Below the pieces are notes generated by a model. The model saw only the letters and a program-made list of their open reading frames with translations, did not search any database and had not been told where the DNA came from. 64,000 nucleotides of DNA from Woeseiaceae bacterium. GTDB taxonomy: Bacteria > Pseudomonadota > Gammaproteobacteria > Steroidobacterales > Woeseiaceae. Location: contig JASJBE010000011.1 of NCBI GenBank assembly GCA_030066655.1, positions 19,377-83,376 on the forward strand, given 5' to 3'. This document shows positions 1-64,000 of the stretch, piece by piece. The position numbers were made by a program, and so were the translations under genes. How positions within the stretch are numbered: the first letter of the stretch is position 1; each line of letters starts with the position of its first letter.

Positions 1-80
1 AGCACGCCAATACTCATGCCGGCGATGACCAACAGCATGACGACGAAACTGATGCTCATCATCAGGAAAAACGTGTTCAC
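1..80 (-). CDS. nqrM: NqrM-like small Cys-rich protein, N-terminus only (truncated by window edge)
   Basis: Reverse-strand translation (V/M)NTFFLMMSISFVVMLLVIAGMSIGVL overlaps the apbE stop and matches the hydrophobic NqrM N-terminus; position downstream of nqrF-apbE is typical. Confidence 0.65.
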   Translation of the reverse strand, partial: MNTFFLMMSISFVVMLLVIAGMSIGV

Positions 81-1099
81 ATAGTCACCCGTCTGTCGAA
101 CGAGCTCGTGCTCGTTGCCTCTATCTCATCCTCGCGCCTGACCAGGAAGTAGCCGGCGACGTCGAGCTTCTCCGCCAATGCTACGCCCTCACCGGGGCCG
201 AGCACCAGTAACGCGGTTGCGAGCGCGTCGGCCTCGGCCGCGGAGTCAGCGATGACGGTAACCGCCGCCAGCTGATGCGCAACGGGCCAGCCCGTCTTCG
301 AGTCGATCGTGTGCGAGAAAAGCTGGCCTTCGTACTCGAAGAAATTTCGGTAGTCGCCGGAGGTTGCCACACCAACGTCCGTGACGCGAATCACGCGCTC
401 CGGCGCTCGGGCAAGCGGTAGCGGCTTCTCTATCGCGATCGCCCAGTTCCTCTGTTCTGCGTTCTTACCCCGAAGACGCAGTTCGCCGCCGACCTCTACG
501 AGGTAGTTCTCGACGTCGTTCGCGTCGAGCAGCGCCGCCAGTTGATCGACGGCATAGCCCTTCGCCCATGCCGACAGGTCGATATAGACGTCGGCCGGGT
601 CTTTGCGCATCGCCGACTCGGCACATCGGGTCTCCACCCGCTGGTAGCCTACTCGCTGCATAGCGGCGCTGATATCGGCCTCGGCGGGCGGCTCGGGCTC
701 AACATCGGCGGGCCCGAATCCCCACAGGTTCACCAGCGGGCCGACGGTGATGTCGAACGCGCCGTCGGTAAGCTCGCTGATCCTGAGCGCCTCGCTGACA
801 ACGTCGCAGAACTCGGGAGACACGTCTATCCAGTCGGTCGAAGGATTCGCATTGAAGCGCGAGATGTCCGAATCGTCGATGTACGTCGACGTCATTGCGT
901 TGACCGCCTCGAGCGCCCGGTCGATTTCATCGCTTAACCGCTGGCGCGACAGCGACTCGGGCGGCGCGACGAGTTTGACGCCGAAGGTCGTGCCCATCGT
1001 TTCCCCGGTTAGCTCGTACTGCGGCAGTCGCGTGTCGCCGTCACAGGCGGTCAGGTACAGCAGTGCGAATGCCGCGGTGGGCAGAGACGGCGCCCGCAT
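77..1099 (-). CDS. apbE: FAD:protein FMN transferase (ApbE family), lipoprotein
   Basis: ELTGETMGTTFGVKL, DISRFNAN, VDLSAWAKGYAVDQ, VEVGGELRLRG and SHTIDSKTGWPV motifs; LTAC lipobox; start chosen just after the nqrF stop. Confidence 0.93.
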   Translation of the reverse strand: MRAPSLPTAAFALLYLTACDGDTRLPQYELTGETMGTTFGVKLVAPPESLSRQRLSDEIDRALEAVNAMTSTYIDDSDISRFNANPSTDWIDVSPEFCDVVSEALRISELTDGAFDITVGPLVNLWGFGPADVEPEPPAEADISAAMQRVGYQRVETRCAESAMRKDPADVYIDLSAWAKGYAVDQLAALLDANDVENYLVEVGGELRLRGKNAEQRNWAIAIEKPLPLARAPERVIRVTDVGVATSGDYRNFFEYEGQLFSHTIDSKTGWPVAHQLAAVTVIADSAAEADALATALLVLGPGEGVALAEKLDVAGYFLVRREDEIEATSTSSFDRRVTM

Positions 1100-1103
1100 A
1101 CCG

Positions 1104-2348
1104 TCAGCCGCCGAAGTCGTCCAGGAGGATGTTCTCTGGCGGCACACCGAGGTCTTCGAGCATCTTGATGACGGCGACGTTCATCATCGGCGGCCCGCAC
1201 AGATAGTATTCGCAGTCTTCGGGCGCCTCGTGCTTGCCGAGGTACTGGTCGAGCAGCACCTTGTGAATGAAGCCGGTGTAGCCCGTCCAGTGATCCTCAG
1301 GTTGCGGCTCTGACAGGGCGAGGTGCCACTGGAAGTTGTCGTTCTTCGCATCGAGCTCGTCGAACTCGTCAGCATAGAACACTTCTTTCAGGCTTCGCGC
1401 GCCGTACCAGAATGACATCTTGCGGTGACTGTGCTTTCGCTTGAGCTGGTCGAAGATATGCGAGCGCATTGGCGCCATGCCGGCACCGCCGCCGACGAAG
1501 ACCATCTCGTTGTCGGTATCGCGCGCAAAGAACTCGCCGTAGGGACCGGAGACAAACACCTTATCGCCGGGCTTCAGGTTGAAGATAAATGACGACATCA
1601 CACCAGGCGGCACTTTCTCACTGGCACCCGGCGGCGGCGTCGCGATGCGAACATTCAGCTTGATGAGGCCTTTCTCGAGCGGGAAATTCGCCATCGAGTA
1701 CGCGCGCGAAACCGACTCGTCGACGTGCGACTCGTACTTCCACAGGTGGTAGCGATCCCACTCATCCCTGAACTTCTCCTCGACGTCGAAATCCGAGTAC
1801 TTCAGATCATGCGGGGGGCATTCGATCTGTATGTAGCCGCCGGCGCGGAAATCCAGGTCCTCTCCCGCAGGCAGCTCCAGCACGAGCTCCTTGATGAAAC
1901 TCGCGACGTTTTCGTTCGACTTGACCGTGCACTCGATGCGACGCACGCCGAACACCTCGTCGGGCACCTGCACCGCCATGTCCTGCTTGACGGTGACCTG
2001 GCAGGACAGGCGCATGTGATCCGCCGCTTCGCGCTTGTTAATCAGCGATCGCTCGGTCGGCAGGATCGCACCGCCGCCCGACATCACGCGGACCTTGCAC
2101 TGACCGCAGGTTCCGCCTCCGCCGCAGGCCGAAGCAACGAACAGGCCGCTGTCCGCGAGGCCCTGCATCAGCTTCATGCCGACGGGGATGTGCAGCTCAC
2201 GATCCTCGTTGACGGTCACGGTAACCGAACCGCTCGAGACGAGCTTGGAGCGCGCCCCGAGAATCACGAACACGAGCATCAGGACGATGGCCGTGAACAG
2301 GCCGACGCCCAGAAGCAGTTCCGTTACGAGAGTGTTCGTTCCCGCCAT
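1104..2348 (-). CDS. nqrF: Na+-translocating NADH:quinone reductase subunit F (2Fe-2S/FAD)
   Basis: N-terminal TM, 2Fe-2S motif [14 protein letters not shown]-terminal FAD/NAD domain; the listed ORF start at 2879 is over-extended into nqrE. Confidence 0.97.
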
Positions 2349-2350
2349 GC

Positions 2351-2953
2351 TCAGATCCCCGAAAAGCCCATGAAGCCCAGCGACATCAGGCCGACGATGA
2401 TGAAGGTGATGCCGAGTCCCTGCAGACCCTCGGGCACGTCGCTGTATTTCAGCTTCTCGCGGATGCCGGCCAGCGCGATCAGCGCGATGGCCCAGCCCGC
2501 CCCACTGCCGATGCCGTACACGACACTCTCGCCGAAGTTGTACTGGCGTTCGACCATGAACAGCGTGCCGCCGAGAATGGCGCAGTTGACGGTGATCAGC
2601 GGCAGGAAGATGCCGAGCGCGTTGTACAGCGCCGGGAAATAACGATCCAGCGTCATCTCGAGAATCTGTACCAGCGCGGCGATGACGCCGATGTAGCTGA
2701 CCAGGCCCAGGAAACTCAGGTCGACGTCGGGAAAACCGGCCCATGCCAGCGCACCGTCCTTCAGCAGGTAGGCATAGATCAGATAGTTGACCGGCACGGT
2801 GATCGCCTGCACGGTGACGACGGCGAGACCGAGGCCGACCGCCGTCTCCACGCGTTTCGACACAGCGAGGAAGGTACACATGCCGAGGAAGAATGCGAGC
2901 GCCAGGTTCTCGACGAACGCGGCCCTGATAAACAAACTGAAATACGCTTCCAT
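2351..2953 (-). CDS. nqrE: Na+-translocating NADH:quinone reductase subunit E
   Basis: NqrE-like membrane sequence ([29 protein letters not shown]), operon position. Confidence 0.97.
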
Positions 2954-3612
2954 CAGTAGATCTCGGTCCGATGCACTTCGTGAATCTGGTAATCCGGTTT
3001 CTCGACCTGCGCCTTCTTCCAGGTCCGGATCGCCCAGATCAGGCCGCCGATGATGAAGAATGCGCTAGGCGGCAACAGCATCATGCCGTTCGCCTCGTAC
3101 CAGCCACCGTCGGAGGTCAGCGGCAGGATCTGGAAGCCGAGCAGCGTACCGGCGCCGAACAGCTCGCGCGTCGCCGCCACGGCGATCAGAATCGCGCTGT
3201 AGCCGAGGCCGTTGCCCAGGCCATCGAGGAAGCTCATGCCCACACTGTTCTTCATCGCAAACGCCTCTGCCCGGCCGAGCACGATGCAGTTCGTGATGAT
3301 CAGGCCGACAAATACCGACAGCTGCTTGCTGGTCTCATACGCGTAGGCCCTCAACAGCTGATCGGTCACGATGACCAGGGACGCGATGATCGTCATGTGG
3401 ACGATGATTCGGATGTTGTTCGGGATACGATTGCGGATACTGCTGATCGCGGCGCCGGACAGCGCGGCGACACTCGTCAGCGCGAGGCACATCAGCAACG
3501 AGGGCAGCAGCGACGTCGTCACCGCGAGCGCCGAACAGATACCCAGCACCTGCAGTGTGACCGGGTTGTTATCCACCAGTGGATCGATCAGGACTTTTCT
3601 CGTGTCACTCAT
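2953..3612 (-). CDS. nqrD: Na+-translocating NADH:quinone reductase subunit D
   Basis: NqrD-like membrane sequence, e.g. [19 protein letters not shown]; operon position. Confidence 0.97.
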
Positions 3613-3614
3613 CG

Positions 3615-4430
3615 TCAGGTTCCTTTCGCTTGTCGGTACTGCTCGAGGTAGGGCCCATACCCGTGCGGGCCGGTCCAGTACCGAACGAGATTCATGACGC
3701 CACGACCGGTCAGCGTCGCGCCGGACAGGCCGTCAACCTGGTGCTGGACGTATGGGTTGCCGTCCGCCACGGTGCCGCGCACGACCTCCATTCGCGGCTG
3801 GCCGTCGTCACCGTAGATCTTCTTGCCAACCCATTGCGCCTGCCATTCCGGGTCCTCGATCTGGTCTCCGAGGCCTGGCGTCTCGGCGTGATCATAGAAC
3901 TGGAGCCCGCTGACGGTCTCGCCATCGGGCTCGAGCGCCAGGTAGCCGTACAGCGTCGACCAAAGGCCGGTGCCTCGCACGGGCAGGATGATCTGCGACA
4001 GCTCTCCGCCGTCACTGACGAGATACACCGGCGCGTAGATCGCGCGGCGCTTGATCTTGCCGATATCGAGTTCCTCGGGGATCCTGACGCTCGTGTCCGG
4101 CTCGTTCGCGGCGGCGATCGGGTCGAAATTGTTTGCGTCGATAGACTCGACGTATTCACCCGTCTCCAGCTCGACAACGCGAGCTTCGATACGCTCGAGA
4201 CCCTGCTCGATATCGGCCCCCGGCTCCAGCAGTCCGGCAACGTCCAGGATAATGCGCTGGCGGAACCGGACCTCGTTCATCTCCTGGATCGGCTTGAGCA
4301 TGATCGCGGCGCCAGCCACGAGGATCGAGCAAACGAGGCTCAGGCCGATCGCGATCGTCAGCGTGTTGCTGGTGCTATCGCGGTCGAAAGCTTCGCGTTC
4401 TTCGTTGGCGTTGTTATCTGCGTCAGACAC
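3615..4430 (-). CDS. nqrC: Na+-translocating NADH:quinone reductase subunit C
   Basis: N-terminal TM, FMN attachment motif region [14 protein letters not shown] (SGAT). Confidence 0.97.
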
Positions 4431-5631
4431 TGCGCTTGATCCTCCGCTTGATGTTGGCCTGTACGACGAAGTGGTCGATCACGGGCGCGAACACGTTCGC
4501 GAGCAGGATCGCCAGCATGATGCCCTCCGGAAATGCCGGGTTGATGACGCGAATCAGCCACGTCAAAAAGCCGATCAGCAGACCGAATATCCACTTGCCC
4601 GTGTCCGTCTGTGCCGCGCTGACCGGGTCTGTCGCCATGAAAACGGCGCCGAAGGCGAAGCCGCCCAGCGCGATGTGCCAGTACCAGGGCATGGACATCA
4701 TCGGGTTTTCGCTGACGACGCCGCTGAAGATCAGCGACGGGATGATCAGCCCGAGAAAAACCGCGACGATGATGCGCCACGACGCGATGCCGGTGTAGAT
4801 CAGCATGGCCCCGCCCAGCAGGCACGCGATCGTCGATGTCTCGCCGATTGAGCCGGGAACCTGCCCGATGAATGCCTGCATCCACGTGATGCCACTGTCG
4901 GCGATGCCCGCCATGCCGTCGATTGCGCTGATGCCGAGCGCCGTCGCTCCGCTGTAGCCATCGACGGTGGTCCAGACGGCGTCGCCGGAGATCTGCGCCG
5001 GATAGGCGAAATACAGGAACGCACGCCCGACGAGCGCCGGGTTCAGGAAGTTTTTGCCCGTGCCGCCGAAGACCTCCTTACCGACGACGACGCCAAAGCT
5101 GATGCCGACGGCCACCTGCCACAGTGGAATGTTGGCCGGCAGGATCAGCGCGTACAGCATCGACGTCACGAAGAAGCCTTCGTTGACCTCGTGGTTTCTG
5201 ACGGCTGCGAAGAGGACCTCCCAGAAGCCGCCGGCCGCCATCGTGACAACGTAGATGGGAATGAAGAAGACGAATCCCTGCATGATGCAGTCGTAGAGAC
5301 TGTTCGGGTCGTAGCCTGCCCCCAGCAGCGCCAGCGCCGTTGCACGCCAGCCACCGATGTCTTCCAGCCCCATCGATGCCAGCGCCATATTGCCCTGGTA
5401 GCCGGTGTTCCACATGCCGACCATCAGTGCCGGCATGACGGCAAACACGACCGTGATCATGACGCGTTTCAGGTCGATCGCATCGCGGACGTGCGGCGCG
5501 TGACGCGTCACATCGGGCGGCGAATAGAACAGCGTGTCGACCATCTCGTACAGCGCGTGAAAACGCTCGTAGCGCCCGCCCTGCATGAACAGGGGCTCCA
5601 TGCGATCGAGTACGCCGCGTAATCCCTTCAT
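4423..5631 (-). CDS. nqrB: Na+-translocating NADH:quinone reductase subunit B
   Basis: Multi-TM protein with DGYSGATALG flavinylation motif. Confidence 0.97.
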   Translation of the reverse strand: MKGLRGVLDRMEPLFMQGGRYERFHALYEMVDTLFYSPPDVTRHAPHVRDAIDLKRVMITVVFAVMPALMVGMWNTGYQGNMALASMGLEDIGGWRATALALLGAGYDPNSLYDCIMQGFVFFIPIYVVTMAAGGFWEVLFAAVRNHEVNEGFFVTSMLYALILPANIPLWQVAVGISFGVVVGKEVFGGTGKNFLNPALVGRAFLYFAYPAQISGDAVWTTVDGYSGATALGISAIDGMAGIADSGITWMQAFIGQVPGSIGETSTIACLLGGAMLIYTGIASWRIIVAVFLGLIIPSLIFSGVVSENPMMSMPWYWHIALGGFAFGAVFMATDPVSAAQTDTGKWIFGLLIGFLTWLIRVINPAFPEGIMLAILLANVFAPVIDHFVVQANIKRRIKRSV

Positions 5632-6977
5632 CAGCCGTTCACCTCTATTTCGTGGAGATTACGACGCAGGTGCTGGCCGTATTCGTATTTGCCGTTGCAG
5701 ACGAAGGAGCACAGGCCGAGGTCTTCCTCGTCGAGTTCAAGGCAGCCCAGCGCCTGTGCCATATCCGTATCGCCGACGACCAAAGCCTTCAGCAGGGGCG
5801 TCGGCAGGATGTCGAGTGGCATGACGCGCTCGAAACCACCGGTTGACACCATCGCTCTCGCGCTGCCGTTCTGTGAGCTCGTCAACGAAAACTTGCCCCG
5901 GTTCAGGACGTGGCCGGCATAGGCGCGCGTGAACGAGAATTTCTTTCTCCCGGGCCGCATCCACGCAAGAAACTCCCTCGGACTTTCCTCCTGCAGTGCG
6001 CAGACCTGGTTGTGGTAGCGGCCCAACCATGCGCCCCAACCGGAGCCGCGGCTGCCGGACAGCGGCGACCCTGAGACGATCCGGAGCTTTTCACCGTCGA
6101 TCTCGTCTTTTAGCAGGTCGACGGTGCTGGCCCCCAGCCGCGTGCGTACGAGCCGCGGGTTTCGCATCTGCGGGCCGCCCAGTGCGACGATACGCTCGGT
6201 CGGGATGCGACCGGTTGTAAACAGTCGGCCGAATGCGATGACGTCCTGGTAGCCCAGGTGCCAGACAACCTTGTTCTTGCAGACCGGCTCGAGCATATGA
6301 ATGTGCGTACCGACGAGACCCGCCGGGTGCGGCCCGTCGAACTCGGCGTGCCGGAATGTCTCGCTCTCAGGACACGGGATACCGGAGTTCGGCGCCGTGC
6401 AGACATAGACAGGCTTATCCGTCAGGGCGGCCAGCACCGCGAGGCCGTGAGCAAACGAGTCGCCGGCATCTTCTATGACGACGGCAGGGTCCGCGGCTAG
6501 CGGGTTCGTGTCGATCGCCGTGACAAAGATCGCCTCGGGCTCGGCATCCGGCGCGGGAATCTTGCTGTACGGACGCGTGCGGAATGCTGTCCAGAAACCG
6601 GACGCGATCAGCATATCGCGGACCTGCTGGCTGCTCAGCGTCGCAAGCGTATCAGCGCTGACGGCGTCAAAGCGTTCTTCGGCGTCGCCCTCCAACATGA
6701 TGACGACGGACTGCAGCACCCGACGCTGGCCACGGTTAATCGCGATGACCTTGCCACTGCCGGGCGATGTGAATTCCACACCGGGATTTTGCTTATCGAA
6801 GAAGAGGGGCTGCCCGAGACTGACCTGCTCGCCTTCACGAACCCGCATTCCCGGCTTCAGGTCAACATAGTCGGGCCCCAGCAGCGCCACTGTGATGATC
6901 TCGTTGCCGTCGGAAATAGTCTGCTGGGGCGGCCCGGATATCGGTATATCCAGCCCCTTGTTGATTCTTATCGGCAT
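5631..6977 (-). CDS. nqrA: Na+-translocating NADH:quinone reductase subunit A
   Basis: NqrA N-terminus MPIRINKGLDIPISGPPQQTI; first gene of operon. Confidence 0.97.
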   Translation of the reverse strand: MPIRINKGLDIPISGPPQQTISDGNEIITVALLGPDYVDLKPGMRVREGEQVSLGQPLFFDKQNPGVEFTSPGSGKVIAINRGQRRVLQSVVIMLEGDAEERFDAVSADTLATLSSQQVRDMLIASGFWTAFRTRPYSKIPAPDAEPEAIFVTAIDTNPLAADPAVVIEDAGDSFAHGLAVLAALTDKPVYVCTAPNSGIPCPESETFRHAEFDGPHPAGLVGTHIHMLEPVCKNKVVWHLGYQDVIAFGRLFTTGRIPTERIVALGGPQMRNPRLVRTRLGASTVDLLKDEIDGEKLRIVSGSPLSGSRGSGWGAWLGRYHNQVCALQEESPREFLAWMRPGRKKFSFTRAYAGHVLNRGKFSLTSSQNGSARAMVSTGGFERVMPLDILPTPLLKALVVGDTDMAQALGCLELDEEDLGLCSFVCNGKYEYGQHLRRNLHEIEVNG

Positions 6978-7133
6978 GCGGTTTGTCGGATCTCAGTCTT
7001 CGTAAGCGAAGTTCCAAGCAATTTATTGCTTCAACCGGCAGCGAACCATAAGTAAAAGACGCAGCGCGTTGCGCGTAGCGAACCCACCGTCCGGGCGGAC
7101 GCCGGGACAGACAGCAATCGGAAGAGAGGCCGC

Positions 7134-7973
7134 TTAGCGAGATTCGCTCAGGAGCCTGCCCAGCAGCTCCCGAACCAGCTTTGCCGCGACGACGCTGGTG
7201 ATTCCCGTCGGATCGACAAGCGGGTTCACTTCGACGACGTCCGCACCGACTACGCGGGGCGCCTTGGTATTGGCAATGACGTCGAGTACCTGGCGAACAC
7301 TTAAACCCCCGGGCTCCGGATGTGAGACCCCGGGCGCGAATGCCGGGTCCAGCCCGTCGACATCGAATGAGATGTATAGCGGCGAATCAAAGCGGAGCGC
7401 CGGGCCGGGGCCGTGCGACCAGGGCGGATGCACGTCGACATTGTGCTGCTTGAGCATCGCGGCCTGTTCGGGTCCGTAGCTTCGAATCCCGACCTGCACC
7501 AGCCGATCGACGAGACCCTCCTCGACGATACGCGCCATCGGGCTCGCGTGAGAGAAGGGATTCTGTTCGAACTCCGGGTAGATGTCCGGATGGGCATCGA
7601 AGTGCAGCAGGCTGATCGGCCCGTGGGCGGCAGCGACGGCCCTGATGATCGGGTAGGTGACGGCATGGTCGCCACCCAGCAGGACGAGCCGGTCGGTCTT
7701 CTGCAGTGCGTTCGCGACGCCCTTCTCGATCGCGTCGATCGGGGCTCGCGTCGCCGTCTCGTCAGGAATATCCAGGTCACCGTGATCGACGACCTGGTCA
7801 CTGGGCCAGACCTTGAAGCCGGTTTCGCTGTAGGCATTGGCCGACTCTGACGACAGCGCCTTGCGAATCGTCGGCGGCGCTTCGGCGGGTCCTCGCTTGA
7901 AGCTCGAATTGGCGTCGAAGCCCAACCCGAGCACCCCGACCTTACCCGACGTCGCACTCATGATCTTCAGCAC
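7134..7973 (-). CDS. Agmatinase/arginase (ureohydrolase) family protein
   Basis: GGDHAVTYP, HFDAHPDIY and SFDVDGLDPAFAPGVSHPEPGG metal-binding motifs; alternative start at 7961. Confidence 0.93.
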   Translation of the reverse strand: MLKIMSATSGKVGVLGLGFDANSSFKRGPAEAPPTIRKALSSESANAYSETGFKVWPSDQVVDHGDLDIPDETATRAPIDAIEKGVANALQKTDRLVLLGGDHAVTYPIIRAVAAAHGPISLLHFDAHPDIYPEFEQNPFSHASPMARIVEEGLVDRLVQVGIRSYGPEQAAMLKQHNVDVHPPWSHGPGPALRFDSPLYISFDVDGLDPAFAPGVSHPEPGGLSVRQVLDVIANTKAPRVVGADVVEVNPLVDPTGITSVVAAKLVRELLGRLLSESR

Positions 7974-8151
7974 CCTGAATACAGTGTCGCCAGAGCATAG
8001 GGGAACGAGCGGACATTGCCCAGCCGCGGTTGATCGTCAGCGGGCCAGCGCGCGAAACGGAAACACTTGTCATTGACAGCGTACTATACCGAGACTAACC
8101 GACGCCGGTGATGGTCCGGCGAGGTCAGATCTTACGCCCGGAGGTTGACAC

Positions 8152-8532
8152 GTGTGGTACCGCATCGCCGCTGACCTGATTTTGGTCATCCACGTCACGT
8201 TCGTCCTGTTCGTCGTGCTCGGACTCGTCGCGATTCTCTTAGGCGGCTGGCTGAACTGGAGTTGGGTGCGCAATCGATGGTTTCGGATCCTGCATCTCGT
8301 CGCTATCGGCGTCGTTGTACTGCAGGCGTGGCTGGGGCGACTATGTCCGCTGACGATCTGGGAAATGGCGCTGCGCGCGAAAGCCGGCGACGCAACCTAT
8401 GAAGGCGCGTTTATCGCGCACTGGCTGCAGTCGCTGCTGTACTACGACGCGCCGATGTGGGTTTTCGCTGTCGCGTACACGGCGTTTGGCGCGCTGGTCG
8501 TGCTGAGCTGGTTCCTGGTGCGGCCGAGGTGA
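8152..8532 (+). CDS. DUF2784-type small membrane protein
   Basis: MWYRIAADLILVIHVTFVLFVVLG...LCPLTIWE...GAFIAHWLQSLLYY pattern, multiple TM segments. Confidence 0.85.
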   Translation: MWYRIAADLILVIHVTFVLFVVLGLVAILLGGWLNWSWVRNRWFRILHLVAIGVVVLQAWLGRLCPLTIWEMALRAKAGDATYEGAFIAHWLQSLLYYDAPMWVFAVAYTAFGALVVLSWFLVRPR

Positions 8533-8563
8533 GCGGATTGAGGACCGTTTGGCTGAGGGTCGG

Positions 8564-9847
8564 TCAGTCGCCGACCTTCTCGTAAACCCGGACGTAGTCG
8601 ATGAGCATCTTCTGCGGGAAGATACTGTCGTCGATCGGGCCGCCGGCGCGACCCCACGCGCCGCCGACGGCGACGTTCATGATCAGGTGGAAGGGCTTGT
8701 CGTAGGGCCACGACTCCCAGCCGTTGCCCTCATTCATGTAGGTGAAGTAATGCTTGTCGTCGACGAAGATGTCGATGCGTTCCGGTGACCACTCCATCGC
8801 GTACACGTGGTAGTTCTTGTCGACGTCCTCAAGCAGGACTCGGCCCTTGCGCTGTTCCCACTTCAGCCAGTAGTAGGCCTCGTTGTGCACGGTGCCATGC
8901 ACATGACCCATCTCGTAGCCGACGTGTTCCATGATGTCGATCTCGCCGGACTTCGGCCACGCGTCGCAGGTCTCGCTGCCCTGCCACTCATCGCCTTCCT
9001 TGCAGGTCGTCGCATAGAAGAACGGGTCGCTCGGCAGCATCCAGATCGCGGCCCAGCTGCCCTGTCCGCGCGGCAGCTTCGCGCGAATCTCGAATCGGCC
9101 GTAGAGAAAGTCGCCTTTCTTCATCGAATGCACGCGACCGGACGTGTAGTGCGCACCCTCGTAGTCTTCCCGGTGCGCCTCGATGACGAGATGCCCGTCC
9201 TCGACACGCAGATTCTTCTCCCGCGCCGTGTAGGCCTGGTCCTCGTCGTTGACCTTGCGCGGCGCCCAGACATCGGGCTCCCACTTCTCGGGATCCGGCG
9301 GGCCCTCGTAGTCGAACTCGTCGTTCCAGACCATCTTCCATTCCGGTGACGGCCGGTTCTTGTGCCGGACTTCGAGTGCGCTTAAGACCGGCTGCATCGA
9401 ACGTGCCTCGAAGGCAATCTCCAGCCTGCCGTTCGTGACCTCGACGTTTGGCACGGTGATCGTCAGCGCGGAGTGGATCTTCCCGTCGCGCGACTTCGTA
9501 ATGTCGAGCCAGTGGATGCGGTGTTCGCCCTGGACGATCGCGTCGAAGAGTCGTACACCGCCGTGCAGGTCATGCGGCTCCGCGAAGTGGAACGTCACGT
9601 CATAGACGTCGTTGGCCAGCGGCCGCGATATGCGAATGTCACCCTCGCGATAGGTCCGGTACAGCTCGGGGTCCTGCGAGCCCTTGACCTCGTGCATCGT
9701 GCCAATCTCGCCGCCCTCGACGAATTCCTCGGCCTCGAAGGCGGTGCCGTCCATGCCGACGTAGGCCGGCCCTCCGACGTTGATGGCCCAGACCAGGTCT
9801 GTTTCCGTTTCGGGTGCTACTTCGATCTTCAACGTATTCTGTTTCAT
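8564..9847 (-). CDS. GH16 family endo-beta-glucanase with N-terminal malectin-like domain, no evident signal peptide
   Basis: GH16 catalytic motif GEIDIMEHVG (ExDxxE); N-terminal INVGGPAYVGMDGTAFEAEEF...RISRPLANDVYDVTFHFAEP is malectin-like; start set at MKQNTLKIEV. Confidence 0.92.
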   Translation of the reverse strand: MKQNTLKIEVAPETETDLVWAINVGGPAYVGMDGTAFEAEEFVEGGEIGTMHEVKGSQDPELYRTYREGDIRISRPLANDVYDVTFHFAEPHDLHGGVRLFDAIVQGEHRIHWLDITKSRDGKIHSALTITVPNVEVTNGRLEIAFEARSMQPVLSALEVRHKNRPSPEWKMVWNDEFDYEGPPDPEKWEPDVWAPRKVNDEDQAYTAREKNLRVEDGHLVIEAHREDYEGAHYTSGRVHSMKKGDFLYGRFEIRAKLPRGQGSWAAIWMLPSDPFFYATTCKEGDEWQGSETCDAWPKSGEIDIMEHVGYEMGHVHGTVHNEAYYWLKWEQRKGRVLLEDVDKNYHVYAMEWSPERIDIFVDDKHYFTYMNEGNGWESWPYDKPFHLIMNVAVGGAWGRAGGPIDDSIFPQKMLIDYVRVYEKVGD

Positions 9848-9920
9848 ATCAGACTCACAGGCGTATTGGGTGAGCGCCAACGGATACGTGTGGCGCCTTG
9901 ACTGCCGGAAGCTGTGCCTC

Positions 9921-11405
9921 TCAGGCGGCGTTGGCCTTGCAGTGCGTGTTGATGAAATCCAGGTGTGAAGGTTGTTGCGCGACAAGACCGGAGATGCCGG
10001 TTCTCACTCTCGCGAACAGGTTCTTGAAGTCCTGCTCGCTCATGTTGTCGACGAACGGGTGATAAGCCTCCGGGAGCAGCCCCTGCCCGACCATGACCGC
10101 GATCCATGACGGCTCTGAGAAGAGCTCGTTATTCTCGCGGAATATTTTGCCCGTCTCCTTGAACAGCCGAATCTTGTGTTTTAAGGATTCGGGTACGTCC
10201 ATGTCGCGGCAGGCCTTCCAGTAGGGCGTGTCGGTCCTCTCGGTGACGTGGTAGTGCAGGATGATGAAGTCGCGAATGTACTCGATCTCCTGCTTGACGT
10301 CACGGTTAAATTGCTCGATTTCGACCGGGTTGATGCCGGCCGACGGGAACAGCTTGATGAAGCGAATGATGCTGTTCTGGATCAGGTGAATGCTCGTCGA
10401 TTCCAGCGGCTCCAGGAAGCCGCTGGACAGGCCGAGCGCGAGGCAATTGCCGTTCCACTGTTTCAGCCGTCGACCCGTCTTGAAACGAATCGGTCGTGGC
10501 TCGGTCAGCGGCTTGCCGTCGAGATTGTTCAGCAGCGTCTGCCGCGCCTCGTCGTCCGACAGGTAGTCACTCGAGTACACGAGGCCGTTACCGACGCGCG
10601 ACTGCAGCGGGATACGCCACTGCCAGCCGCAGGTCCTCGCCGTCGCACGCGTATACGGCGTCGGCGGTGACGTCGTCTCGGTCTGCACGGCCAGCGCCCG
10701 GTTGCTCTTGAGCCACTGCCCCCAGTCCTCCCAGCCGGTCTCGAGTGTCTGCTCGATCAACAACCCGCGGAAACCCGAGCAATCGATGAAGAAATCACCC
10801 TCGACGATCGTGCCGGACTCGAGCGTCACGGACTCGATGAAGCCACTCTCGGGGTTACGCGCAACGTCGACGACCTTGCCTTCCGTCCGCGTAACGCCCT
10901 CACCTTCGCTGATGCCGCGCAGCAGCTTCGCGTACAGGCCGGCATCGAAGTGATAGGCGTAGGCTGCCTTGTGCTCGCCGGTCTGGCCGAACTTGCCGGC
11001 CCGCCCGAGAGACGCCTCGTAGCTGAACTCATCGAGCTGCGCCTGCTCGCCCTGCCGACGCGCCTTGACCCAGTAGTGGTGGAACTGCGCGGCCCACATG
11101 TCGGTGCCGAAACCGGCGAACGGGTGGAAATAGCGCTCGCCCAAGTGCCCCCAGTTCAGAAACTCGATGCCGAGCTTGTAGGTCCCGTTGACGGCCTTCA
11201 TGAAGTCGGCTTCCTCGAGCTCGAGCAACAGGTGCAGATTTCGAATCGGCGGGATCGTCGCCTCGCCGACCCCGACCGTGCCGATTTCGTCGGACTCGAT
11301 CAGCTCGATGTCGAGCACGCTACCCATGGCCTTCGACAATGCCGCGGCCGCCATCCAGCCGGCCGTGCCACCGCCAATGATTCTTACTCTGTTTATTTCA
11401 CTCAT
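9921..11405 (-). CDS. Flavin-dependent tryptophan halogenase family protein (copy 1)
   Basis: GGGTAGW FAD motif; canonical WxWxIP motif (WQWRIP); conserved Lys in TYKLGIEFLNW. Confidence 0.92.
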   Translation of the reverse strand: MSEINRVRIIGGGTAGWMAAAALSKAMGSVLDIELIESDEIGTVGVGEATIPPIRNLHLLLELEEADFMKAVNGTYKLGIEFLNWGHLGERYFHPFAGFGTDMWAAQFHHYWVKARRQGEQAQLDEFSYEASLGRAGKFGQTGEHKAAYAYHFDAGLYAKLLRGISEGEGVTRTEGKVVDVARNPESGFIESVTLESGTIVEGDFFIDCSGFRGLLIEQTLETGWEDWGQWLKSNRALAVQTETTSPPTPYTRATARTCGWQWRIPLQSRVGNGLVYSSDYLSDDEARQTLLNNLDGKPLTEPRPIRFKTGRRLKQWNGNCLALGLSSGFLEPLESTSIHLIQNSIIRFIKLFPSAGINPVEIEQFNRDVKQEIEYIRDFIILHYHVTERTDTPYWKACRDMDVPESLKHKIRLFKETGKIFRENNELFSEPSWIAVMVGQGLLPEAYHPFVDNMSEQDFKNLFARVRTGISGLVAQQPSHLDFINTHCKANAA

Positions 11406-11411
11406 AAGGTC

Positions 11412-12425
11412 TTACCGGTTGAGCTTGTTACGCAACGATGCCCGGAGCTGCCGGGCCAGGTCATCACTGATGTCGCCGAGCACGCCTCTGCGCTTTTCCG
11501 GGATGTGGGCAGCCGCCTCGTCCTTGTCGCCGAACACGTAGTGATCGAAGAACACCCGCCAGGCCTGCCGCTGCGGCTCGGGCAGGTCGCGGATGTTCAT
11601 CAATGCGTGCAGCAGCGCGTCTAGCGGCGGTCCCATGTGCTGCGGTACCGCCTGCCACCAGTGATTGATCAGGATATTGAATCGGTCGAGTCCCTGCACG
11701 TGGTGCCACCACATCGCGGGAATGTAGATCGCGTCGCCCGGCTCCATGACCACGGTCATCGCGTGCTTCTGGGCTTCTGAGAATTTCGGGAATCGCTCGA
11801 GGTCCGGATTGTCGAGGTCGACGAGGCTGATCGACTGACCGGCCGGCGTGAAGTCGATGGGGCCTACATAAAGGTTGTGGATTTGCTCCGGCGGGAACAG
11901 CGTAAAACGACGCTGCCCTGCACAAACACAGGCAATGTTTTCCATCGCGTCGTAGTGAGCGGCCACTGTCGTCTGGTTGCCGATCCAGATTCGCACCGTC
12001 GCCTGCAGATCGCCGTGAGGCAGGCTGTTTCGTTCGCTCAAACCCGGCAGGTAGTGATCGATCGACGTAGAGCCGACATACAGCGTCGGTGCTTCGTCCT
12101 GAGTTGCCAATTCCGCGAGCTCTTCGAGCACGGCGTCGAGTTGCCGCTTGGACTGGTTGAAATTGACGCGCTCGAGTTCGTCCGTGTAGAAGATCCTGCC
12201 GCCGATCGGCTCATCGGTCGAGAATGTCGTGACCGGCTTGTCGTCATAGAAGCCGAGCAGGTAACTGCAGATGTCCTGAATCGACGAATGGCTGTTCTGC
12301 ACCAGCGGCCACTCAGCCACGGCGCCGCGGAAGACACAGGGTCCGTCCAGCTCGGATACGTGGGCGAACAAATCGTCGGGGACGGGCCCCTCGTGTTCAC
12401 GAATTGGCGCGCCGATGGCCATCAT
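11412..12425 (-). CDS. Cupin-like (cupin_8 / JmjC-type) domain protein
   Basis: AHYDAMENIACVCAGQRRFTLFPPEQIHNLY and PGDAIYIPAMWWHHVQGL typical of cupin_8 proteins. Confidence 0.9.
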   Translation of the reverse strand: MMAIGAPIREHEGPVPDDLFAHVSELDGPCVFRGAVAEWPLVQNSHSSIQDICSYLLGFYDDKPVTTFSTDEPIGGRIFYTDELERVNFNQSKRQLDAVLEELAELATQDEAPTLYVGSTSIDHYLPGLSERNSLPHGDLQATVRIWIGNQTTVAAHYDAMENIACVCAGQRRFTLFPPEQIHNLYVGPIDFTPAGQSISLVDLDNPDLERFPKFSEAQKHAMTVVMEPGDAIYIPAMWWHHVQGLDRFNILINHWWQAVPQHMGPPLDALLHALMNIRDLPEPQRQAWRVFFDHYVFGDKDEAAAHIPEKRRGVLGDISDDLARQLRASLRNKLNR

Positions 12426-13174
12426 CAGTCCGCGGTCAGCAGGCGGTTCTTCTTTTCGATCAGGGATTCGACGACCGGCAGCGAGGCCAGCACCATGAAG
12501 ATGCTCTGCAGGTGCCTGCCCTGGTGCAGCGTGTCCAGCGCCTCCGGTGTCAGCGCGCGGAATCGGTCCTCGTTGATGATGAAGAGGCCGGTCAGCGTCT
12601 GTTTCGAACCGTCTTTGAACTCGACGTTGAGCTCGAGCGATTCGAGCAGTTCGAGGCCTTCGAGGACCTGCGACAGCGATCGGCTCGCCGTATGGCCCTC
12701 GTTGATCGCATGCAACACCGAGTTGATGCGCTCGAGAAACGGGCTCTCGCCACCCTGCGGCAGGAACACAGGGACGCCCTCGTCCTGGCTTATCGCCGGA
12801 TGGTCCATATCGACGTGCACGACCGGGACCTCTGTCGGTATGCCGTCCTGTTCCTGCTCCTGGAAGCCGATCAGAAACGGTTGGCGCTCCATGCTTAGCG
12901 GCATGTACTTCGCGGCCCAGCCGCCGTCCTGCAGGTACAGGTTCTCGCCCTGCTCAAAGCCTAGAAGCGCGACCGTATCGAAGTCACCCGTCTCGGGGTT
13001 CTTCAGGAAGAACAGCGGATACTCGCGCTGCGCCACGCTGAGCTCCATCGGGAACACGCGCGCGACGTTGTGATCGTAACCGGCACCGGGCTCGAAGCGG
13101 CGGTTAACCTTCAGGTCCTTGTGCGTGATGTTGTCGAGTAGTTGGTGGTTTGGCATGAATGCTCTCTCGTTCAA
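12425..13174 (-). CDS. SapC family protein
   Basis: HNVARVFPMELSVAQREYPLFFLKNPETGDF...GFEQGENLYL...WAAKYMPLSMERQPF typical of SapC family. Confidence 0.9.
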   Translation of the reverse strand: MNERAFMPNHQLLDNITHKDLKVNRRFEPGAGYDHNVARVFPMELSVAQREYPLFFLKNPETGDFDTVALLGFEQGENLYLQDGGWAAKYMPLSMERQPFLIGFQEQEQDGIPTEVPVVHVDMDHPAISQDEGVPVFLPQGGESPFLERINSVLHAINEGHTASRSLSQVLEGLELLESLELNVEFKDGSKQTLTGLFIINEDRFRALTPEALDTLHQGRHLQSIFMVLASLPVVESLIEKKNRLLTAD

Positions 13175-14737
13175 TCAGGCAACCGGCAGTGCTTGTGTAT
13201 TAATCCAGGCCAGCAGGTCCCGGTTCGGCCGCAGGTTAGACGCCAACATGTCGGTTTTCTTCAGGTTGTCGGCAATCAGTTGGGCCGCCTTTCTCTCATT
13301 GCTTGCGAGCGCCCGGCTGCGGCGCACGTGGGTCTCGAAGCCCATGCCGTACAGCACGTACTGGTAGCTGGCGGCTGAGAACACTTCGCCGAACTGGACG
13401 AAGTCACCGTGCCACGGCACCTGGTGTCGCCACAACTCCAGGAACTCGGCCAGGCTGTCGGGGATGGTCTCTTCCGTGCGGTTGTCGACCCAGAAGTCTG
13501 AGTCGTCCCGCTTGCTGAGCACGTAGTGGAGCTTCAGGAAATCGATGATGCGGTCCCAGCGGTAGCTGAAGCGCTCGTTGAATCGTTTCGCAACGATGTC
13601 CATGGACTGGCGGTTCGCCGGGAGCTCTTCGCTGATCATTCGTGCCGATAACTCGATCAGCACCAGCGCGCTCGCCTCCAGCGGCTCGAGGAAGCCGGCG
13701 GACAGCCCGACGGCGACGCAGTTGCGGTGCCAGAAGGTCTCACGATGCCCGGAGCGGAACGAGATCTTGCGCGGCTCGATACTGTCGGGGTCCGGCGTGC
13801 CGGTCGCCTCGATGTAGCGGCGAAGCACGGCCTCCGCGTGGGCCTCGGTCGTGTGTGCGCTGGAAAACGCATAGCCAATGCCGCGACGCGACGTCAGGCC
13901 GATGTCCCAGATCCAGCCGGCCTCCCGGGCCGTCGAGACCGTCTGCGACGCGATGGGCGCGCTGTCGTTCGCATACGGCACCTGGGCCGCCAGCGCCGTA
14001 TCGTTGAACAGAATGTCCTTGCAGTCGATGAACGGCACGTCGTAATGCTTGCCGATCAGCAGCGACGCGAAGCCCGTGCAATCGATAAACAGGTCCGCCT
14101 TGAGATCGCCATGCTGCGCCGTGCTGATCGATTCGACATCGGCATCGGGCTGGCCGTTGACGCTCGTGACGTGATCGAGAATGTGGCGCACGCTCAAGTT
14201 GTCCGTGCAGTGCCGCTGCAACAGCGCGGCGAACTTCCCGGCATCCAGGTGGTAGCCATAATTCACGACGCCGGCGTACTCGGGCGTCGTCTCCTGCTTC
14301 GGCGACAGTCCCTCGTCGCACAGCCGGCCCTGCGTGCTGACGACGTCAGTAAAACTGCGGTCGGACTGGTGCTGCTGCCAGAACGGCACCAGGTTGATGC
14401 TGTTGTAGCCCGCAGGCGCCGAGAACGGATGATAGTAGTAGTCGGCGTCGTCGTTGATGCGCCAGGCGTTGAAGCGCGTGCCCTGCTTGAATGCCGCGTG
14501 GCACTCACGCAGGAACTCGGTCTCCGAAACGCCGATCTTCCGGAGCGTCGTACGCATCGTCGGCCACGTGCCTTCGCCAACGCCGATGGTCTTGACGTCG
14601 GGAGACTCGACCAGCGTCACGCTCACGCCGGATCCCTGCCCGTATTCACTGGCTAACAGTCCGGCGGTCAGCCAGCCGGCGCTACCGCCGCCAACGATGA
14701 CAATGTTCGTTTCCATACGCTTAACTAACAGAGACAA
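13175..14737 (-). CDS. Flavin-dependent tryptophan halogenase family protein (copy 2, WxWxIG variant)
   Basis: VGGGSAGWLTAGLLA FAD motif; GWIWDIGLTSRRG in place of WxWxIP; Lys in AFKQGTRFNAW. Confidence 0.9.
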   Translation of the reverse strand: MSLLVKRMETNIVIVGGGSAGWLTAGLLASEYGQGSGVSVTLVESPDVKTIGVGEGTWPTMRTTLRKIGVSETEFLRECHAAFKQGTRFNAWRINDDADYYYHPFSAPAGYNSINLVPFWQQHQSDRSFTDVVSTQGRLCDEGLSPKQETTPEYAGVVNYGYHLDAGKFAALLQRHCTDNLSVRHILDHVTSVNGQPDADVESISTAQHGDLKADLFIDCTGFASLLIGKHYDVPFIDCKDILFNDTALAAQVPYANDSAPIASQTVSTAREAGWIWDIGLTSRRGIGYAFSSAHTTEAHAEAVLRRYIEATGTPDPDSIEPRKISFRSGHRETFWHRNCVAVGLSAGFLEPLEASALVLIELSARMISEELPANRQSMDIVAKRFNERFSYRWDRIIDFLKLHYVLSKRDDSDFWVDNRTEETIPDSLAEFLELWRHQVPWHGDFVQFGEVFSAASYQYVLYGMGFETHVRRSRALASNERKAAQLIADNLKKTDMLASNLRPNRDLLAWINTQALPVA

Positions 14738-14738
14738 A

Positions 14739-14768
14739 AAAGCCGCTGCCGGGGGAAGCAGCGGCTTT
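14739..14768 (-). terminator. Rho-independent terminator downstream of TonB receptor gene
   Basis: Inverted repeat aaagccgctgc-cggggga-gcagcggcttt; read on the minus strand it is followed by a T-run. Confidence 0.75.
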
Positions 14769-14788
14769 AATGTTACGACTTTATCGGC

Positions 14789-17700
14789 TTAATTAAAGTC
14801 GTACCGCGCACCGATGTTGTAGCGCGTACCGAACTCACTTCCGCTGAGGAACTGTTCCTCATAGCGGACGAAGGTACGGGTCGTCTCATCGGTCAGGTTG
14901 ATGACCTCGAAGAACAACGTCAGCTGATCGGATGCGAAGTAGGTAAAGTTCGCATCGATCGGGGCGTATTCCTCGGTGAACACCGGTGAACCGTCGCCAT
15001 CGAAGCCGGTCAGGAACTCATCGCGCCAGTTGTAGGCGATGCGAGCCGAGATCAAGTCGTTCTCGTAGAAGACCGACAGGTTTGCCGAGTCGCTCAGGCC
15101 CGGAAGCGCGAACGACTGGTTGATGACATCACGATCGGCATCGACGTCGCCGCTGACGGCCGTGTAGTTCGCCTGCAGGCCCCAGCCGGAATCACCGAAC
15201 ATGTGCTGGACCGCGAGCTCCCAACCAAACAGGTTGCCCACCTCTTCGTTCTCGACTCTCGTCTGGTCAAACACGACCAACGGATCATCCGCTGAAGCAC
15301 GCACCGGGTCCGTTATCGGCGTACCGCGGTTCTCGTTAATGCGGCGGAATACCGCTTGGTCATCAGCCGGGATGCCATCGGCCGCGAGATCCGCCCTTGC
15401 CTGTTCGGCCAGCGCGCCAACATACGGATCGGTAATGCCGTCGAACGTCACTTCCGTGATACGCGAGACAAGGAAATTGTCGACGCGCTTCCTGAAGTGG
15501 CCAATGGACGCGTAGCTACCCTCGTCGTAGTACCACTCGAAGGAGAAGTCGAGGTTGTCAGAGACGTACGGCTCCAGGCTCGGGTTACCGGCGCTGACGC
15601 GGCGGCTGCGGATGTTCGGGTTGCCCGGGAAAGAACGCGTCGGGATCAGATCGCCGATCGGCGGCCTCGCAATCGAACGGCTGTACGAGAAGCGCGCGAC
15701 CATGTCCGGATGCACCTCGAGGTCGAGGTCCAGGTTCGGCAGGAAGAACGTGTTGCTGCCCTCGCCCGATGCGGATGAACGCGGGCCCGTTTCGTAGGCG
15801 AACTCGTTGCCGCCGACCCAGACGACGGCCGTCGCCGGGATCTCGAAGCCGGTGCCCGTCGTTTCCGCTTTCTCGTAGCGCAATCCGAGCACGGCGCCGA
15901 ACGGCATGCCGTTGAACTCATCCTCAAAGTCAACCGAGATGTAAGCGGCCTCGACTTTCTCGTCGACGATCGAAATACCACCCGAGTCGAGAGGCCCGGA
16001 CCAGAAGCGTCCTCGGGTGCCGGACGGGTCCTGGAAGTCGTCACCCCAGCCGGGGTAGTACACATCGGCGATCGGGTCCGTGCCGCCGATCTCTTCCCAT
16101 CGGTTCGCGAGGTAATCGAATGGCGCCGTGAAGTAATCGCTGTAGCTGAAGCTGCCGCCGTTCGAGAACGCACTCAGCAGACCGTTGAAGGACGCCTCCT
16201 GCCATACGTCGTCGGGCCAGTACTGGGCGGATGTCAGCCAGAAGCCTGCCGGCAGCAGTCCGGACTCTTTGCTCGTGTTGACGAAGTCCTGGTAGGTGTG
16301 AGAGAGACCGAAGTTGATACGGCGGACCGCACCATCGTCCATGTTCTCCCAGGAACCAGCGAGCTGGACCTGCAGGATATCGTTGTCGGACGTGCCGTCG
16401 AAGGCCTGGCCGAACAGTGAGCCGATGTCGCTGCGAAGCAGACCGTCCTGTGGATTGCCGTCCCCGCCCGTGAAGCTGACGTCGAAGGTAGGGATGCCGC
16501 TCGCACCGTAGAACGCCGTCTGCAGGTCGATGCCCGCCGTCGCCGGACCCCACTCAGGGCCGTTGCCCGGGCACCACGGGCAGTTCGTGTTACCGATGAT
16601 CATGTTGGCGGACGTGCCCGGCTCACCCGGAATCGGGCCGCGGCCACGCGTGGCCGAGGACGAATCGTGCATGTCCAGCGTGAACGCCAGCGAGTCAGTC
16701 GCCTGCCAGTCCAGGTTCAGGCCAATGGACTTGTTCTCCTTGAGGTTGCGGTCGCGGTTGACGTTGATCGCGAGGTCGCCGCAGGACTGGGTTACCTCGG
16801 TGACCGTGCCGCGCTCGTTGATCGTCGCTTCGATGTTCGGGCATTCGAACCAGATACCAAAGCTGGTGCCGTCACGATCGGTCTCGACCTCGGAGTAGGT
16901 GTAGTCCAGCGTCGCCGTGAACGTGTCCGTCGGCGCATATTGCAGCGCGATCTGACCGTTGATGCGGTCGCGAGAGACCTCACCGAGCGCGTAGCCGATA
17001 TTTTGCGGGTGCCACCAGACGCCATCTTCGCGCTGGTTGTTGTCGTTGATGATGCCGCCGTTCAGCTGCAGGTTCTGGCCCCAGCTGTCGACCGCCGCGT
17101 TTTCCTCGCGGTTGTCGCGCTCCTGGTAGGACGCGCTGATGCGGACACCGATCGTGTCGTCGGCAAACGTGTTGCTGAACAGGCCGTAGATTTCCGGCGT
17201 GTATTCATCGAGGCCAACGATGTCCGAGTTCGACGCGGACGTCTCATGGACCATCTTGGCGCCGACGACGGCCTGCAGTCCCGGATTCTCGAGCGGCTTC
17301 GCCGTGATGATGTTGACCGTCGCGCCGATACCACCCGTCGGGAGGCCGGCTTTAGCTGTCTTGTAGATCTCGACCGCGCTGACGCCTTCGGTGGCAAGGT
17401 CGGAGAATTCGAACGAACGGCTGCCGGCCGTGGGCATCTGGCGTCCGTTCAGCGTGACCAGGTTGAACTCCGGACCCATGCCGCGGACGGTGATCTGCGA
17501 ACCCTCGTTATTCGAGCGGTTGATCGATACACCCGTGATTCGCGAGAGCGATTCCGCGAGGTTCTGGTCCGGGAATTTGCCGATGTCTTCGGCCGTGATT
17601 GCGTCGGTGACGCCCTTGGCAGCGCGCTTTCTGTCCATCGACTGCATCAGGCTACTGCGGTAGCCGGTGGTGATGATCTCCTCGATCACCTCCTCGCTAT

Positions 17701-17800
17701 CGTCAACTCCCTGTGCGAGCGTGATGGGCGCAGCCGTCAGGCCAAGCGCCATGGCGACACTACTCGCCAAGACGTTCTTTTTAAACGTATTATCGTGCAT
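14789..17800 (-). CDS. TonB-dependent receptor
   Basis: Signal peptide; plug motifs IGKFPDQNLAESLSRITGVSINRSNNEGSQITVRGMGPEFNLVTLNGRQMPT; long barrel region. Confidence 0.96.
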   Translation of the reverse strand: MHDNTFKKNVLASSVAMALGLTAAPITLAQGVDDSEEVIEEIITTGYRSSLMQSMDRKRAAKGVTDAITAEDIGKFPDQNLAESLSRITGVSINRSNNEGSQITVRGMGPEFNLVTLNGRQMPTAGSRSFEFSDLATEGVSAVEIYKTAKAGLPTGGIGATVNIITAKPLENPGLQAVVGAKMVHETSASNSDIVGLDEYTPEIYGLFSNTFADDTIGVRISASYQERDNREENAAVDSWGQNLQLNGGIINDNNQREDGVWWHPQNIGYALGEVSRDRINGQIALQYAPTDTFTATLDYTYSEVETDRDGTSFGIWFECPNIEATINERGTVTEVTQSCGDLAINVNRDRNLKENKSIGLNLDWQATDSLAFTLDMHDSSSATRGRGPIPGEPGTSANMIIGNTNCPWCPGNGPEWGPATAGIDLQTAFYGASGIPTFDVSFTGGDGNPQDGLLRSDIGSLFGQAFDGTSDNDILQVQLAGSWENMDDGAVRRINFGLSHTYQDFVNTSKESGLLPAGFWLTSAQYWPDDVWQEASFNGLLSAFSNGGSFSYSDYFTAPFDYLANRWEEIGGTDPIADVYYPGWGDDFQDPSGTRGRFWSGPLDSGGISIVDEKVEAAYISVDFEDEFNGMPFGAVLGLRYEKAETTGTGFEIPATAVVWVGGNEFAYETGPRSSASGEGSNTFFLPNLDLDLEVHPDMVARFSYSRSIARPPIGDLIPTRSFPGNPNIRSRRVSAGNPSLEPYVSDNLDFSFEWYYDEGSYASIGHFRKRVDNFLVSRITEVTFDGITDPYVGALAEQARADLAADGIPADDQAVFRRINENRGTPITDPVRASADDPLVVFDQTRVENEEVGNLFGWELAVQHMFGDSGWGLQANYTAVSGDVDADRDVINQSFALPGLSDSANLSVFYENDLISARIAYNWRDEFLTGFDGDGSPVFTEEYAPIDANFTYFASDQLTLFFEVINLTDETTRTFVRYEEQFLSGSEFGTRYNIGARYDFN

Positions 17801-17948
17801 TTCAAGCCCCCGCAGCTTGCGGTTTTCTGATTTTCTAAGGCCACTTGCTGGCCCTACCCCGTGGACTTCCCAGCAGGTGAGAAGTGCCCCCTAATAATTA
17901 TTGTCACGCTACCCTTGAGGGTTTCGTAGCGGTGAGTTTCATGTAAAA

Positions 17949-17962
17949 TGACAACGCTGTCA
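17949..17962. promoter_or_regulatory. Candidate LacI-family operator in the divergent promoter region
   Basis: TGACAACGCTGTCA: TGACA/TGTCA inverted arms with central CG, fits TGNNANCGNTNNCA. Confidence 0.65.
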
Positions 17963-18077
17963 ACAAAACATTAACTCATACTGGCAGCAGAACAAAAATG
18001 ACGGGGTGTGCGGTAAAACGCGCTAGAACAATCTGGGAACGCGCCACGCAGCGCGTTAATCATGGGGGGAATCGACG

Positions 18078-19160
18078 TTGGCTCTCAACGTGGATCCATC
18101 ACGAATTCGTGCCGCCTGGATCGGGCGAATTAGCGGTTGCCTGCTGGGTAAACCGATCGAGGTGCTCTCGTTCAGGGAGGGGCCTGACGGTGTCGAAGAC
18201 TATCTTCGCCGCACGGATGCACTCCCGTTGCGTGATTACATCCCTCTGGAGATTGGTTCACTGGTTGACGAGCGCGGTCGCGACTGCTGCCGCGGTGCCT
18301 TCAATCGTGCGGAACCTGACGACGACATCAATTACACGTTGCTCGCGCTGGTGATGCTCGAGCAACACGGTCTCGCCCTGTCGGTGGCCGACGTTGCGAG
18401 GACCTGGCTGAACCGGCTACCGGCCGGCGCTACCTGGACCGCGGAACGATCCGCCTACCAGGTCCTGCTGAATGAAATGGATCCCGAGTTCGTCAACGGC
18501 GACGACGCTGGCTTCGACCTCGGACAATGCTCGGACAACGAGTTCAACGAGTGGATTGGCGCGCAGATCCGCGTCGATCTTTACGGCTGGGTATGCCCGG
18601 GACAGCCTGAGCTCGCCGCGCGTCTCGCGAGGACCGATGCATCACTCTCTCACCGGGGCGAAGCTCTTCACTGTGCGGCCTTTGTCGCCGCGCTGGGCGC
18701 CGCGCTGGCTGTCTCAGACAACGTGGACAGCGCCGTCGATGTCGCCTGCGGCGAGATTCCGGCGGAATCACGAGCCATGGAGGCCGTATCCTTCGCTCGC
18801 TCGGTCGCGGGTCGGCCTGACGCCGTCAAACTCTTGCACGAGCGCTACAGAGATCTGTCGCCCGTGCATTCTCTGAATAACCTCGCGCTGGTAGTCTGGG
18901 CGATCACGTCGGCAGACGGCGATTTCAGCCGTGCGGTTGGAGACGTTGTCGCCGCTGGCTGGGATACGGACTGCAATGGCGCTACCGTTGGCGGCCTTTA
19001 CGGTATCGCCGGCGTCGACATACCCGAGCACTGGTCGGCGCCCTGGCAGGGGCGGGTCGCCTTCAGCATGGCCGGCACCAGCGAGATCCCGCTGACCGAG
19101 CTGGTAGAACGCACCGTCACTGTCGCCAACAGCCTGGAGCACGAACACAATGTTCATTAG
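18078..19160 (+). CDS. ADP-ribosylglycohydrolase (DraG-like) family protein
   Basis: EPDDDINYTLLALVMLE and GWDTDCNGATVGGLYGI metal-binding motifs; TTG start. Confidence 0.88.
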   Translation: MALNVDPSRIRAAWIGRISGCLLGKPIEVLSFREGPDGVEDYLRRTDALPLRDYIPLEIGSLVDERGRDCCRGAFNRAEPDDDINYTLLALVMLEQHGLALSVADVARTWLNRLPAGATWTAERSAYQVLLNEMDPEFVNGDDAGFDLGQCSDNEFNEWIGAQIRVDLYGWVCPGQPELAARLARTDASLSHRGEALHCAAFVAALGAALAVSDNVDSAVDVACGEIPAESRAMEAVSFARSVAGRPDAVKLLHERYRDLSPVHSLNNLALVVWAITSADGDFSRAVGDVVAAGWDTDCNGATVGGLYGIAGVDIPEHWSAPWQGRVAFSMAGTSEIPLTELVERTVTVANSLEHEHNVH

Positions 19161-19671
19161 AAAGCGTTTGATGGCCGCTCTGGCCGCGTTCGTCGTTTCG
19201 CCTGTTGCGACGGCGGGCGAAGCCACCCATCACCCGGATCGGAGCCGGTATCTCGCACCGCATGCCGAGGCGGCTCCGGTCATCGACGGTAGAGGCGGCG
19301 AACATCACTACAATCACAATGCGTTCGCCTATCACATGTCACTCGACAACCGGGCGATCGACATCGGCGCGGACAGACAGGCCCGCGACTACTCTCATCA
19401 CGTCGAGAGCCGTTGGCGCCAGCACGAAGACAAGCTGATCTGGGAAGTCGCTATCGATATCTACACCGATGAGTATGTCGATAGCTCTGACGAGAACACA
19501 CCCGTTAGGCTCACGGCCGGCAAGGTCATGGGACTGATGGTCGCGTATTGCGACAACGACCGTTCGGGGCTCCGCGAAAACTTCGTGGGCTCCGAGATCA
19601 CTTACGAAGGCAAGACCGACCAGAGCTGTATCGATGCGGGCCTGTTCGGTAAGTTGGTACTCGATGACTAA
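19150..19671 (+). CDS. CBM9-like sugar-binding protein, apparently lacking the middle of the domain
   Basis: Signal-peptide-like N-terminus; APVIDG then directly GGEHHYNHNAFAYHMSLDNRAIDIG...KVMGLMVAYCDNDRS, i.e. CBM9 start joined to CBM9 C-terminal half. Confidence 0.65.
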   Translation: MFIRKRLMAALAAFVVSPVATAGEATHHPDRSRYLAPHAEAAPVIDGRGGEHHYNHNAFAYHMSLDNRAIDIGADRQARDYSHHVESRWRQHEDKLIWEVAIDIYTDEYVDSSDENTPVRLTAGKVMGLMVAYCDNDRSGLRENFVGSEITYEGKTDQSCIDAGLFGKLVLDD

Positions 19672-22600
19672 TACAGCACAGCAAGAGCAGGCGGCCATTG
19701 GCGTCGCAACAGACCGGGCCGTGTCCGGGGAATTCGTAGACTTCGATGGCGAGCGCTACTACGCGATCCACAACGTGGACCGCATGCCGCCGTTTTTCAT
19801 CAGCCTGATCTCCAACGACGATCACTGGCTGTTTGCGTCATCGACGGGCGGACTGACGGCGGGGCGCGTTTCGCCGGAGACGGCGCTGTTCCCGTACATC
19901 ACCGTCGACAACATTCATCACAGCCTGCATCACACGGGACCGAAGACGATCGTCAAGCTGTCGACCGACACCGCGGTCAGGCTCTGGGAGCCGTTCAACA
20001 CCGAGCAGAACGCGTTATTCGACACGACGCGAAACATCTACAAGAACACGCTCGGCAACAAGCTGTGCTTCGAGGAGATCAACCACGATCTGGGCGTGGC
20101 GTTCCGTTACAGCTGGCTGACCAGCGACGACTACGGGATTGTGCGAAGCGCGGAGCTTCAGAACCTCGGCGGGTCCGGCGTGACGCTCGAGCTGCTCGAC
20201 GGCATGCAGAACATCCTGCCGGCGGGCACGCCGAGATTCACGCAGACGAACTCGAGCAACCTGGTCGATGCCTACAAATGGACAGAGCTGGATGAGGGAA
20301 CGGGCCTCGGGGTCTTCTCGCTGTACTCGGGCATCACAGACAAGGCCGAGCCCTGCGAGTCACTGAAGGCGACAACCGTCTTTTGCCTCGGGCTTTCTGT
20401 CAGCACGCACTTGTTGTCGACCATTCAGCTGCAGACCTTCCTCGAGGGAGGGCGCATACAGACAGAGACGCACAAGCGCGGCATTCGCGGGTCCTACTTC
20501 GTCAACGCGTCGGCAACACTGGGCGCCGGCGAGTCCCTTGCCTGGCACTTTGTCGCAAACCTTGAACAGTCGCAGGCAGACATTGTCGCGATCAGGAACC
20601 AGCTCCGGAATCCTGATGCAATACTCGACGAGCTGAAGGCGTCCATCGATCGCGGCTCGGACAAGCTCGCGCGCATCATGGCGGGTAGCGATGCATTCCA
20701 GACAACGGCCGAAGAAAACGTGTCGGCGCACCACTACGCCAACGTGCTGTTTAACGTGCTGCGCGGCGGCATTTTCAATGACCAGTATTTCGTCCCGTCG
20801 AAAGACTTCAGGCGCACGGTCAGGCGCTTCAATGCACCGGTTTACACCGCCAACGAGAACTTCCTGAAGTCGCTGCCGGACCGGCTCCGATTCTCTGAGC
20901 TCTTGAAAGTCGTCAGGGACAACGGCGACAAGCAGCTCGAGCGGCTGGCGCAGGAGTACCTGCCCATTACGTTCGGCCGGCGCCACGGCGATCCGAGCCG
21001 CCCGTGGAACCAGTTTGCGATCAACCTGAAGGATGAGGACGGCAACGAGCTACTGTCCTACGAAGGCAACTGGCGTGACATCTTCCAGAACTGGGAGGCG
21101 CTGACGCTCAGCTATCCGGAGTTCGTCGACAACATCATCGCGAAGTTCGTCAATGCGTCGACGATGGACGGCTACAACCCGTATCGCATCACGAAAGAAG
21201 GCATCGACTGGGAGGTCGAGGAGCCGGACAACCCGTGGAGCTACATCGGATACTGGGGCGACCACCAGATCATCTACCTGTTGAAACTGCTGGAGCTGTC
21301 CAGCGAGTTCGAGCCGGCCAAGCTGCAGAGCCTGCTGCGCGAACCGATCTTCTGCTACGCCAACGTGCCCTATCTGATCACGACCTTCGACAAGCTCCTC
21401 GAAGACCCGAAGAACACGGTCTCGTTTGACGACCCGCTCGCCGAACTGATCGAGCATCGTCTCACGACGATCGGCGCCGACGGCAAGCTGGTGCTGACCG
21501 AGGACGAGCAGGTTTACCAGGTCAATCTGCTGGAGAAGCTGCTGGTTCCGCTGTTGAGCAAGCTCGGCAACCTCGTTGTCGACGGCGGTATCTGGATGAA
21601 CACGCAGCGCCCCGAGTGGAACGACGCCAACAACGCGCTGGTCGGAAACGGCCTGTCAATGGTGACGCTGTGCTACATGCGCCGCTATGTCCAGTTCATG
21701 ACGGATCTGCTGGCTGATGAGACGGAGGACTTCGCGATCTCCAACGAAGTCGCCAACTGGCTGAAAGACACCGCCGCCGCGCTGAAGCTCCTGTCAGACG
21801 AAGTGTCGGGCGATGAGCCGACGAGTGAAGCGCTGCGGCACAAGGTGCTCGTCGAACTCGGCGAGGCCTCCAGTCGCTTCCGCGAAGCCGTTTACAAGGA
21901 CCACCGTTTCTCCGGGCAGGAAACGCAATCGATCGGCTCGGTCCGCGACCTGCTGGCCGACGCGTTGCCGATTATCGACAAGAGCATCCGCACAAATCGC
22001 CGGGACGACGGGCTGTACCACGCCTACAACCTGCTCGGCCATACGGAGTCCGGTATCAGCGTCGAGACGCTGTACCCGATGCTCGAGGGGCAGGTCGGGA
22101 TCTTAAGCTCCGGCGCGCTGAACGCTGCGCAGGCCGTCGAGGTCGTCGAGGCCCTGTTCGAGAGCAGCGTTTTCCGCGCCGACCAGAAGAGCTTTATGCT
22201 GTACCCCGACAGGGAGCTGCCGAGCTTTCTCGAGAAGAACCGGATACCGGAAGAGAGTGTGCAGGCATCCGCGTTGCTGGCTGCGATGTCCAAAGCCGGA
22301 GACGGTCGGCTTGTCCTTCGAGATGAAGACGGTCACTACCGCTTCAGCGCGGACCTCACCAACGTGTCGGACGTGAAGACCGCCCTCGAAGAGCTTCGCG
22401 AAGACTACGGCGCAGATGTCGACGGTGACTGGGACAGCATCTGCAACCTGTATGAAGAGATCTTCAATCACAAGGCCTTCACCGGACGCTCGGGAACGAT
22501 GTTCGGCTTCGAGGGACTGGGCTCGATCTATTGGCACATGGTGTCGAAGCTGCTGCTGGCCGTGATGGAGAACTTCTTCGCGGCAATAGACGGCGGTGCC

Positions 22601-23140
22601 GATGATGGCGACGTGAAGAAGCTTGCCGAGCTGTACTACCGCGTGCGCGAGGGCATCGGCTTCAACAAGACGCCAGCGGAGTACGGCGCGTTCCCGACGG
22701 ATCCCTACTCACACACGCCCAAACACTCCGGCGCACGGCAGCCCGGCATGACGGGACAGGTGAAGGAAGAGATGCTGTCGCGCTTCGGCGAGCTCGGTGT
22801 CCGGGTCAGCGACGGCGCCGCTCGCTTCGAACCCAGCCTGTTACGGTCCCGGGAGTTCGTCAGCGAAGCACGCAGATTCGGCTACCTCGACGTCGACAAC
22901 GAATGGCGATCGATCCAGGTGCCTGCCGGCGGGCTCGCGTTCAGCTGGTGCCAGGTGCCCGTCGTCTACTTGCTGGACGACGCCGCACCAAAAGGACTGG
23001 TCGTTACACTGAAGGACGGCTCCGAGGAACACGCCGACACAACGACGCTGAGTCGTGAGCAGAGCAGGAAGCTTTTTTGTCGCAGCGGTGAGATCATAAA
23101 GATCACCGTCCGCATTTCCCAAGACATGATTTTGAACTAA
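19664..23140 (+). CDS. Large GH94/GH149-like (clan GH-Q) putative beta-glucan phosphorylase, ~1158 aa, no signal peptide
   Basis: WNDANNALVG resembles the catalytic-Asp region (DWND) of GH94-type phosphorylases; PAEYGAFPTDPYSHTP...PGMTGQVKEE; size and GH16/GH17 neighbourhood fit; ATG overlaps upstream stop. Confidence 0.55.
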   Translation: MTNTAQQEQAAIGVATDRAVSGEFVDFDGERYYAIHNVDRMPPFFISLISNDDHWLFASSTGGLTAGRVSPETALFPYITVDNIHHSLHHTGPKTIVKLSTDTAVRLWEPFNTEQNALFDTTRNIYKNTLGNKLCFEEINHDLGVAFRYSWLTSDDYGIVRSAELQNLGGSGVTLELLDGMQNILPAGTPRFTQTNSSNLVDAYKWTELDEGTGLGVFSLYSGITDKAEPCESLKATTVFCLGLSVSTHLLSTIQLQTFLEGGRIQTETHKRGIRGSYFVNASATLGAGESLAWHFVANLEQSQADIVAIRNQLRNPDAILDELKASIDRGSDKLARIMAGSDAFQTTAEENVSAHHYANVLFNVLRGGIFNDQYFVPSKDFRRTVRRFNAPVYTANENFLKSLPDRLRFSELLKVVRDNGDKQLERLAQEYLPITFGRRHGDPSRPWNQFAINLKDEDGNELLSYEGNWRDIFQNWEALTLSYPEFVDNIIAKFVNASTMDGYNPYRITKEGIDWEVEEPDNPWSYIGYWGDHQIIYLLKLLELSSEFEPAKLQSLLREPIFCYANVPYLITTFDKLLEDPKNTVSFDDPLAELIEHRLTTIGADGKLVLTEDEQVYQVNLLEKLLVPLLSKLGNLVVDGGIWMNTQRPEWNDANNALVGNGLSMVTLCYMRRYVQFMTDLLADETEDFAISNEVANWLKDTAAALKLLSDEVSGDEPTSEALRHKVLVELGEASSRFREAVYKDHRFSGQETQSIGSVRDLLADALPIIDKSIRTNRRDDGLYHAYNLLGHTESGISVETLYPMLEGQVGILSSGALNAAQAVEVVEALFESSVFRADQKSFMLYPDRELPSFLEKNRIPEESVQASALLAAMSKAGDGRLVLRDEDGHYRFSADLTNVSDVKTALEELREDYGADVDGDWDSICNLYEEIFNHKAFTGRSGTMFGFEGLGSIYWHMVSKLLLAVMENFFAAIDGGADDGDVKKLAELYYRVREGIGFNKTPAEYGAFPTDPYSHTPKHSGARQPGMTGQVKEEMLSRFGELGVRVSDGAARFEPSLLRSREFVSEARRFGYLDVDNEWRSIQVPAGGLAFSWCQVPVVYLLDDAAPKGLVVTLKDGSEEHADTTTLSREQSRKLFCRSGEIIKITVRISQDMILN

Positions 23141-23154
23141 GCAGGAAGACCCTG

Positions 23155-24042
23155 GTGTCCAACTATTACAAGAAGAAACTCTCCCTCTCGGGAATTGATA
23201 TCTCGAACTACTCGACCGAAGACCTGAAGGAGCTGGTTCGCAAGATCCTCGAGGACGGCATTAGTGGCATTTGTTTCAGCCCCTATGTTGAGGGCCAGAA
23301 GCCCGGTAGCCAGGTCACCGAGGAGCAGATCCGCGAACGCCTGGATATTGTTGCGCCCCACGTACGCGGCATTCGGACGTTCTCGTGCCGGGAAGGACAC
23401 GAACTGATTCCCGCCATCGCGAAAGAGAAAAACCTGAAGACGATGGTCGGCGTCTGGCTGGACGATGAACTCGACAAGAACGAGGAAGACCTGCAGAACG
23501 GCATCGCGCTCGCAAAGGAAGGGCTCGTCGACATCCTCGCGATCGGCAATGAGGTCCTTCTGCGCGGCGACCTGACGGAAGACCAGCTGATCGACTACCT
23601 CGAGCGAGCCAAGGCGGCGGTTCCGGATGTCGATGTCGGCTATGTGGATGCGTACTTCGAGTTCAACGATCACCCGCGCATCAGCGATACCTGCGACGTC
23701 ATCCTGGCAAACTGTTATCCGTTCTGGGAAGGCTGCCCCGCCGAGCACGCGCTCCTGTACATGAAAGAGATGTACCGCAGGGCTCAGTGGGCGGCGAAGG
23801 GCAAGCCCGTCATCATCAGCGAGACCGGCTGGCCGAACATCGGCACCGCGGAGGGCGCTTCTGTCCCCAGCTTTGAGAACGCCATCAAGTACTTCATTGA
23901 CACCTGCCGCTGGGCAGAGGAAGACGGGATCGAGGTCTACTACTTCTCAGCCTTCGACGAAGCGTGGAAAGTGGCCGCAGAGGGCGACGTGGGCGCCTAC
24001 TGGGGCATCTGGGACAAGGACGGCGTTCCGAAATACTTCTGA
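23155..24042 (+). CDS. GH17 family beta-1,3-glucanase-like protein, no signal peptide
   Basis: GICFSPYVEGQ, AIGNEVLLRGD (acid/base region) and KPVIISETGWPNIG (nucleophile region) typical of GH17. Confidence 0.92.
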   Translation: MSNYYKKKLSLSGIDISNYSTEDLKELVRKILEDGISGICFSPYVEGQKPGSQVTEEQIRERLDIVAPHVRGIRTFSCREGHELIPAIAKEKNLKTMVGVWLDDELDKNEEDLQNGIALAKEGLVDILAIGNEVLLRGDLTEDQLIDYLERAKAAVPDVDVGYVDAYFEFNDHPRISDTCDVILANCYPFWEGCPAEHALLYMKEMYRRAQWAAKGKPVIISETGWPNIGTAEGASVPSFENAIKYFIDTCRWAEEDGIEVYYFSAFDEAWKVAAEGDVGAYWGIWDKDGVPKYF

Positions 24043-24157
24043 CGCCATCGAGTGCTGCAGCCAGCAACGTTAGTCTAATGGACGACACGCTGCCGGAGCA
24101 GCTTTAATAAAGACAACGGCCGCACCGCCACCGGGAACAATCGGGACGAGTGACGAT

Positions 24158-25195
24158 ATGAGACACAACCTGAAAGCCACGATTAATGATGTCGCCAATC
24201 TTGCCGGCGTGTCGATCAAGACAGTCTCTCGCGTCGTCAACAATGAACCGAATGTCCGCCGCGATACGCGTGACCGGGTTGAGCGCGCGATAGCGGACCT
24301 GAGCTACCGCCCGAACGTATCCGCCAGGAACCTCGCCAGCAACAGGGCGAGACTGATCGTGCTGGTCTACGATGACCCGGCTGCCTATGAGGCTCCCAGT
24401 TCCGGCTACGTGACCAAGATGCAGGAAGGCGCGTTGCGCGCCTGCAAGGAGGCCGGCTACGAACTGCTTATCCAGCCGTGCAACTACCGAGAGCGAGGCC
24501 TGTCGGACCAGCTCCGGAAACTGGTGGAGTATACGAGACCGTCTGGCGTAGTCATCGCCGCGCCGCTGTCGAACATGCCGAGAATCGTCAAGGCGATCGA
24601 GGAGTCCGGCGTTCCATTCGTCACCGTATCGCGCGGGCAGAAAAGCCGTCGTCACTTCTCGGTCGCCACGAATGACCGGGAGATCAGCAAGGACATGACC
24701 TTGCATCTCGTTTCAGAGGGCCACAAGCGAATCGCGTTTATCTGCGGTGACCCGGAACATGCTGCGGTCGCCAACCGCTTCGATGGTTACAAGGACGGAC
24801 TCGAACAAGCCGGCATCAGGTTCGCATCGAAGTACGTCTGCAAGGGCGACAACTCCATTGGTTCCGGGGAAAAAGCGGCCGGCAAGCTGCTGGACCTGGC
24901 CAAACCGCCGACGGCGGTGTTTGCGGCTAACGATGACATGGCCGCCGGCGTCATGCGCGCGGCCGCCAAGCGGGGGCTGACCGTGCCTGATGACCTGTCG
25001 GTCGCGGGTTGTGACGATATTTCGCTGGCCCGCCAGGTCTACCCGGCCTTGACGACAATACGCCAACCGTTCGCCGAGATGGTCCAGGCAGCGACATCGG
25101 CGCTGATAGAGAAGAGACTGCCGCCGGGTCAGCTGGAACTCGTTCCCGGCAGCCTGTCGGTTCGGGGCAGTACAGGGCCGGCGCCGAAGTCCTGA
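24158..25195 (+). CDS. LacI family transcriptional regulator
   Basis: HTH ATINDVANLAGVSIKTVSRVVNNEPNVRRDTRDRV; periplasmic-binding-like C-terminal domain. Confidence 0.97.
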   Translation: MRHNLKATINDVANLAGVSIKTVSRVVNNEPNVRRDTRDRVERAIADLSYRPNVSARNLASNRARLIVLVYDDPAAYEAPSSGYVTKMQEGALRACKEAGYELLIQPCNYRERGLSDQLRKLVEYTRPSGVVIAAPLSNMPRIVKAIEESGVPFVTVSRGQKSRRHFSVATNDREISKDMTLHLVSEGHKRIAFICGDPEHAAVANRFDGYKDGLEQAGIRFASKYVCKGDNSIGSGEKAAGKLLDLAKPPTAVFAANDDMAAGVMRAAAKRGLTVPDDLSVAGCDDISLARQVYPALTTIRQPFAEMVQAATSALIEKRLPPGQLELVPGSLSVRGSTGPAPKS

Positions 25196-25227
25196 GCACT
25201 GCCTGCGCCCGCGCGTGTGGTGACTCC

Positions 25228-26220
25228 TTAAAGAACGACCATCAGCTTCCCGGTGTTGCCGCCGGTAAACAGCAGGTTGATTCCTTCGATAGCACTGGTC
25301 AGCCCTTCCAGTTTGTGCGCCCGGTATTTGAGCTTGCCCGCCTTGTAGTAGTCCGTCAGCGCCGCGGTCATCTTCGGGATGTTGTCATAGTGATCCGGAA
25401 TGGCGAAACCCTGGATCGTTAAACGCTTTCTGATGATGTTAATCCAGTTCGGACCCGGCGCCGGTCGGTCGGTGTTGTAATCTGCGATCATGCCGCAGAC
25501 GATGATGCGCCCGTGCGCATTCATGCGATTGAACACCGCATGCTGTACCGGCCCGCCGGTATTTTCGAAATACAGGTCAATGCCATCGGGCGTCGCCTCG
25601 ACGAGTTGCTTCCTCATCGAATCCGACTTGTAGTTGATCGCCTTGTCGAATCCCAACTCATCCTCTAACCAGCGACACTTGTCATCGGTGCCCGCCGTGC
25701 CGACGACACGCAGGCCCTCCGCCTTGGCGATCTGACCGACCATCGAGCCGACGGAACCCGCTGCACCCGATACGACGAGCGTCTCGCCCGCCTTCGGTTT
25801 ACCGATCTCGATGAGCCCCTGGTAGGCCGTCATGCCCGGTAAAGTCAGCACGCAGAGAACGGCCTCTTCGCTAATGCCGGGCGGTAAGGTTTGCAGGCCC
25901 TGGCCATCGCTGACCGCGTACTCGGACCAGCCCAGCATGCCCCAGACACGATCACCGACCTTCAACGTAGCGTGCTTCGATTCGACGACTTCGCCGCAGC
26001 CGCCGGAACGCATGATCTCGCCGAGCTCGACCGGCGGAATGTAGCTGTTCCTGTCCTCGGTCATCCATCCCTTCATCGCCGGGTCGAGCGACATGTGGGT
26101 CTGGCGGATCAGCACCTGACCGTCCTCGAGCTCGGGCGTTTCCAGTGTGACCGTTTCGAAGATGTCGGGCGTGATCGTCAGGCCGGGTCGTTTGACCAGC
26201 TTAATCGCTGTGTACTGCAT
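25228..26220 (-). CDS. NADP-dependent oxidoreductase, medium-chain dehydrogenase/reductase family
   Basis: GMTAYQGLIEIGKPKAGETLVVSGAAGSVGSMVGQIAK; ends with FTGGNTGKLMVVL. Confidence 0.95.
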   Translation of the reverse strand: MQYTAIKLVKRPGLTITPDIFETVTLETPELEDGQVLIRQTHMSLDPAMKGWMTEDRNSYIPPVELGEIMRSGGCGEVVESKHATLKVGDRVWGMLGWSEYAVSDGQGLQTLPPGISEEAVLCVLTLPGMTAYQGLIEIGKPKAGETLVVSGAAGSVGSMVGQIAKAEGLRVVGTAGTDDKCRWLEDELGFDKAINYKSDSMRKQLVEATPDGIDLYFENTGGPVQHAVFNRMNAHGRIIVCGMIADYNTDRPAPGPNWINIIRKRLTIQGFAIPDHYDNIPKMTAALTDYYKAGKLKYRAHKLEGLTSAIEGINLLFTGGNTGKLMVVL

Positions 26221-26337
26221 GCTTGTTCCTTTCGCTGTTGGGCTGGCCTTGTGGCCGATGGTGAGAGTGTATCGCTCGGGAGCGGCGCTAACCGAACTTT
26301 GTCGCAGCGCATCGCTAGCCTATCCAGCAAAGCATCA

Positions 26338-27273
26338 CTAGCCGGGCGAGCGCGGCTCGACGTTATACTCGAGGACGAGAAAGTCCGCTTTCTTGAAGAA
26401 GAGGAACCGCCGGCGCTTGCACGGCCGCAAGCTCACTCTCGCTCGCTGCCCGACGCCGATATTGCTGAACCCGGCCGTATCCTGGCGAGTCGCCACACAG
26501 GCATACTCGGCGCCGTCGTCTGAGTGGAGCTTAAAAAAGACGTCATCGTCGGTTCCACCGAGCGAGCCCATGTCGCCGACAATTGTGTCTGCGCCTGGCG
26601 GCGCGACGGACTGGGCAGCCGGGGGCGCCGTCGAAGCGCTTTTCAGATAGTCGGGCAGCACCCCGATAGCCTCTGAATGCTCCTCGCGGGGCGTTAAGCA
26701 GTCATATTCGACGAAGAACCGATCGGCCTTGAGTCGCGAAACAAAATCGTCGAGGAACTCCGGCAGGCTGCTGGCCAGCACGCGGTGGCTGCAGGCCTCC
26801 GGATACACTTCTATGACCTGGCCAACCGCGCCGCCCGGCGCCGGATCGAGGTCGATGTAACGATGCACATCGCCATTCGATGATGACAGCGGAATCCACT
26901 GCACTGAAAACGGATGAGGCTTTACCGGGCCCACTACGGATATGACGCTGTCCTCGATCGCCTCGCGCCAGCGAACGAAGTCGTCCAGCGGTTTCTCGTC
27001 AGCGAAGCCCTTGATCGTGTTGAAGTGGTTGAGGGCCTCGTCCAGCGGGAAGAACCAGTGGCCTTCATCGAAGACGCTGGGTATGTCAACGTCACTGCCA
27101 TCGGATATTTGGTACAGCGCACGATGAGCGTCAGGCAAATCCAGGCCAATGGCCGCTGAGAACGCATCCAGATCAGCATCGCTCGCCGGCGGGCGCAATC
27201 CTTCGATGGCCTCGGGCTGGTGCTCCCCGAACCACGTCAGCAGGTCCTGCCACGTGTCCTGCAGTGTCGTCAT
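26338..27273 (-). CDS. SMI1/KNR4 family protein
   Basis: RPPASDADLDAFSAAIGLDLPDAHRALYQISDGSD...WIPLSSSNGDVHRYIDLDPAPGGAVGQVI typical SMI1/KNR4 pattern. Confidence 0.85.
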   Translation of the reverse strand: MTTLQDTWQDLLTWFGEHQPEAIEGLRPPASDADLDAFSAAIGLDLPDAHRALYQISDGSDVDIPSVFDEGHWFFPLDEALNHFNTIKGFADEKPLDDFVRWREAIEDSVISVVGPVKPHPFSVQWIPLSSSNGDVHRYIDLDPAPGGAVGQVIEVYPEACSHRVLASSLPEFLDDFVSRLKADRFFVEYDCLTPREEHSEAIGVLPDYLKSASTAPPAAQSVAPPGADTIVGDMGSLGGTDDDVFFKLHSDDGAEYACVATRQDTAGFSNIGVGQRARVSLRPCKRRRFLFFKKADFLVLEYNVEPRSPG

Positions 27274-27399
27274 TCCGAACTCCCCTCCAGGCCAGCCGGA
27301 GCGTTGACCTTGATCTGCCGGTCGGGCGTCTGGCCACTTATAGATAAGCCATTGATTCTGTTAGAGTATCAGCTTGACCTCGACATGCAAGGAGTGTTC

Positions 27400-28110
27400 A
27401 TGCCCGCCAGCCGCGTGCTATTTGTCCTGACCGGTCACGACCGGCTTGGCGACGCCACCGATGCGTCTGCCGAGAAGACCGGTTTTCATCTCTACGAGGC
27501 CGCGAAACCGTGGGGCAAGCTGACGGACGCCGGATTCGACGTCGTCCTCGTGACACCCGAAGGCGGCCCTGCACCGATCGATCCGAGCTCGGCTGACTTC
27601 GGCAACGCGGACTGCCTGCGCTTCCTCGATGATCCGGACGTTGCGCGTGCGATCGAGCGCTCTCCTTCCCTGAACGACGTCAATGTCGACGACTTTGACG
27701 CGATCTACTTCCCGGGCGGCCACGGCACGATGTGGGACCTGCCAACCAGTGCTTCGGTCAGTTCCGCGGTCGCGGCCATGCATGAACGCGGCAAGGTCAT
27801 CGCCGCCGTGTGTCACGGCCCGGCAGCGCTGGTGAATGCCCGGCGGTCGGATGGCGGCTGGCTGGTCGACGGCAAGACCGTGTCGGCGTTCAGCGATGAA
27901 GAAGAGCGCGCAACGGGCAAGGACATGCTGATGCCGTTCGCGCTGGCATCGATGCTCGAGGAGCGCGGCGCAACGCTCAACATCGCGCCCGACTTCGAAG
28001 CCTGCGTCTCGGTGGACGGCCAGCTGGTCACGGGCCAGAACCCGGCGTCGGCCGACGGTGTCGCCGACGCGATCCGTCAACTCGTCGAAAAGCGATCGGC
28101 GGCCGCGTAG
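27400..28110 (+). CDS. Type 1 glutamine amidotransferase-like DJ-1/PfpI family (Hsp31-like) protein
   Basis: YFPGGHGTMWDLP and VIAAVCHGPAALVNA nucleophile elbow; AAGGAG RBS upstream of ATG. Confidence 0.93.
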   Translation: MPASRVLFVLTGHDRLGDATDASAEKTGFHLYEAAKPWGKLTDAGFDVVLVTPEGGPAPIDPSSADFGNADCLRFLDDPDVARAIERSPSLNDVNVDDFDAIYFPGGHGTMWDLPTSASVSSAVAAMHERGKVIAAVCHGPAALVNARRSDGGWLVDGKTVSAFSDEEERATGKDMLMPFALASMLEERGATLNIAPDFEACVSVDGQLVTGQNPASADGVADAIRQLVEKRSAAA

Positions 28111-28111
28111 A

Positions 28112-28972
28112 TCAGGTACGTCTCCCACCCAGGGACAGGAGCCGCTGCATCCCGAACGATAGAGGGACAGCAACGAGGCAGGCGAACAAGGGCGTCGTCG
28201 CCCAGGCGGACGCGCCGGCCGTCAGCAGGAACTGGACGCCTGCGAGCAGGCCGATACCGAGGCCTGCGTTGACACGCACGGCGATCAACTTGTCTGGTCG
28301 TACGTCGCACACCGACACCGGGTGCCTTGTGTTTGCCATCACGAGAGAGCAGGCAATGGTGATTGCCGCAAATCCCGCCCACAGCTCGTAGGACTGGTCC
28401 GTCGACACGATGCTGTCGATACCGAGCCAGGAAAACGCGCCTGCGCAGACACCCGCAGCGACGTAGTGAAGTTTCGCGCCGTTCGGCAACAGCGCGTCTG
28501 CGATGAACGCCAGCCCAGCGACGATTAGCAGCAGCGGCAGGTCCATCGAATACGCCGCGAATACGGAAAGGCCCAACACCGATACGGTATCGAATGGCCT
28601 CGCTGACAGGCCGGTCGATTGATTCACGATACGAACGAGGAACAGCACCGCGAACCCGAGCAGTACCGAGCTCGGGCCCAGAAACAGGCTGACCGGCCAC
28701 GCAATGAACAGTGCAAGGAACGCGGCCGCATCGTCATCGGGCGCGAGTTCCCGGGTCAGCGCCCAGGACACGAAACCGACGAGCAGCGCATTGATCGCCG
28801 CGGCCGCGGGGCTCAATGCGATGACGTCCGCCGTGGCGAGCGCGGCGCTGGCCACCACGAGCATCGGCAGGGCCAGCAGCAAAGCCCGGTTGGTCGGATA
28901 CGCCGGGTCTACCGGACGTGCGATGGACGTGAAACGGTAGACGCCCCTCAGACTTTCGCGATCAGCAGGCAT
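28112..28972 (-). CDS. Integral membrane protein of unknown function
   Basis: Uninterrupted ORF with ~8 hydrophobic segments. Confidence 0.65.
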   Translation of the reverse strand: MPADRESLRGVYRFTSIARPVDPAYPTNRALLLALPMLVVASAALATADVIALSPAAAAINALLVGFVSWALTRELAPDDDAAAFLALFIAWPVSLFLGPSSVLLGFAVLFLVRIVNQSTGLSARPFDTVSVLGLSVFAAYSMDLPLLLIVAGLAFIADALLPNGAKLHYVAAGVCAGAFSWLGIDSIVSTDQSYELWAGFAAITIACSLVMANTRHPVSVCDVRPDKLIAVRVNAGLGIGLLAGVQFLLTAGASAWATTPLFACLVAVPLSFGMQRLLSLGGRRT

Positions 28973-28990
28973 CGCCCGGGCCCGGATCGC

Positions 28991-29107
28991 TTACGCGCCA
29001 ATGATGACGAAAACGGCAATGCCAAGCAGGACCAGCGCAGCGGTGAAAGGAAAGAGAATGCGACGCACGCCGGGGCGCTTGAAAACTTTCTGGAATGGAA
29101 TAGGCAT
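28991..29107 (-). CDS. Putative 38-aa single-TM small protein
   Basis: MPIPFQKVFKRPGVRRILFPFTAALVLLGIAVFVIIGA; AGGAAGA RBS-like sequence upstream; same strand as neighbour. Confidence 0.4.
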   Translation of the reverse strand: MPIPFQKVFKRPGVRRILFPFTAALVLLGIAVFVIIGA

Positions 29108-29278
29108 TGTTCTTCCTGTTGTCGTTAATCCCAATGGCGGCTCGAATCGCGCGCTACTGCGTTCACTACGAGGCCAGACGTTTATTTGAGATTGTCTCAC
29201 CAAAAAGCCGCGCGGACGCAGATCGATACCTTTGGAAACATGCACAGCTCGACAACACTTTTGAGCTACGCAGTCACA

Positions 29279-30085
29279 CTAATTTTTGCACGACCTTTCC
29301 TGTTGGCACTTCGGACACCAGTACGTGCCGCGGTGATGTCGGCCCAGCCGCTGGGTTCGAATGCGCGTTAGGCAGCGGTGGCAGGGCTTGCCGTGACGGT
29401 TGTAAACCCACAGGCGCCCGGCCTTGTCGTTCTCGAATCGGGTGACACGCTTCCCACCGCCCAGGTTCTTCTTCAGGAGATCCGCAGCGAGCTCGAAGCA
29501 TGCCTCCAACTCCTCGTCGGACACCTGGCCCAGGGTCAGCGCCGGCGACAGCGAGCGGATGAACAGCACCTCTGACTTGTAAACATTACCGATGCCACTC
29601 GCGACACGCTGATCGAGCAGCACGTCGGCCAGCAGCGTGTCGCCGTCGCAGATCTCACGTGCCCGCTCGACAATCCTTACCGGTTCGATGTCATCGGCAA
29701 TGAGGTCGGGACCTAAGCGAGTCTTTGTGATGGCGCGACGCACGCTCGGCGTCCTGATCAGCTCGACCTCCTTCGCGTTGAAACACACGTAGTCCTCGCC
29801 GTTGACCCTGAGTCTCAGCGAAGCGCGGTTGCGTGGCTTTTTCCATTCCTCACTCGGCGCATAGCGATGCCAGGAACCGTACATTCCGAGATGACTGCGT
29901 ATCGCGAGGCCGTTGTCGAGTTCGAAGAACAGGTGTTTGCCGCGCGCGACGACGCCCTGGATCCGCGCAGCGACGCAGCGACCGGCCGCGCTGGTATCGG
30001 CCATGCGTACTTCCTCGATAACGTGATCAGACAAGCGCGGCGCTAGGTAGTTGGCGACCTTGTGAATCGTGTCTCCCTCAGGCAC
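29279..30085 (-). CDS. Fpg/Nei family DNA glycosylase (endonuclease VIII-like)
   Basis: N-terminus (V/M)PEGDTIHKVANYL; DVLLDQRVASGIGNVYKSEVLF H2TH; C-terminal zinc finger CHRC...CPKC; GTG start. Confidence 0.93.
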   Translation of the reverse strand: MPEGDTIHKVANYLAPRLSDHVIEEVRMADTSAAGRCVAARIQGVVARGKHLFFELDNGLAIRSHLGMYGSWHRYAPSEEWKKPRNRASLRLRVNGEDYVCFNAKEVELIRTPSVRRAITKTRLGPDLIADDIEPVRIVERAREICDGDTLLADVLLDQRVASGIGNVYKSEVLFIRSLSPALTLGQVSDEELEACFELAADLLKKNLGGGKRVTRFENDKAGRLWVYNRHGKPCHRCLTRIRTQRLGRHHRGTYWCPKCQQERSCKN

Positions 30086-33000
30086 GACCGGCTCCGGCAG
30101 CACTGAACGGCTGAATGTCGATCAGTCCGCGATAATCGGCCACGAAACCCGCCGCCTTGAACACCTCGGCAAGCGGCGACGACAGCACGGGCTCGCCGTC
30201 CAGCTTCTCGATCACCAGGGCGCTTCGCTTACCCCTCATCGGCACGCGTCGAAGCGCTTCGACCGCCGCCTGGAGCGCCGCATCTTCATCGTTTAGCGTC
30301 GACGGGAACGTAATCAGCGCGCGTCCTCGACTGCCGACATACAGAATCGGCCGCCCGTGTGCGATCAGAACCCACGCGCCGGCGACGCGTCTCGGCTTCG
30401 CCCGCTCCTCGTTCGCTGCCATCGGCCAGGGCAAGGTCGCGCCGAAGGGGTTCGCCGGATCCATGGCCGGGATCACCGCAACATCATCCGCGGACAATCG
30501 CGACTCCCGGTCTTCAGACACATCCTTACAGTCGCGCAGCCGATCAATTGCGCCTGCGTAGGCGAACTGCGCGCCGTCGAGACCCTCGACAAAGTAGCCG
30601 CGCTTGACCCGCCCCTGTTCCTCCATCTCGCGAAGCACCTTGTAGATAGCGCCAAAGCCCGAGCCCTCTGCGCTGCGACGGCTGACGATGCCGTAGCGAT
30701 CGAGCAGCAATCGCGTCCTCGCGACGGCTTTTTGCGTCGGACTGAGATCCCGCTTTGCCAGGCTCTCAACCAGCGACCAGCGACCGCCGGCGACCACCGT
30801 GCCGGCTCGTCCGCGTCGGGGCGTCGACGTCGACAGGCTGCGCAGCGGTGCGAAGGTATCGTTGGTGATCTGGCCGGCCCAGACCAGCCGCCACAATGCG
30901 TCGCGGATCTCCCTGGTCGATGCGTCAGCGACCTTGTCCCGGACATGGTCTTCTATTTCGATCGCGAAAGACGCGCCGCTGGTCGCGAGGCGATCGAGGA
31001 TGGCCTGTTCGCAGTCGTCATCGGTTTCAAAGTCCTCGACGCTCAGAAGGTCACGAACCTGCTCGCGCAGATACAGGGAGATGCGCCCGTCCTTCGCGCC
31101 GGCGGCGCCGCGGCCGACCCAGACGACCTCACCCGATGCAGCCATCATGTCGAGCGCGTCGAGACGAAAGTCGGCCACGCGCGACGGCAGGATCGACGTC
31201 GACAATAGCGACCAGGGCATCGGGTAGTCCTGCAGCTGCGCCACGACTTCTTTCAGCCGCTCGGGCCCTCGGCGCCCATCGCCAATGCCGTGCCATTGCG
31301 GCAGGAAAAGAGCGTAGGCCGATGCATCCACCGCGGCGACCTCGTCGCGCAGCTCAGCCAGGTTGCGCCGCTTCAGGCGTCGTAAGACCTCGGCATCGCA
31401 CCAGTCGAGCTCGGCGCCACCCGGCCGAATCTCTCCGCGGACGAGTACGCCGCGCTGTTCCAGCAGTTCGAGCGTGGGCTCGACCTGCGCGACACGCAGG
31501 TCGTAGCGCGTCGCAAGATTGCGGGACAGGAACGGGCCTCGATGGCGTGCAAACCGGCGCGCGATTTCTGTAAGCCCGCCGTCGACCTTCTCGAGGAAGC
31601 TGTCGGGCAGCCCGGTCGGCGGCACGGCGCCGAGCGCATCCCGATACAGCCCGGCATCCTCGGCAGCAATCCATCGCTCCTCGCCGGCGATCTGCACGCG
31701 AGCCGCACGGCGCTGTACCTCCAGCGCCTCCAGCCAGGCATCAAATTCACCGTCGGCACGAAGCGCGAGCTCATCGGCGTTCAGGTCACCCAGCCGCCGC
31801 AGTACGTCGTGCAGGTCGTCGACGTCCGTTGCGCGACGTTCATCGGCGATGAACTGCAGTTCGTCCTCGAGCGTCGCCAGCACATCGGCATCGATCAGGT
31901 CGCGCAGCTCCGCCTGGCCGAGCAGCTCACCGAGCAGCGCTCGATCAAGCGTCAGCGCCTGTGCCTTGCGTTCGGCCAGCGGCGCGTCCTGTTCGTACAG
32001 GTAGGCGGCGACGTAGGCGAAGACCAGCGAACGGGAGAACGGCGACGCCGATCGCGTCTCTACGTTATCGACCGCAATATTGCGTTTCCGGATGTCGTCG
32101 AGCAGCTGCTTCAGCCCCGGCAGGTCGAAGACATCCGCGAGCGCCTGTCGATAGGTCTCGATGACGATCGGGAAGTTCGGGTAACGCTGGACGGTCGCGA
32201 GCAAGTTCTGCGCCTTCAGGCGCTGCGCCCACAGCGGCGAGCGCTGGCCGGGCCGCCGCCTTCTTAAGAGCAGTGAGCGAACCGCGTTCTCGCGGAACAG
32301 GCCCGCGAACATCGATGTGCTGGCAAGCTGCTCGGTCACGAGTTCTTCGAGCTCATCCGGGTCCGGAATCAGCAGGTCGATGTCCGGCAGCTCCTCCGTG
32401 TCGGCGAAACGCAGCACGATGCCGTCATCGGTGTACATCACCTGGATCTCATAGCCTGAGGCACTGGTCAGCAGTCGCTGTAGCGCCATTGCCCAGGGTG
32501 CATGAATGCGCGCGCCGAAGGGTGTCAGGATGCAGATACGCCAGTCGCCCAGCTCATCACGAAATCGCTCGATCGTGATCGCGCGATCGGTCGGCAGCGT
32601 GCCCGTCTCGCGTCGCTGCTCACCGATGTACGCAGCAAGATTCTGCGCAGCGAAGGCATCCAGCGTCGTGTGTTCGAGCAGCCAGTCAGTCGCCTTGCTC
32701 TCGCCAAAGCGGCCGACCTTTCTAAGGAATGCGCCGATCGCGCGACCGAGCTCGATCGGTCGCCCGGGACCGTCGCCCCTCCAGAACGGCAACCGGCCGG
32801 GTTCGCCGGGGGCCGGCGACACGATGACGCGATCCCGCGAGATCGTCTCGACACGCCACGTACTCGCGCCGAGCGTGACGTTGTCGCCCGGTCGCGTCTC
32901 GTAGACCATCTCCTCGTCGAGTTCCCCGACGCGCGGGCCACCCTCGCCAAGGTGCACACCGAACGCACCTCGGTCAGGAATGGTCCCGGCGTTCATGCGC

Positions 33001-34505
33001 GTGACCAGTTCGGCGCCGCGACGGGGCGACAGCCTGTCCTCCGCACGATCCCAGGACAAGAGCGGTTTCAGGTCGGCGAAGTCCGTCGACGGGTAACGCC
33101 CGGACAGCATGTCGAGCACGGCCTCGAGCGCATCGCGCGACAGGTCCCGGTACGACCAGCAGCGTTTTACCAGCGCTTCGACCTCGTCGACGGTATGCGG
33201 CCGACTGCAGCACAGTGCGACGATCTGCTGGGACAGCACGTCGAGGACGTTGTTCGGTATCGCGATCGCGTCGATGTCGGCCGAGCACATGCGCTCGGCA
33301 ACCACGGCGGACTCGAGCAGGTCGCCGCGGAACTTCGGATAGATGCGACCCACACTGACTTCTTTGACGCCGTGACCTGCCCGGCCGACGCGCTGCAGAC
33401 CGCGAGCAACGGAGCCGGGCGATTCGACGAGCAGGACGAGGTCGACCGTGCCCATGTCGATGCCGAGCTCCAGTGAACTCGTCGCGACGATGCCGCGAAT
33501 GTCGCCGCGCTTCAGTCCCTCCTCGATCTCGGCGCGCTTCGAATGCGAGATGCTGCCGTGGTGCGCTCGCACGAGCTCTTCGTCCGCCAATTCATTCAGC
33601 TTGTGCGCCAGGCGCTCGCACAGCCCTCGGCTGTTGACGAAGATAATGGTCGACCGGTTGCCCTGGATGGCCTCGAGCAACTCCGGGTAAATCGACGGCC
33701 AGATGCCACGTTCGTTTTGCGGCCTTCCGATTTCGCGTGAATACAGTTCCCCGAGTATCGACCCACCCTCGCTTTCCTTTCGTTCAGGCTGAGGCGGATT
33801 CTGCATGTCCGGAACCGGCACCGTGACGGACAGGTCGATCAGCGGCTTCGCGGAGCAGTCGACGATGTCGACGTCCCGGTCGCCGCCGAGGAAACGGGCC
33901 ACGGACTCGAGGGGTCGCACCGTCGCCGACAGCCCGATGCGCTGCGGATCCGATTCGCAGATTGCCGCCAGCCGCTCGAGCGACAACGCCAGGTGCGTGC
34001 CGCGCTTGCTGGGCGCGACCGCGTGAATCTCATCGACGATGATCGTCTCGACGGTCTTGAGCGTTTCCGCCGCCTTCGAGCCCAGCATCAGGAACAGCGA
34101 CTCCGGCGTCGTGACCAGGATCTCGGACGGCTCCTTGATCATTCGTTGTCGTTCGCGCTGTGGCGTATCGCCAGTACGAATCGCGACGCTCGCCTCGCGG
34201 AAGTCGAGGCCTAAACGTTCCGCCGTGCGGGTGATGCCGACCAGCGGTGCTCGAAGGTTACGTTCGATGTCATAGACGAGGGCCTTCAGTGGCGAAATGT
34301 AGAGGACGCGTACCCCGCGGACTTTGTCGCTGCTGCCGATGCGATCGATGCCGGCGAGGAAGGCCGCGAGGGTTTTGCCGCTGCCGGTCGGCGCGACGAG
34401 CAGCGAATGGCGGCCGCGCGTGATCTTCTTCCAGCCACGCGACTGTACCGTCGTCGGGGCGTCGAAGTTATCGTTGAACCAAGCTTGGGTGGCCTCGTGA
34501 AACAC
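30078..34505 (-). CDS. lhr: Lhr-family large ATP-dependent DNA helicase
   Basis: APTGSGKTLAAFLAG Walker A, VDEIHAV DEIH box, helicase motifs, ~1475 aa with long Lhr-type C-terminus. Confidence 0.95.
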   Translation of the reverse strand: MFHEATQAWFNDNFDAPTTVQSRGWKKITRGRHSLLVAPTGSGKTLAAFLAGIDRIGSSDKVRGVRVLYISPLKALVYDIERNLRAPLVGITRTAERLGLDFREASVAIRTGDTPQRERQRMIKEPSEILVTTPESLFLMLGSKAAETLKTVETIIVDEIHAVAPSKRGTHLALSLERLAAICESDPQRIGLSATVRPLESVARFLGGDRDVDIVDCSAKPLIDLSVTVPVPDMQNPPQPERKESEGGSILGELYSREIGRPQNERGIWPSIYPELLEAIQGNRSTIIFVNSRGLCERLAHKLNELADEELVRAHHGSISHSKRAEIEEGLKRGDIRGIVATSSLELGIDMGTVDLVLLVESPGSVARGLQRVGRAGHGVKEVSVGRIYPKFRGDLLESAVVAERMCSADIDAIAIPNNVLDVLSQQIVALCCSRPHTVDEVEALVKRCWSYRDLSRDALEAVLDMLSGRYPSTDFADLKPLLSWDRAEDRLSPRRGAELVTRMNAGTIPDRGAFGVHLGEGGPRVGELDEEMVYETRPGDNVTLGASTWRVETISRDRVIVSPAPGEPGRLPFWRGDGPGRPIELGRAIGAFLRKVGRFGESKATDWLLEHTTLDAFAAQNLAAYIGEQRRETGTLPTDRAITIERFRDELGDWRICILTPFGARIHAPWAMALQRLLTSASGYEIQVMYTDDGIVLRFADTEELPDIDLLIPDPDELEELVTEQLASTSMFAGLFRENAVRSLLLRRRRPGQRSPLWAQRLKAQNLLATVQRYPNFPIVIETYRQALADVFDLPGLKQLLDDIRKRNIAVDNVETRSASPFSRSLVFAYVAAYLYEQDAPLAERKAQALTLDRALLGELLGQAELRDLIDADVLATLEDELQFIADERRATDVDDLHDVLRRLGDLNADELALRADGEFDAWLEALEVQRRAARVQIAGEERWIAAEDAGLYRDALGAVPPTGLPDSFLEKVDGGLTEIARRFARHRGPFLSRNLATRYDLRVAQVEPTLELLEQRGVLVRGEIRPGGAELDWCDAEVLRRLKRRNLAELRDEVAAVDASAYALFLPQWHGIGDGRRGPERLKEVVAQLQDYPMPWSLLSTSILPSRVADFRLDALDMMAASGEVVWVGRGAAGAKDGRISLYLREQVRDLLSVEDFETDDDCEQAILDRLATSGASFAIEIEDHVRDKVADASTREIRDALWRLVWAGQITNDTFAPLRSLSTSTPRRGRAGTVVAGGRWSLVESLAKRDLSPTQKAVARTRLLLDRYGIVSRRSAEGSGFGAIYKVLREMEEQGRVKRGYFVEGLDGAQFAYAGAIDRLRDCKDVSEDRESRLSADDVAVIPAMDPANPFGATLPWPMAANEERAKPRRVAGAWVLIAHGRPILYVGSRGRALITFPSTLNDEDAALQAAVEALRRVPMRGKRSALVIEKLDGEPVLSSPLAEVFKAAGFVADYRGLIDIQPFSAAGAGRA

Positions 34506-34508
34506 GGA

Positions 34509-36047
34509 CTAGCGCCTCGCCTCATCGAACAGCTGCCGCACCGTGTCGATCGTATCGGCCTCGGCGGCCGGCTTGTCGGATCGGTAACGCTTCACGCGGG
34601 CGAAGCGCAGCGCCATACCGACCGGGTATTGCTGGCTCTCCTGGATATCGTTGACGGCGATCTCGACGACCAGCTCGGGTCTGACGTGCACGACGTTGTC
34701 CTCGCGCCCAAGCTCTCGATCGAGCAGTGCCCTGGTCTGGTCAGCGAGCATCTTGTCGGTCAACCCCTTGAAGGTCTTGCCGAGCATAACGAAAGTGCCA
34801 TCGTCCGGGTTTCTCGCGCCGAGGTGCAGGTTCGACAGCCAGCCCTTGCGGCGGCCGCTGCCCCATTCTGCCGCGAGCACGACGAGATCCAGCGTGTGCG
34901 CCTGCTTGATCTTGAGCCAGTCCGAGCCTCGATTGCCGGCGGCGTACAGGCTGTCGGGCGCCTTCGCCATGATGCCTTCATGCCCCTGTTCCAGCGCTGC
35001 GGCGAGGAACCGATTCGCCTCCGCCACGCTGTCGGTCTTTAGCTGCGGCACCAGCGACGCTGCGTCCGCAATGCCGGCTAGAGCAGCGGAACGCTCATCG
35101 AAGCTCCGGTCGATCAACTCCCCACCGTCGAGATACAGGCAGTCGAAGTGCAGTCCGGACAGGGGCAACTTGCCGCGCATCTCGTCGACATTACTGCTGC
35201 GGCCGAAGCGGCGCATCGTGATCTGGAACGGCAGCGGCCGGTCGTCTTTGCCGAACGCGATCGCCTCGCCGTCGAGGATGAACTCGCGAGCCGGCATCGC
35301 CAGCGCCGCCTCGGTGATCTCCGGCAGCCGCGCCGTCACGTCATGCAGCTGGCGCGTAAAGATACGCACATCGGAGCCTGACCGATGGACCTGGATGCGA
35401 GCGCCGTCGAGCTTGTACTGCAGTGCGGCCTCGCCGAGCCCGTCCATCGCCTCTGCCAGGGTATCGCTGGGTTGCGCGAGCATCGGCCGGACCGGACTCA
35501 AGACGTGCAGGCGAAACGCCTGCAAGCCGGGCAGGCCGTCGACGAGCGCCGCCTCGGCGACCGGTGCCGGGTCGGCCGCGAGCATCACGGCGCGACGAAT
35601 CGCATCGGCCGGCAGCCCGGACGCCTCTGCGATACCTTCGATCAGCACGCCTTCGAGTGCGCCCTGTCGGACCTCGCCGAGGACGAGGCCTGCGAGAAAG
35701 CGCTGCTCATCGACGGTGACCTGCGACAGCAACTGGCCAAACGCGTCGGTCTTGGCCTGCTTCGATCCTGCGCCCTTCATGCTTGCTATGTCATCGAGTC
35801 GGCGATCGACGTCGCTCAAGGGTATGGCGCTGTTACCCGCCTCCGCGTTTTCCAGCGCGGCACTGACCATCGCCGGACCGAGCCCGATCCGCCCCTGCGG
35901 CATAACGCCGGCGAGGTAGTTAACGATCAGTCGCACCTCGCTGGTATCGGCCGCGCGCAGGCAGTCGCCTAAGAGGGCGCGCTTTTTCAGCCGGCTACGG
36001 GTTGCCGAGACCGCTGACGATACGTTGACGAGGTCGTTCAGATTCAT
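34509..36047 (-). CDS. ATP-dependent DNA ligase (archaeal/actinobacterial LigB type)
   Basis: Adenylation motif YKLDGARIQVHR; long N-terminal domain; SDWLKIKQAHTLDLVVLAAEWGSGRRKGWLSN. Confidence 0.92.
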   Translation of the reverse strand: MNLNDLVNVSSAVSATRSRLKKRALLGDCLRAADTSEVRLIVNYLAGVMPQGRIGLGPAMVSAALENAEAGNSAIPLSDVDRRLDDIASMKGAGSKQAKTDAFGQLLSQVTVDEQRFLAGLVLGEVRQGALEGVLIEGIAEASGLPADAIRRAVMLAADPAPVAEAALVDGLPGLQAFRLHVLSPVRPMLAQPSDTLAEAMDGLGEAALQYKLDGARIQVHRSGSDVRIFTRQLHDVTARLPEITEAALAMPAREFILDGEAIAFGKDDRPLPFQITMRRFGRSSNVDEMRGKLPLSGLHFDCLYLDGGELIDRSFDERSAALAGIADAASLVPQLKTDSVAEANRFLAAALEQGHEGIMAKAPDSLYAAGNRGSDWLKIKQAHTLDLVVLAAEWGSGRRKGWLSNLHLGARNPDDGTFVMLGKTFKGLTDKMLADQTRALLDRELGREDNVVHVRPELVVEIAVNDIQESQQYPVGMALRFARVKRYRSDKPAAEADTIDTVRQLFDEARR

Positions 36048-36170
36048 AGCGATGGTGGATCGGGCCGCCGGGTTAATCGGGCCGGGCAGGCATTGTAGCG
36101 CGACTGGACCGATGCCGTCGGTCTGTCCGCACGGGGCGCACACCGACGAGACTTGCCGTCGCTCGGCGAG

Positions 36171-36776
36171 TCAGCGCAGCACGGTTTCTACGAAGTAGTT
36201 GAGATCCCGGCGCGCTGCAAGTTGAGCATCCCAGGGCTCAAAGCGGCGTGAATCGGCACCCCCCGCCTCGATTGAGAGCTGAGTTGATGTCGCGATCATG
36301 CGCAACACGTCGGGGGTGACCTCGTAGTAGGCCTCAACGGCGCTGGCAACGGGGCGGTGGAACGGTGGCCGGGTGAGGCCGGCCGAGTTCGAGGCCCAGC
36401 CGGAAAGGCTCAGCGACAAGGGCTCTCCGTCAGCAAACAACACTACGGATTCCAGCTGGTCACGATGACTCGCCGCGCTGTGTGTGGGCGACGTGCCCCA
36501 GCTGCCCAGCCAGACAAAGTAGCGATAGTGTCCGCTGCGATTGACCTCGAAGACGCCGAGTTGCATCAGTTGCCGGGCGTGCGCGCCATAGGCTGGCGTC
36601 GCATGTACGAACTGCATCGGTCTCGCAACGTTCGTCGTGGTGACGCCGGTATCCGGGTCGAGATGTTCAACAATGTTCGTGGGAGCGGTTGCGCAACCCG
36701 ACTGCAATGCCACCACCGTCAGGATTGCTGAAATCCGACGGACTCGCGTTGATAGCGGCTTCCCTGTCATGCTCAA
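36171..36776 (-). CDS. Putative lipoprotein of unknown function
   Basis: LQSGC lipobox; ATGA overlap with upstream gene of the cytochrome operon. Confidence 0.75.
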   Translation of the reverse strand: MSMTGKPLSTRVRRISAILTVVALQSGCATAPTNIVEHLDPDTGVTTTNVARPMQFVHATPAYGAHARQLMQLGVFEVNRSGHYRYFVWLGSWGTSPTHSAASHRDQLESVVLFADGEPLSLSLSGWASNSAGLTRPPFHRPVASAVEAYYEVTPDVLRMIATSTQLSIEAGGADSRRFEPWDAQLAARRDLNYFVETVLR

Positions 36777-39217
36777 AAGAACACCTGGTAGCCAACGCTA
36801 AGGAAGTATGACTCGCGGTCCATGACCTGGGTTGCCATGTCACGCTGTGAATACTGCTTTCCCATTTCCAACTCGAGCCTGAACTTTCGACTGCCGCGGT
36901 ATTGCATACGGAACCCGGGCGTCAGAACCCATTCGTCGCTGCCGTCTCTCTTCATCTCTCGGTAATCGACACGCAGTCGTGGGTTGATGCGCCAGGCGGA
37001 ACCAAGCGGAATGCGGACGTCCAGATTGGTGCCGGACACAGACGCGCTTTCGGATTGCGAGCGCCGGAAGCCGAGCATATACAGATCGCCCTCGCGGAAC
37101 AGGCTCGTACCGACAACGTTGGTCGAGTAGTAAGCGTAGTCGCTCGCCGGCAGCTCATCGACACCACCCGACGCCGGCGCAGCCTCGACGCTGGACCAGT
37201 TGGCATCGGCGTTGACCTGCCACATCGGCGACAACGCGTGCGATACACCGACCGTATACGCCGTGGTCAGCGGTGACCGATCGAGACTCAGCGACCGGAT
37301 CTCCGACTCCGTCAGCAACACCTGGAGCTCCGAGAATGAGTCGACGGGTTGGCCAATCATCGCATTGCCGGCGCTCAGGAACGGGCTGTGCCGTAGATCA
37401 ATCGACGCATGAACCGACGAACGCTCGAAGAACCGCCAGCTGCCCTGCAGGAATGCGCTCCCCAGTTCGTCGTATTCCGTGTCGTAGTCGATATGCCCCC
37501 ACAGACTCGCCGTTGATCCGAAATAACGAAATTCGGTACCCACGGCCTGGCGGTCCAACATGCCGCTGATGTCCTGTCGCAGGATAAACGCACCGAACTC
37601 AAGGTTTTCCAGGACCGGTCCGAAATCGACACTGCCACCAACGAAACTGCGCTCCGAATCAACGCCGTCAGCGGACGTGGCAACCGGCAACCCCGCGACG
37701 GCGTTCACGACAAAGAGTTCCGAAGCCTGGTACGCCATGTGCAAGCCGTCGAAACGACCGAGGATGCCGCCATCGTGACGTGACTGACGACCGAGCCGCC
37801 CACGCAAACCAGTCTTTGCGTCGTCGATATCGATGTACGCGTAAGACACGCGGAGTTCGTCCGCCGACGCCTCCGCCCCTTCGAGAAAGTCGTTTCGGTA
37901 GCCCGCCGAAAGCCGGCTGCTGAAGTCAAAGCGTTTCCCACGTCGCCGCGCATCCACATTAATATCGGAATACAACGCCGACTGGCTTACGACCTCGTCT
38001 TCATCGTTGAGCTGGTTCGCATCTCTGCGGTAGTACTGTGACGCATAGATCTGCGTGCGCCAGGCGCTGGCACCCTTTGCCGCCTGCTGGTGTTTCGTCG
38101 CCGCTGCTGCCGCGCTGCTATCGCCGGCCCCGCGCCTGTCGACGGCCAGCAGTGTGGCCAGCCTCTGCCGAATACGCGGAGCGCTCTCGCTATCCGGATA
38201 AAGCGCAAGATAACGCTCGTACTCTGCCTTCGCATGCGCCTTCTGTCCGTTCTTCTCCCTGGCGAGCGCAAGATACTCCTGCGCCTCCTCATAGCGATCA
38301 TGGCCCCTGACCCGCAGCACCTTGGTATAGATCTGCACGGCCTGGCTCAGTTCGTGCGCGATCATGCTCTTGCGCGCGGTCGCCATAAGTTCATCGACAC
38401 GAGCGAGACCGATTGCAGGCAGTTCAGTATCCGTCGATGCTGCGAATTGCGGCGCAATGGTGGTCGCGGGCTCCGTACTGCGCCGCGAACGCTGTATCCA
38501 GGCATTCGGGTAACTCCCCTTCAACCTGGCGAGAAGTGCTTCGGCATCCTTTATCGTTTCGAACTCGCCGACACGCAGTCGGTACCAGACTTCCTCAGCA
38601 ATTCGCACCTCGGTCTCGAAAATTCTGGCACCTGATAGAAGGTCGAATACCGGCCATTCAGACGCGTCATGCCGGCGTCGGCTCGATGACAAGTTGACCA
38701 CGTACTTCTCCGGCTTTGAATCAGTGGTCGTGACGCGGCTCGCCGGCGCGCGGGCCGCCTGGTTTTCGAAGGTCCGCTCGCGTGCATCGCGGACGCGTAT
38801 AATCAACTCGTCAGAGACGCCGGCGTCGATTACGTCAAAAATCACCGGCTCCTCGAACACCAGCGTCATCTCCTGACTGCCGGCGTGCATGCCGTTGTAA
38901 TCGATATCCATCAGCTTGGCTGCGCTTGCGTTGGACGGCCGAATCAGGGTCTTGGTTCGCATCGACGCGGGCGATATGCCGTCGCATAGAGACGTCGCCT
39001 GAATCTGGATACGCAGGCGGTCACCGCTGACTCGTGGCACATACTCCAGCACTTCAAAGCGGCATGCCAGTCGGACACGGATTTCCGTCGCGCCATTCGC
39101 AGAGCTGATGCTCGCATCGATGACAGGACTCGCGGCCGGCACGGATGAGGTCATCAGAAGCAAGCCGGCGATAGCCATCGCGATCGAGGCCCAGTGCGAC
39201 TTGCGATCAAAAGCCAT
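36773..39217 (-). CDS. SPOR/TPR-containing protein with C-terminal outer-membrane beta-barrel
   Basis: Signal peptide; SPOR-like YRLRVGEFETIKDAEALLARLKGSYPNAWIQ; TPR-like segment; ~400-aa alternating beta region ending in ...YQVFF with C-terminal Phe. Confidence 0.75.
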   Translation of the reverse strand: MAFDRKSHWASIAMAIAGLLLMTSSVPAASPVIDASISSANGATEIRVRLACRFEVLEYVPRVSGDRLRIQIQATSLCDGISPASMRTKTLIRPSNASAAKLMDIDYNGMHAGSQEMTLVFEEPVIFDVIDAGVSDELIIRVRDARERTFENQAARAPASRVTTTDSKPEKYVVNLSSSRRRHDASEWPVFDLLSGARIFETEVRIAEEVWYRLRVGEFETIKDAEALLARLKGSYPNAWIQRSRRSTEPATTIAPQFAASTDTELPAIGLARVDELMATARKSMIAHELSQAVQIYTKVLRVRGHDRYEEAQEYLALAREKNGQKAHAKAEYERYLALYPDSESAPRIRQRLATLLAVDRRGAGDSSAAAAATKHQQAAKGASAWRTQIYASQYYRRDANQLNDEDEVVSQSALYSDINVDARRRGKRFDFSSRLSAGYRNDFLEGAEASADELRVSYAYIDIDDAKTGLRGRLGRQSRHDGGILGRFDGLHMAYQASELFVVNAVAGLPVATSADGVDSERSFVGGSVDFGPVLENLEFGAFILRQDISGMLDRQAVGTEFRYFGSTASLWGHIDYDTEYDELGSAFLQGSWRFFERSSVHASIDLRHSPFLSAGNAMIGQPVDSFSELQVLLTESEIRSLSLDRSPLTTAYTVGVSHALSPMWQVNADANWSSVEAAPASGGVDELPASDYAYYSTNVVGTSLFREGDLYMLGFRRSQSESASVSGTNLDVRIPLGSAWRINPRLRVDYREMKRDGSDEWVLTPGFRMQYRGSRKFRLELEMGKQYSQRDMATQVMDRESYFLSVGYQVFF

Positions 39218-41354
39218 TGTTCGAAATCCGATGTTCGGGACCAGGTCGACGCTCTTTGATTGTGGTCAGGCTGCTATCCGTATAGACATGGCAGGCTCCG
39301 GTGCAGTCGCGGAGCTCGCTGGCCGTGTAAGTTCGATCCGGATTCTCGTGCTTCTTATGAGGACCTGACTTGTAGTCGTTCGAGTGACAGGCCGCGCAAT
39401 CCGGCTGGAACGCCGGGAACGGGTAGACCACGGTCGGGTTGTTGTTCTGATGGCAGGCCGTGCACTGCAGGTTGCCGGCATGATTGAGCGGCTCGTAAGA
39501 CAAGGTCGTGTGAGCAAAGTCGGACGGCGACCAGCTGACCGTGTTGTGGCAGCTGTCGCACTCCGCCGGTGTCAGGAAATGTCCGGCATTCATGCCCGTC
39601 GCGGTGCTGCCGTTGTGGCAATTCGAACAGGATCCAAGCACCTGGGTGTGATCGACCGTCGTGACCGGCGACCAGGCGATGGTCGAATGGCAATCCTCGC
39701 AGACGTTCGTCGTCTGCACGTGGTTCGAGTGCTTGCCGGTCGCATCGGTGCCGTTGTGACAGCTGAAGCAATTATCCGCAACCGTCGTATGGTCGAAGAA
39801 GGCCGGCGTCCAGGCCACCGTCGTGTGGCAGTCGTCGCAGTTGTTGCCGCTGGTGATATGTGTCGGGTGCTTACCGGTGGCGGTCACCCCATCGTGGCAG
39901 GATCCGCACGTGCCAAGTACCTGCGTGTGGTCCACGGTCGTCGCGGGCGTCCACGCGTTCACGTTGTGGCAATCTTCGCAGACGTTGGTCGACTGGATAT
40001 GGGCCGGGTGCTTGCCGGTCGCATCAACGCCGTTGTGGCAATTGCTGCAGTTACCGGAAATGTTGACGTGATCGAAGTTCGCCGGCGTCCACGCGACGGT
40101 CGTGTGGCAGTCGTCGCAATTGTCGCCGCTGGTGATATGGGCCGGGTGTTTGCCAGTCGCTACCGTACCATTGTGGCAGCTACCGCAGGTGCCGATGACG
40201 TCGTTGTGGTCGACAGCTGCCGGGGTCCAGGTCAGCGTCGTATGACAACTGTCACAGGTCTCACTGCTCAGGATATGCGTTGCATCCTTACCGACGGCCG
40301 TCGTGCCATCGTGGCAGGAACCGCAGGTACCGAGAACCTGCGTGTGGTCGACCATTAGCGCAGGTGCCCAGACGTTCGTCGTGTGGCAGTCCTCGCAGGT
40401 GTCAGTGGTCTGTATGTGGCCGGCGTTCTTGCCGGTCGCATCGACGCCGTTGTGGCAGCTACCGCAGTTGCTCGCAATATTCTGATGGTCGAAGTTAGCG
40501 GGTAGCCATGCGGCGGTCGAGTGGCAGTCCTCGCAGTTATTGCCGCTCGAAATGTGGCCGGCGTTCTTGCCGGTAGCCGTGGACCCGTTGTGGCAGTTGC
40601 CGCAGCCATCAACGATGCCCGAGTGGTCGAAGAAGGCGGGCGCCCATGCAGTCGTCGTGTGGCAGTCGTCGCAGGTATCGCTGCTCTGAATGTGATTGAC
40701 CGTTTTGCCCGTCGCGACCAGTCCATCGTGACAACTGCCGCAAGTGCCGAGTACTTGTGAATGATCGACACGCGTAGCTGGCGACCAAAGCGTCGTCGAA
40801 TGGCAGTCTTCACAGACATTGGTCGTCTGCACGTGCGTAACGTTCTTGCCGGTCGCGGTATTGCCGTTGTGGCAGCTGGCGCAGTTGCCGAATACGTTGG
40901 CATGATCGAAGACGGCCGGTACCCAGGCCGCGGAGTTGTGGCAGTCGTCACACTGGTCTCCTGACACAAGATGGTTCGGGCTTTTTCCGGTACTGCGAAT
41001 TCCGTTGTGGCAGGTGACGCAGGATCCGGACACGGCGCTATGATCCATGTACGGGACGATGCTCCACGATGACGTGATGTGACAGTCGGAGCATTCGCCG
41101 CTGGTCAGTACGTGACCGGGCGGCTTCGCCGATGCACGCACGGTTCCGCCGTCGGAGTGGCAGCTTTCGCAACTTGAGCGAGTTGCCGTGAAGTTCGCGT
41201 TTGCATGACAACCCTCGCAACTGACGCTCGAGTGCGCACCGTCGAGCGCGAAGCCGGTGCTCAGGTGATCGAAGTCCGGGTTCTGTGCATAGGCCGCGCC
41301 GCCGATGACCGCCCACAGCATCACGATACGCAACAGGCCACGACGCAACTTCAT
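39207..41354 (-). CDS. Large multiheme c-type cytochrome, about 27 CxxCH motifs
   Basis: Signal peptide MKLRRGLLRIVMLWAVIGGAAYAQ; 27 CxxCH motifs counted by eye plus one CxxxCH (CTGACH). Confidence 0.95.
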   Translation of the reverse strand: MKLRRGLLRIVMLWAVIGGAAYAQNPDFDHLSTGFALDGAHSSVSCEGCHANANFTATRSSCESCHSDGGTVRASAKPPGHVLTSGECSDCHITSSWSIVPYMDHSAVSGSCVTCHNGIRSTGKSPNHLVSGDQCDDCHNSAAWVPAVFDHANVFGNCASCHNGNTATGKNVTHVQTTNVCEDCHSTTLWSPATRVDHSQVLGTCGSCHDGLVATGKTVNHIQSSDTCDDCHTTTAWAPAFFDHSGIVDGCGNCHNGSTATGKNAGHISSGNNCEDCHSTAAWLPANFDHQNIASNCGSCHNGVDATGKNAGHIQTTDTCEDCHTTNVWAPALMVDHTQVLGTCGSCHDGTTAVGKDATHILSSETCDSCHTTLTWTPAAVDHNDVIGTCGSCHNGTVATGKHPAHITSGDNCDDCHTTVAWTPANFDHVNISGNCSNCHNGVDATGKHPAHIQSTNVCEDCHNVNAWTPATTVDHTQVLGTCGSCHDGVTATGKHPTHITSGNNCDDCHTTVAWTPAFFDHTTVADNCFSCHNGTDATGKHSNHVQTTNVCEDCHSTIAWSPVTTVDHTQVLGSCSNCHNGSTATGMNAGHFLTPAECDSCHNTVSWSPSDFAHTTLSYEPLNHAGNLQCTACHQNNNPTVVYPFPAFQPDCAACHSNDYKSGPHKKHENPDRTYTASELRDCTGACHVYTDSSLTTIKERRPGPEHRISNNGF
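39560..40990 (-). repeat. ~46-47-aa (138-141 bp) tandem diheme repeats inside the multiheme cytochrome gene, ~10 units
   Basis: Units of form CGSCHxGxxATGKxxxHIxSxxxCDDCHTTxAWTPAxFDHxxVxGx; visible nucleotide similarity, e.g. around 39806 and 40081. Confidence 0.85.
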
Positions 41355-42919
41355 TGCAGTGACCTCACGTCCTTGAAGCTCGACACGTCGTGGCAGCGAC
41401 CGCAGTCGAAGCCAAACTCTCCGTCATGGATATCGTCGTTTCTGTGGCAGTCTCCGCACCGGTGTGCCTCGTGTTTCAGGCTCGAAAGTGGCTGGCGATG
41501 ACAATCTGCACACGACACGTCCGTGTGTGCGCCGCGCAGTTCGTACTCGGTCTGCGTGTTGTGGTCGAACAACCACAGGTCCCACGCAACCGGGTTGTGG
41601 CAGTAGCCGCAGTTGTCGTCGAACGAATCACCGTGCACGTCGTCTTCGAGATGGCAGCTGCCGCACGCGGAGTCTGTCTCAGCGAATGCGTGGGTCTCGT
41701 GGCAGGCCTCGCATTCCGCGTTCGCGTGTTCGCCTAGCAGCGGGAACTTCGTAAGGCTGTGATCGAAGAACGGCGCCGGATCCCACGCCCCCTGCTCGTG
41801 ACAGTCCGCGCATTGCTCGCCGAGCGAGCCCTTGTGCGGGTCATCGTCGAGGTGGCAGGAATTGCACTGATCGCCAGGCGACTGCTCGAAGACCGGCTCG
41901 ACATGGCAGTCGACGCAGCCGACCTCGACGTGTGCACCGAGCAGCAGGAAGTTGGTGTCGCGATCGTGATCGAAGCGAATGTGGTCCCAGCGCTCGCTTG
42001 AGTGACAGCCATTGCAGTCATCGCCATTGTGGCCCTTGTGCTCGTCGTCCTCGCGGTGGCAGCTCACGCAACCGGTCTGCAAGTTATCACCGAACGGCTC
42101 ATCGCTGTGGCAGTCGCCACAGACCAGTTCAGCGTGACGCCCGATCAGGTCGAAGGTCGTGTCACGTGCATGGTCGAAGCTGGTGTCGTCCCATCCCAGC
42201 GGGTTGTGACAGTTGTCGCACTGCTCGCCGCTGCGGCCCTCGTGAACGTCGTTATCCGCGTGACAGCCGAAACAGGTCGTCGGCGTGTTCTGGTGCGTCT
42301 CGTCGGCGTGGCAGTCGAGACATTCAGCGTCGAGGTGCTTGCCGATCAAAGAATAGCCGGTGACCTCGTGATCGAACTCGACATCCTCCCACCCGGCCGG
42401 TACGTGGCAACTCGCGCAGTCTTCGCCGAGAAACCCACGATGTACGTCGTCTTCCGCGTGGCAATCGAAGCACTCGGCGGGCGCATCGCGATGCTTTTCA
42501 GCAGCGGCGTGGCAGGCGCCGCATTCGGCTTCTCCGTGCTTGCCCGACAACTCGAAGTCGGTGAAAGCGTGATCGAAGCTCACCGGATCGAGCCCCACGA
42601 TGTCGGCCTTGCGGCCTTCATGGTCCGTGTGACAGACACTGCACTGCTCGTCGCCGACGGTTGGCGACTTGCCGTGAAAACCCGCGGCAGTCGAGAGGTC
42701 AGCTGCAACGTCTTCGTGGCAGTCCAGGCAGAGCTGGCGTTGAGCCGCTCGATCGAAGCGCTTGTGGCAGGCATTGCACTCGGTCTCGATCTCGACATGC
42801 GCTTTGGCGACATCGCCCGGCATAACGAGGGACTCGATCGACTGCGCCAAAACGGCGCCTGGAGCAGCCATGACAATCACCGCAAACAACCTGGATATGT
42901 GGCGTCGGTACTCATTCAT
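41351..42919 (-). CDS. Multiheme c-type cytochrome, about 21 CxxCH motifs
   Basis: Signal peptide MNEYRRHISRLFAVIVMAAPGAVLAQ; 21 CxxCH motifs counted by eye; start moved from 43024. Confidence 0.94.
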   Translation of the reverse strand: MNEYRRHISRLFAVIVMAAPGAVLAQSIESLVMPGDVAKAHVEIETECNACHKRFDRAAQRQLCLDCHEDVAADLSTAAGFHGKSPTVGDEQCSVCHTDHEGRKADIVGLDPVSFDHAFTDFELSGKHGEAECGACHAAAEKHRDAPAECFDCHAEDDVHRGFLGEDCASCHVPAGWEDVEFDHEVTGYSLIGKHLDAECLDCHADETHQNTPTTCFGCHADNDVHEGRSGEQCDNCHNPLGWDDTSFDHARDTTFDLIGRHAELVCGDCHSDEPFGDNLQTGCVSCHREDDEHKGHNGDDCNGCHSSERWDHIRFDHDRDTNFLLLGAHVEVGCVDCHVEPVFEQSPGDQCNSCHLDDDPHKGSLGEQCADCHEQGAWDPAPFFDHSLTKFPLLGEHANAECEACHETHAFAETDSACGSCHLEDDVHGDSFDDNCGYCHNPVAWDLWLFDHNTQTEYELRGAHTDVSCADCHRQPLSSLKHEAHRCGDCHRNDDIHDGEFGFDCGRCHDVSSFKDVRSLQ

Positions 42920-42942
42920 CTCGTGGCGGCGTTGGTTCTTAT

Positions 42943-43839
42943 TCAATACATGTGCACGGCGAGCACATGGACGAGGGCTGAGATCACCATCATGTAGAAA
43001 AGCGGTAGATGCAGGATGTGCCAAAGCGCGAACAGCCGTTCGAACAGCGTGAACTGGGCGATGCGGCGAACGAGGCGGATATACCGGCCGATGTAGCGAT
43101 AGCTCGTCCTGCGCAGCTTCGCCAGGTCGGCGGCGATTGTGTGGGACTCGGCCGCACGAGCTTTGAGCTCACGGCGCGCAGTCCGTCTGAGCTGCAACCA
43201 GGTTGCGTAGCTCCGCAGCGTCCAGACGAGGCTGCCGCGGACGGACAGGGAACCGCGCAGCGCACAACCCTGGATATCGGCAGAAACCGCCTCCAGGCGC
43301 TGCGTCAGCTCGGGCATCAACACTGCTAAGCCATGACTCTGCTCGACCGAGTCGGCAAGCTCTTTCTGCAGAGCGCGAAGACTAGTCTTCTCTCCATACA
43401 GACCGCGGTGGATGCCAGCGTAAATGTAACGACCGATCACGCCACTTGCGGCAACGAGCAGCATGCAGAACAGCGCAAAACGACTATTGAACGAGCCGAG
43501 CTGGAAGTTGCTGTGGTAAAGCACGAGTACAGGGGCAATGACACCCAGTACCATGTGTGTGCGAAACCAGCCCGGAATCGCTCCAAGGAACTTCAACGCG
43601 CGGTAGCGTTTACGTAGCGGGTAGAGCAACAGCAGGAGCATCATGCTGCCGCCGACGATTCCCAGCCAGTAGCCCAGACCGGCCTCCGCCGTAATCCAAT
43701 CTCGATCGCGCAGCAGCCAACCGACGCCGAGAGCAAGAATTGTGATCGAGTAGCCGTAAAAGGCGTTGCTCTTTCGTTCGCGCCGTGGCTTCGCGACGCT
43801 GCCGGGAACGGCACTGGAATCGACTACAACCTCATTCAT
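42943..43839 (-). CDS. Integral membrane protein, possible b-type haem membrane anchor
   Basis: TM helices with His in HMVLGVIAPVLVLYHSNF and WHILHLPLFYMMVISALVHVLAVHMY; operon with multiheme cytochromes. Confidence 0.7.
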   Translation of the reverse strand: MNEVVVDSSAVPGSVAKPRRERKSNAFYGYSITILALGVGWLLRDRDWITAEAGLGYWLGIVGGSMMLLLLLYPLRKRYRALKFLGAIPGWFRTHMVLGVIAPVLVLYHSNFQLGSFNSRFALFCMLLVAASGVIGRYIYAGIHRGLYGEKTSLRALQKELADSVEQSHGLAVLMPELTQRLEAVSADIQGCALRGSLSVRGSLVWTLRSYATWLQLRRTARRELKARAAESHTIAADLAKLRRTSYRYIGRYIRLVRRIAQFTLFERLFALWHILHLPLFYMMVISALVHVLAVHMY

Positions 43840-44698
43840 TGGTCGATGTTCCTACTCGGTTGGTCTCGTCGAGAACGAGCTGCACAACGCCATCCATCAT
43901 TGCTGAGACTGGTTCACTCTGTGTTTCGAAAGCCCCGACAGCATCGGTTGCAAGTCCGGATCGCGATAGACGTGCACTGACGATGAGCGTGTCGTAGTCA
44001 GCGATAGAGGTGCCGGCCAGCAGGGCGTCACGATCAGACAATGAAAAGCTGAACGGCAGATCGACGGCGGGCCGTCGGATTGCCGCAACCGGCATTCGCT
44101 GATCACTCGATGCTTTGGCGAAAATGAAGATCGTGTCCTTGGCGCTGACACTGGCGGCAAGACCGTCACTGAGCGCAATGTGCCCCCGAATTGCAGGACC
44201 GTCGCCAGCAGGCACAGTCGCCGCCGATTTCCCGCCAACGTTCCCGACTGATTCCATCAACGCATCGGACTCAAAGCTGTTGTAAGTCATTCCGAGCGCC
44301 TTTGCTTTCGCGTATGCGTCTCTCGCTTTGTCAGGCTGCCCGAGGTGTCGATAGGACTTCGCAAGCAGGAGCCAGCTGCCGGCGTCGTCTGGCTCGCGTT
44401 CGAGTCGCGCCTCGAGCCCCGCCAGCAGGCTGTTGACAGAAGCGACCGATTTTTTGGACGACGTTTGTTCCTTCGCGAGATAGTTCGGGTAGAGCTTTTG
44501 GTGAGGCGGTTGCGCGGTCATCGCCTCAGGCGAACCGAGCAGCGCGTATCCGCCGACGGAGACAACCGGGATGATCACCATGGGCAACGTAGAGCCCGAC
44601 AGCCGGCGAACCTTCAACAGATCTTTTTGCGGCAAGAACACGAAGCCAATAGCCACCGTGGCCATAACTATCGCGGTCGCGAGAAAAACAGAACTCAT
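43832..44698 (-). CDS. CcmI/CycH-like c-type cytochrome biogenesis protein (TPR)
   Basis: LEREPDDAGSWLLLAKSYRHLGQPDKARDAYAKA TPR; C-terminal GHIALSDGLAASVSAKDTIFIFAKA...PVAAIRRPAVDLPFSFSLSD as in CcmI C-terminal domain. Confidence 0.8.
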   Translation of the reverse strand: MSSVFLATAIVMATVAIGFVFLPQKDLLKVRRLSGSTLPMVIIPVVSVGGYALLGSPEAMTAQPPHQKLYPNYLAKEQTSSKKSVASVNSLLAGLEARLEREPDDAGSWLLLAKSYRHLGQPDKARDAYAKAKALGMTYNSFESDALMESVGNVGGKSAATVPAGDGPAIRGHIALSDGLAASVSAKDTIFIFAKASSDQRMPVAAIRRPAVDLPFSFSLSDRDALLAGTSIADYDTLIVSARLSRSGLATDAVGAFETQSEPVSAMMDGVVQLVLDETNRVGTSTNE

Positions 44699-44863
44699 GC
44701 ACTATCCCCTTGCATGGTGAGCGGCCTGAAATCCCCTGCAGGCCTTCGCAAAAAAGCAGCACTTCTTATAGATCTCTACACGCGGCTCGATGCGAAACGG
44801 TTTCACAGAAACGGGCAATTGCGCGGAAAAACACCTTTCTGTCGTCAAAGTGCGACGGTTCTG

Positions 44864-44888
44864 CGAGCGAATGAGAATCATTCGCTCG
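44864..44888. promoter_or_regulatory. 25-bp perfect palindrome with Fur-box-like core in divergent promoter region
   Basis: CGAGCGAATGA-GAA-TCATTCGCTCG: 11-bp perfect arms; core AATGAGAATCATT resembles Fur box. Confidence 0.6.
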
Positions 44889-45000
44889 ATTCGGCGTTGC
44901 TTCAGCGCCTGGTGGTGAAAATGTCCAGACTCGAGATCGGAGGTGCAAACTGCGACGTTTTTCATGAAGCTCTCGACGAAGAGCGACTAAGCTTTGCGCC

Positions 45001-46314
45001 ATGAGTCTCGGCTATCTCAATCTTCTCTATATTGCGCCAGCGCTGGTGATCCTCGTCTGGTATCTGTGGCGCCACGTGCAACGCGAGCGCGCGAGCTTCG
45101 AAGCGCTGCGTATCGCCACCGAGGCCGGCATGCTGGAGCCACCGACACTGCACCCGGAGATCAATCTCACGACCTGTATCGGATGCGGATCCTGCGTGGC
45201 GGCCTGTCCGGAGCAGGACAGTCATACCGTGCTCGGCATGATCGGTAAGAAGGCGCGCCTCGTTGGACCAACGAATTGCATCGGACACGGCGCGTGCAAA
45301 ACGGTGTGTCCGGTCAACGCTATTACGCTCGTTTTCGGCACTGCGACGCGCGGTATCGACATACCGCTCGTCAAACCGAATTTCGAAACCAACATGGACG
45401 GCCTCTTTATCGCAGGCGAACTCGGCGGCATGGGGTTGATCCGCAATGCCGTCGAGCAGGGACGGCAGGCGATGGAGTCGATCGTCGAGTACACGAAGTC
45501 GCCGCACCGCTGCGACATCGACGTGTTGATCGTGGGCGCGGGCCCGGCCGGTTTTAGCGCGACACTGGCGGCGAAAGCCGCCGGCTTGAAAAATGTGACG
45601 GTAGAGCAGGAAGAACTCGGCGGCACCGTCGCTCACTTCCCGCGGCGCAAGCTCGTCATGACGCAGCCGGCCGAGCTGCCGATCGTGGGCAAGATGAAGT
45701 TCAGGGAGGTGCAGAAGGAGGAGTTGATTGAGTTCTGGCAGTCCGTGGAGAAGAAAACCCAGATCTCCATTCAGTACAACGAGCGCGTCGACACTATCGA
45801 GGCCGAAGGAGACGGTTACCGCGTTACAACCAGCAAAAACAACTACCTGGCGCGCAGCGTTTTGCTCGCGATTGGTCGTCGCGGTACGCCGCGCCAACTC
45901 GGCGTGCCCGGCGAAGACCTCGGCAAGGTAACGTACCGCCTCATCGACGCGGAGCAGTACCGGGGCATGCACATCCTCGTTGTCGGTGGTGGCGACAGCG
46001 CGCTCGAGGCAGCCGCAAGCATCGCGGAAGAGTCGGACACGACGGTCACTTTGTCATACCGGTCCGGAGCTTTTAGCCGTGCGAAGCCGAAGAATCGCGA
46101 CAGGGTCTCGGGGCTCGAGGCGTCGGGTAGAATTCGCGTGCTGTTCAATTCCAACGTCACACAGATCGATGAGGACAGCGTCACGATTGCGCGGGAGGAT
46201 GGCGAGGAGCGCATTGCGAACGACGCGGTTGTCATCTCGGCCGGCGGCATTCTCCCGAGCGGCTTCCTCCGGACGATCGGCATCAACGTCGAAACCAAGT
46301 GGGGCACCGAGTAA
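45001..46314 (+). CDS. NAD(P)-binding flavoprotein oxidoreductase with N-terminal TM and ferredoxin-like 4Fe-4S domain
   Basis: CIGCGSCVAACPEQ and CIGHGACKTVCPVNAI; FAD motif VDVLIVGAGPAGFSATLAAKAAG; NAD(P) motif ILVVGGGDSALEAAASIAE. Confidence 0.88.
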   Translation: MSLGYLNLLYIAPALVILVWYLWRHVQRERASFEALRIATEAGMLEPPTLHPEINLTTCIGCGSCVAACPEQDSHTVLGMIGKKARLVGPTNCIGHGACKTVCPVNAITLVFGTATRGIDIPLVKPNFETNMDGLFIAGELGGMGLIRNAVEQGRQAMESIVEYTKSPHRCDIDVLIVGAGPAGFSATLAAKAAGLKNVTVEQEELGGTVAHFPRRKLVMTQPAELPIVGKMKFREVQKEELIEFWQSVEKKTQISIQYNERVDTIEAEGDGYRVTTSKNNYLARSVLLAIGRRGTPRQLGVPGEDLGKVTYRLIDAEQYRGMHILVVGGGDSALEAAASIAEESDTTVTLSYRSGAFSRAKPKNRDRVSGLEASGRIRVLFNSNVTQIDEDSVTIAREDGEERIANDAVVISAGGILPSGFLRTIGINVETKWGTE

Positions 46315-46391
46315 GCAACCACCTCGCTCCGATCAGCTCGACGCAGTAAGGCGGCGAGCCGGGAAACCCTGGTTCCGAACGAACGGGGTTC

Positions 46392-48647
46392 CTAGCTCAG
46401 CCGAATTGGCAGATCCCTGACTCGCTTGCCCGTCGCCGCAAAGACGGCATTGCCGATTGCCGGTGCGACGGCGATCAACGGCGGCTCGCCGAGACCCATC
46501 GGATGCTCACTGCTCTCCATCAGCTTGAGGTCGAGTTCGGGCACATCCGCCATACGAAGCGGCGTGTAGGCATCGAGGTTCCGGACTTTGACGTGACCGT
46601 TCTCGAAACTCGTGCCTTCGTGCAGCGCGATGCTGACGCCCCACAGCGTGGCGCCCTCCACCTGCGCCATCGCACCTTCCGGGTGCACGGCCGTGCCGCA
46701 GTCGATCGTCTGCCAGATCTTTTTGACTTTAACTTTGGCGCCGTCGACGGCGACGTGAGCAACGCAGGCCGTCCACGTCGGCATTGCGCGTTCCTGTCCG
46801 TGAGACACGGCAACACCGAGGGCCTCACCGTCGGGCAGGCTGCGGCCCCAGCCGGAGCGGTCGCGGACATCGGCCAGGACGGCGGCCAGCCGATTGGCAC
46901 CTCCCGTCTGCATCGGTGTGGCGCCCGCATTTCTTCCCTCGCCGTCGAGCAACGACAGGCGAAACTCGATTGGGTCCTTACCCATCTTCGCGGCGATCTC
47001 ATCCATGAAGCTCTCGACGCCCCAGGCAATCCAGCCGGGTCCGACGGCACGCCACCAGCCCGGCAGGAAGCTGTCCTGCGCAAGCTTGTTGTTGATCGCG
47101 CGGACGCGTTGATTCGGGATGGAATACCAGTGATCGGAACCGTTGATCGAGAAGCCGTCGAACTTGCCGTTGCCGTCGACGCCGTCGCCCAAGAACCCGG
47201 GCGCCATTGCCAGTGTCGGCCAGCCCGCGGCCGCGGCGTGCTCGATCGCCGTCAGGTTGCCGTCGGCATCGAACGCCGCATCGAGTTTCGCAACCGACGC
47301 GGAGCGTACGCAGTCAAACATGCTGTCCTCGTCGCGCTGCATGATGAGCTTGACCGGCTTGCCGAGCTGGCGCGCCGCGTGTGCGGCCGGGATCATCTGG
47401 TCGCCGAACAGGCGTCGACCGAAGCCGCCGCCCAGGTAGTAGGTGTGCAGGACGATGTCGGACTCTTCCATCTCCAGCGACTGCGCCAGCACCGGGATGA
47501 TCAGCGACTGCCACTGGTTGCCGGCGTGGACGTGGCATTTGCCGTCTTTGAATTCGACCAGCGCGTTCTGCGGCTCGAGCGTGAAGTGCAGCGCCGTGCT
47601 CGTCCGATAGGTCGACGCCATCGTATCGGCGGCGGCGTCCATGGCCGACGAGACGTCACCTTCGTTGACGAACAACGTGCCATTCGTCTTGTCGTCGACG
47701 AGCCTCTGGCCCTCGGCCTGGATATCCGCCTCGCTGACGTTCGCCGTCTTGCCGGCGTCCCAGTCAACCTTGACCGCGTCGCTCGCCTTCATCGCAGCCG
47801 GGAAGCTGTCGGCGATGACCAGGGCCATGCCCTGCACGAAGCCGCTGGGGTCGTCGATCGTGATCGTCTGCTGGTAGCCCGCGATGTCCTTCGCAGCCGA
47901 GTCGTCGATGGACGTGACGGTGCTGCCGTAGCGCGTCGGCGCCATGATCGGGTGCGCGTAGACCATGCCGGGCAGCTCGGTGTCCAGGCCGTAGACGGCC
48001 TCGCCCCTGGATTTTTCCGGCACGTCGAGTGCGCGGGTGCTCTCGCCGATCAGCTTGCGATCCGCCGGGGCCTTGATCGGCATCGCGGCGAGTTCCTCAT
48101 CGGTGAAGCTGCGGCTGACGTCGCCGTTCGACACGATCTCGGCGAAACTCATCGACTTGCCGCCGCCGGACACGGTGCTGTTCTCGGCCGTCAGCTCGGA
48201 GGCATCGACGTCCATTAATGCAGCCGCCGCATCGATCAGGATCATGCGCCCCGCGGCGCCCGCCTGCGACAGCATCGCGAAACTCGTGACGACCGACCAC
48301 GAGCCGCCGGTCACCATGTAACCCCACTTCGGATCCGAATCGACGTGCGCGAGGCTCACACGATCCCAGTCTGCGCCGAGTTCGTCGGCGACGATGCGTG
48401 CGAGCGCCGTGCCGACGTGCTGACCCATTTCGGCCTTCGTGATGTTGACGACGATGTCGCCCTCATTGCTGACCTCGAACCAGACGGCCGGCGAGAACGA
48501 CTTGCTGCCGCCCGTTGCAGCAACCTGCTCAACGGCGGTCTCGCGGCTGCATCCGGGCAGCACCGTGCCGAGCCCCATGACGACACCGGTGCCGACGGAA
48601 CCTGCCAAAAAGCTCCTGCGACTGACTTTCTGCTTGCCGAGCTTCAT
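46392..48647 (-). CDS. Molybdopterin-binding subunit, xanthine dehydrogenase family (isoquinoline 1-oxidoreductase beta-like)
   Basis: Tat-like leader KVSRRSFLAGSVGTGVVMG; YYLGGGFGRRLFGDQMI; GSWSVVTSFAMLSQAGAAGR. Confidence 0.93.
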   Translation of the reverse strand: MKLGKQKVSRRSFLAGSVGTGVVMGLGTVLPGCSRETAVEQVAATGGSKSFSPAVWFEVSNEGDIVVNITKAEMGQHVGTALARIVADELGADWDRVSLAHVDSDPKWGYMVTGGSWSVVTSFAMLSQAGAAGRMILIDAAAALMDVDASELTAENSTVSGGGKSMSFAEIVSNGDVSRSFTDEELAAMPIKAPADRKLIGESTRALDVPEKSRGEAVYGLDTELPGMVYAHPIMAPTRYGSTVTSIDDSAAKDIAGYQQTITIDDPSGFVQGMALVIADSFPAAMKASDAVKVDWDAGKTANVSEADIQAEGQRLVDDKTNGTLFVNEGDVSSAMDAAADTMASTYRTSTALHFTLEPQNALVEFKDGKCHVHAGNQWQSLIIPVLAQSLEMEESDIVLHTYYLGGGFGRRLFGDQMIPAAHAARQLGKPVKLIMQRDEDSMFDCVRSASVAKLDAAFDADGNLTAIEHAAAAGWPTLAMAPGFLGDGVDGNGKFDGFSINGSDHWYSIPNQRVRAINNKLAQDSFLPGWWRAVGPGWIAWGVESFMDEIAAKMGKDPIEFRLSLLDGEGRNAGATPMQTGGANRLAAVLADVRDRSGWGRSLPDGEALGVAVSHGQERAMPTWTACVAHVAVDGAKVKVKKIWQTIDCGTAVHPEGAMAQVEGATLWGVSIALHEGTSFENGHVKVRNLDAYTPLRMADVPELDLKLMESSEHPMGLGEPPLIAVAPAIGNAVFAATGKRVRDLPIRLS

Positions 48648-49108
48648 GAGGACACCTCCCCGCCGCCGGCCGCGGCCTTAATCGCCTTGTGAATCCGGAC
48701 GTAGGACATGCAGCGGCACAGATTGCCCGTCATGTACTCCGTAATTTCTTCATCGGTTGGGTTGGGGTTCTGCCGGAGCAGGTTCTCCGCCGTCATGATC
48801 TGCCCGGACTGGCAGTAGCCGCACTGCGGCACCTGCTCGTCGACCCAGGCCTTCTTCAGCGCGTCGCCTTGCGGGCTATCGAGGCCTTCGATCGTCGTCA
48901 CGTTGAGACCCGCCACCGCGCTAAGCGGCGTCTTGCAGGAACGCAGCGCGGTGCCCTCGAGATGCACCGTGCAGGCGCCGCACTGGGCAATACCGCAACC
49001 AAACTTGGTCCCCTTGAGCTTCAGCTCGTCGCGGATCACCCATAAGAGGGGGGTGTCCTCCGGGCTGTCTGACTGAACAGACTGGCCGTTGAGTTTAAAT
49101 TCGATCAT
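48644..49108 (-). CDS. (2Fe-2S)-binding subunit (isoquinoline 1-oxidoreductase alpha-like)
   Basis: GCGIAQCGACTVHLEG and CGYCQSGQIMTAENLL...MTGNLCRCMSY. Confidence 0.96.
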   Translation of the reverse strand: MIEFKLNGQSVQSDSPEDTPLLWVIRDELKLKGTKFGCGIAQCGACTVHLEGTALRSCKTPLSAVAGLNVTTIEGLDSPQGDALKKAWVDEQVPQCGYCQSGQIMTAENLLRQNPNPTDEEITEYMTGNLCRCMSYVRIHKAIKAAAGGGEVSS

Positions 49109-49141
49109 GGTTTCCCCCTTTTACTTGTGTTGGTTGGTCGA

Positions 49142-49837
49142 CTACTCGTCTCTCGTGCCGTAAGCCTGCACGACGTCCCAGGCGACCCCTTGCAGATACG
49201 CCGCGACCTCGTCATCGAGGCCGGCGTCATAGTCAATGTCTTCCGGTGTTCGGTCCTGCAGCGCCGCGTAGAACACGCAGGCCGCCAGATAGGTACCCGC
49301 CAGCGTCGGATGGCGTTGGTCCTCAGTGCGCAATGCGAGCTCGGGACGCTCCTCAGTCACACGTTCGAAGGCGAGGCCGGCGGGTGCAACCTCAGCGTTT
49401 ATCTCGGCACCGAGGCTCGTATAGGCAGCGTCGAGCTGCGCCGTCATCTCTGGCCGGTCTGTATAAGCCCACGTCATGTAGAGCATCGGCTCGGCACCGG
49501 CCTGTCTGATTGCCTTCGAATGCTTCTTTGCTGCCTCGCGGAACGGCTCAGCGCCGTCGATCGGGCCCAGGCTGTGACCCTGCAGGATGACGATGTCCCA
49601 CTGCTCGCTGTTCACCATCGCCTCAAGTCCCGCGTGCTCGTACAGCTTGCCACCGGATATCGTCATCGAACGGACGCGATTGCGGTTGTCCGGCAGTGAT
49701 GCCCTGACGAGTGCCCTGTAATGGTTGTGCAGGCTGTTGTTGTAATAGGTGAAGCTGTTACCGACGAACAACACGCGCTCAGGTGCTGCAATGGCGGATG
49801 CAGACAACAAAAGAATGGAAAGAAGCGCGAATCGCAT
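49142..49837 (-). CDS. DUF4886/SGNH-hydrolase-like secreted protein
   Basis: Signal peptide MRFALLSILLLSASAIAA; RVLFVGNSFTYYNNSL; DIVILQGHSLGP. Confidence 0.8.
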   Translation of the reverse strand: MRFALLSILLLSASAIAAPERVLFVGNSFTYYNNSLHNHYRALVRASLPDNRNRVRSMTISGGKLYEHAGLEAMVNSEQWDIVILQGHSLGPIDGAEPFREAAKKHSKAIRQAGAEPMLYMTWAYTDRPEMTAQLDAAYTSLGAEINAEVAPAGLAFERVTEERPELALRTEDQRHPTLAGTYLAACVFYAALQDRTPEDIDYDAGLDDEVAAYLQGVAWDVVQAYGTRDE

Positions 49838-50102
49838 GCTTCGGTGCACCTCGTTCTTGTTCTGGCGGCGGGACAGGCAGAGCCTTCTACTGACGTAAGC
49901 ATAGCAAACCGACGGACCCGGGCCGGATAAGACGAAAGACGCCTGAAAACTGAGAACGGTTTTCGTTAAGCAAACTAGTTTCGAATGCACCTAATGCGGT
50001 TGGCGCGACCAGCTGTTAAACGGAATCGTCTCGCGTGACCGCAGGTAACCGTGATGCTTGAGGCCAGTCTCTTTTATTTGGCCGCACGGTCTGTCTTTTT
50101 TG

Positions 50103-50121
50103 TTATCGTGGGCGACGATAA
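50103..50121. promoter_or_regulatory. Inverted repeat upstream of TonB receptor (candidate operator)
   Basis: TTATCGT-gggcg-ACGATAA, 7-bp perfect arms, ~27 bp before the GTG start. Confidence 0.4.
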
Positions 50122-50147
50122 ATACAAGAATCTGGGGGAATCAGAAA

Positions 50148-53100
50148 GTGGAAAACTTCGATAAAGAACACCAGAACCGTTCAGGCTATCGACCATTGAT
50201 CAGCCTGGTTGCAGCCGCAGCTTTCTTGATGTCTGGCACAGCACTCGCGCAGGAAGACGACGAATCCGTCGAAGAGATCACAGTTACCGGCACCCAGATC
50301 AAGGGCGCCAAGATCTCTGACGCACTCGCTGTCTCCGTCATCAGCACCGAAACAATCGATAGCATCGGCGTCGAATCGGGCGATGAATTACTCGACATGA
50401 TTCCCGAGCTCGGTCAGAACTTTTTTAGCGAGACCGATACTGCGGGCAGCGTCAACGCGGCGCGCGGCGACGTTGGCGCGATCAACATGCGCAACCTCGG
50501 CACCGGCAACACGCTGACGCTTCTGAACGGCCGGCGCCTCGTCAACATGGCGACCTACCAGACGGAAACGGTCGGTGGCAGCCTCGTTCCCGTCAACTCC
50601 GTGAACTCGAACCACATCCCGGTGTTCGGTGTCGAACGCATCGAGATCCTGCGCGACGGCGCTTCAGCAATTTACGGCGCCGATGCCGTGGCTGGTGTTG
50701 TCAACACGGTGCTGAAGGACGATTACGAAGGCTTCCAGATTCGCATGCGCCACACGAACTTCGACCATCTGCCGAGAGACGACCAGTCGATCGCGCTGGA
50801 ATGGGGCGATAATTTCAACGGCGGTGCAACCAACGTTGGCGTGTTCGCGCGGCACTACCGGCGAGACCGGGTTAATTCACAGGACGAGGCTCGCTGGGCA
50901 GACTCGGACTTCCGCTATCGATTCGGTGATGGCAGCACGCCCTACGCGCGCTTCCGGAACCGCCTGGCCGACGTCTATGGCGTGGACTCCGGCAGCACTC
51001 GTTTCAGGAACACGAGCAATCAATCAGGCTTCGGACAATTTGACATCCGTGCGTCCGTGCCCAGCAGCAACAGCCTGAGGCAGAACGGTCTCGTCAACAG
51101 CTCGGGTCGATTCGAGATTTTCCCAATCAATTCTCGCGAATGCACCGAGAACCCTGAATCCTACGACCTCGGTAATGGCAACTGTTCACTGCAGGACAGC
51201 GCCGAAGACACGTTGCGCTACAACTTCAACGGGAATCGCGACCTGCTGTCCAAGCTCGAGCGAAATACCGTGTATGCCTATGCGAACCACGAGTTCGAAA
51301 GCGGTCTCGAGATGTTCGCAGACATGTACCTGTACCAGTCCACGACGAACAAGCGCAACTCGTCTGCGACTGACCTGGGTGCCGTGCCACTTCGAGTCGG
51401 CGGCTCCAATTACTACAACCCTTTCGGTTTCCTCGGATCGCCCAACCGCGTATCGGATGCCGACGGAGGCGCCGACATTCCGGCTGAGGGATACGAACTC
51501 AGTTTACGCCGGTACCGCTATGTCGACGCACCGCGCATCGTGGACAACGACGGCGATGCCTACCGGCTGCTGTACGGCATGCGTGGGACGGCCGGCGACT
51601 GGGACTGGGAATCTGCTATCACTTGGTCAGAAGCCACGCGCGATGACATCAGCAATCGCATTTCGAACACGCTGATTACGCAGGCACTGTTTGACTCGAC
51701 ACCGGATGCCTACAACCCGTTTGCCGGCGGTACGGACACTAACATCGAACAAGCGATCGTCGACATGTTCCGCAAGGGCGAATCCACATTGCAGATGTGG
51801 GACGTCAAATTCTCGAATCCGGAAATCTACGAACTGCCGGCTGGTCCGGTGGGCATCCTCGCAGGCTACGAGTTCCGTAAAGAAAAGTATGTCGACGATC
51901 GCGATCCGCGTCTTGACGGCACGATCCGATTCGAACGCGACACGACCGGCGACGGCATCCTCGACACCGAGGGCGACTTCGAGGGCGATACTTTCCCGTT
52001 CACGTCGGACATCGTCGGCGCCAGCCCGACGCCGGATGGCGCAGGTGAGCGCACGACGAACTCGCTCTTTTTCGAACTTCAGATCCCGGTGCTCGAGAAC
52101 CTGGACGTGCAGATCGCGACGCGCTATGAGGATTTCGATGACATCGGCGACACGACGGTATCGAAACTCGCATTCGGCTATCGGCCGATTGACCAGTTAC
52201 TGATCCGCGGCTCGTGGTCGGAGGCTTTCCGCGCACCGAACCTGATCACGATCAATGAGGAAATCGTAGCGCGCTCCAACGCTCGTAATGACGCTGTCTG
52301 CATCTATGCCGAGGAAGTAGGAACGCTGGACGCAGACTGCAACTACAACCTGCAGCGACGGGCGCAGGGCAGCCAAGACCTCATCCCGGAAGAGTCTGAG
52401 AACACGTCGATCGGTATCGTACTGACTCCGCTTGAGGGCCTGACAATCACGGCCGACTTCTGGTCGATCGAGAAGGAAAACACGATCGGCCTGTTTGGTG
52501 AAGAGAACCACATTATCTTCGACCTCATTCTGCGACAAGAGGCCGGCACAGCTGACTGCAGCAATTCATCGGCACTCGGCAACCCAGTCGTGTCTCGATT
52601 CGATCCGGACCTGACGGACACGGACCTCGTTGACGGCTACCTTTCTGCCGGCCTGTGCCCGGTGGGAGAGGTCGATTTCGTAGATGACAAGTACCTGAAC
52701 CTCGATACGCGCAAGCTGGAAGGCTACGACATCGGCATCTACTACGACTTCGACACGACGATCGGCGAGTTCAGTCTCAGTTATAACGGTTCGTACTACA
52801 CGAAGTTCGAGCAGACCGCGTCAAGTGAATTAACGCTGCGGGTTATCGACGCGATAGAGTCCGATGACGCGCTCGACTTCCAACTGGAGGGGCTGGGTGA
52901 CCTGCTTGGCATCGACGGTAACCAGGAGGACCGGCACTCGGTCAACGTCCGATGGCAGAAGGGCAACTATCAGGCATCCGTGCAGGGTTTCCGCATCAGC
53001 AGTTTCACCCAGATTCTGGCTAACGGCGACCCGTTCTACATCCCGTCGATGACGACGTACAACACTCGTTTCGACTATCGCACGGAGATCTCGGATATCG

Positions 53101-53237
53101 ACACGCGGATCCGCCTCGGCATCAATAACGTGACGGATGAACGTGCGCCGATCTCGGACTCCTCCTTCGGGTTCTTCCAGGATGCGCATCGTGACTGGGG
53201 TCTGTATTACTACCTCGACGTGATGCTTAGCTTCTGA
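50148..53237 (+). CDS. TonB-dependent receptor
   Basis: Signal peptide; VEEITVTGTQIKG TonB-box-like; GNTLTLLNGRRLVNM; RIEILRDGASAIYGADAVAGVVNTVLK; C-terminal Phe. Confidence 0.95.
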   Translation: MENFDKEHQNRSGYRPLISLVAAAAFLMSGTALAQEDDESVEEITVTGTQIKGAKISDALAVSVISTETIDSIGVESGDELLDMIPELGQNFFSETDTAGSVNAARGDVGAINMRNLGTGNTLTLLNGRRLVNMATYQTETVGGSLVPVNSVNSNHIPVFGVERIEILRDGASAIYGADAVAGVVNTVLKDDYEGFQIRMRHTNFDHLPRDDQSIALEWGDNFNGGATNVGVFARHYRRDRVNSQDEARWADSDFRYRFGDGSTPYARFRNRLADVYGVDSGSTRFRNTSNQSGFGQFDIRASVPSSNSLRQNGLVNSSGRFEIFPINSRECTENPESYDLGNGNCSLQDSAEDTLRYNFNGNRDLLSKLERNTVYAYANHEFESGLEMFADMYLYQSTTNKRNSSATDLGAVPLRVGGSNYYNPFGFLGSPNRVSDADGGADIPAEGYELSLRRYRYVDAPRIVDNDGDAYRLLYGMRGTAGDWDWESAITWSEATRDDISNRISNTLITQALFDSTPDAYNPFAGGTDTNIEQAIVDMFRKGESTLQMWDVKFSNPEIYELPAGPVGILAGYEFRKEKYVDDRDPRLDGTIRFERDTTGDGILDTEGDFEGDTFPFTSDIVGASPTPDGAGERTTNSLFFELQIPVLENLDVQIATRYEDFDDIGDTTVSKLAFGYRPIDQLLIRGSWSEAFRAPNLITINEEIVARSNARNDAVCIYAEEVGTLDADCNYNLQRRAQGSQDLIPEESENTSIGIVLTPLEGLTITADFWSIEKENTIGLFGEENHIIFDLILRQEAGTADCSNSSALGNPVVSRFDPDLTDTDLVDGYLSAGLCPVGEVDFVDDKYLNLDTRKLEGYDIGIYYDFDTTIGEFSLSYNGSYYTKFEQTASSELTLRVIDAIESDDALDFQLEGLGDLLGIDGNQEDRHSVNVRWQKGNYQASVQGFRISSFTQILANGDPFYIPSMTTYNTRFDYRTEISDIDTRIRLGINNVTDERAPISDSSFGFFQDAHRDWGLYYYLDVMLSF

Positions 53238-53265
53238 GGCAAGTCAGCATTGCTGCAACGACTAC

Positions 53266-53292
53266 GGGGCCGACGAATGTCGGCCCCTTTTC
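53266..53292 (+). terminator. Rho-independent terminator after TonB receptor
   Basis: ggggccgac-gaat-gtcggcccc followed by tttt. Confidence 0.8.
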
Positions 53293-53419
53293 GTTCCCAC
53301 CACAGGCGTTCCGATAAAATCTCTATCAGTGACGGGTCACTTCCATTATTGCAGTATCGTCATTTGCAGGCATGCGGAATGCCAATGACTAAACTCATCA
53401 CAAGACACATCGAAGCATC

Positions 53420-54637
53420 ATGCGCATAGCCGTCATCGGGGCCGGGGTCGTTGGCGTCGCGACGGCCTATTACCTGTCGCTGAGTGGGCACGACGTCACG
53501 GTCGTGGACAGGAACGCCGGCCCGGGCGAAGGCACGAGCTTCGCGAACGGCGGCCAGTTGTCCTACAGCTTTTCCGATGCGCTCGGCAGCCCGGAGTTTA
53601 TCCGCGCCCTGCCCGGCCTCGTGATGAACAAGGACGAGGGTGCCCGCGTCGCGCTCTCGCCCGGCCTGGCGCTCTGGGGCCTGAAGCTCTTGCGGCACAG
53701 TTCCCGCAGGCAGTCCGACGAACTGTCGCTGAAGACCTACCGGAATGCGCTTCGTTCGAACGAGCTGATGCAGTCGCTACGCGAGCACACCGGCATCGAG
53801 TTCGACTATCGCGACTCGGGCAAGATGATCAATATCTCCGGCGCCGACGCGATCAGGCGTGCGGAGCACGCAATACGACTCAAGAACGAGTACGGCTGCG
53901 ACAACGTCATCCTGACGGGCTGGGAAGCGGTGGAAGTCGAGCCGGCGTTAAAGACGTTCAGCGAACTGCCAGAAGCCTGCATCTATTCGTCGGGTGACCA
54001 GGTGGGAGACGCGCAGATGTTCACGGCGTCGCTGTCTGAATGGCTGTCTTCGAATACCACCTGTCGGTTCGAATACGGTGAGCCGGTATCGGGCATCAGC
54101 ACGTCAAATCGACGCACCAACGCGGTGGAGCTTCAGTCGGGCTCGATAGACTGCGATGCCGTCGTTGTCTGCGCCGGTACCGACAGCAACGCACTCCTTC
54201 GGCCGCTGGGTCTGAAGCTGCCGATTCGCGGCATGCGCGGCTACAGCGTGACCCTGCCCGTAGGCGAGCACCCACCCGTCACCAGCATCACGGCGCACGC
54301 ACAGCACTTTGTGTTCAGTCGCTTAGGCGAGCGGATTCGCATCGCCGGTTTCGCAGACTTCATTGCTGAGTGTGACGATCAACAGGTCCGACAGAGGACC
54401 GACGATCTCCTGCGCATCGCCCGTGCGATCGCGCCGGCCACCGCGGACTACGATGCGGCCGAGAAACACCGGTGGAGCGGCGTTCGCCCGATGACCCCGA
54501 ACAGCCAGCCGATCGTTTCAGCAACGCCGATAGACGGCCTGTTCATCAACACGGGCCACGGCATGCTCGGCTGGACGCTCGCCTGTGCCTCGGGAGACAC
54601 TCTGGCGACGCTTGTAAGAGAAGGTGCCGCATCGTGA
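53420..54637 (+). CDS. dadA: D-amino acid dehydrogenase (FAD-dependent)
   Basis: MRIAVIGAGVVGVATAYYLSLSGHDVTVVDR; GPGEGTSFANGGQLSYS; WSGVRPMTPNSQPIV; GHGMLGWTLACASG. Confidence 0.9.
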   Translation: MRIAVIGAGVVGVATAYYLSLSGHDVTVVDRNAGPGEGTSFANGGQLSYSFSDALGSPEFIRALPGLVMNKDEGARVALSPGLALWGLKLLRHSSRRQSDELSLKTYRNALRSNELMQSLREHTGIEFDYRDSGKMINISGADAIRRAEHAIRLKNEYGCDNVILTGWEAVEVEPALKTFSELPEACIYSSGDQVGDAQMFTASLSEWLSSNTTCRFEYGEPVSGISTSNRRTNAVELQSGSIDCDAVVVCAGTDSNALLRPLGLKLPIRGMRGYSVTLPVGEHPPVTSITAHAQHFVFSRLGERIRIAGFADFIAECDDQQVRQRTDDLLRIARAIAPATADYDAAEKHRWSGVRPMTPNSQPIVSATPIDGLFINTGHGMLGWTLACASGDTLATLVREGAAS

Positions 54638-55806
54638 AGCGCTTTTATTTCGGCATGGCGGCAGCCGCAGCACTATTGCTGGTTGCCTGTGCCGAGACAC
54701 CGAGACTGACCGTGCCCGCAGGCACAACCTGCGACACCGGCCTGTTCCAGGTCGATGACGGTTTCGTTGGAGCACGCCGCGGCGCCTGCGACGTGATCGC
54801 AGACAACCGGGTCCGCCTGCACATCGTTCGGGAGGACGACAAGGTCAGGAACCCTTCACCGTGGTATGCGTTCAGGCTTATGGGCGCCGAGTCCGAAACC
54901 GTCAGTGTCACGCTGGATTACGGCGACTGGAAACATCGCTACGTGCCGAAGATCAGTCGTGACGGAAGAACGTGGAGCGTAGCGCCCGAAGCCATGTTCA
55001 CGCAGCCATCGGAGAACACACTGGAGCTCTCTTTGAAGCTGTCGAGCGAACCGGTGTGGATTGCCGGCAACCCGATGCTCCTGCCCGCCGACTACGAAGT
55101 CTGGGCAAGATCGCTGGCGCATGAGACTGACGCGTCATTGTCAATCGCGGGAAGGTCGATCAAAGGTCTGCCGATCTATCGGCTGGAGTCCGGCGCCGAC
55201 AACGAGGAGGTCATATTCCTGACCGGCCACCAGCACCCGCCGGAAATCCCAGGCGCCATCGCCATGCTCGAGTTCCTGGAGACGCTCTACGCCGAAACCG
55301 AACTTGCAGCGGAGTTTCGCGATCGCTTCCACATTGTGAGTCTGCCGTTGCTCAATCCGGACGGCATCATCTATGGACACTGGCGACACAACCTGGGCGG
55401 CACAGACCTGAATCGCGACTGGGGCCCGTTCGCCGAGCCGGAGACCCGGGTCATCAAACAGACCCTCGACGAGTTGGATGAGCAGGACAAGCGCGTGCGC
55501 ATGTTCATGGACTTTCATGCCACGAAGGACAATCGCTTCTACACGCAATCGGAACCGACGGCGCCTGAGGGTTTTTCTGCCGAATGGCTGGCGCGGTCGG
55601 GGGCGCGCATCAGCAATGACTATGTGTTCGTCAACGATCCGCGCCCGACATCGCCTACAGCCAACGGCAAGAACTACATGTACAAACGATACGGCATCCC
55701 GTCGCTGACCTACGAAGTGGGCGATGAAACGCCGGAGGAATCCAACCGAGATGCCACCCGGGTCTTCGCGGAGGAATTCATGCGCTTGTGGCTGGAGACG
55801 CCCTAG
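54634..55806 (+). CDS. M14-family metallocarboxypeptidase-like lipoprotein
   Basis: LLLVACAE lipobox; GHQHPPEIPG zinc ligands; LPLLNPDGIIYGHWRHNLGGTDLNRDWGPF; GTG start overlapping dadA stop. Confidence 0.88.
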   Translation: MKRFYFGMAAAAALLLVACAETPRLTVPAGTTCDTGLFQVDDGFVGARRGACDVIADNRVRLHIVREDDKVRNPSPWYAFRLMGAESETVSVTLDYGDWKHRYVPKISRDGRTWSVAPEAMFTQPSENTLELSLKLSSEPVWIAGNPMLLPADYEVWARSLAHETDASLSIAGRSIKGLPIYRLESGADNEEVIFLTGHQHPPEIPGAIAMLEFLETLYAETELAAEFRDRFHIVSLPLLNPDGIIYGHWRHNLGGTDLNRDWGPFAEPETRVIKQTLDELDEQDKRVRMFMDFHATKDNRFYTQSEPTAPEGFSAEWLARSGARISNDYVFVNDPRPTSPTANGKNYMYKRYGIPSLTYEVGDETPEESNRDATRVFAEEFMRLWLETP

Positions 55807-55949
55807 GAAAGTTATGCCGGGCCTTTGAATCACGGCCGGTCCGACAGATTTCATGATGTTGGGATCGACAATGGATAGATACCCATTCGAGCTAAAGCTA
55901 TACTTCGCCCCGTCCTTCGCGGGCACCAGACATCACCGGAGTTGAGACC

Positions 55950-56462
55950 TTGAGTTCGGACCAGAAGTTTTTTGATATCTATTCCATCGTAGTTGGCGGC
56001 CTGGCGCTGTTTGCGTTGTTCATCCTCGTTCTGGCGATGCGTATGGGCGACATCACACAAGGCGAGTTCAACAAGGCAGCTCCCGAATACCAGGCGGCCG
56101 TCCGCGAGCGCATCGCGCCGGTCGGCCAGGTTTACCTCCCCGGTGAGGAGGCGCAGGCGGCAGCGCCGGTCGTGGAGGCCGCAGCGGAGCCGGAGCCCGT
56201 GGCGGCCGCACTGACCGGACCGCAGGTCTATAACCAGGCCTGCCTGGCCTGTCATGGCGCCGGCATCGGCGGCGCACCGATACTCGGTGACGCAGACGCC
56301 TGGGCTGCGCGCATCGCGCAGGGCATCGATACGCTCAATGAGCACGCGATCTACGGGTACCAGGGCGAACTGGGCTACATGCCCGCCAAAGGCGGCAGGG
56401 CGGACCTGTCCGACGAAGAAGTCGCCGACGCCGTGGCCTACATGGTTGCCGAATCGCAGTAA
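55950..56462 (+). CDS. Cytochrome c5-like membrane-anchored c-type cytochrome
   Basis: N-terminal TM; single CLACHG haem motif; YMPAKGGRADLSDEEVADAVAYMV. Confidence 0.92.
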   Translation: MSSDQKFFDIYSIVVGGLALFALFILVLAMRMGDITQGEFNKAAPEYQAAVRERIAPVGQVYLPGEEAQAAAPVVEAAAEPEPVAAALTGPQVYNQACLACHGAGIGGAPILGDADAWAARIAQGIDTLNEHAIYGYQGELGYMPAKGGRADLSDEEVADAVAYMVAESQ

Positions 56463-56469
56463 GTCTTCG

Positions 56470-57969
56470 TCAGTCCTGACGATCCAGTTGTCTTAGCGAC
56501 AGCGCCTCCGCAACGTGGCGCTCGCTGACCTGTTGCTCACCCGCCAGGTCGGCGATCGTTCTCGACACCCGCAACACCCGGTAGGCCGCGCGCGTCGACA
56601 GGCGGAACTGTGACGCGGCCCGTTCCAGCAATGCCCAGCCCTTCGGCTGGACTTCTGCCAGCTGCTCCAGCGCCTCCCCGCTGACGCTTGCGTTTACGCA
56701 GCCCTGTCGCTGCAACGCTACGGCACGGGCATCGGCCACCCGCGCAGCGACCGTCGCACTTGACTCGTTGTTGCCAGCGCCGCGTCGAATGCTCGCGAGA
56801 CATTGCCGCGCGACCTCAACCTGCAGATCGATGCGATCGAGCAGCGGACCGGACAGGCGCGAACGGTACGCCCTGACCCTGTCCCTGCTGCATGCGCAGC
56901 GGCCGTCCGGGTCACCCAGTTCGCCGCAAGGGCACGGATTCATCGCAGCGACCAGCTGGAACCGCGACGGGAACCGCAGCTGGTAAGCGGCCCTCGATAT
57001 GCTGACCTCGCCCGCCTCGATGGGCTCGCGGAGGACTTCCAGCGTGTGACGACTGAACTCAGGCAGCTCGTCGAGAAACAGGACGCCGTTGTGTGCGCGA
57101 GAAATCTCGCCGGGTCGCGGCGAGCCGCCGCCGCCAACCAGCGCGATGGCCGACACCGTGTGATGCGGTGAACGAAACGGTCGGCGAAACAGACGATCGA
57201 CGTCCACTCGCTCGCCGAGGACGGAGTGCACTGCCGCCGTCTGCAGCGCTTCCTGTTCGCTCATCGGTGGCAGCAACGCAGGTAGCCGCTTGGCCAGCAT
57301 CGTCTTGCCGGTGCCCGGCGGTCCGATGAACAGCAGGTTGTGGCCGCCCGCCGCGGCGATCTCCAGCGCCCGCTTGGCCGTCTCCTGGCCGTGGACGTCG
57401 GCGAGATCGTCGCTGAAGGACGCTTCGCACTCGAGAGCCGGAGGCGATGCGGGATGGATCAGCTCGGCACCGGTGAGGTGCGCGGTGACCGCCAGCAGCG
57501 AGGCAGCGCCAAACACGTTGGCACCCGCCAGCGCCGCCTCTGCAGACGAGCGTTCCGGGACCAGCATCGACAGCCCTTCGTCTCTAGCGGCAATAGCGGC
57601 GGGCAGCAAGCCCGGCACGTGCCGCAGGCGACCGTTCAACGACAGCTCCCCGTAGAACTCCATGCGGTGGGGCAGCTCCGGTAGCTGACGGCTCGCGACG
57701 AGGATTCCTATCGCAATCGCCAGGTCGAAGCGACTGCCGGTCTTTTTCATATCGGCCGGCGCAAGACTCACCGTGATGCGTCGTTGCGGCAGCCGGAAGC
57801 CCGCGCTGACGATGGCGCCCCTGACGCGATCGCGACTCTCTTTGACGGCCGTCTCGGCCATGCCGACGATGGAAAAACCCGGCAAGCCGCCGGACAGGAA
57901 CACCTCGACGCGAACGTTGGGTGCTTCGGTGCCGACCTGCGCCCGGGAGCGGATGAGCGCAAAGCTCAT
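56470..57969 (-). CDS. comM: YifB/ComM family Mg-chelatase-like AAA+ ATPase
   Basis: VRVEVFLSGGLPGFSIVGMAETAVKESRDRVR; GPPGTGKTMLAKRLP; FRSPHHTVSAIALVGGG. Confidence 0.96.
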   Translation of the reverse strand: MSFALIRSRAQVGTEAPNVRVEVFLSGGLPGFSIVGMAETAVKESRDRVRGAIVSAGFRLPQRRITVSLAPADMKKTGSRFDLAIAIGILVASRQLPELPHRMEFYGELSLNGRLRHVPGLLPAAIAARDEGLSMLVPERSSAEAALAGANVFGAASLLAVTAHLTGAELIHPASPPALECEASFSDDLADVHGQETAKRALEIAAAGGHNLLFIGPPGTGKTMLAKRLPALLPPMSEQEALQTAAVHSVLGERVDVDRLFRRPFRSPHHTVSAIALVGGGGSPRPGEISRAHNGVLFLDELPEFSRHTLEVLREPIEAGEVSISRAAYQLRFPSRFQLVAAMNPCPCGELGDPDGRCACSRDRVRAYRSRLSGPLLDRIDLQVEVARQCLASIRRGAGNNESSATVAARVADARAVALQRQGCVNASVSGEALEQLAEVQPKGWALLERAASQFRLSTRAAYRVLRVSRTIADLAGEQQVSERHVAEALSLRQLDRQD

Positions 57970-58023
57970 CGGCTGCCTGCTGGTGCTTTCGCCACTGGCC
58001 CTCCCTGGCCGAAGCGCTGTTAC

Positions 58024-58260
58024 CTATTCTTGCTCAATCGACTTGAGCTCTTTCTCAAGCAGGTCCAGCTTCTCACGCGTGCGCTTCAGAACCGCCTCCT
58101 GCACCTCGAACTCTTCCCGCGTAACCAGGTCGAGCTTCGCGAGGCTCTGGCTCAATACGGACTTGAAGGTCGTCTCCACTTCTTCCCGCATGTTCTTCAG
58201 GCCATCGGGAACGGCATCGGCCAGGTTCCGGGCCAGGTTGTCTATTGATTCCTTATCCAT
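58024..58260 (-). CDS. ubiK: UbiK/YqiC-type accessory factor (BMFP domain)
   Basis: VTREEFEVQEAVLKRTREKLDLLEKELKSIE coiled coil; adjacent to comM; listed ORF start at 58641 is over-extended. Confidence 0.88.
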   Translation of the reverse strand: MDKESIDNLARNLADAVPDGLKNMREEVETTFKSVLSQSLAKLDLVTREEFEVQEAVLKRTREKLDLLEKELKSIEQE

Positions 58261-58335
58261 AGGAACGTGATACCTCAGCGCCGCCCCCAAGACCAGCCTC
58301 ATATTCCCGTTTTGCACCGGATTTGGCGGAAAACC

Positions 58336-58352
58336 TGCACCAAAGCAGTGCG
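58336..58352. promoter_or_regulatory. Candidate NtrC-binding site
   Basis: TGCACC-AAAGC-AGTGCG versus TGCACC-N5-GGTGCA; ~100 bp upstream of the sigma-54-like promoter. Confidence 0.45.
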
Positions 58353-58436
58353 TCGAGGTCGGCCCGCGCACCATCGCGGATCGGTGTCGATTTTGTTTCG
58401 AATGCAACCCGCTGAAAAGAGGACAAAAACTCAAGT

Positions 58437-58452
58437 TGGCACGATAACTGCT
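58437..58452 (+). promoter_or_regulatory. Sigma-54 (RpoN) promoter
   Basis: TGGCAC-gataa-CTGCT: exact -24/-12 GG...GC spacing, one mismatch to TGGCAC-N5-TTGCW; upstream of torF-like porin/glnK/amtB. Confidence 0.75.
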
Positions 58453-58508
58453 CTTAAGCCTGCGACGTCGGCTAAGTCGGCCGTTAATTTTTCTTTTGGA
58501 GCAAGATA

Positions 58509-59132
58509 ATGAAAACGATAGTAAAGACAGGGGTGCTCGTATCCATCCTTTTTGCCAGTGCTGCAGCAAATGCACAGTGGTCAGCAAACGTCGGTTGGGC
58601 AAGTGAATACCACTTCCGCGGCATTTTTCAGAAAACCTCATCCGCTAGCGCCGGACTGGACTACGAAGCCGACGGCGGCTTCTACGTGGGCACCTGGGCT
58701 GCTGACGTAGGCGACGGCCTCGAGGTCGACGGCTACTTCGGCTATGGCGGTTCCATCGAAGACTTCACCTTCGGAATCGGCTTCACCGGCTACTACTACA
58801 CCGGCGACTTCGATGACACCTACCAGGAGATCAACCTGTCGGGTGGCTACGGCCCGATCACCGTTGACGTTGCTGTTGGTGAATACGAGAACTTCGACGG
58901 CCCGACACAGGACTACACGTTCGTTTCACTGACGCTAGACCCGGGTAATGGCTTCTACGGCACCTTCGGCACGTTCTCGCAGGACGCTGACGGTGACTAC
59001 CTCGAAGTCGGTTACGGCACGACGATCTCGGAAATCGACTTTGGCGTTTCTCTGATCCTCGCCAACGACGACCTGATCGGCGACGAAGACGAGACCCTGA
59101 TTTTCACGATCGGCAAGGGCTTCGACCTTTAA
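58509..59132 (+). CDS. TorF family putative porin
   Basis: Signal peptide; QWSANVGWASEYHFRGIFQ...SAGLDYEADGGFYVGTWAADV typical of TorF/Gcw_chp family. Confidence 0.9.
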   Translation: MKTIVKTGVLVSILFASAAANAQWSANVGWASEYHFRGIFQKTSSASAGLDYEADGGFYVGTWAADVGDGLEVDGYFGYGGSIEDFTFGIGFTGYYYTGDFDDTYQEINLSGGYGPITVDVAVGEYENFDGPTQDYTFVSLTLDPGNGFYGTFGTFSQDADGDYLEVGYGTTISEIDFGVSLILANDDLIGDEDETLIFTIGKGFDL

Positions 59133-59189
59133 ACACACCACAAGAAAAAGGGGGCGGCCATCCGCCCCCTGATTACTCGTAAAGCATAG

Positions 59190-59537
<348 letters not shown>

Positions 59538-59561
59538 CAACTATTAGCGGAGGATCTTCTC

Positions 59562-60836
<1,275 letters not shown>

Positions 60837-60860
60837 GCCTCCGCGCTTTGCGGGTTACTA

Positions 60861-60886
60861 AACGGGCCTTCGGGCCCGTTTTTTTA
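60861..60886 (+). terminator. Rho-independent terminator after amtB
   Basis: aacgggcc-ttc-gggcccgtt followed by T-run. Confidence 0.92.
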
Positions 60887-61008
60887 TGCGTTAAACTGTG
60901 AACTGCGTCACACGTCGGAGCGTGAATCCTCGGCTCGCCGCACACTCATCGGCGTGTTTTAATGCCAAGATGCAAAAAAAGGCATCTACACGGATGTAGG
61001 ACAGGACA

Positions 61009-61458
61009 ATGATGAAACGCAAACTTCTGACAGCCGGCGCTCTCGCACTGGCGATTGCGATGCCCGCGCTCGCCAACGACATCTACAAGTTCGTCGATGA
61101 AGACGGCACCGTTCACTATGTCGATCGGCCAACGGGCGCAGAGTCGGAGGAGCGCGTTGCCTTTGTAGCACGTAGCCGTGCGGCCAATTCTTCATCAACC
61201 GACGAATCCGGTCCGGACTGGCGTGAACGCCGGGAATCCAGGCAGGAAGCGCAGAGAGCAGCAGAAGAAGAGGCCGGCAAGCAGGCGGAGCGCGAGAAAC
61301 TGTGCCAGGAGAGCCGGGATCGCCTCCAGCAATACAACCAGGCCCGACGCCTTTACCGTACTGACGAGCAGGGTGAGCGCGTCTACCTCGGCGACGAGGA
61401 GATCCAGGAAGCCCGACAGAAAGTCGCCGACCTGATCGAGGAACACTGCAACGGCTGA
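61009..61458 (+). CDS. DUF4124 domain-containing protein
   Basis: Signal peptide; NDIYKFVDEDGTVHYVDRPTG typical DUF4124. Confidence 0.88.
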   Translation: MMKRKLLTAGALALAIAMPALANDIYKFVDEDGTVHYVDRPTGAESEERVAFVARSRAANSSSTDESGPDWRERRESRQEAQRAAEEEAGKQAEREKLCQESRDRLQQYNQARRLYRTDEQGERVYLGDEEIQEARQKVADLIEEHCNG

Positions 61459-61535
61459 CCCGTCACCGCTCCGCGAGTATCGTTACACTGTCTGACGATA
61501 CAATTCACCGGCACCTTGAGTGAGGAGCGGAGCCC

Positions 61536-62591
61536 TTGGCTTCCAGCACGAACACCGAAAACGACGGACCCCACGCATTCCTGCCCGACTTCTGCGCGGC
61601 AAGCACGTTGTTCGTCGTGCTCGTTGTGGCCGAACTCGTCGCAATCATCTTAAGCATTGCAAGCCTCGAGGCCGGCGGTGACTTCCTCGTCACTTTATCG
61701 AAGATCTCCCTGTTCCTGATCTGGATTGCACTGGCCAGCTCAGCGGTCATGTGCCTGCTGCGCAAGACCCTCGAGCAGCTCGGCCCGACACGCGCGTTCG
61801 TGGTCAGCTACGTCTTGCTGCTGGCGCTGTGCGTGTTGCTCGCCGAGCTTTCCTATCGGCTGACGGACCAGTTCGGGACAGCAGCCATCATCGAGGGCAG
61901 TCACCAGCACTTCCTGCTGCAGACCTTCGCCATCAGCGCGATTGTTATCGCACTGGTCATGCGCTACCTGTATGTCGCCAGCGAATGGCGCCGGAGTATC
62001 GTGCTCGAGGCGCAGTCCCGGGTCAGCGCGCTGCAGGCGCTGATCCGCCCGCACTTCCTGTTCAACAGCATGAACACCATCGCGTCGCTCACCCGGACAG
62101 ACCCGGCCAAGGCGGAAGAAGCCGTGGAGGACCTGTCGGACCTGCTGCGCGCGAATCTCGGTGCAGCGAAAGACCGCACGTCCTTAAAGCAGGAGCTCGA
62201 GATCGCCGCGATCTATCAGCGCATCGAGAAACTGCGCCTTGGCGACCGGCTGAGTGTCCGATGGGATGTTGGGGACCTGCCGATGCGAGCGATGATTCCG
62301 AGCCTGACGATTCAGCCGCTCTTGGAGAATGCGATCTATCACGGCATCGAGTTACTGCCCGAGGGCGGTGAAGTCGTCGTGTCGGGCAAGGAAGACGGCA
62401 GATTTCTCGAGATCACGATGAGCAACCCGGTCGCGACGGGCAAGCATCGGGCGAAGCACGGTAACAAGATGGCGATGAGCAACATCCGACAGCGTTACGA
62501 CATCGCTTACGATGGCCGCGCGAAGGTATCGGTCGACAACGACGACGGCCAGTTCACGGTGACCTTACGGTTCCCGATGGAGGAGCAGTGA
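61536..62591 (+). CDS. algZ: LytS/AlgZ-type membrane sensor histidine kinase
   Basis: LQALIRPHFLFNSMNTIASLTRTDPAKAEEAVEDLSDLLRANL His_kinase motif; next to LytTR regulator. Confidence 0.9.
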   Translation: MASSTNTENDGPHAFLPDFCAASTLFVVLVVAELVAIILSIASLEAGGDFLVTLSKISLFLIWIALASSAVMCLLRKTLEQLGPTRAFVVSYVLLLALCVLLAELSYRLTDQFGTAAIIEGSHQHFLLQTFAISAIVIALVMRYLYVASEWRRSIVLEAQSRVSALQALIRPHFLFNSMNTIASLTRTDPAKAEEAVEDLSDLLRANLGAAKDRTSLKQELEIAAIYQRIEKLRLGDRLSVRWDVGDLPMRAMIPSLTIQPLLENAIYHGIELLPEGGEVVVSGKEDGRFLEITMSNPVATGKHRAKHGNKMAMSNIRQRYDIAYDGRAKVSVDNDDGQFTVTLRFPMEEQ

Positions 62592-63316
62592 GCTTGCGGG
62601 TGCTGATCGTCGACGACGAGCAGCCCGCCCGCGACCGGCTGGCTCAGCTTCTCGAAGACGAAGAGACCTGCGCGCTGGTTGCGACCGCCAGCAACGGCGA
62701 GGAAGCCGTCGTCAAGGCGGCGGACGCCGACGTCGTGCTGCTCGATATACGCATGCCCGGCATGAGCGGCCTCGAGGCGGCGAGCCACATTAACCAGCTG
62801 GAGCATCCTCCCGCGATCATTTTCACGACGGCCTATGACGAGTACGCGATCGACGCCTTTGACGCGCGCGCCATCGGCTACGTGTTAAAGCCCGTTCGCC
62901 GCGCCCGGCTGAAGACGGCGCTCGAGCAGGCCGGCCGGCTCGCTCGCGGCGCGCTTGAAGAACTGCCGGCGCGCGAACCGCGACAGCATGTCTGTGCCCG
63001 ACGCCAGGGCGAGCTGCGGCTGATTCCCATCGACTCGATCACCTGCTTCCACGCCGACCAGAAGTACGTCAATGTCGTACACGACAACGGCGAAGACCTG
63101 ATCGATGAATCACTGAAGTCGCTGGAAGAAGAGTTCGGCGACCGCTTCGTCAGGATTCACCGCGGCGCGATCGTTGCGGCCGACCGGGTCGAAAAGCTCG
63201 AACGACGGGACGATGGGTCGATTGCGGTGGTTTTGAACCGTGGTTCGGACGACAATGAGCTCGTGGTCAGTCGTCGACACGTCGCCAGTGTCAGGCGACG
63301 ACTCAGGGGAGGATAA
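62588..63316 (+). CDS. algR: LytTR-family response regulator
   Basis: Receiver domain ([29 protein letters not shown]); LytTR ([46 protein letters not shown]). Confidence 0.93.
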
Positions 63317-63320
63317 ACAC

Positions 63321-64000
63321 TTGAAGATTCGAATAGCCACGCGCAAGAGCGCGTTGGCTCTGTGGCAGGCCGAGCACGTCGCGGACCTGCTGAAACAGAC
63401 CGACGGCGTCGACGCTGTCGAGCTGATCCCGCTGTCGACCAAGGGCGATGAGATCCTGGACCGAAGCCTGCAGAAGATCGGCGGCAAGGGGCTCTTTATC
63501 AAGGAACTCGAGATCGCGATGGCCGACGGCCGTGCGGATATCGCCGTGCACTCGATGAAGGACGTACCCGCCGACATGCCCGAGGGCTTCACGATCGCCT
63601 GCGTCTTGAAGCGCGCGAATCATGCCGATGCCCTGGTCGGCGACAAGACCTTTGACCAGCTGCCCGAAGCGGCGCTCGTTGGAAGCTCGAGCCTGCGCCG
63701 CCAGGCGCAGCTGAAGATGTTGCGGCCTGACCTGCGCATCGAGCCGCTGCGTGGCAACGTCAACACCCGGCTGGCCAAGCTCGAGGCCGGTGATTATGAC
63801 GCCATTATCCTGGCCGCGGCCGGGCTCGAGCGACTTGGCCTCGACCACCACATCGCCGAACGCTTCGAGCCGGAGCAGATGCTGCCGGCCGCCGCCCAGG
63901 GCGTTGTCGGAATCGAGTGCCGGCAGGATCGTAAAGACCTGCTGAACCTGCTCGACGAACTGAATGACCCGGTGTCCAGCGTCACGACGGCGGCCGAGCG
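63321..64000 (+). CDS. hemC: Hydroxymethylbilane synthase (truncated by window end)
   Basis: [50 protein letters not shown] start not in the supplied ORF list. Confidence 0.96.

Follow-up and report, generated by a model that had tools for sequence, protein, structure and literature searches.

A PCC3-type porin–cytochrome locus with a divergent Fe-S flavoprotein gene in a Woeseiaceae bacterium

Genes of the locus

The window analysed here, a 64-kb stretch of DNA from a Woeseiaceae bacterium, carries six co-oriented genes on the minus strand (44698 to 36171) and one divergent gene. An MtrCAB cluster, distinct from this locus, lies about 47 kb away in the host genome. A sequence-only reading of this DNA had placed seven open reading frames at the coordinates and on the strands given below. 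It had assigned them to two giant cytochromes, a membrane protein, a SPOR/TPR barrel protein, a lipoprotein, a CcmI-like protein and an Fe-S flavoprotein, and these gene types are borne out. Pfam matches were obtained for the two cytochromes (Cytochrome_C7, 4.7e-42 and 5.9e-22), the barrel protein (SPOR, 2.7e-6), the CcmI-like protein (Ig_CycH, 3.3e-23) and the flavoprotein (Pyr_redox_3, 1.6e-44; Fer4_10, 3.4e-11); neither the membrane protein nor the lipoprotein had one.

The core four genes of the locus constitute a PCC3, a type already named from genomes by He et al. in 2017 (PMC5566968), who described a porin together with two very large cytochromes, one extracellular (median 34 hemes) and one periplasmic (median 21), and an inner-membrane protein (IMP) of about 300 residues, with five transmembrane helices, SGXXG in TM4 and WX3HX13H in TM3 and TM5. 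The IMP of the present locus (42943..43839, minus strand) is a protein of 298 aa with five hydrophobic segments, taken as five transmembrane helices, in which the motifs WX3HX13H, SGXXG and WX3HX13H occur exactly, at residues 91, 132 and 273. The heme-ligand histidines are invariant in 21 homologues, and the pairs His95/His109 and His277/His291 are predicted to bind two b hemes. A profile search of the PDB with the IMP gave no match to solved proteins, and a search of plasmids gave a single match, a weak one.

The periplasmic cytochrome (41351..42919, minus strand) has 21 CxxCH motifs, as the sequence-only reading had counted, with a regular spacing that divides into seven three-heme modules. 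Its start is most likely the ATG at 42919 rather than the TTG at 43024, giving a protein of 522 aa that begins with a signal peptide of the AxA type; with this start, the overlapping spacing proposed for the operon does not extend to the junction with the IMP gene. The second cytochrome (39207..41354, minus strand; 715 aa) had been credited with about 27 CxxCH motifs, a count to be amended to 27 CxxCH plus one CX3CH, that is, 28 sites. These too are regularly spaced, each heme falling in a repeat of roughly 23 aa, and the protein as a whole has 25.5 aa per heme and is composed of 12% T, 9% S, 9% A and 8% G; the outer cytochromes of PCC3 are described as having a low ratio of amino acids to hemes, repeats and a richness in T, S, A and G (PMC5566968). 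Since its signal peptide is a plain one, without a lipobox, the surface location of this cytochrome is a prediction. Across loci, the periplasmic cytochrome has exactly 21 hemes in 82 of 93, and the second has from 5 to 55, an arrangement that fits a fixed span with a free outer end.

The porin is represented by a protein of 814 aa whose last residue is Phe (36773..39217, minus strand). AlphaFold2, run with 44 homologues, places 22 β-strands at residues 386–813, mostly with pLDDT above 90, and the protein is thus predicted to end in a 22-strand outer-membrane β-barrel (residues 386–814; 36776..38062), the fold on which the sequence-only reading had made its interpretation depend. Foldseek searches with this domain recovered many generic porin barrels (best E=2e-10), and MtrB was not among the top 50. 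Upstream of the barrel on the minus strand lie the TPR helices (residues 271–380; 38078..38407), the SPOR region (residues 171–244; 38486..38707), both supported by Pfam, relatives and the model, and an N-terminal β-domain visible in the predicted secondary structure (residues 32–144; 38786..39124), which is AMIN-like by appearance only and has no Pfam match. SPOR occurs in 34 of 44 relatives and is hence common in proteins of this type. The remaining minus-strand genes encode a lipoprotein of 201 aa (36171..36776, with an alternative ATG start at 36770), whose lipobox Cys is kept in the alignment of relatives, and a CcmI/CycH-like protein of 288 aa (43832..44698), likely a cytochrome c maturation helper.

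Between the two divergent transcription units, there is a 25-bp palindrome, CGAGCGAATGA-GAA-TCATTCGCTCG (44864..44888), the longest short-gap inverted repeat of the window. Its core agrees with the Fur box at 14 of 19 positions, and the palindrome is weakly conserved in relatives. Fur regulation as a general trait of these loci was rejected; because the mean best score over 68 loci was 11.4, as against 11.0 in shuffled sequences, the Fur box is a lead in the nearest relatives only.

The divergent flavoprotein

The seventh gene (45001..46314, plus strand) encodes an Fe-S flavoprotein of 437 aa ('FNR') and is absent from the published four-gene definition of PCC3; it is the new element reported here. 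The protein consists of an N-terminal membrane helix, a ferredoxin-like Fe-S domain and a circularly permuted FAD/NAD(P) domain, and its AlphaFold2 model has a pLDDT of 87. The Fe-S domain (residues 52–110; 45154..45330, plus strand) contains the motif CxxCxxCxxxCP followed by CxxHxxCxxxCP, in which a conserved histidine, His96, replaces the expected cysteine; the first motif is present in 64 of 66 homologues and the second in 65 of 66. The N-terminus is hydrophobic in 60 of the 66, with a mean of 0.4 K+R before this segment and 5.1 after it, and therefore the Fe-S/flavin part should be cytoplasmic.

Judging from the alignments, the flavin domain is circularly permuted, with the C-terminal piece of the FAD domain (residues 113–165; 45337..45495, plus strand) placed ahead of the N-terminal FAD piece and the NAD(P) domain (residues 172–437; 45514..46311, plus strand). 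Comparison with the flavoprotein of a second Woeseiaceae system, L070, gives crossing matches (E=1e-37 and 2e-6), and when the query is re-ordered, the alignment runs on into the C-terminal region of YpdA and the score rises from 104.9 to 112 bits. The fold is closest to that of thioredoxin reductase/YpdA. The flavoprotein differs from these enzymes in having none of their redox-active cysteines, with GAGPAG where GGGPCG would be expected, and since the homologue alignment contains no invariant Cys other than those of the Fe-S motifs, it is not a disulfide reductase.

The cluster is kept as a unit in about 80 other genomes, so it is not a chance assembly; the culturable Paraglaciecola sp. MB-3u-78 (L129), for example, has all of it. 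Among the testable loci, the porin is present in 69 of 72, the flavoprotein in 87 of 91, the CcmI-like protein in 61 of 87 and the lipoprotein in 38 of 60. The flavoprotein is a near-universal companion of PCC3 IMPs: in an order-level sample, 77 genomes have both, 7 the IMP only, 3 the flavoprotein only and 209 neither, and in a class-level sample of Gammaproteobacteria the corresponding numbers are 38, 1, 3 and 328; the P values for this co-occurrence take no account of the shared ancestry of the genomes. The two genes are mostly divergent neighbors, and in all 68 copies of the order-level sample in which they lie within 6 kb of one another, they are on opposite strands. Including the divergent gene in the cluster, as the sequence-only reading did, was therefore correct. 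The association is not strictly obligatory, since three genomes with an IMP (G113, G121 and G200) have no detectable flavoprotein and in another (G137) it is on a different contig. In 41 loci, a Sel1/ankyrin protein is conserved beside the flavoprotein; it is absent at the present locus.

Relation to known systems

With a predicted barrel, a 21-heme periplasmic cytochrome bearing a signal peptide, a 28-heme second cytochrome and the IMP signature, the locus has the architecture of PCC3, which the sequence-only reading missed when it compared the cluster with MtrCAB and OmbB-OmaB-OmcB. Since the medians for PCC3 are 34 and 21, heme counts that had seemed unusually high are normal here. Compared with PCC3 as published, the present cluster adds the divergent flavoprotein, the CcmI-like protein and the lipoprotein. 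PCC3 is known from Sideroxydans, Leptothrix and others (PMC5566968), and none of its proteins is known to have a demonstrated activity.

The cluster resembles MtrCAB, MtoAB and PioAB in having a barrel and multiheme cytochromes spanning the outer membrane, but its cytochromes have 21 and 28 hemes and are not decaheme. With the Geobacter OmbB-OmaB-OmcB system it shares the general porin–cytochrome layout, and it is set apart by heme counts, which in Geobacter are 8 (periplasmic) and 12 (outer). We know of no IMP/flavoprotein pair in OmbB-OmaB-OmcB. The sequence-only reading was right in equating the locus with neither system: the 814-aa protein has no match to MtrB/PioB (PF11854), and the true MtrB elsewhere in the genome, which served as positive control, was found with E=1e-140, so that the possibility of a mis-called MtrCAB was discarded. 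Reports of mtrCAB exist for the host's group (PMC12175321), and because the host genome has a real MtrCAB, they are not simply misread PCC3 clusters.

A related five-helix IMP adjoining an Fe-S/flavin redox gene is found both in PCC4, another type proposed by He et al. in 2017, and in the second Woeseiaceae system, an FNR-IMP-decaheme cluster (L070/L071); in L070/L071 the related flavoprotein has the normal domain order and two cNMP-binding domains, and the multiheme cytochromes have 10 hemes. In its working, the pair would also resemble NADPH oxidase/ferric reductase, with two b hemes on HX13H helices and a cytoplasmic FAD/NAD(P)H part, and He et al. (PMC5566968) noted a resemblance of the IMP to the membrane domain of those enzymes. 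The spacing of the IMP heme ligands is the same as theirs, with no sequence match in PDB or Pfam, and membership of that family is not claimed. The present system differs in being divided between two proteins, in its added Fe-S clusters and in its thioredoxin reductase/YpdA-type flavin fold.

Source and direction of electrons

What, then, would the PCC3 conduit be connected to? A trans-envelope conduit, as the sequence-only reading had it, is still the best reading. We consider it reasonably probable that the locus encodes a PCC3-type porin–cytochrome conduit together with an inner-membrane redox module, through which electrons pass from NAD(P)H to an outside acceptor. Cytoplasmic NAD(P)H would reduce the FAD of the flavoprotein, from which electrons would reach the Fe-S clusters of this protein and then the pair of b hemes in the IMP, to be taken across the inner membrane, so that the two proteins would act as a split NADPH-oxidase-like module. 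The 21-heme cytochrome would be a fixed-length wire over the periplasm, the barrel a passage through the outer membrane and the 28-heme cytochrome a variable-length outer wire to Fe(III), Mn(IV), humics or another cell. We infer that these proteins assemble into one complex. The CcmI-like protein would aid cytochrome maturation, SPOR and TPR would keep the barrel close to its partner proteins and to peptidoglycan, and an anchor for the outer cytochrome may be provided by the lipoprotein. An outward direction is favored because the host genome has MtrCAB and gave no match in a RuBisCO search.

Electrons might instead flow inward, drawn from Fe(II) or some other external donor and passed through the IMP to the quinone pool, with the flavoprotein as an accessory that uses some of them to make NAD(P)H. 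This is the model of He et al. (PMC5566968), whose proposal that the IMP interacts with quinones counts against the reading that we prefer. PCC3 is found in iron oxidizers, and inward flow is favored by Sideroxydans CL21, where an ability to oxidize Fe(II) goes with upregulation of the IMP from one of the PCC3 copies (PMC12442390). On the other hand, S. lithotrophicus ES-1 has two PCC3 clusters, and Fe(II) lowers the expression of both (PMC8788666); the lack of a RuBisCO match weighs against this reading as well. By established bioenergetics, moreover, electrons that moved inward to reduce NAD(P)+ would have to work against redox potential and membrane potential alike if a simple di-heme membrane protein such as the IMP were their route. 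All told, we regard inward flow as unlikely. That the giant cytochromes serve mainly as an electron store (capacitor) or envelope redox buffer, a role suggested for PCC3 (PMC10734462), would suit heme numbers well above bridging needs; it is very improbable given the barrel in 69 of 72 testable loci, for which a periplasmic store would have no need, and an inner cytochrome that keeps to 21 hemes as the second one varies. Most improbable is a role of the flavoprotein with the CcmI-like protein in cytochrome maturation, supplying reductant for heme attachment and not for electron export: the two genes adjoin in the host's clade and the fold is nearest thioredoxin reductase/YpdA, but the redox cysteines are missing and many loci have the flavoprotein without the CcmI-like gene.

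It is tempting to take the outward, NAD(P)H-driven reading one step further. PCC3 could, tentatively, be an NAD(P)H-driven electron exporter in which the permuted flavoprotein, with its His-containing cluster motif, and the di-heme-b IMP bypass the quinone pool and feed the 21-heme and repeat-extended outer wires. To our knowledge, no described porin–cytochrome system is fed by NAD(P)H via such a flavoprotein/IMP module.

PCC3 clusters occur widely in Proteobacteria, and few known proteins are as rich in heme as some of those that they encode. A flavoprotein that is nearly always found with the IMP is a concrete, testable candidate for the link from PCC3 to metabolism, and it hints at what powers the wire. 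It is also a marker for PCC3 loci on fragmented contigs and for telling PCC3 from MtrCAB. Woeseiaceae are among the commonest bacteria of marine sediment, and the answer for PCC3 thus bears on electron exchange with minerals at the sea floor.

PCC3 identity and conservation of the cluster

The six minus-strand genes (44698 to 36171) and the divergent flavoprotein gene (45001..46314, plus strand) lie where the sequence-only reading had placed them, as an ORF check confirmed. They belong to a host genome of 3.6 Mb (167 contigs, 91% complete) whose nearest named relatives are Woeseiaceae MAGs. That reading proposed a trans-envelope electron conduit unlike MtrCAB or OmbB-OmaB-OmcB; the cluster is genuine and conserved, and it belongs to porin-cytochrome c complex 3 (PCC3), a type that is named but uncharacterised. 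Judged by its sequence, it is the 298-aa membrane protein that identifies the cluster as PCC3. Its motifs are WFRTH-x13-H (residue 91), SGVIG (132), and WHILH-x13-H (273), the same three that He et al. give in their text as the signature of the PCC3 inner-membrane protein (PMC5566968). None of the four histidines varies among 21 homologues, and searches of Pfam and PDB found no sequence relatives of this protein.

The gene order recurs in related genomes. Searching genomes, one for each species, with an alignment of the membrane protein yielded 79 loci, mostly in Gammaproteobacteria and some in Alphaproteobacteria; a few stand under other phylum labels, possibly through binning errors. Counted over testable loci, in a sample skewed towards the window's relatives, presence is 69/72 for the porin, 87/91 for the flavoprotein, 61/87 for the CcmI-like gene, and 38/60 for the lipoprotein. 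In 41 PCC3 loci outside the window's closest relatives (L105, L113, L114, L126, L129, and others), the flavoprotein gene has as its neighbour a gene for a Sel1/ankyrin-repeat-like protein of ~675 aa, which is absent at the window locus.

The 814-aa protein had been read as an outer-membrane barrel fused to SPOR and TPR regions. AlphaFold2, run on 44 homologues (mean pLDDT 86), indeed predicts 22 β-strands at 386-813, ending in Phe, preceded by a signal peptide, a β-domain (32-144), a SPOR region (171-244), and TPR helices (271-380). Since the whole-chain pTM is 0.57, the arrangement of these domains is uncertain. SPOR occurs in 34/44 relatives, and up to 33/44 match TPR models; therefore, by these domain matches, the fusion is usual in this PCC3 branch. 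The published PCC3 descriptions examined make no mention of it.

On the minus strand, a molybdenum hydroxylase pair of the xanthine dehydrogenase/aldehyde oxidase superfamily (46392-49108; large subunit with a twin-arginine-like leader, 2Fe-2S small subunit) adjoins the flavoprotein gene. Directly downstream of the cluster, also on the minus strand (30078-36143), are a large helicase of 1475 aa that looks Lhr-like and an adjoining ATP-dependent DNA ligase; the minus-strand stretch 9921-17800 has a tryptophan halogenase (PF04820, E=2.4e-189) with a TonB-dependent receptor (14789-17800) nearby. Within the divergent promoter region is a perfect 25-bp palindrome with 11-bp arms (44864-44888). No other short-gap inverted repeat of the window is as long, and its core resembles the Fur box in sequence (14/19 match). 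Similar sites occur in the close relatives L073-L075, and the Fur-like signal is weak over all loci.

A fixed and a variable cytochrome

The 21 CxxCH motifs of one cytochrome stand, but its start should be moved to the ATG at 42919, giving a 522-aa product with a signal peptide; the other has the 27 CxxCH counted earlier and, in addition, one CX3CH. In each there are ~25 residues to a heme; the 21-heme protein is built of seven three-heme modules, and the repeat period of the 28-heme protein is ~23 residues. Because non-CxxCH histidines outnumber the hemes in each, bis-His ligation is possible in both.

The first cytochrome after the membrane-protein gene has exactly 21 CxxCH in 82/93 loci, and the second has 5 to 55 (median 31). 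A fixed inner and a variable outer cytochrome would match a wire of constant length that spans the periplasm and connects to an outer wire extended by repeats, and a similar reading has already been suggested for Gallionellaceae (PMC10734462). Heme counts of Woeseiaceae second cytochromes (L085, L087, L088, and others) are nearly always odd (19, 27, 29, and so on to 53), as if a repeat had been gained or lost two hemes at a time.

A permuted flavoprotein as partner

The published PCC3 descriptions examined, among them the text of He et al., comprise four genes, and the flavoprotein is not one of these. Among 296 genomes sampled at order level, 77 have both membrane protein and flavoprotein, 7 the membrane protein alone, 3 the flavoprotein alone, and 209 neither; in a class-level sample of 370 genomes, drawn evenly, the numbers are 38, 1, 3, and 328. 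Flavoprotein copies within 6 kb of the membrane-protein gene are on the opposite strand in 68/68 and 34/35 cases, respectively. Fisher P for co-occurrence, with ancestry ignored, is < 1e-40. Several exceptions are contig ends. Three genomes with the membrane protein (G113, G121, G200) lack the flavoprotein gene outright, which shows that its loss or replacement is possible.

In most of 66 homologues, the N-terminus of the 437-aa flavoprotein is hydrophobic and then basic, which would place the rest of the protein in the cytoplasm. After it stands a ferredoxin-like domain whose first motif is CxxCxxCxxxCP and whose second, CxxHxxCxxxCP, keeps its His in 65/66 homologues. Next in the chain is the C-terminal piece of the FAD domain, and its N-terminal piece and the NAD(P) domain come after, whereas in YpdA and thioredoxin reductase the FAD pieces stand in the usual order. 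When that order is restored, a single alignment extends into the YpdA C-terminal region and its score rises from 104.9 to 112 bits; a related protein of normal order at L070 matches in crossing pieces (E=1e-37 and 2e-6). The structure model, a confident one (pLDDT 87), has YpdA and FNR-type reductases as its best structural matches. Unlike YpdA and thioredoxin reductase, the protein lacks the redox Cys of disulfide reductases, and is thus expected to transfer electrons, not to reduce disulfides. Arg354, invariant among homologues, lies about where thioredoxin reductases bind the NADPH phosphate, which suggests use of NADPH.

A second Woeseiaceae cluster, possibly PCC4-like (L070:6749-19233, L071:3361-15832), encodes a normal-order flavoprotein of 795-833 aa with two cNMP-binding domains and several Fe-S motifs, a distant inner-membrane protein, and two 10-heme proteins, one having an FHA-like N-terminus and the other ~1250 aa long.

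Proposed mechanism and direction of electron flow

What, then, might feed the conduit? He et al., in their text, likened the PCC3 membrane protein to the membrane domain of ferric reductase/NADPH oxidase, with two b hemes on the HX13H helices, and proposed that it exchanges electrons with quinones (PMC5566968). Since a cytoplasmic FAD/Fe-S/NAD(P) protein is its near-constant partner, it is simpler to propose a split enzyme of the ferric reductase/NADPH oxidase type, in which electrons would pass from NAD(P)H to FAD, Fe-S, the b hemes, and the 21-heme protein.

Outward flow through PCC3 is tentatively favoured here. General bioenergetic grounds point to it; a search of the host genome gave no match to RuBisCO, and MtrCAB is also present there, both of which we count in its favour. 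The lowering of PCC3 on Fe(II) in Sideroxydans ES-1 (PMC8788666) also speaks for outward flow. Against it counts one PCC3 membrane protein of strain CL21 that goes up with the ability to oxidise Fe(II) (PMC12442390).

The canonical MtrC-MtrA-MtrB set, L157 (G000:C6:10432-15767), lies ~4-9 kb before the window start and comprises a 10-heme OmcA/MtrC-like protein, a decaheme protein, and a PF11854 barrel (E=1e-140); cytochromes with 2 and 11 hemes come after the set. MtrB and PCC3 share a contig in several relatives (G021, G218, G224, G280), where they lie ~20 kb apart, suggesting an electron-transfer island.

What is added to the knowledge of PCC3 is how strongly genomes link it with a flavoprotein of the circularly permuted Fe-S kind, together with the testable mechanism that this link suggests.
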